Source: Holophagaceae bacterium | GTDB taxonomy: Bacteria; Acidobacteriota; Holophagae; Holophagales; Holophagaceae | Assembly (NCBI GenBank): GCA_003165415.1 | Contig: PLUC01000235.1 | Coordinates: 14,813 to 51,802, forward strand | Length of the DNA stretch: 36,990 nt | Reading direction: 5' to 3' | Shown here: positions 1 to 36,990 of the stretch, piece after piece | Layout of the letters: every line of letters starts with the position of its first letter | How positions within the stretch are numbered: position 1 is the stretch's first letter | The notes under the pieces: generated by a model | Database searches by the model: none | Seen by the model: only the letters and a program-made list of their open reading frames with translations | Told to the model about the DNA's origin: nothing | Made by a program: the position numbers and the translations under genes

Positions 1-540
1 CTGTTCTCCAGCGGCTGGCGCCAGCGCTTCTTCATCGCCAAGGGGATCATCAACCGCCCCAAGGTCCTGTTCATGGACGAACCCACCGTAGGCCTGGACG
101 TGGACGCCGCCCGGGCGGTGCGCGACATCATCCGCGAGCTCAACCGCGACGGCTGCACCATCCTGCTCACCACCCACTATATGCGCGAGGCGGAGGAGCT
201 GTGCGACCGGGTCGCCCTGATCTCCGAGGGCCGGATCGTGGCCGAAGGCACCGCCGCCGAACTGAAATGCCAGGTGAAGAGCGAGGAGGCCATCCTCATC
301 CAGGGCCAGTTCGACCCCGGGTTCCGGGACCGCCTGGCCCGGGTGCCGGGGGTGCTGGCCGTGGCCCAGGACGAGGACGCATGCCGGCTGCTGGTGCGGG
401 ACCGGCAGACCATGAAGCCGGTGCTGCGGGCCCTGCTCAATGCCGAGGCCGACTTCGCCGGCATCCGGTTCGACGAGCCGACCCTGGAGGACGTCTTCCT
501 GATGCTCACCCAGAAGGGCCTGGAGGTGGGCGATGAATGA
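1..540 (+). CDS. ABC-2 type exporter ATP-binding protein (5' end outside window)
   Basis: This is the C-terminal 179 residues of an ABC ATPase. The reading frame is open from base 1, so the Walker A half lies upstream of the window. Visible parts are a signature-like FSSGWRQR, a Walker B with catalytic glutamate (VLFMDEPTVGLD), a D-loop and the H-loop histidine in LLTTHYMREAEEL. A C-terminal extension of about 90 residues is typical of DrrA/CcmA-like exporters. The stop overlaps the start of the permease gene by 8 bases, so the two are cotranslated and form one exporter. The signature has SSG where SGG is usual, a tolerated variant. The substrate cannot be read from sequence. Confidence 0.93.
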   Translation: MFSSGWRQRFFIAKGIINRPKVLFMDEPTVGLDVDAARAVRDIIRELNRDGCTILLTTHYMREAEELCDRVALISEGRIVAEGTAAELKCQVKSEEAILIQGQFDPGFRDRLARVPGVLAVAQDEDACRLLVRDRQTMKPVLRALLNAEADFAGIRFDEPTLEDVFLMLTQKGLEVGDE

Positions 541-1312
541 GCTAGTCCTCTCCTGCAAGCGGATCCTGGCCCACGCCTACCACATCCTGGTGAGCGCCAG
601 GCGCGACCTGTTCCGGCTGTTCGACGTGACCCTCTGGCCGCTGGTGCTGTTCCTCAGCATGACCCTGTTCGCCGGCTCCTTCACCCATGACCGCCACGTC
701 ATCGGCATCATCGTGCTGGGCGCCCTGGGCTGGAGGATCATCTACCACTTCCAGATGGAAGCGGTGCAGCTGTACATGGACAACTACTGGATGGGCATGA
801 TCGAGCACGTCATGATCAGCCCGGTGCGGTGGTGGGAGTTCATCCTGGGCGGCGCCATCAGCGCCGTGGGCAAGATCGCCATCATCGCGGCCCTGTTCCT
901 GACTCTCGGCCACTTCGTCTTCCACTTCACGGTGAACGACTGGGGCGCCACCCTCATCGGCTTCCTGGCCTGCGCCGGCTGCGGCCTGGTGCTCTCCGTG
1001 TTCAGCCTGGGCGTGGCCCTGCTCAAGCGCGGCGACGCCTTCGCCTTCATCTTCGCCTTTCCCGACGCCGTCGCGGTGCTGAGCGGGGTGTTCTACCCGG
1101 TCAGCGTGTTCCCCGCCCCGGTGCGCCTCCTGGCCGAGACCCTGCCCACCACCCACGCCTTCAACCTGCTCAAGGCGACCCTGGGCTTGGCCCCGTGGCA
1201 GCCGCTGCTCTACTTCGCCACTCTGGCCGTCTGGCTGCTGGTGGCCGTGGGCTTCACCGCCTGGGCCCTGCGCAGGGCCCGCCGGGACGGCAAATTGGTA
1301 AAGATGAAGTAG
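533..1312 (+). CDS. ABC-2 type transporter permease
   Basis: A 259-residue integral membrane protein with about six hydrophobic segments and a short basic C-terminus, as in ABC-2 permeases of the DrrB/NodJ type. The ATG lies inside the end of the ATPase gene in the arrangement ATGAATGA, so translation is coupled and the pair forms the membrane half and motor half of one exporter. The FYPVSVFPAPVRLLAETLPTTH stretch near residue 185-205 resembles the conserved region of this family before the last membrane helix. Drug, polysaccharide or lipid export are all possible. A hairpin element follows 37 bases after the stop. Confidence 0.92.
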   Translation: MNELVLSCKRILAHAYHILVSARRDLFRLFDVTLWPLVLFLSMTLFAGSFTHDRHVIGIIVLGALGWRIIYHFQMEAVQLYMDNYWMGMIEHVMISPVRWWEFILGGAISAVGKIAIIAALFLTLGHFVFHFTVNDWGATLIGFLACAGCGLVLSVFSLGVALLKRGDAFAFIFAFPDAVAVLSGVFYPVSVFPAPVRLLAETLPTTHAFNLLKATLGLAPWQPLLYFATLAVWLLVAVGFTAWALRRARRDGKLVKMK

Positions 1313-1348
1313 CCTGTCGTCTGGAGAACCGGCAACCATTGCTATGGC

Positions 1349-1404
1349 CCGGCATAAGTAGTCGTAGCAAAATAACCTGGACAGGTTATTTCGCAACGAC
1401 CACT
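1349..1404 (+). repeat. Dispersed hairpin element, copy 1
   Basis: An imperfect inverted repeat. The left arm is 1362-1379 (TCGTAGCAAAATAACCTG), the loop is two bases, and the right arm is 1382-1399 (CAGGTTATTTCGCAACGA), with outer pairing out to 1357 and 1404. It is preceded by CCGGCATAAGT. A second copy at 34708-34768 has the same flank, the same two internal mismatches and two compensated base pairs. It lies after the ABC exporter and about 80 bases before the Rrf2 gene. It may be a cis-regulatory site or leader hairpin, a terminator, or a REP-like repeat. No T-run follows it. Confidence 0.8.
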
Positions 1405-1481
1405 AAAGGCCTTGCGCTTGAAAGCGGACTATTTCATCTTCTATGCAGCGCTTTGTTTTCCTTCTTCCTGGGGATCCGCCC

Positions 1482-1922
1482 TTGCACCCACTTTCCCAAT
1501 CCGCCGGTTACGCCATTCTCGCCCTCAGCTGCCTGGACGATCCAGGGGGAGAACCGATCCTCGTCCAGAGCGTGGCCGAGTGGATCGGGGCCCCGGGCCC
1601 CTATCTCTCCAAGGTGTTCCATGCCCTGGGCAAGGCCCAGCTGGTGGCCACCAAGCGCGGCCGCAACGGCGGCGTGATCCTCATGCGCCCGGCCCGGGAG
1701 ATCACCCTGGACATGATCGCGGGGGCCATGGACGGCGAGGAATGGCAGAGCAGCTGCCTGCTGGGCCTGGCCACCTGTTCCGACGAACGGGCCTGCCCGG
1801 TGCACACCTTCTGGACCGAGGAGCGCAAGCGCATCCTCAACGAACTCGTCACCACGACCCTGGCGGACGTGGCCCGGTTCGAGCGCACCCACCGGCTGGT
1901 CAACACCCCGACAGCGGGCTGA
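1482..1922 (+). CDS. Rrf2-family transcriptional regulator, probably Fe-S sensing
   Basis: A winged-helix repressor of the Rrf2/IscR/NsrR family, about 146 residues. The N-terminal SQSAGYAILALSCL is the typical first helix. It is followed by a helix-turn-helix (VAEWIGAPGPYLSKVFHAL) and the wing KRGRNGGVIL. Three cysteines and a histidine in CLLGLATCSDERACPVH match the family's 2Fe-2S or 4Fe-4S cluster motif, so it probably senses iron-sulfur status, redox or NO. I prefer the TTG at 1482, with a GGGGA ribosome site about 8 bases upstream. The ATG at 1443 would add 13 residues that do not belong to the family. No target operon is adjacent; the upstream hairpin element could be its own control region. 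Confidence 0.88.
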   Translation: MHPLSQSAGYAILALSCLDDPGGEPILVQSVAEWIGAPGPYLSKVFHALGKAQLVATKRGRNGGVILMRPAREITLDMIAGAMDGEEWQSSCLLGLATCSDERACPVHTFWTEERKRILNELVTTTLADVARFERTHRLVNTPTAG

Positions 1923-1934
1923 CGTGGCGAAATA

Positions 1935-1958
1935 AGCGGCCGGCATGGGCCGGCCGCT
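1935..1958. terminator. Perfect 10-bp hairpin after the Rrf2 gene
   Basis: AGCGGCCGGC, loop ATGG, then GCCGGCCGCT, starting 12 bases after the Rrf2 stop codon. The plus strand has no T-run. The minus strand continues TTATTTCG, so it may instead end transcripts from the minus-strand PilZ gene that stops at 2047. Terminator function is inferred from position and stem strength. Confidence 0.5.
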
Positions 1959-2046
1959 GGGTTCAAGACAAAGGCCAAGCTTCAAACCTTCGGGCACTGC
2001 CTGAAAAGCTTCTGTAAGTCTTTGGATCAAAAAGGCGTCAGCAATA

Positions 2047-2415
2047 TCACATGAAGGACGGCGGGTTGGACTTGGCCAGGGTGGTGACGTACTTGTCCAG
2101 ATCCCGGGTATAGCCGGACGGGACGTCCATGAACTGGATCCCGGTTTCGATGAATTCGGCCCTCGGCTTCTCCCCGTGGCACCACACGACCTTGGCCTTG
2201 ATGGTGCCCTTGGGCAGGCTGGGATGGATCAGTTCCCACCCTTCCAGGGTGGACCGGTCGCTCAGGCCGCTGACGGACTGGGCCGGAACCTGGATGCAGC
2301 AGCCGTCCGCGCCCAGGTTGGACACCGTGATGTTGTTGTAGGACTGCCCGGCCAGCTGGAACCGGGCCTTGCACTGGGATTCGACGGCGACGCGCGAATG
2401 CAGCCTTTTATCCAT
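2047..2415 (-). CDS. Small PilZ-domain protein
   Basis: A single-domain protein of 122 residues. An N-terminal RxxxR (KRLHSR) is followed by a beta-strand region with NLGADG, the N/DxSxxG-type second c-di-GMP motif with glycine in place of serine, and a late TGIQFM strand. This is the PilZ layout, so it is probably a cytoplasmic c-di-GMP effector or a degenerate adaptor; the altered second motif leaves nucleotide binding uncertain. It stands alone between convergent Rrf2 and divergent MFS genes. A GGDEF cyclase and a second PilZ protein are elsewhere in the window. Confidence 0.8.
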   Translation of the reverse strand: MDKRLHSRVAVESQCKARFQLAGQSYNNITVSNLGADGCCIQVPAQSVSGLSDRSTLEGWELIHPSLPKGTIKAKVVWCHGEKPRAEFIETGIQFMDVPSGYTRDLDKYVTTLAKSNPPSFM

Positions 2416-2606
2416 GTTGCACCTCTCATGTTGGCAATATGCCGATGATTAAACCTGACGGACCCCCGGGGCACGGGTGAGACGGGGTCACTTCCATTGG
2501 ATGATCCCAACTGCCCGGCGTTCCTTCTTTTCGGGGTCCTTCATGGGGATGAGTTGTTTTTGCATCTTCAAACGTCTGCCTTGCCCACCTCGGGCATTAT
2601 TGTTCC

Positions 2607-4052
2607 ATGCAAGTCTCCACGAAGCCGCCCGACTCCGACTCCGCGCTGTCCAGGCGCCGCTGGGCGCTGCTGGCGCTCACCTGCGTGGGCGCCTTCATGG
2701 CGCCCCTGGACGGTTCCATCGTAGCGGTGGCGCTGCCCAGGATGGGACCGGAGCTGCACCTGAGCTTCGCCGCCAGCATGTGGGTGCAGGCGGCCTACCT
2801 CCTGGCCATGGCCATCCTGCTCATCCCCCTGGGCCGGCTGGCCGACGAGGGCGACCGGCTGCGCTACTACCTGGCCGGGATCGCCATCTTCACCCTGGGC
2901 TCCCTGGCCGCCGCCATGAGCGTCGACGCCACCTCCCTGGTGCTGAGCCGGGTCGTCCAGGGGACCGGCGCCGCGCTGCTCTTCGCCACCTCCACCGCCA
3001 TCGTCACCGCCGTGTTCCCGGGCCGGGAGCGGGGGCGGGCGCTGGGGATCAACGTCATGGCCGTCTACCTGGGCCTGAGCGTGGGGCCGCCCCTGGGCGG
3101 GCTGCTGGTGGACCGCCTGGGCTGGCCCTGGATCTTCCTGGTGAACCTGCCGGTGGGCGTGGGGGCCTTGGCCTGGGGCTGGCGCTTGCTGCCGCCCCGG
3201 GTGAAGGCGCCCAAGCGCCCGGTCCCGGACCTGTGGGGGACGGTGCTCCTGGGCGCCTTCCTGCTGTGCCTCATCATCCCGCTCACCTTCTCCACCCAGT
3301 GGGGCTGGGGCGCGCCAGCGGTGTGGGTGCTGCTGGGCCTGGCGCCGGTGGCGCTGGCGGCCTTCATCCAGGTGGAGGCCCGGGCCGCGGCCCCGCTGGT
3401 GGACCTGGACCTGCTCCGGCACAACCGCCTGTTCGCCGCCGCCAACCTGGCCGCGCTGCTCAACTACTGCGCCCTGTTCGCCATCAGCGTGCTCACCGCC
3501 ATCCAGTTGCAGCTGGTGCTGGGCCACCCGGCCCGGGTCACCGGCTGGATCATGCTGGGCCAGCCGCTCGTGCAGGCCGCCCTGAGCCCGGCGTCCGGGC
3601 GGCTCAGCGACCGCATCGGCTCCCGCACCCTGGCCACTTCGGGTATGGTCATCGTGGCCACTGGCATGGTGTTGCTGGCCTTCACCGGGCGGCGCGCCAG
3701 CATCGCCGAGGTGGTGGCGGCCCTGGCCCTGGTGGGGCTGGGCATGGCCGCCTTCAGCGCCCCCAACACCAGCGCCATCATGGGCAGCGTGGAGCGGAGC
3801 CAGCTCAGCGTGGCCAGCGCGTTCCTGGCGACCATGCGGGTCACCGGCCAGTCCCTGAGCGTGGGCGTGCTGGGCAGCATCGCCGCCAGCCGCCTGGGCC
3901 CCGGCGGCTGGGCCATGCTGCTGCGCCACGGCGGGGGCAGCGCCGTCGCCGACGCCTACGCCCGGGGCTATCAGGCGGCCATGCTCACCGGCGCCTTCCT
4001 GGCCCTCATGGGAGCCTGGGCCTCCCTCACCCGGGGCGCAGGGAGAAGGTAG
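2607..4052 (+). CDS. DHA2-family MFS multidrug exporter (14 TM type)
   Basis: A 481-residue transporter with about 14 hydrophobic segments, the size and layout of EmrB/QacA proton-drug antiporters. It has the loop 2-3 motif A remnant GRLADEGDRLR. It also has the antiporter motif C region in TM5, with glycines and proline around LGLSVGPPLGGLLVDRLGW. The following WPWIFLVNLPVG is typical of DHA2 proteins. It has no membrane-fusion partner next to it. No clear ribosome site precedes the ATG at 2607, so the start is uncertain by a few codons. The 190-base gap upstream is shared with the divergent PilZ gene. Confidence 0.92.
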   Translation: MQVSTKPPDSDSALSRRRWALLALTCVGAFMAPLDGSIVAVALPRMGPELHLSFAASMWVQAAYLLAMAILLIPLGRLADEGDRLRYYLAGIAIFTLGSLAAAMSVDATSLVLSRVVQGTGAALLFATSTAIVTAVFPGRERGRALGINVMAVYLGLSVGPPLGGLLVDRLGWPWIFLVNLPVGVGALAWGWRLLPPRVKAPKRPVPDLWGTVLLGAFLLCLIIPLTFSTQWGWGAPAVWVLLGLAPVALAAFIQVEARAAAPLVDLDLLRHNRLFAAANLAALLNYCALFAISVLTAIQLQLVLGHPARVTGWIMLGQPLVQAALSPASGRLSDRIGSRTLATSGMVIVATGMVLLAFTGRRASIAEVVAALALVGLGMAAFSAPNTSAIMGSVERSQLSVASAFLATMRVTGQSLSVGVLGSIAASRLGPGGWAMLLRHGGGSAVADAYARGYQAAMLTGAFLALMGAWASLTRGAGRR

Positions 4053-4058
4053 GTTGAC

Positions 4059-6363
<2,305 letters not shown>

Positions 6364-6364
6364 A

Positions 6365-7363
6365 ATGTTCGAGACAATCCGGATCAACGGGCTGCGGATC
6401 GCGCCGGCCCTGTTCCTGGCGCCCATGGCCGGGGTCACCAACAGCGCCTTCCGCCGCCTGCTGGCGGATTTCGGCGGCTACGGGGCGCTGTTCACCGAGA
6501 TGCTGTCGGCCTCGGCGTTCCTGCACGAGAACCCGTCCGAATCACCCTTCACCCGCAGGCGGGATTGCGAAGGCCCGGTGTTCTACCAGTTCCGGATCTC
6601 CAGCGGGGAGGATGTGGGCGCCCTGTTCCAGAAGCTGCCCATGGTGGACAGTTGCGCCGTGGACCTCAACCTGGGCTGCCCCGCCCCGCGGATCCAGGCC
6701 CAGGCCTCCGGCTGCGCCCTGTACCGGGATTTCGGCCAGCTGGCCACCGTCCTGGGGCGGATTCGCGCGCATTATTCGGGCACCCTCACGGTCAAGGTGC
6801 GCCTGGGCGATGACCCCCAGCACTGGCGCGAGCCGTTCATCCAGCGGCTGCGACTGTTCGAGGACTGCGGCGTGCACGCCGTCACCGTGCACCCCCGGTT
6901 TTCCACCGAAAAGCTCAAGCGCCGGGCCCGCTGGGAGGAATTCCCCTGGATCGCCGCCCAGACCCGGCTTCCGGTCATCGGCAACGGCGACGTCTGCTGC
7001 CCCGAGGACGTGGAGACCCACCGGTCCTGCTTTGCGCCCCTGGCCGGCCTCATGCTGGGCCGGATCGCGGCGGTGAAGCCCTGGATCTTCCGGGACTTCG
7101 CCGGACTGCCCCGGCTGGAAATCGACCACCAGGAAGTGTGGAACCGGCTCTACCGCTACACCCTGGAGGACATGCCGCCCGAGCGCGCCTTCGGCCGGCT
7201 CAAGGAGTTCACCTTCTACTTCGCCAAGAATTTCTTTTTCGGTCATGAAATGTTCAAGCTGATCCAGAAGGCCCGCAATCCCGAGGAGATCCGGGACGCC
7301 GCCAACCGCTTCCTGGAGGCCGGGCCGAGGCTGAACGCGAGCAAAGGGGTGCCGTTCTCCTAG
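6365..7363 (+). CDS. dus: tRNA-dihydrouridine synthase
   Basis: An FMN enzyme that reduces uridine to dihydrouridine in tRNA D-loops or the variable loop, 332 residues. N-terminal LFLAPMAGVTNSAFRRL is the FMN-binding start of the TIM barrel. NLGCPAP carries the catalytic cysteine (C105). VKVRLG, TVHPRF, GNGDV and LMLGRIAAVKPW are the remaining FMN and tRNA-binding barrel motifs. The gene starts one base after the icd stop, so the two are probably cotranscribed. The spacing loop between NLGCP and SGCALY differs from E. coli DusB, so I do not assign a DusA/B/C subtype. Confidence 0.94.
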   Translation: MFETIRINGLRIAPALFLAPMAGVTNSAFRRLLADFGGYGALFTEMLSASAFLHENPSESPFTRRRDCEGPVFYQFRISSGEDVGALFQKLPMVDSCAVDLNLGCPAPRIQAQASGCALYRDFGQLATVLGRIRAHYSGTLTVKVRLGDDPQHWREPFIQRLRLFEDCGVHAVTVHPRFSTEKLKRRARWEEFPWIAAQTRLPVIGNGDVCCPEDVETHRSCFAPLAGLMLGRIAAVKPWIFRDFAGLPRLEIDHQEVWNRLYRYTLEDMPPERAFGRLKEFTFYFAKNFFFGHEMFKLIQKARNPEEIRDAANRFLEAGPRLNASKGVPFS

Positions 7364-7576
7364 CTAACCCTGTCCCCGGCGCAGCACCATCTCCCCGAAA
7401 TGGGCGATGCGGTAGCGCCCCGCCTCCCGCTCCCGGATCATGTCGTGCTCTTCCAAATACTTCAGATCCTCGTCCGTGGCCTTGGCCAGGCGCAGGAGTT
7501 GCTCCTTCTCCACGCCGGGGTGCTTGCCCACGAACTGGAGGATGTTCAGTTGTTGGGCCGTGATGGGCTCGACCAT
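7364..7576 (-). CDS. Small winged-helix-like protein
   Basis: A 70-residue protein with the pattern of a winged-helix domain: helix ITAQQLNILQFVGKHPG, then EKEQLLRLAKATDEDLKYLEEHD, then a beta wing GRYRIAHFGEMVL. This resembles MarR/ArsR-like or DprA C-terminal folds, but no family is certain. Its stop touches the dus stop with no spacing, so the genes converge. Upstream, 7577-7686 is strikingly AT-rich and is shared with the divergent protease remnant. I think it is a real gene because length, charge and helix pattern are coherent. Confidence 0.6.
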   Translation of the reverse strand: MVEPITAQQLNILQFVGKHPGVEKEQLLRLAKATDEDLKYLEEHDMIREREAGRYRIAHFGEMVLRRGQG

Positions 7577-7686
7577 GGGACTCCCGGATGGGGTTTGCCA
7601 ATATAAATTATTTAACTATACTTTCGGCAGCGCTCAGTCTTTGACTTGTATTTGAAAACCCAAGGTTTCTCAGCAGGCCATCCTCC

Positions 7687-7953
7687 ATGGTTGCACACTT
7701 CTCCCCCCCGAAACGCCCCTGGCTCATCCTGCGCGGCCTCCTGGCCGCCTCGGCCTTCGCCCTGCTGGCCGGGGTCCCAGACCCCATCCCCCTGGGCGCG
7801 GGTCACACCCTGGAGCCGCGGCAGACCTTCACCGACCAGTTGGGGCAGACCCATACCCGGCTGGTGCACCGCTATCAGGGGCTGCGGGTCTGGGGCGAGG
7901 AGCTGGTGAGCCATGACCGGGGGCCGGGCAGGTGCAGGTGCAGGTGTCCCTGA
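7687..7953 (+). pseudogene. Severed N-terminus of an M4-type metalloprotease (signal plus FTP propeptide)
   Basis: 88 codons. A basic start is followed by a hydrophobic signal segment (ILRGLLAASAFALLAG). Then QTHTRLVHRYQGLRVWGEEL matches the fungalysin/thermolysin propeptide (FTP) motif, which precedes M4/M36 catalytic domains. After VSHDR the frame runs into RCRCRCP and a stop at 7953. The alternate frame opens directly into Ig-like repeats (7917-9131). The expected HExxH catalytic domain is absent everywhere here. The simplest reading is an internal deletion plus frameshift that joined propeptide and C-terminal modules out of frame. A (CAGGTG)3 tract lies at the junction near 7929-7946. Confidence 0.7.
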
Positions 7954-9131
7954 CACCGGGCGTCTTCTCCGCGGCACCGGTCACCGCGAATGTGTTCCTC
8001 AGCACCGTCTCCGTCGGCCCGCTGGTTGCCCAGGTGACCGGCAGCACCGGCAGCACCGCCGTCACCTGGAGCGTCCTGGAAGGCTCTGCGGGCGGCTCCC
8101 TGAGTCCGGGCCCGACCCCCATGTTCATCCCCTCCATCTTTCCCGGGTTCTACCATGCGGTGGCCACCAGCGTGGCGGATCCCAACGTCAGCGCCCAGGT
8201 GTCGGTCCAGAGGCTGGCCGGGGTGAACCTCGTCCCCGCGGCCGCCACCCTGGAAACCGGCGCCACCCTGCCGTTCACGGTCATCACCAACCCGGTGCTC
8301 ACCGCGACGGTCAGCGCCTCCGGGGGCACCTTCGCGGCCGGACCCGGTCCCGGCCAGTGGCTCTATACCGCGCCCGGGGCCGCGGGCACCTATACCATCA
8401 CCGCATTGTCCAGCATTGGCACCACGGCCACCGCCACCGTCACCGTGATCCCTCCGGTGCAGGTCACGGTGACCCCGACAACCGTGACCATGACCTCCGG
8501 CAGCAGCTATCCCCTGGCGGCGACGGTCACCGGCAACGCCAACACTGACGTGACCTGGACCCTCCAGGAAGGGGCGGCCGGCGGCAGCATCAGCAGCGGC
8601 CTGGCCGACGGTAATCCGGTCTACACCGCTCCCGCGGCCGCGGGCACCTATCACCTGGTGGCCACCAGCGTCGCCGATCCGACCCGGAGCGCCGTGCTCA
8701 CCGTGACCGTGCAGGCCGGCGACATCACCATCAATCCACCCAACCCCGCCATCCTCACCGGCGGCACCGTCGCCTTCCAGGCCTTCGCCGCCGGGAACCC
8801 CGCCGTGGTCTGGAGCGTCCCGGCCGGCCCGGCGGCGGGTTCCGTGGACAGCCTCGGGAACTACACCGCCCCCGGCGCCCCGGGCAGCTACGTGGTGCTG
8901 GCCGCCGCCGGCGGCCTCAGCGCCTCGGCCACGGTGGTGGTCATGACCACCAACTTCAGCGGGGACGGCAAGCCGTTCATGAATTCCGCCGACCTGGCCA
9001 TTCTGGCCGATGCCTGGGGCAGCAGCCCCGGCATGGCCAACTGGAATCCCCTGTGCGACCTGAACCAGGACGGGGTGGTGAACGACGGGGATGTCACGCT
9101 GTTCTTCACCCAGTTCGGCGGCTTGCCCTAG
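7932..9131 (+). CDS. Ig-like repeat protein with C-terminal dockerin-like module (probably a 3' fragment)
   Basis: 399 residues from a GTG. Three to four Ig-like (BIG-type) repeats contain recurring blocks such as VTWSVLEGSAGG, VTWTLQEGAAGG and the twice-seen VATSVADP, with YTAPAAAGTYH-like edges. The last 65 residues hold a dockerin-like pair: SADLAILADAWG, then a canonical calcium loop DLNQDGVVNDGD followed by VTLFFTQFG. It has no signal peptide of its own. The in-frame region reaches back only to the stop at 7914-7916, inside the protease propeptide reading. I infer that it is the C-terminal half of a secreted protease whose middle was lost. It may be untranslated. Confidence 0.6.
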   Translation: MQVQVSLTPGVFSAAPVTANVFLSTVSVGPLVAQVTGSTGSTAVTWSVLEGSAGGSLSPGPTPMFIPSIFPGFYHAVATSVADPNVSAQVSVQRLAGVNLVPAAATLETGATLPFTVITNPVLTATVSASGGTFAAGPGPGQWLYTAPGAAGTYTITALSSIGTTATATVTVIPPVQVTVTPTTVTMTSGSSYPLAATVTGNANTDVTWTLQEGAAGGSISSGLADGNPVYTAPAAAGTYHLVATSVADPTRSAVLTVTVQAGDITINPPNPAILTGGTVAFQAFAAGNPAVVWSVPAGPAAGSVDSLGNYTAPGAPGSYVVLAAAGGLSASATVVVMTTNFSGDGKPFMNSADLAILADAWGSSPGMANWNPLCDLNQDGVVNDGDVTLFFTQFGGLP

Positions 9132-9135
9132 GAGC

Positions 9136-9244
9136 CTAGCGGGCCAAGCGCACCCTGGGGCCGTCCGGTCCGAGCCGGGCCCAGATCCGGTCCGTCGTGC
9201 AGGAGCGCGAGGACCGCGCTGGCATCCAGGACGACCTTAGCCAC
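9136..9244 (-). pseudogene. Internally deleted VapC-type PIN toxin
   Basis: A GTG at 9244 opens VAKVVLDASAVLALLHD, the first strand and helix of a PIN-domain ribonuclease with its first acidic residue. The next bases continue in a +1 frame as TDRIWARLGPDGPRVRLAR and a stop at 9136-9138. That matches the usual VapC C-terminus (ADRxWaxL...vxLiR). About 90 internal codons, including the other catalytic aspartates, are missing. The junction is around CACGACGG near 9190-9200. The gene overlaps the antitoxin tail's stop codon, as in intact antitoxin-toxin pairs. Non-functional. Confidence 0.65.
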
Positions 9245-9374
9245 GCGCCACCTCGGCACGGCGGTCCGCCAGCAGGGCTTCGGAAAGGGAGGGGAGCCCG
9301 CCGAGCAGGGCCGGGCCGGCCCGCGAATCGTGCGATAATCCGGCATGGAGATGGGTCATGGTTCGGATTCGCAT
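9237..9374 (-). pseudogene. C-terminal remnant of a Phd/VapB-type antitoxin
   Basis: A 45-codon stretch ending in GLPSLSEALLADRRAEVARG with stop at 9237-9239. The end resembles the toxin-binding tail of Phd/YefM-like antitoxins (LSExxLxDRR). Its stop overlaps the GTG of the PIN toxin remnant (GTGGCTAA), the coupling usual for type II pairs. The DNA-binding N-terminus is missing, apparently replaced by the start region of the EamA gene at 9417. The weak point is that the antitoxin tail is short; the pairing with the PIN remnant is the main support. Confidence 0.45.
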
Positions 9375-9416
9375 CACGGCGGCTTGCGGGACATCCGGTT
9401 TGAACTGGCCTGAACG

Positions 9417-10313
9417 GTGACTCGCCCGCTCCGGGAGCATCCCCTGGCGGCCTGGCTCGCCCTGGCCACCGGCATCGTCTGCATCGGCTTCTCCGCCATC
9501 TTCGTGAAGCTGGCCCAGGTGCCCGGCCCGGTGTCGGCCTTCTACCGGGTGCTCATCGCCGGGGCGGTGCTGCTGCCCTGGTGGCTGGCCCGGGGGCGCC
9601 GGCGCTTGTCCAGGGCCGACCTGCGCCTGATCGTCGCCGGCGGGATCTTCTTCGCCGTGGACATCGCCATGTGGAACACCAGCCTGCTGCTCACCTCGGC
9701 GGCCACGGCCACCCTGCTGGCCAACAACTCGCCGCTGTGGGTGGGGCTGGCTGGATTCGTGCTGTTCCGGGAGCGCCTGTCCGGGCGCTACTGGCTGGGG
9801 CTGGCGGTGGCCCTGGCCGGCATGATGTGGCTGGTGGGCGGGGCGGCGTTCCGCCACCTGCGGCTGGACCTGGGCAGCATGCTGGCGGTGGGCGCCAGCG
9901 TCTTCTACGCGGCCTACCTGCTCACCGCGCACCGGGCCCGGGCCCGGGTGGACCTGCTGACGGTGGTGACCCTGTCCACCCTGGTGAGCATCGTCGCGCT
10001 GCTGGTCATCAACCTGGCCATGGGCACCACCCTGGTCGGTTACAGCCGCTCCGCCTGGCTGGCCCTGGCCGGGCTGGGGCTGGTCTCCCAGCTGGGCGGC
10101 TGGCTGTGCATCAACTACGCCCTGGGCCACCTGCGCGCGGCCCCGGTGTCGGTGTGCCTGCTGGCCCAGGTGGTGGTCACCGCCCTGGTGGCGATTCCCG
10201 TGCTGGGCGAGCTGGTGCACACCAACCAGGTGGTGGGCGGCATCCTGGTGCTGGCCGGCATCTTCCTCGTCATCCAGGGCACCGGCCGGGAAGAGTTGCC
10301 CCTTCCGGAATAG
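9417..10313 (+). CDS. EamA/DMT-family transporter
   Basis: A 298-residue inner-membrane protein with ten hydrophobic segments in two five-helix EamA repeats (about 10-140 and 155-290). The first contains ATATLLANNSPLWVGL, and the second ends in the LGELVHTNQVVGGILVLAG typical of RhaT/YdcZ-like metabolite exporters. Start is GTG at 9417; the next residues RPLREHPLAAWLA lead straight into TM1. The substrate is unknown. Family members export amino acids, purines or other small metabolites. Its 5' end borders the decayed toxin-antitoxin patch, so the original upstream region may have been altered. Confidence 0.92.
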   Translation: MTRPLREHPLAAWLALATGIVCIGFSAIFVKLAQVPGPVSAFYRVLIAGAVLLPWWLARGRRRLSRADLRLIVAGGIFFAVDIAMWNTSLLLTSAATATLLANNSPLWVGLAGFVLFRERLSGRYWLGLAVALAGMMWLVGGAAFRHLRLDLGSMLAVGASVFYAAYLLTAHRARARVDLLTVVTLSTLVSIVALLVINLAMGTTLVGYSRSAWLALAGLGLVSQLGGWLCINYALGHLRAAPVSVCLLAQVVVTALVAIPVLGELVHTNQVVGGILVLAGIFLVIQGTGREELPLPE

Positions 10314-10347
10314 GCCCATTGGATTATTGAATACTGGCGGCAATGCC

Positions 10348-10377
10348 TTGACGCGACCCCGGTCGAGCCGGGATAAC
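10348..10377 (+). promoter_or_regulatory. Candidate sigma-70 promoter for the XRE-cupin/acyl-CoA synthetase operon
   Basis: TTGACG at 10348-10353, 18-base spacer, GATAAC at 10372-10377, 25 bases before the ATG at 10402. The spacer holds a GC palindrome (CCCCGGTCGAGCCGGG) that could be an operator for the regulator encoded downstream. Confidence 0.4.
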
Positions 10378-10401
10378 CATGGTTTCACCCCGGAGACAGT
10401 C

Positions 10402-10965
10402 ATGCCCAAATCCCAGGACCTCGGTGACCGCATTCTCGCCTTCCGGGAACGGCTGGGCCTGTCCCAGGCGGAACTGGCGGTGAACTCCGGGGTGGACGCG
10501 GCCCTGGTGGCGGCGGTGGAGGCCGGCGACGCCTTCCCCGCCCTGGGCATCCTGATGAAGCTGTCCCGGGCCCTGGGCCAGCGGCTGGGCACCTTCGTGG
10601 ACGACCAGTGCCGCCCGGACCCCCTCATCGTCCGGGCCGCGGAGCGCCAGCCTGGGTTCCGCCAGCACGTGGCCACCCCGGATGAATCCATCCGCTACTT
10701 CCCCCTGGGCCGGGGCAAGGCCGACCGGCACATGGAACCGCTGTTCATCGAGATCAGCCCGGAGCTGCCGGTGCACCTCACCAGCCACGAGGGGGAGGAG
10801 TTCCTCATCGCGGTCTCGGGCCAGCTGGTGATCCACTACGGCAAGGACCGGCATCTGCTGGAGCCCGGGGACTCGGTCTACTACAACTCCATCGTCCCCC
10901 ACTCGGTGAGCGCCGGCGGCGGCGCTTCCGCCACGGCCTACGCCGTCATCTACCAGCCGTTCTGA
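10402..10965 (+). CDS. XRE-family regulator with cupin sensor domain
   Basis: 187 residues. The N-terminal helix-turn-helix spans about 7-62 (LGLSQAELAVNSGVDAALVAAVEAG). The C-terminal cupin spans about 105-185, with HLTSHEGEEFLIAVSGQLVI and LEPGDSVYYNSIVPHSV. This is the MerR-independent XRE-cupin class (PuuR/SutR-like) that senses a small ligand. The TGATG overlap with the acyl-CoA synthetase indicates coupled translation and a shared pathway; this pairing recurs in other bacteria. It probably represses or activates its own operon in response to a carboxylic acid. I chose the ATG at 10402, which begins the HTH domain, over an in-frame start at 10327. Confidence 0.92.
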   Translation: MPKSQDLGDRILAFRERLGLSQAELAVNSGVDAALVAAVEAGDAFPALGILMKLSRALGQRLGTFVDDQCRPDPLIVRAAERQPGFRQHVATPDESIRYFPLGRGKADRHMEPLFIEISPELPVHLTSHEGEEFLIAVSGQLVIHYGKDRHLLEPGDSVYYNSIVPHSVSAGGGASATAYAVIYQPF

Positions 10966-12716
10966 TGGGCGCGCTCACCGTAGCCTCCCCGGCCATGACC
11001 GCCCCCACCCAGGGGCCGTTCGACCTTTCCGTATCCATGGGCCCCCTGCCCGAAGGGGTCGAGGCCATCCGCGAGCTGACCCTCGGCGAGGCCTTCGACA
11101 CCACCGCCGCCGCTTTTCCGGACCAGGACGCGGTGGTCTACGCGGACCGCAACTACCGGCTCACCTGGCGCCAGTTCAAGGAGGACGTGGACCGCCTGGC
11201 CCGGGGCCTCATGGGCCTGGGCGTCGCCAAGGGCGAGAAGGTGGCCGTGTGGGCCACCAACGTGCCGCACTGGGTGACCCTGCAGTTCGCCACCGCCCAG
11301 ATCGGGGCGGTGCTGCTCACCATCAACACCAACTGCAAGTCCGCGGAGATCGATTACCTGCTCCGGCAGTCGGAGACCGAGAACATCTACATCGTCGACG
11401 GGGTGCGCGACACCGACTTCGTGGCCACCCTGTACGAGCTGGTGCCGGAGCTCAGGACCCAGCCCCGGGGCGAGCTGCGCGCCCCCCGCTATCCCCACCT
11501 GAAGCGGGTGCTGTTCCTGGGCCCGGAAAAGCATCGGGGCATCTACGCCATGCCCGAGGTGATGGCCCTGGCCTGCACCGTGACCGAAGAGGAATACCGG
11601 GACCGGCAGCGCCAGCTCTCCTGCCGGGACGTGGTGAACATGCAGTACACCTCCGGCACCACCGGCTTCCCCAAGGGGGTCCAGCTCACCCACCGCAACA
11701 TCCTCAATAACGGCTACTGGATCGGCGCCAACCAGAGCCTGTCCTCGCGGGACCGGGTGTGCATCCCGGTGCCCCTGTTCCATTGCTTCGGCTGCGTGCT
11801 GGGGGTGATGGCCTGCCTGAACCACGGCTCGACCATGGTCATCCTGGAGAAGTTCGACCCGGTCAACGTCATGATGAGCGTGGAGCGGGAACGCTGCACA
11901 GCGCTCTACGGGGTGCCCACCATGTTCATCGCCGTGCTGGAGCATCCCCTGTTCGCCAAGTTCGACTTCAGCACCCTGCGCACCGGCATCATGGCCGGCT
12001 CCCCCTGCCCCGCCAAGACCATGAGCGAGTGCGTGGAGCGCATGCACATGCATGAAGTCACCATCTGCTATGGGCTCACCGAATCCAGCCCGGTGATGAC
12101 CCAGACCCGGTTCGATGAGCCCGACATGGCCCGCAAATGCAGCACCGTGGGCCGGGCCCTGCCTGGGGTGGAGGTGGCCGTCATTTCCCCGGAGACCGGA
12201 CAGATCGTGCCGCCGGACCAGCCGGGCGAGCTCTGCTGTCGCGGCTACCTGAATATGAGCGGCTATTACAACCTGCCCGCGGAGACCGCCGCCTGCATCG
12301 ACCCCAACGGCTGGCTGCATTCCGGGGATATCGGGATCATGGACGCCCAGGGCTACTACCGGGTCACCGGCCGGCTCAAGGACATGATCATCCGCGGCGG
12401 GGAGAATATCTACCCCAAGGAAGTGGAAGAGTTCCTCCATTCCATGGAAGGCATCTCGGACATCCAGGTGGTGGGGGTCCCGTCCCGCACCCACGGGGAG
12501 GAAGTGGCGGCCTTCGTCGTCCTGAAGGCCGGCGCCACCCTGGTGGAGGCCGACATCCAGGACTTCTGCCGCGGCAAGATCGGCCGGCACAAGATTCCCC
12601 GCTTCGTCGCCTTCGTGTCCTCCTTCCCGATGACCGCCAGCGGCAAGATCCAGAAGTACAAGCTGAGGGAGCAGGCGGTGGAACTCTGGCCCGGCGCTGC
12701 AAAGGTTGAGGCTTAG
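10965..12716 (+). CDS. AMP-forming acyl-CoA synthetase
   Basis: 583 residues of the ANL superfamily. It activates a carboxylic acid, probably a fatty acid, to its acyl-AMP and then its CoA thioester. Motifs in order are the P-loop YTSGTTGFPKGVQLTH, the A5 motif YGLTESSPV, the A7/A8 hinge region GWLHSGDIG and RLKDMIIRGGENIYPKE, and the catalytic lysine in ASGKIQKYKLRE near the end. The FACS-like spacing and length suit medium- or long-chain substrates. It is cotranslated with the XRE-cupin regulator (TGATG). No other beta-oxidation gene is adjacent. Confidence 0.94.
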   Translation: MGALTVASPAMTAPTQGPFDLSVSMGPLPEGVEAIRELTLGEAFDTTAAAFPDQDAVVYADRNYRLTWRQFKEDVDRLARGLMGLGVAKGEKVAVWATNVPHWVTLQFATAQIGAVLLTINTNCKSAEIDYLLRQSETENIYIVDGVRDTDFVATLYELVPELRTQPRGELRAPRYPHLKRVLFLGPEKHRGIYAMPEVMALACTVTEEEYRDRQRQLSCRDVVNMQYTSGTTGFPKGVQLTHRNILNNGYWIGANQSLSSRDRVCIPVPLFHCFGCVLGVMACLNHGSTMVILEKFDPVNVMMSVERERCTALYGVPTMFIAVLEHPLFAKFDFSTLRTGIMAGSPCPAKTMSECVERMHMHEVTICYGLTESSPVMTQTRFDEPDMARKCSTVGRALPGVEVAVISPETGQIVPPDQPGELCCRGYLNMSGYYNLPAETAACIDPNGWLHSGDIGIMDAQGYYRVTGRLKDMIIRGGENIYPKEVEEFLHSMEGISDIQVVGVPSRTHGEEVAAFVVLKAGATLVEADIQDFCRGKIGRHKIPRFVAFVSSFPMTASGKIQKYKLREQAVELWPGAAKVEA

Positions 12717-12775
12717 TGATTGGCATTGCGTCCGCCTCCCCGGGAGTACATCCTTGACTTGTTAGTGGAGGCAGC

Positions 12776-12961
12776 ATGGGCAGTATCGGCATCGAAAAAC
12801 TTCTTCTGTTGGGCATCGCCCTCTTGATCTTCTTCGGTCCCAACAAGCTTCCGGAACTGGGCAAGGCCCTGGGCAAGGGCATCCAGGAATTCAAGAAGGC
12901 CTCCCGGGAGCTCACTGAGAACATCAAGGAAGGCGCCACGGAAGAGGAAAAGAAGAGTTGA
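12776..12961 (+). CDS. tatA: Sec-independent (Tat) protein translocase subunit TatA
   Basis: A 61-residue pore subunit of the twin-arginine translocation system, which exports folded proteins. One N-terminal membrane helix (IEKLLLLGIALLIFF) leads into the hinge FGPNKLPELGKALGKG. An amphipathic helix and a charged tail follow. A GGAGG at 12765-12769 supports the ATG at 12776. tatC and tatB are not nearby. Its end overlaps the MFS gene by four bases (TTGA), so the two may be cotranscribed. It is short compared with the 80-90 residues of E. coli TatA but within the family range. Confidence 0.95.
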   Translation: MGSIGIEKLLLLGIALLIFFGPNKLPELGKALGKGIQEFKKASRELTENIKEGATEEEKKS

Positions 12962-14220
12962 TTCCACCCGCGGAAAGGGGGCCGGCCGGCACGGGCTGGC
13001 TCAACCGGACCGTGTGGGGCATGGCCGTCACCAGCTTCCTGTCGGATATGGGCCACGAGGCCCAGAGCACCCTGCTTCCGGGCTTCATGGCCGCCCTGGG
13101 GCTGCCGCCGGCCGCCTTGGGGGCGGTGGAGGGCGCCGCCGACGCGGCCTCCAGTTTCATGAAGCTGCTGGCCGGCTGGTTTTCCGACCGGCTGGGCCGG
13201 CGCAAGGGGCTGGTGGTGTTCGGCTACGTGGCCACGGGCCTGTCCTCGGGGGTCATCGCCCTGGCGGGGGGCTGGCCGCTGATCCTGGCCGGCAAGTTCT
13301 TCGGCTGGGTGGGCCGGGGCGGCAAGGCGCCGCTGCGGGACGCGCTGCTCACCGACAGCATCCCCCTGGAAGCCCGCGGCCGGGCCTTCGGCTTCCACCG
13401 GGCCGGGGACACCCTGGGCGCCATCCTGGGCCCCCTGGCGGCGGTGGGCCTCATGGCCTGGGGCACCGGCCACGGCTTGGCGCCGCTGCGCCTGGGCCGC
13501 ACCCTCATCGCCTGGACCCTGGTGCCGGGGGTGCTGTCCGGGCTGGCCTTCGCCCTCCTGGTCCAGGAGCGGGCCCGGCTCCCGCGTCCCCACCCGTCCT
13601 TCCGCCACGCCCTGGGCCGGATGCCCGCCGCCTTCCGCCGGATGCTCGCCGGGGTGGGCTGCTTCGGCGCCGGGGACTTCGCCCACACCCTGCTGATCCT
13701 GGCCGCCACCCAGCTCCTGGCCCCGCGCCTGGGCCTGGGCCGGGCCGCGGTGTGGGGCGGCCTGCTCTACGTGCTGCACAACGTCGTCTACGCCCTGTCG
13801 GCCTACCCTGTGGGCGCCGCCGCCGACCGCTGGCGCAGCCACCGGCGGCTCCTGGGCCTGGGCTACGCCCTGGGCGCCCTGGTGCCGCTGGCGTTGATCC
13901 CCTGCTTCCACCAGGGCTGGGCCGGCCTGGGGGCGCTGGCGGGCATCTTCGCCCTGGCCGGGCTGGTGAGCGGGATCCGGGACACCCTGGAAGGGGCCGC
14001 CAGCGCCGAGCTGATCCCCGCCGAGCACCGCGGCCTGGGCTTCGGCCTGCTGGGCGGGGTGAACGGGGCGGGCGACCTGGTCTCCAGCCTCCTGGTGGGC
14101 GCCCTGTGGACGCTGCACCCGGCCCTGGGCTTCGGCTACGCGGCGGCGCTCATGGCCCTGGGCGCCGCCGTGCTGCTCAGCGCAAAGCCAGAGGGAAGTC
14201 CGGCACCGCCGCGGGCTTGA
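12958..14220 (+). CDS. MFS transporter
   Basis: A 420-residue transporter with about 12 hydrophobic segments. The loop 2-3 motif A is clear (GWFSDRLGRRKGLVV). The central block GRGGKAPLRDALLTDS followed by GRAFGFHRAGDTLGAILGP is characteristic of a subgroup of bacterial MFS proteins annotated only as general transporters. The first half begins close to the family start with VWGMAVTSFLSDMGHEAQ. The predicted TTG start at 12958 overlaps the tatA stop, consistent with coupled translation. The substrate cannot be inferred. It converges with the aldo/keto reductase gene. Confidence 0.9.
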   Translation: MIPPAERGPAGTGWLNRTVWGMAVTSFLSDMGHEAQSTLLPGFMAALGLPPAALGAVEGAADAASSFMKLLAGWFSDRLGRRKGLVVFGYVATGLSSGVIALAGGWPLILAGKFFGWVGRGGKAPLRDALLTDSIPLEARGRAFGFHRAGDTLGAILGPLAAVGLMAWGTGHGLAPLRLGRTLIAWTLVPGVLSGLAFALLVQERARLPRPHPSFRHALGRMPAAFRRMLAGVGCFGAGDFAHTLLILAATQLLAPRLGLGRAAVWGGLLYVLHNVVYALSAYPVGAAADRWRSHRRLLGLGYALGALVPLALIPCFHQGWAGLGALAGIFALAGLVSGIRDTLEGAASAELIPAEHRGLGFGLLGGVNGAGDLVSSLLVGALWTLHPALGFGYAAALMALGAAVLLSAKPEGSPAPPRA

Positions 14221-14239
14221 TAATAGGTTCCTGGCAGAT

Positions 14240-15379
14240 TCAACGAACCAGGGCCCCGTGGGCTTCCTTGAGTTTTTCCATGATGGGAATGCCCTGCGGG
14301 CACTTGGTCTCGCAGGCCCCGCATTCCTGGCACTGGTCGGCGCCGTGGCCCTGGCTGGCGAAGAAGGTGTCGTACTGCCAGGCGGCCGCCTTCCAGGCGT
14401 TGAACATCGCGCCGGTGTTGTAGGCGGAAAACGTTTCCGGGATGGCCACGCCGCTGGGACAGGGGGCGCAGTAGCCGCAGGTGGTGCAGGGGACCCGCAC
14501 CCGGGCGGCGTAGATGGCGCGGACCTCCTCGATGCGGGCCAGGGTCCCGGCGTCCAGGCCGCCGGCCTGGGCCGCGTCGGCGCTGGCGAGGTTCTCCCGC
14601 AGTTGGTCCGCGGCGTTCATGCCGGACAGCGCCGTCACCACCTCCGGGTGGTTCCAGACCCAGCCCAGGGCCCAGGAGGCCGGGCTGCGCTCCGGGGCCC
14701 GGGCCCAGATGCGCTGGACGTCCTCCGGCTGGGCCGCGCCCAGGGTGCCGCCCCGCAGCGGCTCCATGGCGATGGTCCCGACGCCGCGGGCGGCGGCGTA
14801 GTGCAGGCCCTCGGTGCCGGCCTGGAACCCCTCGTCGATGAAGTTGTACTGGATCTGGCAGAACGCCCAGTCGTAGCCGTCGATGATGGTCTTGAAGACC
14901 CCGAGGGAATCGTGCACCGAGAAGCCCAGGTGGCGGATCCGGCCGTCGGCCAGGGCCCGCTCCATGGCCGGCAGGCCGCGGTGCTGCAGGGTGGTTTCCC
15001 AGCGGGCGGCGCTGAGGGCGTGCAGCAGGTAGAAGTCGATGTGGTCGGTGTCCAGCCGCTTGAGCTGCTCGTCCAGCAGCCGCTCCCAGTCGCTCTCCTG
15101 GTTCACCAGCCACACCGGCAGCTTGGTGGCCAGGCGCACCTGGTCCCGGTAGCCGTCCTTGAGCGCCCGGCCCACGAACGGCTCGCTCTCGCCACCGTGG
15201 TACGGGTAGGCGGTGTCCACGTAGTTCACCCCGGCGTCGATGGCCTGGCGCAGCAGGGCGCGGGCCGGCTCCTCGTCGATGCGCTTCGGGTCGCCGCCCA
15301 CCACCGGCAGGCGCATGCAGCCGAAGCCGAGCACGGAGACTTCGACCCCGGGAATGCGGGGAAACGTACGGTATTTCAT
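14240..15379 (-). CDS. Aldo/keto reductase with C-terminal 2x[4Fe-4S] ferredoxin domain
   Basis: 379 residues. An AKR barrel (about 1-290) has catalytic tyrosine in DTAYPYHGGES, lysine in LATKLPVW and histidine in YLLHAL. The tail has two cysteine clusters, CTTCGYCAPCPSG and CQECGACETKCPQG, spaced as in bacterial 8Fe ferredoxins. The enzyme is a cytoplasmic carbonyl oxidoreductase that may exchange electrons with ferredoxin-like carriers as well as NAD(P)H. The fused form is common in anaerobes. An AGAGGAT ribosome site precedes the ATG. The M20 gene is 13 bases upstream on the same strand, so the two may be an operon; the physiological substrate is unknown. Confidence 0.94.
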   Translation of the reverse strand: MKYRTFPRIPGVEVSVLGFGCMRLPVVGGDPKRIDEEPARALLRQAIDAGVNYVDTAYPYHGGESEPFVGRALKDGYRDQVRLATKLPVWLVNQESDWERLLDEQLKRLDTDHIDFYLLHALSAARWETTLQHRGLPAMERALADGRIRHLGFSVHDSLGVFKTIIDGYDWAFCQIQYNFIDEGFQAGTEGLHYAAARGVGTIAMEPLRGGTLGAAQPEDVQRIWARAPERSPASWALGWVWNHPEVVTALSGMNAADQLRENLASADAAQAGGLDAGTLARIEEVRAIYAARVRVPCTTCGYCAPCPSGVAIPETFSAYNTGAMFNAWKAAAWQYDTFFASQGHGADQCQECGACETKCPQGIPIMEKLKEAHGALVR

Positions 15380-15391
15380 CGGACCATCCTC

Positions 15392-16570
15392 TTACGCGAA
15401 TTCTACCGCCAGACGCTCGGCCGCGGCCAGGTTCACGGCTACCATGGCCCACAGCATGCCCTCGTCCACGTCGAACCGGGGGTTGTGGTTGGGGAAGCCG
15501 CTGCCGGTATTGAGGAACCAGTAGCAGCCGGGAACCCGCTCCAGGTAGTAGGCGAAATCCTCGGCGCCCATGCTGGGCCGGGTGAGCATCACCACCCGCC
15601 CCTCGCCCAGCGCCGCCCGGGCCGCTTCGGCGGCCACGGCCGTGGCCCGGGCGTCGTTCACCACCGGCGGATAGCCGTCATGCCACTGGTAGTCCAGCTT
15701 CAGCCCGTGCAGCCCGGCGATGCCCGCGGCGATGGCGCCGATGCGCGTGGACAGGATGGCGCGCAGGTCCGCGTGGATGCTCCGGGCCGTGCCCATGAAC
15801 TCGCAGCGTTCCGGAATGACGTTGAAGGTCTCCCCGCCGCGCACGCAGCACACCGATACCACCGCCGGCCGGGACTGGTCCAACTCCCGGGCGCGGAAGC
15901 TGTTCATGGCCAGGATGAATTCGGCCAGGGCGGAGATGGGGTCCGGGGTGGTGTGGGGCTGGGAGCCGTGCCCGCCGGAGCCGATGAAGGCGCCCTGGAA
16001 GCGGTCCGAGGCGGCCATCATCGGGCCGGGCATGAACCCGGCCTGGCCCGGCCCCAGTTCGCCGGCCAGGGTGCCCACGTGGCCGCCGAGGATGGCCGCG
16101 ACCCCCTCCAGCACCCCGGCCTCGATGAGCGTCCTGGCGCCGAAGCAGCCCTCCTCCCCGGCCTGGAACACCAGCCGGGCCCGGAACGGCAGCCGCCCCG
16201 CGGCCGCCTCCTCCGCCAGCAGGCCGGCCGCGCCCAGCAGGCAGGCGGTATGGGTGTCGTGGCCGCAGGCGTGCATCCGCCCGGGGAACTGGGAAGCGAA
16301 GGGCAGGCCGGTCAGTTCCGCCACCGGCAGGGCGTCCATGTCGGCGCGGATGGCCACCCGCGGGCCGCGGTCGCCCAGGTCCGCCCACATGCCGGAACCG
16401 GCCCGCACCGGCGCCAGACCCAGGCCGCGCAGGGCCGCCTCCACCATGGCGGCGGTCTCGGGCAGGTCCAGGCCGATCTCCGGAATGGCGTGGAGCGTCC
16501 TGCGCCACTGGATGACCCCGGGCAGGGTGGCCCGCACGCGCGGTTCAGGGAAAATCAGGGAAGCGCTCAT
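15392..16570 (-). CDS. M20-family amidohydrolase (hippurate hydrolase/IAA-amino acid hydrolase-like)
   Basis: A 392-residue cytoplasmic dinuclear metalloenzyme that cleaves N-acyl amino acids or related amides. Metal ligands appear in order: MHACGHDTHTA, QAGEEG, GGHVG and NHNPRFDVDE. A dimerisation (lid) domain lies between about 180 and 295, with GSGGHGSQPH. The N-terminal RRTLHAIPEIG is typical of the M20D subfamily. I start at the ATG at 16570 because GGAAAGA lies just upstream; an ATG at 16582 adds four residues. It is 13 bases from the AKR gene. It is one of three amide or peptide hydrolases in the window, but it is separate from the peptide-transport locus. Confidence 0.93.
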   Translation of the reverse strand: MSASLIFPEPRVRATLPGVIQWRRTLHAIPEIGLDLPETAAMVEAALRGLGLAPVRAGSGMWADLGDRGPRVAIRADMDALPVAELTGLPFASQFPGRMHACGHDTHTACLLGAAGLLAEEAAAGRLPFRARLVFQAGEEGCFGARTLIEAGVLEGVAAILGGHVGTLAGELGPGQAGFMPGPMMAASDRFQGAFIGSGGHGSQPHTTPDPISALAEFILAMNSFRARELDQSRPAVVSVCCVRGGETFNVIPERCEFMGTARSIHADLRAILSTRIGAIAAGIAGLHGLKLDYQWHDGYPPVVNDARATAVAAEAARAALGEGRVVMLTRPSMGAEDFAYYLERVPGCYWFLNTGSGFPNHNPRFDVDEGMLWAMVAVNLAAAERLAVEFA

Positions 16571-16673
16571 GGTTCTTTCCATTATGCGCCGGACCTATCC
16601 TACCTGGCCATTTTCGACGATGTTAACGTTATGCATCGCTTCTAGTGCCCCTCCACCTCGCCCCGGTGACCCC

Positions 16674-17753
16674 ATGCCCCCATCCAGCAAGCCCAGCCAC
16701 ACCGCCAGCCACTACGACCGGGAGCGCATCCTGGAGTTCGAGTTCGTCCGGGCCACGGAGAACGCGGCCCTGCAGGCCATCCACTGGTCCGGGCGGGGCG
16801 AGAAGGAGAAGGCCGACGCCGCGGCCTGCGCTGCCATCGCCGGCGTGTTCGACCAGCTGGACATCCGGGGCGAGGTGGTGATTGGCGAAGGGCTCAAGGA
16901 CAAGGCGCCGGGCATCTTCGTGGGCGAGCGGCTGGGTTCCTGGCGCCAGGGCGCGGCCCGGTTCGACCTGGCCATGGACCCCATCGACGGCACCGCCAAC
17001 GTCGCCAAGGGCTTGCCCAACAGCATCTCGGTGCTCGCGGCCGCCCAGGTGGCCAACGGCGCGGCCCACGCCATGCGCAACCTGCCGAGCTTCTTCAGCC
17101 ACAAGATCGCCTACGGCCCGGCGGTGAAACAGGCGCTGGAGGCCAAGGGCGACATCAACTTCCTGGACCTGCCGCTGGCCGAGGTCCTGGGGTTCGTGGC
17201 GGAAGCCCTGGGCAAGCGGGTGGGGGAGCTGGTGGTGGTCACCATGGACCGCCCGCGCCATGACGACATCATCCGCCAGGTGCGCGCGGTGGGTTCCGCC
17301 CTGCGCCTCATCTCCGACGGCGACATCACCGCCGCCGTGGCCCCTTCCCTGGCCCATTCCGGCGTCGACCTCTACGTGGGCATGGGCGGCTCCCCCGAAG
17401 GGGTGCTGGCGGCCGCGGCCCTGAAATGCCTGGGCGGCGACATCCAGTTGCGCATGTGGTTCGACCACGCCCGGCACCCCGGCCACCAGGCCGAAGTGGC
17501 CACCCTGGTGCCCCCGGAGGACCTCACCCGGGTGTTCCGGGTGGACGATCTGGTGGTGGGCGACAGCGCCCTGTTCTGCGCCACCGGCATCACCGACAGC
17601 ACGCTGCTGCCCGGGGTGAAGCTCATCGGCCACCGCGCCGAGACCCACTCCATCCTCATGCGCGCCCGCAGCGGCACCGTGCGCCACATCCAGGCCGTGC
17701 ACCAGCTGGACCGCAAGTCCACCCCGCTGCGGGAGTCCTTCCTGGAAGGTTAG
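16674..17753 (+). CDS. glpX: Class II fructose-1,6-bisphosphatase, GlpX type
   Basis: 359 residues. It hydrolyses fructose 1,6-bisphosphate to fructose 6-phosphate in gluconeogenesis. GlpX signatures are VRATENAALQA at the N-terminus, VIGEGLKDKAP and MDPIDGTANVAKG for metal and phosphate binding, GDITAAV, and VGMGGSPEGVLAAAALKC. The ATG at 16674 begins a short tail before the family N-terminus (RILEFEFVRATE). The 103-base gap upstream, shared with the divergent M20 gene, holds AT-rich sequence suited to promoters. It converges with the PilZ-pseudoreceiver gene, overlapping it by four bases. Confidence 0.96.
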   Translation: MPPSSKPSHTASHYDRERILEFEFVRATENAALQAIHWSGRGEKEKADAAACAAIAGVFDQLDIRGEVVIGEGLKDKAPGIFVGERLGSWRQGAARFDLAMDPIDGTANVAKGLPNSISVLAAAQVANGAAHAMRNLPSFFSHKIAYGPAVKQALEAKGDINFLDLPLAEVLGFVAEALGKRVGELVVVTMDRPRHDDIIRQVRAVGSALRLISDGDITAAVAPSLAHSGVDLYVGMGGSPEGVLAAAALKCLGGDIQLRMWFDHARHPGHQAEVATLVPPEDLTRVFRVDDLVVGDSALFCATGITDSTLLPGVKLIGHRAETHSILMRARSGTVRHIQAVHQLDRKSTPLRESFLEG

Positions 17754-18841
17754 TCTGGAAAATGCTTGCGGAAGATGCCCCGCAGCAGCCTGGGGAAGAT
17801 GCTCCCCGGGGTCGGCTGGAGCGGGTAGGACCAGACGGCCCTAATTTCGGTGCCCAGTTCGGCCAGCTGCCCGGAATCGACCCCGGTCCCCAGCGCCACG
17901 ATGGGCAGGGTCGCCGGCAGGGCTTCGGCCAGGGCCTTGAGGCGCCTGCGGGTCTCCCAGGAGGTGGAGTCCACATGGAACAGCACCAGGGCCGGGCCGG
18001 CGGAGGCGAGGTCCCGGGCCGACTGGATGGTCTGGGGAAGCCGCCGCAATGGCGGCAGATCGCTGGCCAGGAGGGCGGACAACTGGTCGCCCAGCTCGTT
18101 GGACGAGCTGACCAGGACCAGCGCGGCGCTGCCCCGAACCTCTCCGCTCGGGACGGTCTCGCCCTGGCCGGCGCTCCGGCCCATGGCCAGCAGATCCTCT
18201 TCCCGCTTCTGGAACACCCAGCGGGCGAGATCCTCCAGCAGTTGGCCGTCCAGGGGCGGCCGGAACTCCGCGCCGAAGACCTTTTCCTTGATGTAGCGGA
18301 CCTTCACCTTGGTGTTGATGTAGATGGTGCCGCCCACGGTGAAGGCGACGTGGATCATGTCATCCACCAGCAGTTCGTCCTCCTCGTAGGTCCGGTTCAG
18401 GAACAGCCGGAGGCCGGTGGTGCTGATGTTGATCAAGGATCCCATGAGAAGTTCATATTTCCGGGTGCTGAAGGTGACCGGAACCCGGCCGATCCGCTCG
18501 GCCCGGTAGGCCCGGCGGTAGTCGCCGTCCTCCAGGGTGATCGGAATGCCAAGCTGCAGGGACGGCCTGCCCTTGGCCCGGCCCAGCCCCAGCAGCTTGG
18601 TGGCGCCTTCGTAGAAGTGCTCCGCATGGGGGAAGCGGATCTTGAGCTCCGGTGAGCGCAGGCCGTATTTGGCATCCTCCAGGTCCATGTTGGCGTGGCA
18701 GTGGACGAGGCCCTCCTCCAGGCGCAGGAACGAAGACTCGAAACGCATGTACGGCGTGGATATGATCACGATCTCGCTGTGTTCGCAAGCGTGGTCCAGT
18801 ACCTCCCGGATCAGCCCTTCGTTGCGAATGGATGCGTCCAC
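17750..18841 (-). CDS. YcgR-like PilZ protein fused to a degenerate receiver domain
   Basis: 363 residues in three parts. Residues 1-115 form a beta-rich domain like the YcgR N-terminus. Residues 118-225 form a PilZ domain with RRxxR (RRAYR) and NISTTG, both intact for c-di-GMP binding. From about 245 there is a response-regulator-like fold (ALVLVSSSNELGDQLSALL, then LVLFHVDSTSWE, then LPIVALG). This last domain lacks the usual acidic pocket pair, so it is probably a pseudoreceiver. It starts at a GTG with GGGGA upstream. It is a candidate c-di-GMP effector for motility or secretion that docks on a partner through the pseudoreceiver. The gene is monocistronic and divergent from ppaC. Confidence 0.8.
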   Translation of the reverse strand: MDASIRNEGLIREVLDHACEHSEIVIISTPYMRFESSFLRLEEGLVHCHANMDLEDAKYGLRSPELKIRFPHAEHFYEGATKLLGLGRAKGRPSLQLGIPITLEDGDYRRAYRAERIGRVPVTFSTRKYELLMGSLINISTTGLRLFLNRTYEEDELLVDDMIHVAFTVGGTIYINTKVKVRYIKEKVFGAEFRPPLDGQLLEDLARWVFQKREEDLLAMGRSAGQGETVPSGEVRGSAALVLVSSSNELGDQLSALLASDLPPLRRLPQTIQSARDLASAGPALVLFHVDSTSWETRRRLKALAEALPATLPIVALGTGVDSGQLAELGTEIRAVWSYPLQPTPGSIFPRLLRGIFRKHFPD

Positions 18842-18927
18842 GCGTTCCCCGTCGGTGAAATTTACAATCCCATCTTATCTTACAATTTTCACTTCCGGCA
18901 CTCGCCCGAGTTATGCACCTTTAAAGT

Positions 18928-18957
18928 TTGATGCACCCGGGCCGCCAAGGCGATAAA
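18928..18957 (+). promoter_or_regulatory. Candidate sigma-70 promoter for the pyrophosphatase gene
   Basis: TTGATG at 18928-18933, 18-base spacer, GATAAA at 18952-18957, 45 bases before the ATG at 19003. The same TTGAnG-N18-GATAA layout appears before the XRE-cupin gene. The AT-rich 18842-18998 gap also serves the divergent PilZ gene, whose own promoter I cannot place. Confidence 0.4.
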
Positions 18958-19002
18958 CTGACAATTCAGTCCGAAATGGTCCTGGATCCCATTGGAGCAT
19001 GA

Positions 19003-20658
19003 ATGCCCGTCTACGTCATCGGCCACCGGAATCCCGACACCGATTCCATCTGCTCGGCCATCGGCTATGCCCACCTGCTCCGCCTGACCCACCTCCCGGA
19101 CGCCGTGGCCGCCTGCTGCGGCGAGGTCAACCCGCGCACCCAGTTCGTCCTCAACCGCGCAGGCCTGGAACTGCCGCGGCTGATCATGGACGTGCGGCCC
19201 ACCCTGGGCCAGCTCTGCCGGCGGGAGATCGTCAGCGCCCGGGAGGACGAGGCCTTCTTCGAGGTGTACCGCCGCATGCAGGCGCACCGGCTCCACGCCC
19301 TCCCGGTGCTGGACGCCGCGGGCCGGCTCCAGGGCATGCTCACATTCTCCCGGCTGCTGGAGCTGCTGCTGCCCGACCGGGGCGGCGACGCCAGCCCGAG
19401 GCTGGTGCAGACCAGCCTGGACCAGGTGTGCCGGGCCCTGGACGGCCGCTTCCAGCATGCCCTGGACACGGAGCGTTCCGAAGCCCTGTTCCTCAAGGTG
19501 GGGGCCATGAGTTCGGGCAAGTTCATCCCGCGGCTCCAGGACTTCCCCCCCGGGCAGTCCCTCATCGTCGTGGGCGACCGCCCCACCATCCACCGGCCCA
19601 CCATCGCCTACGGCGCCCGCTGCATGGTCATCACCGGCGGCGGCGACCTGGCCGAGGACCTGCTGGAGCAGGCCAAGGCCAACGGCGTGAGCGTCATCTC
19701 CAGCCCCTGGGACACCGCCACCACCACCCTGATGATCCGCGGCGCCAAGGGCATCGCCCCGGCCATCGACCGCAGCTTCCTGAAATACCGGGAGAACATG
19801 CTGGCCCGCTCGGTGCGCAAGGAAGTGCACGCCTCCAGCCAGGAGCTGTTCCCGGTGCTGCTGGAGAGCGGCAAGCTGCTGGGCGTGTTCTCCAAGGACG
19901 ACCTGGCCAGCCCCGAGCAGGTGCGCCTGGTGCTGGTGGACCACAACGAGCTGGCCCAGGCGGTGTGCGGCGCCGAGGAGGCGGAGATCCTGGAGGTGCT
20001 GGACCACCACCGGGTGGGCGGCGGCCTGATCTCCCGGGAGCCGATCCGGTTCCAGAACGACACGGTGGGCTCCACCTGCACCATGGTCACCCGCTGCTAC
20101 CGGCGGGAGGGCCTGGTGCCGCCCGCCGGCATCGGCGAGGCCCTGGCCGCGGGCATCATCTCCGACACCCTGAACCTCAGCTCGCCCACCACCACCCCGG
20201 TGGACCGGGACATGCTGCAGTGGCTGGGCGGCGCCTGCGGGTTCGACCCCGCCGCCTACGCCGAGGCGTTCTTCGCCGTGGGCTCGGTGCTGCAGCTCTG
20301 CACGCCCCGGGAGGCGCTGCGCATGGACTGCAAGGACTACACCGAAGGCCCCTGGCGCATGGCCGTGGCCCAGATCGAGGAGATGGGCTTCCAGCGCTTC
20401 CAGCAGCACCAGGAGGCCCTGGCCGCGGCCCTGGACGACCTGCTGCGCGAGCAGCAGCTGGATTTCGCCTGCCTGCTGGTGACCGACATCGCCCTGAACG
20501 ACAGCCTGCTGCTGGTGGCCGGCAACCCGCGGGTGATCGACACCATCGAGTATCCCCGCCTGGGCAGCCACCTGTTCCAGCTGGACGCCGTGGTCAGCCG
20601 CAAGAAGCAGCTGCTGCCGCACCTGGCGCGACACCTGGCGCGGCTGGAAAAGGACTAG
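19003..20658 (+). CDS. ppaC: Manganese-dependent inorganic pyrophosphatase with CBS-DRTGG regulatory insert
   Basis: Family II pyrophosphatase, 551 residues; hydrolyses PPi to phosphate. The DHH catalytic part is split. GHRNPDTDS at residues 7-15 supplies Mn ligands, and after the insert come VLVDHNE, LDHHRVGG, SDT and a DHHA2 domain to the end. Between them sit CBS1 (about 70-125), a DRTGG region (about 185-260) and CBS2 (about 265-310). This is the layout of pyrophosphatases regulated by adenine nucleotides. Clostridial and desulfobacterial enzymes have the same form. It converges on the prolidase gene with a four-base stop overlap. Start is ATG at 19003; an ATG at 18999 is out of frame. 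Confidence 0.96.
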   Translation: MPVYVIGHRNPDTDSICSAIGYAHLLRLTHLPDAVAACCGEVNPRTQFVLNRAGLELPRLIMDVRPTLGQLCRREIVSAREDEAFFEVYRRMQAHRLHALPVLDAAGRLQGMLTFSRLLELLLPDRGGDASPRLVQTSLDQVCRALDGRFQHALDTERSEALFLKVGAMSSGKFIPRLQDFPPGQSLIVVGDRPTIHRPTIAYGARCMVITGGGDLAEDLLEQAKANGVSVISSPWDTATTTLMIRGAKGIAPAIDRSFLKYRENMLARSVRKEVHASSQELFPVLLESGKLLGVFSKDDLASPEQVRLVLVDHNELAQAVCGAEEAEILEVLDHHRVGGGLISREPIRFQNDTVGSTCTMVTRCYRREGLVPPAGIGEALAAGIISDTLNLSSPTTTPVDRDMLQWLGGACGFDPAAYAEAFFAVGSVLQLCTPREALRMDCKDYTEGPWRMAVAQIEEMGFQRFQQHQEALAAALDDLLREQQLDFACLLVTDIALNDSLLLVAGNPRVIDTIEYPRLGSHLFQLDAVVSRKKQLLPHLARHLARLEKD

Positions 20659-21965
20659 GAAGGCAGATACTCCTGCGTGATGTTCCGGATCCCGCTCCCG
20701 GTCATCACCACGTTGTCCTCGAAGCGGATCCCGCCCAGGGGAGATAGTTCATCGATGAGCCTCCAGTCGAAGCGGCCGGCGTACGGGCCTTCCCGGAACT
20801 GCTGCAGAAGCATCGGGATGAAGTAGAGGCCCGGCTCCACCGTCAGCACATGCCCGGGCTCCAGGGTCCGGGTCAGGCGCAGGGACGGGTATTGCTCCGG
20901 CGGCGGCAGCAGGGCGCCGTCGGGCCCGGTGCTGTGGCCGGCCACGTCGTGGATGTTGAGGCCCAGGAAATGGCCCAGGCCGTGGGGCATGAACGGGCGG
21001 CTGAGGCCCAGGGCCAGGGCCTCCTCCGGCGCGGCCTTGAGGATGCCGGAACGGTGCAGCAGGCCGCACAGTTCCCGGTGGGCCAGCTGGTGCGCCTGGA
21101 GGAACGGCAGGCCCGGCTTCAGGGCGGCGCACACCGTCCGCTGCAGCTCCAGGATCCCCCCCATGAGGGACTGGAACCGGGGATCGCACCCGGGCGCGGC
21201 GGTGGTGCGGGTGATGTCCGAACCGTAGCCCCGCACCCGGGCGCCGCAGTCCAGCAGCAGCACCTTGCCGTCGCCGCGGCGGCGCTTGTTCCGGTAGTGC
21301 AGGATGGCGCCCTTGGGCTCCAGGGCCACGATGGAGGGGTAGGCCAGCTGGTGGTCCAGGGCGTCCACCGCCTGGACGAAGGCGTGGTGGATCGCCACCT
21401 CCGAACCGCCCGCCAGGAACGCCTCCCGGCTGGCCAGGTGGCCCCGGGCGCCCAGGGCGGTGGCCTCCTCCAGGGTGCCGATCTCGTAGGGGGTCTTGAA
21501 GCTCCGGCCCCAGTCCAGGCGGCTGAGGAGGCTGGCCGGGTTCGGCTGCAGGCCCGCGGCCTCGGCCCGGCCGGGCTCATCGCCGATATAGGCGGCCCCG
21601 GCGGGCCGGCCCGCCAGGTCCCAGACCGCGTCCGGGGTGGCCGCTTCCCGGAGCTCGAACAGGTCCGCCCAGAACGCGGCGTCTTCCATGGGCTCCTGCT
21701 CGCACCAGAAGTCCCGGGGCACATGGAGCGCCAGCACCGGCCTGCGGCCTGGCTCCAGGCGCAGCACGTGGTGGGGGCCCTCCAGCGGACAGTAGTGGCG
21801 GAAATGGGGCACCCCCTGGAAGGGGGCCTCGTGGTCGTCGGCGCAGTAGGTGAAGGGCACCCCGCTGGAGACCACCAGGGCCGGGAAGCCGGTGGCGGCC
21901 AGGGCCTGCTCCAGGCAGTCCAGGCGGACCCGGAGGTGGTCGGGGAACAGCGACCGCGGGTCCAT
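20655..21965 (-). CDS. pepQ: Xaa-Pro dipeptidase (prolidase), M24 family, PepQ-like
   Basis: A 436-residue cytoplasmic prolidase that cleaves dipeptides with C-terminal proline. The N-terminal half carries the PepQ-type pattern YCADDHEAPFQGVPHF and later PRDFWCEQEP. The catalytic pita-bread domain has the five metal ligands in DCGARVRGYGSDITRT, HGLGHFLGLNIHDVAGH, TVEPGLYF and GIRFEDNV. Its ATG overlaps the stop of the preceding small gene (TGATG), so it is the last gene of the DUF3798 ABC operon and translationally coupled to it. This is strong contextual evidence that the imported substrate is a peptide. Confidence 0.93.
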   Translation of the reverse strand: MDPRSLFPDHLRVRLDCLEQALAATGFPALVVSSGVPFTYCADDHEAPFQGVPHFRHYCPLEGPHHVLRLEPGRRPVLALHVPRDFWCEQEPMEDAAFWADLFELREAATPDAVWDLAGRPAGAAYIGDEPGRAEAAGLQPNPASLLSRLDWGRSFKTPYEIGTLEEATALGARGHLASREAFLAGGSEVAIHHAFVQAVDALDHQLAYPSIVALEPKGAILHYRNKRRRGDGKVLLLDCGARVRGYGSDITRTTAAPGCDPRFQSLMGGILELQRTVCAALKPGLPFLQAHQLAHRELCGLLHRSGILKAAPEEALALGLSRPFMPHGLGHFLGLNIHDVAGHSTGPDGALLPPPEQYPSLRLTRTLEPGHVLTVEPGLYFIPMLLQQFREGPYAGRFDWRLIDELSPLGGIRFEDNVVMTGSGIRNITQEYLPS

Positions 21966-22414
21966 CAGGGCTTGGGCGCTTCCGGCGCCGGGCTGTCCTG
22001 CTGCTGCATCTGCTCCACCGGCGTCTCCTCCGCCGGCGGCGCGGTGAACTTGCCGATCCAGTAGCGTCGCGGCGCGCCGCCCAGGATGGCCGGCACCGAC
22101 ACCAGCGCCGGGTCCAGGAAGGTGGGGACGCTGAAGCGCTGCTCCAGTTTCTGGTCGCCCGCCTCGATGGTGATGGTGTGCCGGGGTCCGCCCACCTGGA
22201 CCATGGTGCGCTCGGCGCGGCCCATGGACTCGGGCTCATGCCCGTCGATGCTCACGCTGACGCTGTCGGCGCAGCTGAACTCCTTCCCGTCCAGGGTCAC
22301 GGCGTTGGTGTCGATGAGCAGGGTGTGCCCCTTGCCGATGTAGAACAGGAAGGCCGACAGCGCCACCAGGCCCGCCAGGACGCAGCTCCGCTGGAACAGG
22401 CTGCGGGCGCTCAT
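21965..22414 (-). CDS. Small membrane-anchored protein of the ABC importer operon
   Basis: 149 residues. One N-terminal hydrophobic segment (SCVLAGLVALSAFLFYIG) is followed by about 120 residues outside the membrane, rich in beta-strand pattern, and a proline/glutamate-rich tail. I do not firmly recognise the family; it may be DUF6672-like, but I cannot confirm that. It overlaps the upstream permease by four bases (ATGA) and the downstream pepQ by one base, so it is an integral part of the operon. It could be an accessory subunit of the transporter. The periplasm-facing orientation is an inference from the lysine/arginine-flanked N-terminus. Confidence 0.8.
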   Translation of the reverse strand: MSARSLFQRSCVLAGLVALSAFLFYIGKGHTLLIDTNAVTLDGKEFSCADSVSVSIDGHEPESMGRAERTMVQVGGPRHTITIEAGDQKLEQRFSVPTFLDPALVSVPAILGGAPRRYWIGKFTAPPAEETPVEQMQQQDSPAPEAPKP

Positions 22415-23502
22415 GCGGCACCTCCGGCGCGCAGCGTGGCCCGGGCGTCGTTCTCCCGGGTCACCCGCTTCCACTCGTAGAGCACCAGCGCCAGGGCGAT
22501 CACCCCGTAGCTCACGAACTGCCGGAAGTACTCGCCCAGCATGCCCGAGCCGATGAGGTTCTTGCCGGCCATGGGCGAGACCAGGAACAGCAGGTGGAAC
22601 AGGATCACCCCGACGATGACGTTGGGGATGGAGGCCTTGGTCACCGAGGCGCCGCCGATGAGCAGGGCGGCGATGGAGAACATGCCGATCTGCTCGTGGG
22701 AGCTGGTGGTATTGATGGTGCCCAGGTTCTGCAGGAAGATCACCTGGCCGATACCGGCCAGCACCGTGGAGATCATGATCGCCAGGATCCGGGTCCGCTC
22801 CACCGGGATGCCCGCGGCCCCCGACACCGCCCGGTCCTGGCCCACCGCGCGCATGTCCTGGCCCAGCTTGGTGCGGCGGAACCAGATCAGCAGCCCAGCC
22901 CCGGCGGCGATGAGCAGGTAGCTGAACACCGGTATCTTCAGGCCGGCCACGTGCAGCGGGATCAGGTTGTCGAAGCTCTGGCGCACGCCGTCCAGCCCCA
23001 CCACGTTGCGGATGCCGTAGCCCCGGGAGAGCAGCAGCTCCGGATTGAAGATGGGGATGATGCTGCCCATGGCGTAGAGCACGATCATCATGTAGATGCC
23101 GTTCATGAAGAACGCCAGGATGAAGCCGGTGACCATCTCCCGGCCCTTGGCCCGGTTCATGATCGAGCCGCACACCCAGCCCAGGCAGACCGAGATGGGC
23201 AGCGAGATGATCATGGCCAGCAGCAGGCCCGGGATGCCGACGATGCCCCAGTCGGAGATGAAGATCAACCCCAGCTGCCCGGCCATGGCCCCCAGCACCA
23301 TGCCGAAGTTGAGGCCCATGCCGGCCATGATCGGCAGCAACAGCGCCAGCACCAGGAAGGTGTCGCGCCCCAGCCGCATCAGGATCTCCTGGGCCAGGAA
23401 GCTCGCCGGCAGCTTGGCCACCGGGATGGCGAAGGCGATGAGCAGCAGGATCAGGATGGCCACCGCATTGTCGATGAAGAACACGCGCAGTCTGGAGCTC
23501 AT
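22411..23502 (-). CDS. ABC importer permease, second (BPD_transp_2, BMP/ribose type)
   Basis: 363 residues with about nine to ten membrane helices. Family features are the glycine-rich early motif MAGMGLNFGMVLGAMAGQLG and, before the last helices, the conserved ALLIGGASVTKASIPNVIVG. The RTKLGQDMRAVGQD segment fits the cytoplasmic coupling loop of RbsC/BMP-type permeases. It overlaps both neighbours by four bases (ATGA), so the transporter has two different permeases that probably form a heterodimer. It is part of the operon DUF3798-ATPase-permease-permease-small protein-pepQ. Confidence 0.93.
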   Translation of the reverse strand: MSSRLRVFFIDNAVAILILLLIAFAIPVAKLPASFLAQEILMRLGRDTFLVLALLLPIMAGMGLNFGMVLGAMAGQLGLIFISDWGIVGIPGLLLAMIISLPISVCLGWVCGSIMNRAKGREMVTGFILAFFMNGIYMMIVLYAMGSIIPIFNPELLLSRGYGIRNVVGLDGVRQSFDNLIPLHVAGLKIPVFSYLLIAAGAGLLIWFRRTKLGQDMRAVGQDRAVSGAAGIPVERTRILAIMISTVLAGIGQVIFLQNLGTINTTSSHEQIGMFSIAALLIGGASVTKASIPNVIVGVILFHLLFLVSPMAGKNLIGSGMLGEYFRQFVSYGVIALALVLYEWKRVTRENDARATLRAGGAA

Positions 23503-24542
23503 TTGGCCACCTTCATGGTGCGGGTCAGGGCATACAGGATCATGCCGTTGGAGACGATCACCCGGATCACGTCGGACATGTCGATCTTGAGGACCGCGTT
23601 GAACACCTCCGGGGTCATGGTCAGGATGCCCTGGTAGAGCAGGGTGCCGATGAACACGTTGGCCAGGGTCGCCTTGTTCACCGTGGCGCCGCCGATGAGG
23701 ATCGCCGCCACCGCCGGGAAGGCCATGTAGAGTGGCCCGTCATAGAGCTGGATGAAGCCGAAGCTCTGCTGGAACACCACGATGCCCAGGGCGCCGAGCA
23801 TGGTGGACATCATCACGCTGATGATGCGCATGCGGTTGATGCTGATGCCGGAGGCCTTGGCGTAGGTGGCGTTCAGCCCCACCGCCGTCACCGCCGTGCC
23901 CAGCTTGAGGTGGAAGAACACCCACACCAGCACCGCCACCAGCAGGAACACCAGCACCGCCCCGGTGGGGAACTTGAAGTTCTCGCCCAGATGGAAGGCC
24001 AGGAAGTCGTCCAGGATGTGCCGCCAGAAGCCCTCCACCGAGATGGTGGTGCGCAGGCCTGAGCCGCCGTAGCCCCAGATCATGGTCGGGCTCTTGAAGG
24101 GCAGCACCACCCAGGCGATGCACATGGCCATGACCGAGGAGAAGCCCACGTAGGTGGCGATCATCATCTCGCCGCCCTTGACCCGGTTCAGCAGCTTGCC
24201 GTAGCCGAACCCGAACAGCGCGCCGAAGACCTGCCCCACCACGATGGCGATGAGGAACCCGGCCAGGCCCACCCGCCCGGATTCGATGCTGATGGTGGCG
24301 CCCAGCAGCCCGGCCAGCACCCCCAGCGACAGGCCGAAGTTGAGGCCGCAGCCGGACTGGATCATGGGCACCATGGCCAGCACCATGATGCCGTTCATGC
24401 CCACCCGGATCAGCACGTCGGACAGGGAGGACGGCAGGTTGACCCCCACCATCGGCGCGGCGCTGAACAGCAGCAGCAGGAACACGGTGATGAGCAGCCT
24501 GGGCAGCCCGAAGTCGGCGGTGAAACGTTTCACGGCTTCCAT
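23499..24542 (-). CDS. ABC importer permease, first (BPD_transp_2, BMP/ribose type)
   Basis: 347 residues with about nine to ten helices. It carries the same motifs as its partner: IQSGCGLNFGLSLGVLAGLLG near the front, KLGTAVTAVGLNATYAKASG as the coupling loop, and AAILIGGATVNKATLANVFIG near the end. The shared motifs suggest the two permeases descend from an old duplication. It starts two bases after the ATPase stop and overlaps the next permease by four bases. Together with the ATPase and the DUF3798 protein it makes a complete importer. Confidence 0.93.
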   Translation of the reverse strand: MEAVKRFTADFGLPRLLITVFLLLLFSAAPMVGVNLPSSLSDVLIRVGMNGIMVLAMVPMIQSGCGLNFGLSLGVLAGLLGATISIESGRVGLAGFLIAIVVGQVFGALFGFGYGKLLNRVKGGEMMIATYVGFSSVMAMCIAWVVLPFKSPTMIWGYGGSGLRTTISVEGFWRHILDDFLAFHLGENFKFPTGAVLVFLLVAVLVWVFFHLKLGTAVTAVGLNATYAKASGISINRMRIISVMMSTMLGALGIVVFQQSFGFIQLYDGPLYMAFPAVAAILIGGATVNKATLANVFIGTLLYQGILTMTPEVFNAVLKIDMSDVIRVIVSNGMILYALTRTMKVAK

Positions 24543-24544
24543 GG

Positions 24545-26176
24545 CTAGCTCTCCCTCCCGGCCGCGGCTGTCGCTTCGTCCCGGCCGGCGCCGGCCATGA
24601 GGATGCCGAACTGCTCAAGCGGCGCCGTGTGCGGCAGGATCCCCTCGATGCGGCCCTCGTAGACGATGGCGATGCGGTCGCAGATGGAGCGAAGTTCCTC
24701 CAGTTCACTGGAGACCATGACGATGGTGGTGCCGTACTCCTGGTTGTACCGCTTCAGGGTCTCCAGCACCACGTGCTTGGCCCCGATGTCGATGCCCCGG
24801 GTCGGCTCGGACACGAACAGCAGCTCCGGCCGCAGGGCGAACGCCTTGGCCAGGCAGACCTTCTGCTGGTTGCCGCCGGACAGCGCCCCGGCCCGCTGCT
24901 TGGGCCCGGTGCACTTGATCTCCAGCAGCCGGATGTACTCCTCCGCCAGCTGGACCATGGCCGCGTCCGAGCGCCACTTGAGCAGGCCGCCCAGCAGCGG
25001 CTTCACGTACTTGTCCTGCACCTGCATGGCGGTGAAGGCGATGTTCCAGTCGATGCCCTCGTCCAGCAGCAGGCCCACCCCGCGCCGGTCCTCGGACACG
25101 AAGGCCATGCTCCGGTCCAGGGCCGCCCGGGGCGTGTTCAGGGGCAGCGGCACGCCGTTCAGCAGCACCGTGCCGCCGGCCGGAGCCAGGCCCATGATGC
25201 CGTTGGCGATGCCCAGCTTGCCCTGGCCGGCCAGGCCGCCGATGCCCAGGATCTCGCCGCGCTGGACCGCCAGGTTCACCTGGCGCACCGTCTCCCCGGG
25301 CATGTCCACCCAGAGCCCGTCCACCGCCAGGATGGTGTCGTCGGCGCCGCCATGGACCTGGCCGCGGGCCGCGGATTCCGCGTCCACCCGGGCCTGGGCC
25401 TCGGCGGAGCGCCCCACCATGAGCGCCGCGATCGCCTTGATGCTGGTGCCCGCCGCCGGAAAGTCGTTGATCTTGTGCCCGTCCCGCAGCACCACCACCC
25501 GGTCGCACAGCTCCACCACCTCGCGCAGCCGGTGGGAGATGAAGATGATGGCGATGCCTTCCCGGGCCAGCAGGCGCAGGGTGCCCAGCAGCACCTCGGC
25601 CTCGCTTTCGGTGAGCACGGCGGTGGGCTCGTCCAGGACGATCAGCTTGACATGCTCCCGGCACAGCTCCCGGGCGATCTCGGTGAACTGCTTGTGCCCC
25701 ACCGGCATCTCCCTGATGAGCATGTCCGGATCCAGCGCCACCCCCAGCTTGGCGATAGCCTTGCGCGAGCGGGCGTCCATGGCCGCCCGGTCCAGGGTGT
25801 TGATGCGCGGCCCGAAGATGTCCACCAGGAACGAGCCCTGCACCGACTCCCGGTTGAGCAGGATGTTCTCGGTGGTGGTGAACCCGGGGATGAGGGAGAA
25901 CTCCTGGTGCACCATGCCGATGCCGGCATCCAGGGCGTCGAAGGAATTGCGGAACGCCACGTCCTGGCCGGCGAACCGGATGGTGCCTTCGAAGCCGCCG
26001 GTCTCGGCGATTTCCGGCATGGCGAAGAGGATCTTCATCAGGGTGGACTTGCCCGCCCCGTTCTCCCCCACCAGCCCTACGATCTCCCCCGGCGCCACAT
26101 CGAAAGAGACGTCGGCCAGCACGCGGTTGGCGAAGAACGTCTTGCCGATGCCGCGCAAGCTCAGAATGGGTTCCAC
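24545..26176 (-). CDS. RbsA-like double ATPase of the importer
   Basis: 543 residues, two nucleotide-binding domains in tandem. Domain 1 has Walker A GENGAGKS (37-44), a divergent signature MPVGHKQ and Walker B LIVLDEPTAVL. Domain 2 has a degenerate Walker A (GLAGQGKLG, no GKS/T), a canonical signature ALSGGNQQKV, and Walker B LLFVSEPTRGID, where serine replaces the usual aspartate before the catalytic glutamate. The layout of one good and one degraded nucleotide site is usual in sugar/BMP-type importers. It lies 60 bases after the DUF3798 gene and two bases before the first permease. Confidence 0.94.
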   Translation of the reverse strand: MEPILSLRGIGKTFFANRVLADVSFDVAPGEIVGLVGENGAGKSTLMKILFAMPEIAETGGFEGTIRFAGQDVAFRNSFDALDAGIGMVHQEFSLIPGFTTTENILLNRESVQGSFLVDIFGPRINTLDRAAMDARSRKAIAKLGVALDPDMLIREMPVGHKQFTEIARELCREHVKLIVLDEPTAVLTESEAEVLLGTLRLLAREGIAIIFISHRLREVVELCDRVVVLRDGHKINDFPAAGTSIKAIAALMVGRSAEAQARVDAESAARGQVHGGADDTILAVDGLWVDMPGETVRQVNLAVQRGEILGIGGLAGQGKLGIANGIMGLAPAGGTVLLNGVPLPLNTPRAALDRSMAFVSEDRRGVGLLLDEGIDWNIAFTAMQVQDKYVKPLLGGLLKWRSDAAMVQLAEEYIRLLEIKCTGPKQRAGALSGGNQQKVCLAKAFALRPELLFVSEPTRGIDIGAKHVVLETLKRYNQEYGTTIVMVSSELEELRSICDRIAIVYEGRIEGILPHTAPLEQFGILMAGAGRDEATAAAGRES

Positions 26177-26236
26177 TGGATTGGCCTTTCGCTGGAAAGA
26201 GGCGGCGGCCCCGGGGGCCGCCGCCGGTAGGTCGGT

Positions 26237-27457
26237 CTACGCCTTCTTCTTCAGCCCGGAGCTGATCCGCAGGTACTTCTCGGGCACCACCACGTCGGCG
26301 GAGTGGATGTAGCCCCTGCCGAAGATGTAGGTGTCCTGGAGCAGCATGACGAAGTTGGGCACCCGGACGCCGGTGGTGCCGTCGATGTAGACGGACCCGC
26401 CCCACTTCACGTTGGGGGTGTACTTGGCGAAGGCCTTGAAGATGTCCTGCATGTTGGTCATCTTGGACTTGCCCTCGATGACGTTCATGGCGTGCTGGAC
26501 CAGGCCCACGGTGTCACTGTACTGGAAGGAATAGGACCAGGTGCCCAGACGCCCGGCGGCGCCCTTGGCGATCACCACCTGCTCGATCTTCTTCATGATC
26601 GCGGGAAAGTTGCCCTGCTCGGCCTTGAGGTCGATGCCCAGCGCGCCGGGGAACCCCAGCAGCGGCGAGGGCAGGCTGGCTTCCACCATGACGCCGCCGT
26701 ACTGCACGATCTGGCGGATGAGGGGCTCGGTGTGGGCGTCGTTGGTGGCGTAGAAGGAGGTGTCCTTGCCGTACTTCTTCACCCACTTGGGCACGTTCTC
26801 CAGCAGGTACTGCTGGGCGCCCACCACGCCCACGTCACTGAGCGGGTCCGGGGCGGTCTCGAACACGAACTTGACGCCCAGGTCCTTGCAGGCCTGTTCC
26901 ATGATCATCCGCCGGCGGGTGAGCGGCTCGACGCTCATGTGCCGGGGGAACGAGATGTGCACGAAGGTCTTGCAGCCCAGCTGCTTGGAGGCCCAGATGA
27001 TCCGGTAGCCAGCCGAGACGAAATCGTTGCGCATGATCAGGTCGGCGACCTTGCTGATGACCAGGGGATCCTCGTAGGGCACCGCGCACAGCAGCTTGAT
27101 GTCGGGCCGCATTTCGCGGATCCGCCGGAACCCCTCGGTGGTGCCCGGCACCGCCTGGTTCATGATGATGGCCTTCATGAGCGGATCGTTGGCCAGGGAC
27201 ACCAGCTGGGAGATGGTGGTCTCCTGCTCCGCGTTGAAGTTGTTGGGGAAGGTCAGGTGCTGGATCATGCCCCCGTTCTTCACGTCCCCGTATTCCTTGA
27301 TCATGGCTTCCGCGGCGCGGACCTCGTCCTCGCTCTGGCTCACCGTGCCCGTGACGATGCCGACGTGGTACGGTGCCGCGGCCTGGGCCAGACCGCCGGG
27401 GGCGGCGCAGCACAGGACCAGCGCGGCGCGCGCCAGGGCCTTGCGAATGCTCAACAT
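26237..27457 (-). CDS. DUF3798 periplasmic substrate-binding-like protein
   Basis: 406 residues with a type I signal peptide (about 1-26, ending AQA before APYHVGIV). The mature protein matches DUF3798 (periplasmic-binding-like fold) by YHVGIVTGTVSQSEDE, VHISFPRHMS, FYATNDAHTEPLI and GFPGALGIDL. These positions lie where ligand is bound in ribose/BMP-type binding proteins. No lipobox is present. A strong ribosome site (AAGGAGG) precedes the ATG at 27457. It is the first gene of the importer operon, downstream of a sigma-54 promoter candidate at 27511-27526. Its ligand is unknown; its neighbours point to a peptide. Confidence 0.92.
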   Translation of the reverse strand: MLSIRKALARAALVLCCAAPGGLAQAAAPYHVGIVTGTVSQSEDEVRAAEAMIKEYGDVKNGGMIQHLTFPNNFNAEQETTISQLVSLANDPLMKAIIMNQAVPGTTEGFRRIREMRPDIKLLCAVPYEDPLVISKVADLIMRNDFVSAGYRIIWASKQLGCKTFVHISFPRHMSVEPLTRRRMIMEQACKDLGVKFVFETAPDPLSDVGVVGAQQYLLENVPKWVKKYGKDTSFYATNDAHTEPLIRQIVQYGGVMVEASLPSPLLGFPGALGIDLKAEQGNFPAIMKKIEQVVIAKGAAGRLGTWSYSFQYSDTVGLVQHAMNVIEGKSKMTNMQDIFKAFAKYTPNVKWGGSVYIDGTTGVRVPNFVMLLQDTYIFGRGYIHSADVVVPEKYLRISSGLKKKA

Positions 27458-27510
27458 GGGAGCCTCCTTGAGAGTTCCACCGAAGGATGGATAGGGATGA
27501 GTTGGATCAG

Positions 27511-27526
27511 AGCAATAGTAATGCCA
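27511..27526 (-). promoter_or_regulatory. Sigma-54 promoter candidate for the DUF3798 ABC operon
   Basis: On the minus strand: TGGCAT, five bases (TACTA), TTGCT. The invariant GG (27525-27524) and GC (27513-27512) have the exact -24/-12 spacing. Expected transcription start is near 27500, about 43 bases before the DUF3798 ATG. A sigma-54 activator gene lies 3.5 kb upstream on the same strand. The region behind it (27530-27570) contains an imperfect dyad CCAG-N5-CTCC/GGAG-N5-CTGG that could be an activator site. Confidence 0.72.
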
Positions 27527-27580
27527 AGCGCGCCAGAAGCCAGCGGATCTCCTCCGGGAGCGGTCCTGGCCCAAAAGGCA

Positions 27581-28810
27581 TTAATTAGACATGAAGCGTT
27601 GTTTCCGTTGCAGGGTGTCCATGACGTCCTGCTCGAAGCTGCCCAGCCGTTTCAGCTCATGGTCGCGCACCAGGATCTCGCCCCGGGCCAGGACCGCGTC
27701 GATCTCCAGGTTCCGGTCCAGCAGCACCAGGTCCGCGTCCGCCCCGGCCCGGATCCGGCCCTTGGCCGGTAGCCTGAGGTAGGCCGCGGGGGTGGAGGTG
27801 ATTACCTGGAGGGCCACCTCCAGGGGCACCCCGTACTCTTGCACCCCGCGCCGTACCTCGGCGAACAGGGTGTCCACCTTGCCCACCCCCAGGCCCGCGT
27901 ATTCCCGGGCCGCGTTGAACCGGGGCAGGCTGCCCTGGCCGTCGGAGCTGAAGCTGATGCTGCCCGCGGCCACGCCGGCCTGGAGCAGCTGGGCCAGCAG
28001 GGCGCCGCAGGAGCGGCCCTCCACCGGCTCCGTGCTGGTGGTCAGGTCGATGAAGCGGCCCCGGCCGCCGTCCTGGCGGGCGTAGGCGCTGCCCGCCTCC
28101 AGCAGCCTCTGGTTGCGGTTGATGTGGGTGGGGACGAAGTGCTTGGCCGGGATCTCGGTCTCCCGGAGGATCCGTTCGATCAGGGTCAGCATGCGCTCGC
28201 CGTCGCCCAGGTGGACATTGACGACGCCGGCCTTGCCCGAGAGCATGCCCCCGACCCGGGCATCGGCGGCGATGCGGGCCACTTCGTCGAAGGTGGGCTG
28301 GGACGAGCGGTGGTCGCTCAGGGCGATCTCCCCGACCCCGATCACCTTGTCGATGAGGATCAGGTCGTCCTGCACCGAACCCGTGAGGGTGCGCACCGGC
28401 ACCCGATAGGAGCCGGTGTAGATGTAGGCGGTGACCCCCTCCGCTTCCAGCCCCCGGGCCTTGGCCAGCAGGCTGGCCATGGTCCGGGTGGTGCTGTCGG
28501 TGCCCAGGCAGCCGATCACCGTGGTCACCCCGGCGGTGGTGAGGTCGCTGAGCATGAGCTCCGGGGTCCGGGAGGCGTAGCCCCCTTCCCCGCCGCCGCC
28601 CAGCAGGTGCACGTGGCCGTCGATGAAGCCCGGCACCAGCAGCTTGCCCCGCCCGTCGATGAGTTCCAGCTCGGCCCGGCCCAGGTCCAGGGCGCCCGGG
28701 TCCAGGCAGGCGACCAAGCCGCCGGCGATGAGCACGTCCATGGGCCCCAGGGGTTCGGGCGCATAGACTTCCGCGCCTTGGATCAGCTTCAGGATGGCTG
28801 GACCGCTCAT
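27581..28810 (-). CDS. iadA: Isoaspartyl dipeptidase (beta-aspartyl peptidase)
   Basis: A 409-residue cytoplasmic amidohydrolase that cleaves beta-Asp-X dipeptides. These come from damaged proteins and, in some bacteria, from cyanophycin (beta-Asp-Arg). Metal ligands are in IDGHVHL. Substrate contacts known from E. coli IadA are kept: GGGGEGG, TGSYRVP, SDHRS, THINRN and SSDGQGS. The bridging lysine of the E. coli enzyme (GVKCAISDHR) is replaced in GVGEIALSDHR, where glutamate takes its place with one inserted residue. ATG at 28810 with GGAG just upstream. It lies between the sigma-54 activator and the importer operon and has its own sigma-54 promoter candidate. Confidence 0.94.
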   Translation of the reverse strand: MSGPAILKLIQGAEVYAPEPLGPMDVLIAGGLVACLDPGALDLGRAELELIDGRGKLLVPGFIDGHVHLLGGGGEGGYASRTPELMLSDLTTAGVTTVIGCLGTDSTTRTMASLLAKARGLEAEGVTAYIYTGSYRVPVRTLTGSVQDDLILIDKVIGVGEIALSDHRSSQPTFDEVARIAADARVGGMLSGKAGVVNVHLGDGERMLTLIERILRETEIPAKHFVPTHINRNQRLLEAGSAYARQDGGRGRFIDLTTSTEPVEGRSCGALLAQLLQAGVAAGSISFSSDGQGSLPRFNAAREYAGLGVGKVDTLFAEVRRGVQEYGVPLEVALQVITSTPAAYLRLPAKGRIRAGADADLVLLDRNLEIDAVLARGEILVRDHELKRLGSFEQDVMDTLQRKQRFMSN

Positions 28811-28835
28811 GGGGACTCCGTGGATCCCTGGGTTT

Positions 28836-28851
28836 AGCAAGAACGGGGCCA
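28836..28851 (-). promoter_or_regulatory. Sigma-54 promoter candidate for iadA
   Basis: On the minus strand: TGGCCC, five bases (CGTTC), TTGCT. GG (28850-28849) and GC (28838-28837) have exact -24/-12 spacing. Transcription would start near 28825, about 15 bases before the iadA ATG, leaving room for the GGAG at 28816-28819. It is the second such element in 1.4 kb. Confidence 0.7.
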
Positions 28852-28928
28852 TGATGATTGAGTTATTGAATCAGGCCCACCGCCGGAAGGTCCGGAGAGG
28901 TTGGATCACGGCCCATGGGGATAAGGGG

Positions 28929-30983
28929 TTATAAAACAACCCGTTTACTATCCCGATATCCCATTGCCTCGTCCCACTGATCGGTGACCAGGTGTCCCTT
29001 CCCGGTGAGGGTCGAGCCCTTCCGCCCGGTTCCGGACCGGGTGAGCCCCAGGGCCTCGGAGGTGGCCAGGAGGCCCCGGATCACCCCCTCGGTGAGCTGG
29101 GGCCGGTCGGCGGCGGCCAGCTCGGCCAGGTGGCGCCGGCCGATGCTGCCGAACTCCCGGAACCGGCCCAGCATCCAGACCAGGTCCGCGCCCAGCACCT
29201 CCTGGATCAGCCCCCCGTCCCCGGCGGCCGCCGGCTGCAGCAGGTACTCCGGCAGGTGCTCCATCTCCACCCGCCTGCCCTCCTCCCAGGTGCTGATGAG
29301 GAACTCCACCACGTTCATCAGCTGGCGGATGTTGCCAGGCCAGGCGTAGCCGCAGAGGTGGTCGAAGGTCTCCGGGGTCATGATGGCCAGGGGCCTGGTT
29401 TGCCGGCCGTGGCTGAAGCGGCGGATGAAGCGCTCGATGAGCAGCGGGATGTCCTCCCGGCGCTCGCGCAGGCTGGGCATGCGCAGCGGCACCACACTTA
29501 GCCGGTAGAACAGGTCCTCCCGGAAGCGCCCCTGCTTCACCTCAAGGTTCAGATCCTTGTTGGTGGCGGCGATCACCCGCACGTCCACCGGGACCAGCTT
29601 GCGCCCGCCCACCGGCCGCACCTGGCGCTCCTGCAGCACCCGCAGCAGGCGCACCTGGAACTCCAGCGGGGCGTCGCCGATCTCGTCCAGGAACAGGGTG
29701 CCGCCATGGGCCTCCTCCACCAGGCCCCGGCGCCCGCCCTTGCGCGCCCCGGTGAAGGCCCCCTCCTCGTAGCCGAACAGCTCGCTCTCCAGCAGTCCCA
29801 TGGGAAAGGCCGCGAAGTTCACCGGCACGAATGGCCCCTGCCGGCGCTTGGAGGCGTTGTGGATGGCCTGGGCGAACAGCTCCTTCCCGGTGCCGGTCTC
29901 GCCCTGGATCAGGATGGTGGAATCGCTCTGGGCCACCCGCTGGGCATAGCCTAGCACCCGGTCCATCTGCGGGCTCTTCGACAGGATGTCGTGGAAGGTG
30001 TAGCGGGCCTCGTGCTCGGACTTGCGGGCCTTGCGGCGCAGCTCGTGCTCCAGGGTCTGGATGGTGTGGCTGGTCTCGAACACGTAGAGGTGGCCGGTGA
30101 CCGTCTCGCCCTGCTGTACCGGCCGGGCCCACACCACCATCTCCTGGCCGCCCAGGGTGAGCACCACACTGGATTCCGGGGGCTCCGGCGGCAGCTCCGG
30201 CACCAGCTCCCCCAGGAGCCGGTTGGTCATGGCTTCCGCCGGCCTGCGCAGCACCGTCGCAATGGTCTGGTTGCCGAGGATGATCCTGCCGGCCAGGTCC
30301 GTGTAGAGGATGCCGTTGGGGGCGTAGTCCGCCATCACCTGCAGGATGTCGCGCATGTTCGCGACCCGTTTCCCGGCCCGGTCGATCTCCCGCAGCAGCC
30401 GGGTGATCTCCCGCAGGTGCTGGGACGAGATGGAATCCCCCAGCTGCTCCATCAGGCCCAGCCGCTGGACCAGCTCGACGATGGTGGTGATGTCCGCCAG
30501 GCGCGAGCCGATGTCGATCACCCGTTCCACGCAATCCGGCACCAGGGTCGGCTCGCCGGGGGTGATGGCGATCCCGAGCGGCGGGTAGGACGGAATCCCC
30601 GGATAGTAGGGGTGGTAGACCAGGTGGTCCAGGCCGACCCGCATCAGGTGTTCCATGGCCGAGCGGGTGCTGGCTTCGTAGTCGTTGACCAGCAGCACCT
30701 CCGTGCCGTCGGGCAGGGCCAGCAGGTCCTGGATGCGGGTGTAGTCGATGGCCCGCCGGGCCAGGATGCAGTCCATGCCCGCCCGGATCATGGCGGCCAC
30801 CTCGGGCCGGGTCTTTACCTGCTCCCCGGAGAGCACCGCCACCACCTCCCCGGGCGCGAAATCCAGCCGGTCCTCCAGGCAGTAGCGCTCCACCGCGACC
30901 GTGTCGTGGAAGAAGCGCCGCACATGGGCCACGAGGACATCCCCGGCCAGCTTCCCGATGCTCAGCACCACGACCTTTTTCAT
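28929..30983 (-). CDS. Sigma-54-dependent transcriptional activator with unusual sensor and DNA-binding ends
   Basis: 684 residues. Residues 1-200 form a sensor domain I do not recognise ([20 protein letters not shown]). Residues about 205-300 form a PAS-like domain. Residues about 330-560 form the AAA+ domain, with Walker A GETGTGKE (361-368), the sigma-54 contact loop GAFTGA (408-413), Walker [11 protein letters not shown], and [11 protein letters not shown]. The last 110 residues are not a Fis-type helix-turn-helix; they end in a winged-helix-like pattern ([29 protein letters not shown]). It lies upstream of iadA and the importer operon, each with a sigma-54 promoter candidate, so it is their likely activator. 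I start at the ATG at 30983 rather than at 31154. Confidence 0.93.
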
Positions 30984-30985
30984 GA

Positions 30986-31046
30986 ATTCCGCCCTGTGGA
31001 TCAAGCATGTCATGGCCCGGGCCGTCTCTGGAATATTCCGCCCTGT
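30986..31046 (-). repeat. 12-bp direct repeat upstream of the sigma-54 activator gene
   Basis: ACAGGGCGGAAT (minus strand) occurs twice, at 30986-30997 and 31035-31046, with starts 49 bases apart, just before the activator's ATG. It could be an autoregulatory site. I do not find the same word near the two sigma-54 promoters, which argues against a simple shared activator site. Confidence 0.5.
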
Positions 31047-31129
31047 TGGTTCACCCAAAGGGAGGTGGAGATGGGGGGCCGAACTTAAGGAACGAAGTGT
31101 TCCTGGTCGCGCTTTTCCGAATGGACGAC

Positions 31130-31159
31130 AGCCGTAGCGGAGCAAGCTCCGCAACGGCT
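31130..31159 (-). terminator. Hairpin immediately after the rex stop codon
   Basis: A 14-bp stem with one mismatch (AGCCGTAGCGGAGC, two-base turn, GCTCCGCAACGGCT), one base past the rex stop. There is no T-run. A smaller hairpin, AGGAAC-GAAGT-GTTCCT, lies at 31088-31104. Together they probably separate rex from the sigma-54 activator transcript. Confidence 0.5.
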
Positions 31160-31160
31160 G

Positions 31161-31817
31161 CTAGAATTGCGGCCCCGCGGCCTTGGCCTTTCGCCGCTCT
31201 TCCAGCTTCCGGGAAAAGATCGCCAGGCTCGCGTAGAGTTCCACGTTCTCCACAATGATCTCCTCGGGCAGGTCCAGGGTGATGGGCGCGAAGTTCCAGA
31301 TGGCCTGGAGCCCGCCGCGCACCATGGTCTCGGCGATCTGCTGGGCGCGGTCCGCGGGGACGGTGATGATGCCGATGGCGATGTGCCTTTCCAGGGCCCG
31401 GTGCTCGAACTGGGCCATGGGAAACACCTCCACCCCGTGGACCCTGCCGCCCACTTTCAGGGGGTTGCTGTCAAACGCCGCGACGATGCGGATGCCCGCC
31501 TTCTCGAAATCGGTGTAGCCCAGCAGGGCCGAGCCCAGGTTTCCCGCCCCCACCAGGAAAGCCTCGGAGAAGTTGTTCCAGTTGAGGAAGGCTTCGATGG
31601 AGACCAGCAGGTCCTCCACCCGGTGCCCCACCTTGGGCTTGCCCTGGCTGCCGGTGGCGGCGAGGTCCTTGCGCACCTGGGTGTGGTGGATGCCCAAGTC
31701 CTCGGCCATCTGGGTGGCGGAAATGATCTCCTGGCCGGTGCCCTGAACCCGCCGCAGGTAGTGGTAGTACTTCGGCAGGCGGCGCAGGGTGGGCTCAGGA
31801 ACCGAGGTTGCGGCCAT
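31161..31817 (-). CDS. rex: Redox-sensing transcriptional repressor Rex
   Basis: 218 residues. It senses the NADH/NAD ratio and represses fermentation and respiration genes. The N-terminal winged helix (about 10-85) contains LGIHHTQVRKDLAATG. The NAD-binding Rossmann fold begins with AFLVGAGNLGSALLGY (GxGxxG at 90-95) and AFDSNPLKVG. A C-terminal domain-swap helix (ENVELYASLAIFSRKLEE) is as in Thermus and Bacillus Rex. I found no clear Rex operator (TTGTGAA-N4-TTCACAA) in the neighbouring gaps. Its targets are therefore probably elsewhere. Confidence 0.96.
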   Translation of the reverse strand: MAATSVPEPTLRRLPKYYHYLRRVQGTGQEIISATQMAEDLGIHHTQVRKDLAATGSQGKPKVGHRVEDLLVSIEAFLNWNNFSEAFLVGAGNLGSALLGYTDFEKAGIRIVAAFDSNPLKVGGRVHGVEVFPMAQFEHRALERHIAIGIITVPADRAQQIAETMVRGGLQAIWNFAPITLDLPEEIIVENVELYASLAIFSRKLEERRKAKAAGPQF

Positions 31818-31884
31818 GGTGTTGTCTCCGGAGCGGATTATAGATGAATTTGAGCTTCTCCATCACCGCCCCTGGCGGCGCCGG

Positions 31885-32850
31885 TCACGCCCAGAAGGCG
31901 AAGTTGTTCTTGCCGGTGTTCTTCACCTTGTACATGGCGGCGTCGGCGTAGGAGATGAGCCGTTCGCCTTCTTCGCTGTCCCGGGGGTAGAAACTGATGC
32001 CGATGGAGACGCCGATGGTGCAGGTCAGGTGGTCGAGCTGGAACGGCCGGGACAGGGCCTCGATGATCAGCCGGGCGATGTCCGCGGCGGTGTCCTGGGT
32101 ATGGAGGCCCGGCAGCAGCACGGTGAACTCGTCCCCGCCAATGCGCGCCACGGTGTCCGATTCCCGGACGCATTCCATGAGCCGCTGGCCCACCGCCTTG
32201 AGCAGGCGGTCGCCCAGTTCGTGGCCGTGGGTGTCGTTGACGGCCTTGAAACCGTCCAGGTCCAGATAGAACAGGGCGAGGCCCTCTTCCCTGCGCTTGG
32301 CCAGGGCCTGGGCCTGCTTGAGCCGGTCGTAGAACAGCGTCCGGTTGGGCAACCCGGTCAACTGGTCATGGTGGGCCAGGTTGTCCATGTGGTCCTGCAG
32401 GCGCTTGATCTCGGTGAAGTCCTCCTTGACGCTGACGAAATGGGTGACGACCCCGGCCTCGTCCCGGATAGGGGAGATGGAAGCCAGTTCCCACACCATT
32501 TCGCCGCTCTTGGTGCGGTTGTGGAAGATGCCGTGCCATTCTTCCCCGGCAAGGATGGTGAGCCAAAGCTCCCGGTAGAAGTCGGCGGTGAGGAACCCTC
32601 CCTTCAGGATCCGGGGCGTCTGGCCCAGGACTTCCTCCAGGGTGTACCCGGTCACCTTGCAGAACTTGGGATTCACATATTCAATGATGCCCTCATGGTC
32701 GGTGACGATGATGGACACCGGGCTCTGTTCCACCGCCTTCACCAGGATGCGCAGTCTGGATTCGATGGAGCGCATGTCCTTTTCCCCATCGGGGCCGGTC
32801 AGCAGGCCCTTCTTTCCGCCTTTGGGGAACAGGGGGGACGGATTCGCCAT
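31885..32850 (-). CDS. PAS-GGDEF diguanylate cyclase
   Basis: 321 residues. A PAS domain (about 38-150; ITERNAL motif VTGYTLEEVLGQTPR) is followed by a PAC-like strand and a GGDEF domain (about 160-321). The active site is intact (GGDEF, 238-242), with substrate motifs LTGLPNR and DLDGFKAVND. An inhibitory I-site RESD lies five residues before GGDEF, so the product c-di-GMP should feed back. It is a soluble cytoplasmic cyclase; PAS may bind haem, flavin or a small ligand. ATG at 32850 follows GGGGAT. It is divergent from the Aer-like MCP. Two PilZ proteins in the window could be effectors. Confidence 0.93.
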   Translation of the reverse strand: MANPSPLFPKGGKKGLLTGPDGEKDMRSIESRLRILVKAVEQSPVSIIVTDHEGIIEYVNPKFCKVTGYTLEEVLGQTPRILKGGFLTADFYRELWLTILAGEEWHGIFHNRTKSGEMVWELASISPIRDEAGVVTHFVSVKEDFTEIKRLQDHMDNLAHHDQLTGLPNRTLFYDRLKQAQALAKRREEGLALFYLDLDGFKAVNDTHGHELGDRLLKAVGQRLMECVRESDTVARIGGDEFTVLLPGLHTQDTAADIARLIIEALSRPFQLDHLTCTIGVSIGISFYPRDSEEGERLISYADAAMYKVKNTGKNNFAFWA

Positions 32851-33050
32851 TAATGGATCCCCGGGGATTGAATGTTTGAACCTCTGCTCGACTTGATCAA
32901 CCTGCAGCTTCCCTTCCCAAGTGTCCTTTCCAACCATCCGCGGCGCAGCCACCGGCAAGGCCGGCTTCTTGTACGCGTAATGCGAAATCTTACATTAAGG
33001 ACCCCTCATTCTGTTTGGTTTTTTCGGGTAGATTGTCTTACGGAGACCCC

Positions 33051-34631
33051 ATGAGGAACAATCAGCCCGTTACACTCGTCGAACACCAGCTCCAGGATGG
33101 GGCTTTCATCGTTTCCACCACCGACGCCAAGGGCAACATCACCTTCGTGAACGAGGAGTTCGTGCGCATCAGCGGCTTCCAGCGGGACGAACTGCTGGAC
33201 CAGCCGCACAACTTGGTGCGCCACCCGGACATGCCGCCGGGAGCCTTCGCCGACCTGTGGGCCACGGTCAAGGCCGGCGAGCCCTGGCACGGGCTGGTTA
33301 AGAACCGCTGCAAGAACGGCGACTTCTACTGGGTCGACGCCAACGTGAGCCCGGTCAAGGAAGAAGGCGCCATTGTCGGGTACGTCTCCATCCGCAGCAA
33401 GCCGAGCCGGTGCCAGATCCACGAGGCCGAGCTGATCTATGCCCGCATGAACAAGGGCATGTCCCTGGCGGAAGCCGTCCCCCCCCAGCCCTGGATCCCC
33501 TTCCCGGCCATGTCCTTCGCCGTGCGCATGGGGTTGGCGTTCGGACTGGTCCTCGGCTATTTCCTCCTGCTGCTGCTGACCGTGTACTTCCTGGGCGGGA
33601 ACACGGCCGTCCTGGTCCTGGGCGGCGCGCTGGGGCTCGCCGGCGGGGCCTTCCTGGCGGCCATGATGGTCCGGACCCTGTACCTGCAGATGGGGACCGA
33701 TCCGGCCCGGACCATCGAGCTGCTGAAGCAGGTGGCGGCCGGCGACATGCGGGTGGAGGTGGACACCCGGCCGGGGGACAGCCACAGCGTCCTGGCCATG
33801 GTCCGCGACCTGCAGTCCCGGCTCAAGGGCATGATCAACCGGATCCGCTTCGACGCCCAGCGGGTCGCGGAGGATGCCGGCCAGTTCTCCGACTCCACCC
33901 GCGAAATCTCCGTCACCAGCCAGGAGCTGGCCCGGAACGCCGAGGACCAGCGCAGTTCGGTGGAGCGCATGGCTTCGGCCATGACCGAGCTGTCCGCCTC
34001 CATCCAGGAAGTCTCCACCCATGTGCAGGCCAGCCGCCAGCAGGCCAGCCAGGCGGTGGCGGCCACCGCCGAAGGGGACCGCCAAGGCCAGGCCGCCATG
34101 GCCGCCATGGAAGAAGTGGCCCAGAGCACCGCCCGAGTGGTGCAGGCGGTGAAGGTGATCCAGGAGATCGCCCGCCAGACCAACCTGCTCTCCCTCAACG
34201 CCGCCATCGAGGCGGCCAAGGCCGGGGCCCTGGGCAAGGGCTTCGCGGTGGTGGCGGACGAAGTGCGCAAGCTGGCCGAGCGCAGCGCCCAGGCCGCCCG
34301 GGAGATCGCCACCCTGATCGAGGGCAGCGACCGCGCGGTGGCCCAGGGCCGGGCCACGGTCCAGGAGGCCGTGCAGGCCCTGGCCGAGATCCGGGAGCAC
34401 ATCGGCCAGGTGACCGCCATGTCCATGGAGATCGGGGCCGCGGCCGAAGAGCAGGCCAAGGCCAGCCAGGAAGTGGCCCAGCAGGTGGAACTGGGCGCCC
34501 AGAAGGCCGCCGCCAACGCCAGCGCCAGCGTCGAGCTCTCCGCCACCACCGAGGGCAACGCCCAGACCTCCGGCCAACTCTCCCGCACCGCCGCGGGCCT
34601 CACCGAGCTGGTGGGGAGGTTCAGGACCTGA
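33051..34631 (+). CDS. Aer-like methyl-accepting chemotaxis protein with N-terminal PAS
   Basis: 526 residues. The N-terminal PAS (about 15-120) contains [22 protein letters not shown] and resembles the FAD-binding PAS of the aerotaxis receptor Aer. Two adjacent membrane helices follow at about 160-210, without a periplasmic sensor. After a HAMP-like linker comes the cytoplasmic signalling domain, with its tip in [20 protein letters not shown] and [18 protein letters not shown]. It would signal to CheA/CheW encoded elsewhere. The ATG at 33051 follows GGAGA. A covarying hairpin element lies after its stop, nearer to the next gene. Confidence 0.95.
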
Positions 34632-34707
34632 AATTTCTTCTGGCGAATGGGCGGCCAAGGAACCCAAGCCGTTGGGTAAAAATAAATCTCGACGTTTCGG
34701 TGCCGGT

Positions 34708-34768
34708 CCGGCATAAAGTGTCGTAACAAAATTACCTGAAAAGCACAGGTAATTTCGTAACGACACTT
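34708..34768 (+). repeat. Dispersed hairpin element, copy 2
   Basis: Left arm 34721-34738 (TCGTAACAAAATTACCTG), seven-base loop, right arm 34746-34763 (CAGGTAATTTCGTAACGA), extended by AAGTG/CACTT pairs. The left flank CCGGCATAAAGT matches copy 1 (1349-1404). The arms keep the same A-A and A-C mismatches as copy 1. Two pairs have changed on both sides (G-C to A-T and A-T to T-A). It ends 33 bases before the ATG of the DUF4412-like gene. Confidence 0.8.
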
Positions 34769-34801
34769 GATCTTTCCACACCATTCGCTATGGAGACCTC
34801 C

Positions 34802-35557
34802 ATGAAATGTCGGCTCGTCCATGCCTTGGCGGCGATGCTTCTGTTCGGGTCCCTGGGCGCCACCGACCTGACCGTCACTTACAGTTCCGTCCGGAAGGGC
34901 ATGACCGGCGCGGCCACCACAGGAACGGAGATCCACTATTTCACCGCCGCCGAGCTGATGATACGGGGGGTCGATTCCGGGCAGGACCAGCTGGTGGATT
35001 TCCAGAAGGGGATCATCTACCACATCGACAACAAGAAGAAGGTCATCTCCAAGCTGGCCTTCACCGACGCCATGACGGCCATGGCCTCCGTGAACCAGCC
35101 CAGCAACGAGGCGGCCATGAAAACCATGGCGACCATGTTTGGCGATCCCAACGCCTGCAGCGTGGTGAAGACGGGGAACGAGCAGATCGCGGGCCGGAAT
35201 TGCCAGTCCTGGCACATCACCGTGGGCAAGCTGGTCATGGACCTGAGCGCCGATCCGACCCTGAAGGCGCCCATGGCGGATTCCTCCTACGCCGAGATGA
35301 TGAAGACCCAGGCCGCCCAGTTCGCCCAGGTTGGCCCCATGGGTGCCATCTTCAAGCGCCTGTATGAAGAGATGGCCAAGATCAAGGGCATCCAGTTGAA
35401 GACCCACATGACGGGCATGATGGGCATGGACGTCGCCACCCTGGCCACCAAGGTCGAAACCGGTTCCATCCCGCCCTCCACCTTCGCCCTTCCGGCCGGC
35501 TACCCGGTCGAGGACCTGGGCCCGAAGCTGAAGGCCCGGATGGGCAAGAGCAACTGA
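34802..35557 (+). CDS. Exported DUF4412-like protein
   Basis: 251 residues, with a signal peptide (MKCRLVHALAAMLLFGSLGA, cleavage before TDLTV). The mature part begins with a beta-strand rich region (DLTVTYSSVRKG, IHYFTAAELMIRG) and IYHIDNKKKVISKLAF, the pattern of DUF4412 proteins. It then has ITVGKLVMDLSA and a methionine-rich region (MTGMMGMD). It is predicted periplasmic or outer-membrane associated. Its function is unknown. The ATG at 34802 follows GGAGAC; the in-frame ATG at 34790 is less likely. It is directly preceded by hairpin copy 2. The family assignment is from pattern recall only. Confidence 0.75.
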   Translation: MKCRLVHALAAMLLFGSLGATDLTVTYSSVRKGMTGAATTGTEIHYFTAAELMIRGVDSGQDQLVDFQKGIIYHIDNKKKVISKLAFTDAMTAMASVNQPSNEAAMKTMATMFGDPNACSVVKTGNEQIAGRNCQSWHITVGKLVMDLSADPTLKAPMADSSYAEMMKTQAAQFAQVGPMGAIFKRLYEEMAKIKGIQLKTHMTGMMGMDVATLATKVETGSIPPSTFALPAGYPVEDLGPKLKARMGKSN

Positions 35558-35558
35558 T

Positions 35559-36863
35559 TCAGACGGCCTCCGCCCGCAGGAAGTGCGGGCCGGCGCCGGT
35601 GACCCGGATGTCCACCAGTTCCCGGAACGGCAGCCGTCTCCCCGCCGGGGCCATCAGGTGGACGTTCTTCCAGTTGGCGGTGCGGGCCAGCCAGTGGCCG
35701 CCCTCCAGGGGGGCTTCGGTCTCGATCCGCGCCTTCAGCGCGCGGCCCACCATCTTCTGGTTGCTGGCCAGGGTCAGCTCGGTCTGCCGGGCCTGGAGCC
35801 GGGTCAGGCGCCGCAGCTTCTCGGCATGGGGCAGGTCGTCCTTGAGGCGCAGGGCCGGGGTTCCCGGCCGGGGGGAATAGATGAAGCTGAACGACTGGTC
35901 GTACCGCACCTGCTCCAGCAGGGCCAGGGTCGCCTCGAAGTCCTGCTCGGTCTCCCCGGGAAAGCCGACGATGAAATCCGTGGACAGGCACAGGTCGGCG
36001 GGACCGCCCTGCAGGTAGCCCAGCCGCTCCAGGTACTGGGCCACGGTGTATTCCCGCCGCATGCGGCGCAGCACCGCGTCGCTGCCGCTCTGCACCGGCA
36101 GGTGCAGGAACGGCGCCACCTTGGGGTTGCGCGCCAGGGTCCGCGCCAGGGCCGGGGTGAAGTTCATGGGGTGGCTGGTGGTGAAGCGGATCCATTCCAG
36201 CCCATCCAGCTCCGCCACCCGGTCCAGCAGCTCCGCGAAGGAGCAGCCCCCCTGGAAGCTGTTGACGTTCTGGCCCAGCAGCTCCACTTCCCGGTAGCCC
36301 TGGGCCACCAGGCCGCGCACTTCCGCCACCACGTCCTGGAACGGGCGGTGCCGCTCGGGGCCGCGGGTGGTGGGCACCACGCAGTAGGTGCAGGCGTGGT
36401 CGCAGCCCTCGATGATGGTCACCAGCGCCTTGGCGCTGCTGCCCCGGCGGGCCGTCTCCGGGGGGAACAGGTGGTTGTCGAGATAGGCCCCGGTGTCGAT
36501 CACCCGCCGGACCCCGGCCCGGGCCCGCTCCACCAGGGCGGGCAGCTGCTGGATGGCCATGGTGCCCAGGACGAAGTCGATGTGGGGCGCCCGCTTGAAC
36601 AGCGCGGCCTGCTCCTGCTGGGCCAGGCAGCCGGCGACCCCCACCAGCAGCGGCCGCTTCTTCTTCTCCTCGCGCAGCCAGCCCAGTTCGCTGTAGACCT
36701 TGTGCACCGCCTTTTCCCGGATGGAGCAGGTGTTCAGCAGCACCAGCTCGGCGTCCTCCATCCCGGCCGCCGGCTCATGGCCTTGCTCCAGCAGCAGCCC
36801 CTCCAGCTTCTCGCTGTCGTGGCTGTTCATCTGGCATCCCCAGGTCTCGATCAGGTATTTCAT
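35559..36863 (-). CDS. miaB: tRNA-2-methylthio-N6-dimethylallyladenosine synthase MiaB
   Basis: A 434-residue radical-SAM methylthiotransferase that makes ms2i6A at position 37 of tRNAs reading UNN codons. The UPF0004 domain (1-115) holds the second cluster cysteines C10, C46 and C79. The radical SAM cluster CDHACTYC is at C154, C158 and C161. The TRAM domain runs from about 368 to the end. Its stop lies one base after the DUF4412-like gene's stop, so the genes converge. It follows the groEL terminator on the same strand. The ATG begins MKYLIETWGCQMN, the family N-terminus. Confidence 0.97.
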   Translation of the reverse strand: MKYLIETWGCQMNSHDSEKLEGLLLEQGHEPAAGMEDAELVLLNTCSIREKAVHKVYSELGWLREEKKKRPLLVGVAGCLAQQEQAALFKRAPHIDFVLGTMAIQQLPALVERARAGVRRVIDTGAYLDNHLFPPETARRGSSAKALVTIIEGCDHACTYCVVPTTRGPERHRPFQDVVAEVRGLVAQGYREVELLGQNVNSFQGGCSFAELLDRVAELDGLEWIRFTTSHPMNFTPALARTLARNPKVAPFLHLPVQSGSDAVLRRMRREYTVAQYLERLGYLQGGPADLCLSTDFIVGFPGETEQDFEATLALLEQVRYDQSFSFIYSPRPGTPALRLKDDLPHAEKLRRLTRLQARQTELTLASNQKMVGRALKARIETEAPLEGGHWLARTANWKNVHLMAPAGRRLPFRELVDIRVTGAGPHFLRAEAV

Positions 36864-36907
36864 CCGCGCGAACTCCGAACGGACATTCTACCGTGGGAAT
36901 CCGGCAG

Positions 36908-36937
36908 AAAAGGCGGGGCCCCCGAAGGGGCCCCCGC
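36908..36937 (-). terminator. Rho-independent terminator after groEL
   Basis: On the minus strand, a GC-rich stem GCGGGGGCCCC, tetraloop TTCG, GGGGCCCCGC is followed by CTTTTCTG. It lies about 20 bases past the groEL stop and 45 bases before the miaB start. The stem has one bulged base. Confidence 0.85.
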
Positions 36938-36957
36938 AGGCGTTCCGGAAATCCGGA

Positions 36958-36990
36958 TTAATACATGTCTTCCATGCCGCCCATGCCGGG
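36958..36990 (-). CDS. groEL: 60 kDa chaperonin GroEL, C-terminal tail (rest outside window)
   Basis: Only the last ten codons are visible: PGMGGMEDMY and a TAA. The Gly-Gly-Met repeat tail is the disordered GroEL C-terminus that projects into the folding chamber. The identity rests on this motif and the strong terminator just after it; the gene would run upstream on the minus strand beyond the window. Confidence 0.85.
   Translation of the reverse strand, partial: PGMGGMEDMY

Follow-up and report, generated by a model that had tools for sequence, protein, structure and literature searches.

A DUF3798-type ABC importer locus with sigma-54 promoter cores and two dipeptidase genes in a Holophagaceae bacterium: a candidate uptake route for isoaspartyl dipeptides

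What does an ABC importer bring into the cell when its binding protein belongs to the DUF3798 family and its genes lie with those of a sigma-54-dependent activator and two dipeptidases? The question is raised by a locus in a 36,990-nucleotide stretch of DNA (the window) from a Holophagaceae bacterium, whose MAG is 94% complete with 7.38% contamination. The parts of the literature under DUF3798 names that were available to us give no function for DUF3798. A preliminary description of this DNA had proposed sigma-54-controlled uptake and cleavage of a peptide ligand, an interpretation that the sequences appear to support in part: the sigma-54 portion gains support, and the peptide ligand seems to hold for the window's own clade of DUF3798 proteins but not as a rule for the family. 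Our main reading, to which we give a probability of about one half, is that the genes form a sigma-54-switched unit for taking up and cleaving a ligand that would be a beta-aspartyl (isoaspartyl) dipeptide.

Gene layout and sigma-54 promoter cores

Pfam and NCBIfam models bear out the gene order and families of the preliminary description, which run on the minus strand from the sigma-54 activator through iadA, DUF3798, an RbsA-like ATPase, two BPD_transp_2 permeases and DUF6672 to pepQ (Table 1). The window thus carries the cassette order binding protein, ATPase, permease, permease, DUF6672. Starts were set at ATG 27457 for DUF3798 and at ATG 28810, 3' of the sigma-54 core, for IadA, both giving proteins shorter than the longest open reading frame. 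The overlapping start and stop codons noted earlier between the last permease, the small protein and the prolidase are present (ATGA and TGATG, respectively), and a further ATGA joins the two permease genes, with overlaps running from permease 1 to pepQ; the gap between the ATPase gene and permease 1 is 2 nt. The strong hairpin between the DUF3798 and ATPase genes could possibly act as an attenuator or mRNA stabiliser, and Rfam and tRNA scans of the whole window gave no matches. What had been called a small anchored protein proved to be DUF6672, whose AlphaFold model (mean pLDDT 92.9) has an N-terminal helix spanning residues 3-27 and, after it, a beta domain, with no structural relatives among solved folds at E <=0.001.

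Table 1. Features of the locus, in order of transcription, with the supporting evidence
Feature	Position	Strand	Evidence
Sigma-54-dependent activator	28929..30983	-	N-terminal domain, PAS-like region, AAA+; PF00158 Sigma54_activat 233 bits
Sigma-54 -24/-12 core TGGC-N7-TTGC, upstream of iadA	28837..28851	-	exact match
iadA, isoaspartyl dipeptidase	27581..28810	-	TIGR01975 beta-aspartyl-peptidase 491 bits (cut-off 331)
Sigma-54 -24/-12 core TGGC-N7-TTGC, about 55 nt before the DUF3798 ATG	27512..27526	-	exact match
DUF3798 binding protein, predicted periplasmic	26237..27457	-	N-terminal signal-like segment; PF12683 405 bits (cut-off 24.6)
Strong hairpin between DUF3798 and ATPase genes	26177..26240	-	-33.5 kcal/mol, z -3.5
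RbsA-like duplicated ABC ATPase	24545..26176	-	PF00005 ABC_tran 143 bits, two stretches
Permease 1	23499..24542	-	PF02653 67 bits
Permease 2	22411..23502	-	PF02653 65 bits
DUF6672 small membrane-anchored protein	21965..22414	-	PF20377 98 bits
pepQ, Xaa-Pro dipeptidase	20655..21965	-	NF010133 411 bits (cut-off 339); also PF00557, PF21216

The sigma-54 control proposed earlier gains support from two promoter cores that are new relative to the preliminary description. The exact pattern TGGC-N7-TTGC occurs four times in the window on both strands, against 2.15 expected; two of the four lie on the fitting strand in the intergenic regions before iadA and DUF3798, and both regions were hit in 0 of 20,000 local simulations. 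A longer pattern (YTGGCAYNNNNNNTTGCW), the spacing of which is wrong, matched neither core. An AAA+ activator gene and two -24/-12 cores, by which a sigma-54-dependent operon is recognised, are both present, and no Pfam match to HTH_8 was found in the activator. As a trait of the family, sigma-54 control was rejected, since an exact core 5' of DUF3798 was found in none of eight other loci. The regulator itself is 40% identical over 529 aa to one that adjoins IadA in a spirochaete locus (L173). Among the Synergistota, a sigma-54 activator was found on none of 86 IadA stretches and the regulator's N-domain in one of 185 genomes (26%, away from IadA), on which grounds it was rejected as a marker of IadA in that phylum; the regulator-IadA pairing therefore rests on the window and L173.

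Fold of the binding protein and its clade

The binding protein has PF12683 as its only Pfam match at E <=0.01, and at that threshold the BMP nucleoside-binding domain PF02608 gave no match. Its AlphaFold model (mean pLDDT 89.4) adopts a type I periplasmic binding fold, and the best PDB match is 3qi7 (TM 0.88 when scaled to the target length, with 22-23% of residues identical over the structural match), a Clostridioides difficile DUF3798 protein titled 'putative transcriptional regulator' that belongs to the same family and is the only PDB sequence matched by DUF3798. Structure matches after 3qi7 are sugar and LIV-type binding proteins, in the nearest structures with a known ligand that ligand is a sugar, a branched amino acid or urea, and no peptide-binding transport protein was seen among the 50 matches listed.

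Such resemblances are what would be expected if the system imported a sugar or nucleoside, like the relatives of its ATPase and permeases, with the peptidase genes adjoining by chance or through a shared regulator. The best full-length NCBIfam models for the ATPase point the same way, being of xylose, GguA and ribose type, although every one scores below its cut-off, and a mannonate dehydratase gene (UxuA) lies divergent to the cassette at one locus of the clade (L143). Against this reading, which we consider unlikely, stand an operon that lacks a sugar kinase or nucleosidase, a binding protein matching PF12683 and not BMP, and the linkage of isoaspartyl dipeptidases to related cassettes described below. 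The branched-amino-acid and urea-binding proteins among the fold matches would also suit a system that imports a free amino acid, a polyamine or a similar small amine, with the peptidases cleaving peptides brought in by another route, and genes of the Orn/Lys/Arg decarboxylase and arginase families do occur near DUF3798 in L147, L152 and L177. In L147 and L152, however, those genes are 1-3.5 kb away while a peptidase adjoins directly, and IadA and IaaA are described, in the part of PMC10206079 available to us, as cleaving dipeptides and not free amino acids; we regard an amine or amino acid ligand as about as unlikely.

In the phylogeny, the window's DUF3798 falls in a distinct clade of seven rows drawn from several phyla (SH-aLRT 100). 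The structure alignment took in the window and 41 of the 80 loci, with L062 and L093 omitted for stop codons. The clade has residues of its own at V126, R152, V176, S261 and N325, where other members mostly have E, L/T, Y, D and R. These residues, placed near the cleft by topology only, are consistent with a changed ligand.

Peptidase genes beside DUF3798 cassettes

From at least 554 relatives found, 80 loci were kept, and their genes were called with a home-made codon-usage script in place of a standard gene finder. Neighbours were sought with 12 queries, which were partly drawn from genes seen next to DUF3798 and so favour near matches; with the window's PepQ and IadA as the only queries, the 80 loci gave three matches. 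Two of them lie no more than 600 bp from a gene of the cassette and the third is 1006 bp away; the near zone makes up 108 kb of the 1.19 Mb.

In the window's clade, an isoaspartyl dipeptidase is linked to four of the six cassettes with readable flanks; in three of them it is an IadA, each distant from the others, and in the fourth an IaaA, which is unrelated. IadA lies upstream of the cassette in the window, immediately 3' of DUF6672 in L024 (= L145) and 29 nt past DUF6672 in L171 (G449), whose membership of the clade is judged from its ATPase (73%), permease 2 (74%) and DUF6672 (50%), its DUF3798 being cut by the contig end with the remaining part at 67%. At the fourth locus, L023, a peptidase of IaaA type (PF01112, 383 bits) and an RpiR regulator are found 343 nt upstream; this locus also carries a dipeptide-epimerase-like enzyme that scores below its cut-off. 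The other two readable cassettes have no adjoining isoaspartyl dipeptidase: L143, whose genome carries IadA on another contig, and L025, which has an S41 peptidase upstream. Two further loci were seen, L026, which ends at a contig end, and L144, a lone binding protein next to M14-like secreted proteins.

The cassette-linked IadAs are mutually 39-43% identical, and each is nearer to an IadA from a cassette-less locus (48-55%), so they were probably recruited separately. Seen from the side of IadA, 88 of the 89 matches listed among 185 Synergistota genomes were located on fetched stretches (about 6 kb per side where the contig permits, some being shortened by contig ends), and two of these 88 places, L145 and L171, both of the window's clade, have part of a cassette. 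The set is small, and gene linkage differs from function.

We infer peptide binding by the DUF3798 protein from gene linkage alone. On the main reading, this type I binding protein would capture a beta-aspartyl dipeptide, which the RbsA-like ATPase and the two permeases, perhaps aided by the anchored DUF6672, would bring inward; cytoplasmic IadA would then cleave beta-Asp-X, and PepQ would handle X-Pro peptides imported alongside. The activator, whose N-terminal or PAS region probably senses a ligand, would drive both promoters, that of iadA and that of the importer.

Beyond the clade, the importer block recurs: in the 84 loci clustered (those of the 80 relatives, three stretches from the host's own genome and the window), the binding protein is present in 83, the ATPase in 69, the permeases in 65 and a called DUF6672 in 46. 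Missing parts are accounted for partly by contig ends (e.g., L026, L038 and L041) and partly by short genes missed by the caller, DUF6672 being present though uncalled in L024 (tblastn) and in the window (Pfam). DUF3798 was matched in at least 156 of 185 Synergistota genomes, and Spirochaetota make up 61 of the 80 kept loci. Elsewhere it is sporadic: 1 of 297 genomes in the sample of the host's own phylum (the host itself), 3 of 61 in its family, 1 of 249 in the family of the L023 genome, and 2 of 195 in the phylum of the L025 genome, where one of the two matches is a weak fragment. We read this distribution as probable horizontal transfer.

Peptidase neighbours vary across this wider family. 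None of the searched peptidases lies within 500 bp at any of the 61 Spirochaetota loci, and none was found at many Synergistota loci (e.g., L148, L150, L151, L153-L157, L159, L160 and L162). M24 genes adjoin Synergistota cassettes in L054, L088, L094, L147, L149, L152, L158 and L175-L177, with an M55 gene (PF04951, 314 bits) in L149 and an M20 gene (PF01546) in L176. Among the matches listed in 26 hand-picked Synergistota genomes, M24 lay within 1.3 kb of DUF3798 in 11 of 84 cases, one of them a fragment (G353), with distances measured to the best DUF3798 rows, so that weaker copies are missed; in seven of these genomes an M24 neighbour of DUF3798 had been seen before they were picked, and the remaining 19 give 4 of 60. 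PepQ, which the preliminary description had named among the genes to look for near DUF3798, adjoins a cassette in the window only, and the M24 enzymes compared from other loci are of distant types (25-28% identical to PepQ over part of the length); as a general partner it was rejected. The preliminary description would have abandoned a peptide ligand had DUF3798 shown no recurrent association with peptidases. The clade linkage and the Synergistota neighbours keep the survey from going against the ligand, yet the association is no rule for the family.

This pattern leaves room for a broader importer of small peptides (Xaa-Pro, D-amino-acid or ordinary di- and tripeptides), in which peptidase neighbours vary by lineage and IadA is one enzyme of several. 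The joint presence of IadA and PepQ in the window and the M24, M55 and M20 neighbours in Synergistota favour it; the low yield of the 19 genomes, the many loci lacking a searched peptidase and the recurrence in the window's clade of isoaspartyl dipeptidases from two unrelated families argue against it, and we hold it to be possible but doubtful. The best reading remains an importer of peptides whose binding fold is of type I (sugar/nucleoside-type), with the window's clade tuned to beta-aspartyl dipeptides. More tentatively, and with somewhat less than even confidence, we suggest that the whole DUF3798/RbsA-type ATPase/BPD_transp_2/DUF6672 family may form another class of ABC importer for peptides besides Dpp/Opp, one that evolved independently on the type I fold. 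DUF6672 would then be a new accessory subunit, and lineages would differ in the peptide taken up (isoaspartyl dipeptides in the window's clade) and have been exchanged between phyla. A ligand class for these proteins would assign a function to a large family of importers and to DUF6672 with it, give isoaspartyl dipeptides from damaged protein or cyanophycin an uptake route, and show that peptides can be imported with a fold otherwise familiar from sugar and nucleoside binding.

Comparison with known systems

Cyanophycin had been named as one source of the dipeptides. No cyanophycinase was found in the host genome with TIGR02069, a model that matched one of nine genomes searched (G336). This result disfavours breakdown of the host's own cyanophycin and makes scavenged dipeptides likelier. 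L173 brings together the 40% identical regulator, IadA, a cyanophycinase (157 bits, cut-off 126.6) and an OppA/DppA-like importer, and looks like a cyanophycin utilisation locus, in which iadA adjoins a transporter and serves scavenging (Ben Hania et al., 2017, as described in the available part of PMC10206079). The window likewise has iadA with a transporter; it differs in lacking a cyanophycinase, in adding PepQ and in having an importer of DUF3798 type.

The proposed function is close to that of Dpp/Opp, the ABC peptide importers with a PF00496-type binding protein, through which short peptides are taken in and then cleaved inside the cell. The parts differ, however, as the window's binding protein has a type I fold (PF12683) and is not of the DppA/OppA kind, and it is accompanied by an RbsA-like duplicated ATPase, BPD_transp_2 permeases and the extra DUF6672. 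With RbsABC and the BMP-type importers of sugars and nucleosides, such as PnrA and BmpD, the window's system has in common the RbsA-like ATPase, the PF02653 permeases and the type I fold, whereas its binding protein is of another family, matching PF12683 only, and its operon is without sugar or nucleoside enzymes.

Gene order and predicted sigma-54 control

The best-supported function of the locus, to which we give roughly an even chance, is to take up isoaspartyl dipeptides and cleave them, with sigma-54 in control of the genes. Pfam, NCBIfam and reading of the sequence place eight genes on one strand in the order that the preliminary description had given, with GC contents of 0.65 to 0.72 that match the 0.68 of the window; a DHH/CBS/DRTGG diphosphatase gene is convergent to pepQ, and rex is the upstream neighbor of the activator gene. 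The start/stop overlaps said to join the last permease, the small protein and the prolidase are likewise present (ATGA for permease 2/DUF6672, TGATG for DUF6672/pepQ), and the sequence adds an ATGA overlap of permease 1 with permease 2 and a gap of 2 nt between ATPase and permease 1. A strong, GC-rich hairpin, followed by UCUUU, may be of the type that permits surplus production of the binding protein.

Sigma-54 control, also proposed there, is supported at the sequence level by two exact TGGC-N7-TTGC cores, before iadA and before the DUF3798 gene. The window holds four such cores on both strands, with 2.15 expected under a first-order model, and none of 20000 simulations of local composition gave a core in both intergenic regions. 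A check of 16 further gene starts of the window found no exact core within 150 nt, and none was present upstream of DUF3798 at eight other loci. Because the first core falls within the longer iadA ORF, the start at 28810 is preferred.

Features of the window and of compared loci (L, fetched loci; G, genomes; C, contigs)
Feature	Source	Position	Strand	Detail
Sigma-54 activator, iadA, DUF3798, RbsA-like ATPase, two PF02653 permeases, DUF6672, pepQ	window	30983-20655	minus	order 5' to 3'
iadA	window	27581-28810	minus	
Core before iadA	window	28851-28837	minus (coding)	intergenic, exact match
Core before DUF3798 gene	window	27526-27512	minus (coding)	intergenic, exact match
Hairpin between DUF3798 and ATPase genes	window	26177-26240		-33.5 kcal/mol, z -3.5
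Lone DUF3798 gene, then two secreted proteins	L144 (G449:C26:8500-28400)	10577-17711		886 and 912 aa
M55, DUF3798, M24, class V aminotransferase, DUF3798	L149 (G362:C1:1565000-1580000)	1210-7099	one strand	
Symporter, IadA, sigma-54 activator, cyanophycinase, Opp/Dpp-like importer	L173 (G336:C17:9000-28900)	2-11592		spirochaete cluster

The DUF3798 family and the clade of the window

A scan of genome contigs returned at least 554 DUF3798 relatives, 80 of which were kept as loci (61 Spirochaetota, 11 Synergistota, 4 Thermotogota, one each Pseudomonadota, Myxococcota and Caldisericota, one unassigned), and the importer block recurs across them. Of the 185 Synergistota genomes, 156 have a DUF3798 match; in the phylum to which the genome of L026 belongs, 69 of 392 have one at a strict E of 1e-150. 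The window's own metagenome-assembled genome (4.84 Mb, 273 contigs, 94.19% complete, 7.38% contamination) has four DUF3798 genes, three of which (L005, L006 and L007, on C187, C192 and C194) branch elsewhere in the tree; one of these has its own cassette, and the stretches fetched for the other two show no cassette genes. The solute-binding signatures listed in PMC9602780 (accessible text) include PF12683, and papers naming DUF3798 give it, in their accessible portions, only as a listed domain; a literature search, by title, abstract opening or accessible text and with most subscription papers and preprints outside it, returned no description of a DUF3798, DUF6672 or sigma-54-controlled isoaspartyl-dipeptide importer. 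The DUF3798 model (pLDDT 89.4) has a type I periplasmic binding fold matched best by 3qi7 (E 9.9e-27) and then, among the best 50 matches, by sugar, branched-amino-acid and urea binders. DUF6672 is modeled as an anchored beta domain, for which the PDB gave nothing at an E of 0.001 or below.

In a 129-row tree (quick method, LG+G4), the window groups at SH-aLRT 100 with L023 (Candidatus Accumulibacter), L024, L143 and L144 (Synergistota), L026 (Spirochaetota) and L025 (Myxococcota). Comparison of these seven rows with 21 others marks V126, R152, V176, S261 and N325 as clade-specific (elsewhere mostly E, L/T, Y, D and R); by topology, they would lie near strand ends facing the cleft.

An isoaspartyl dipeptidase accompanies four of the six readable cassettes of the clade, L026 being truncated by a contig end and outside the six. 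The window has IadA and PepQ; L024 has IadA immediately 3' of DUF6672; L171, which shares a contig with L144, has IadA 29 nt past DUF6672; and L023 has upstream an RpiR regulator and an IaaA-type peptidase, assigned by PF01112 (383 bits; NCBIfam beta-aspartyl-peptidase 430, under its cut-off of 567). Farther upstream in L023 are a dipeptide-epimerase-like enzyme (265 against a cut-off of 500) and a DcuC-type carrier. No searched enzyme stands beside the cassettes of L143, where a UxuA gene is placed divergently, or L025, where an S41 peptidase gene lies upstream. L171 is taken as a clade member because of its identities to the window in ATPase (73%), permease 2 (74%) and DUF6672 (50%), against 62-67%, 57-65% and 27-39% in four other-clade cassettes; its permease 1 (63%) is uninformative on clade, and its DUF3798 is truncated by the contig end. 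The secreted proteins of L144 have Zn-carboxypeptidase M14 matches of 46 and 44 bits.

The 185 Synergistota genomes gave 89 listed IadA matches, 88 of them refound on 86 fetched stretches (about 6 kb per side where the contig allows). Part of the cassette was present only on L145 (= L024) and L171, both of the window's clade, which in Synergistota comprises three genomes among the DUF3798 matches listed. If each genome of 2-3 Mb has roughly one IadA, chance would give the clade an estimated 0.01 or so IadA neighbors; L024 was known before this count, and L171 was reached from an amidohydrolase end seen earlier. The 86 stretches strengthen the link of clade and IadA and, with a sigma-54 activator on none of them, weaken that of regulator and IadA.

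The IadAs of the window, L024 and L171 share 39-43% identity, and each is nearer to one from a cassette-free locus (L178, 55%; L179, 48% and 49%); their sequences therefore suggest separate recruitment. Where the L024 and L171 enzymes carry Lys, which in E. coli IadA we take to be the carboxylated metal bridge, the window's carries Glu (GVGEIALSDHRS) and is possibly a Glu-bridged variant.

Peptidases beside other DUF3798 genes

The main rival reading, a wider small-peptide importer, draws on the M24, M20 and M55 enzymes that adjoin some other Synergistota DUF3798 genes, and we judge it rather unlikely. In Synergistota, L054, L088, L094, L147, L149, L152 and L158 have M24 no more than 500 bp from a cassette gene, and M24 adjoins DUF3798 also in L175, L177 and L176 (order OCD-type, DUF3798, M24, M20); at least three M24 lineages are involved (L088 type; L149/L158; L176, 47-50% to the L088 type). 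A set of 26 genomes chosen by hand has 84 M24 matches, of which 11, including a fragment, have DUF3798 no farther than 1.3 kb away among the DUF3798 matches listed; without seven genomes known beforehand to show this, 4 of 60 were near in 19 genomes (again among matches listed), where an estimated 0.3 or so would be expected. L149, whose M55 is D-aminopeptidase-like, is another candidate peptide unit, which may serve peptides of D-amino acids. In L147, L152 and L177, M24 sits between paired DUF3798 genes, near which are Orn/Lys/Arg decarboxylase and arginase-family (agmatinase-like) genes.

Against such an association, none of the 61 Spirochaetota loci has a searched peptidase within 500 bp, and many Synergistota DUF3798 loci are without any. 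The neighborhood survey suggested in the preliminary description does not refute a peptide ligand: association holds for isoaspartyl dipeptidases at four of six clade cassettes and for some Synergistota M24 genes, but it is no rule for the whole family.

A related regulator in a spirochaete

The N-terminal part of the activator as query, with loci then fetched, found besides itself one relative, which adjoins IadA in a spirochaete (L173) and is 40% identical to the window's activator over 529 aa. There, the cyanophycinase (157 bits, above the cut-off of 126.6) is followed by an OppA/DppA-like binding protein, assigned by models scoring under their cut-offs, and by two permease-like and two ATPase-like genes, assigned by reading. 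L173 probably serves to scavenge cyanophycin. Such loci are ascribed to cyanophycin scavenging, after Ben Hania et al. (2017), in the accessible part of PMC10206079, which also describes IadA and IaaA as unrelated, promiscuous isoaspartyl dipeptidases. The same spirochaete has a DUF3798 cassette, L028, unlinked to L173. In this single comparison, regulator and IadA are common to both loci, whereas the importer is of the DUF3798 type in the window and Opp/Dpp-like in L173.
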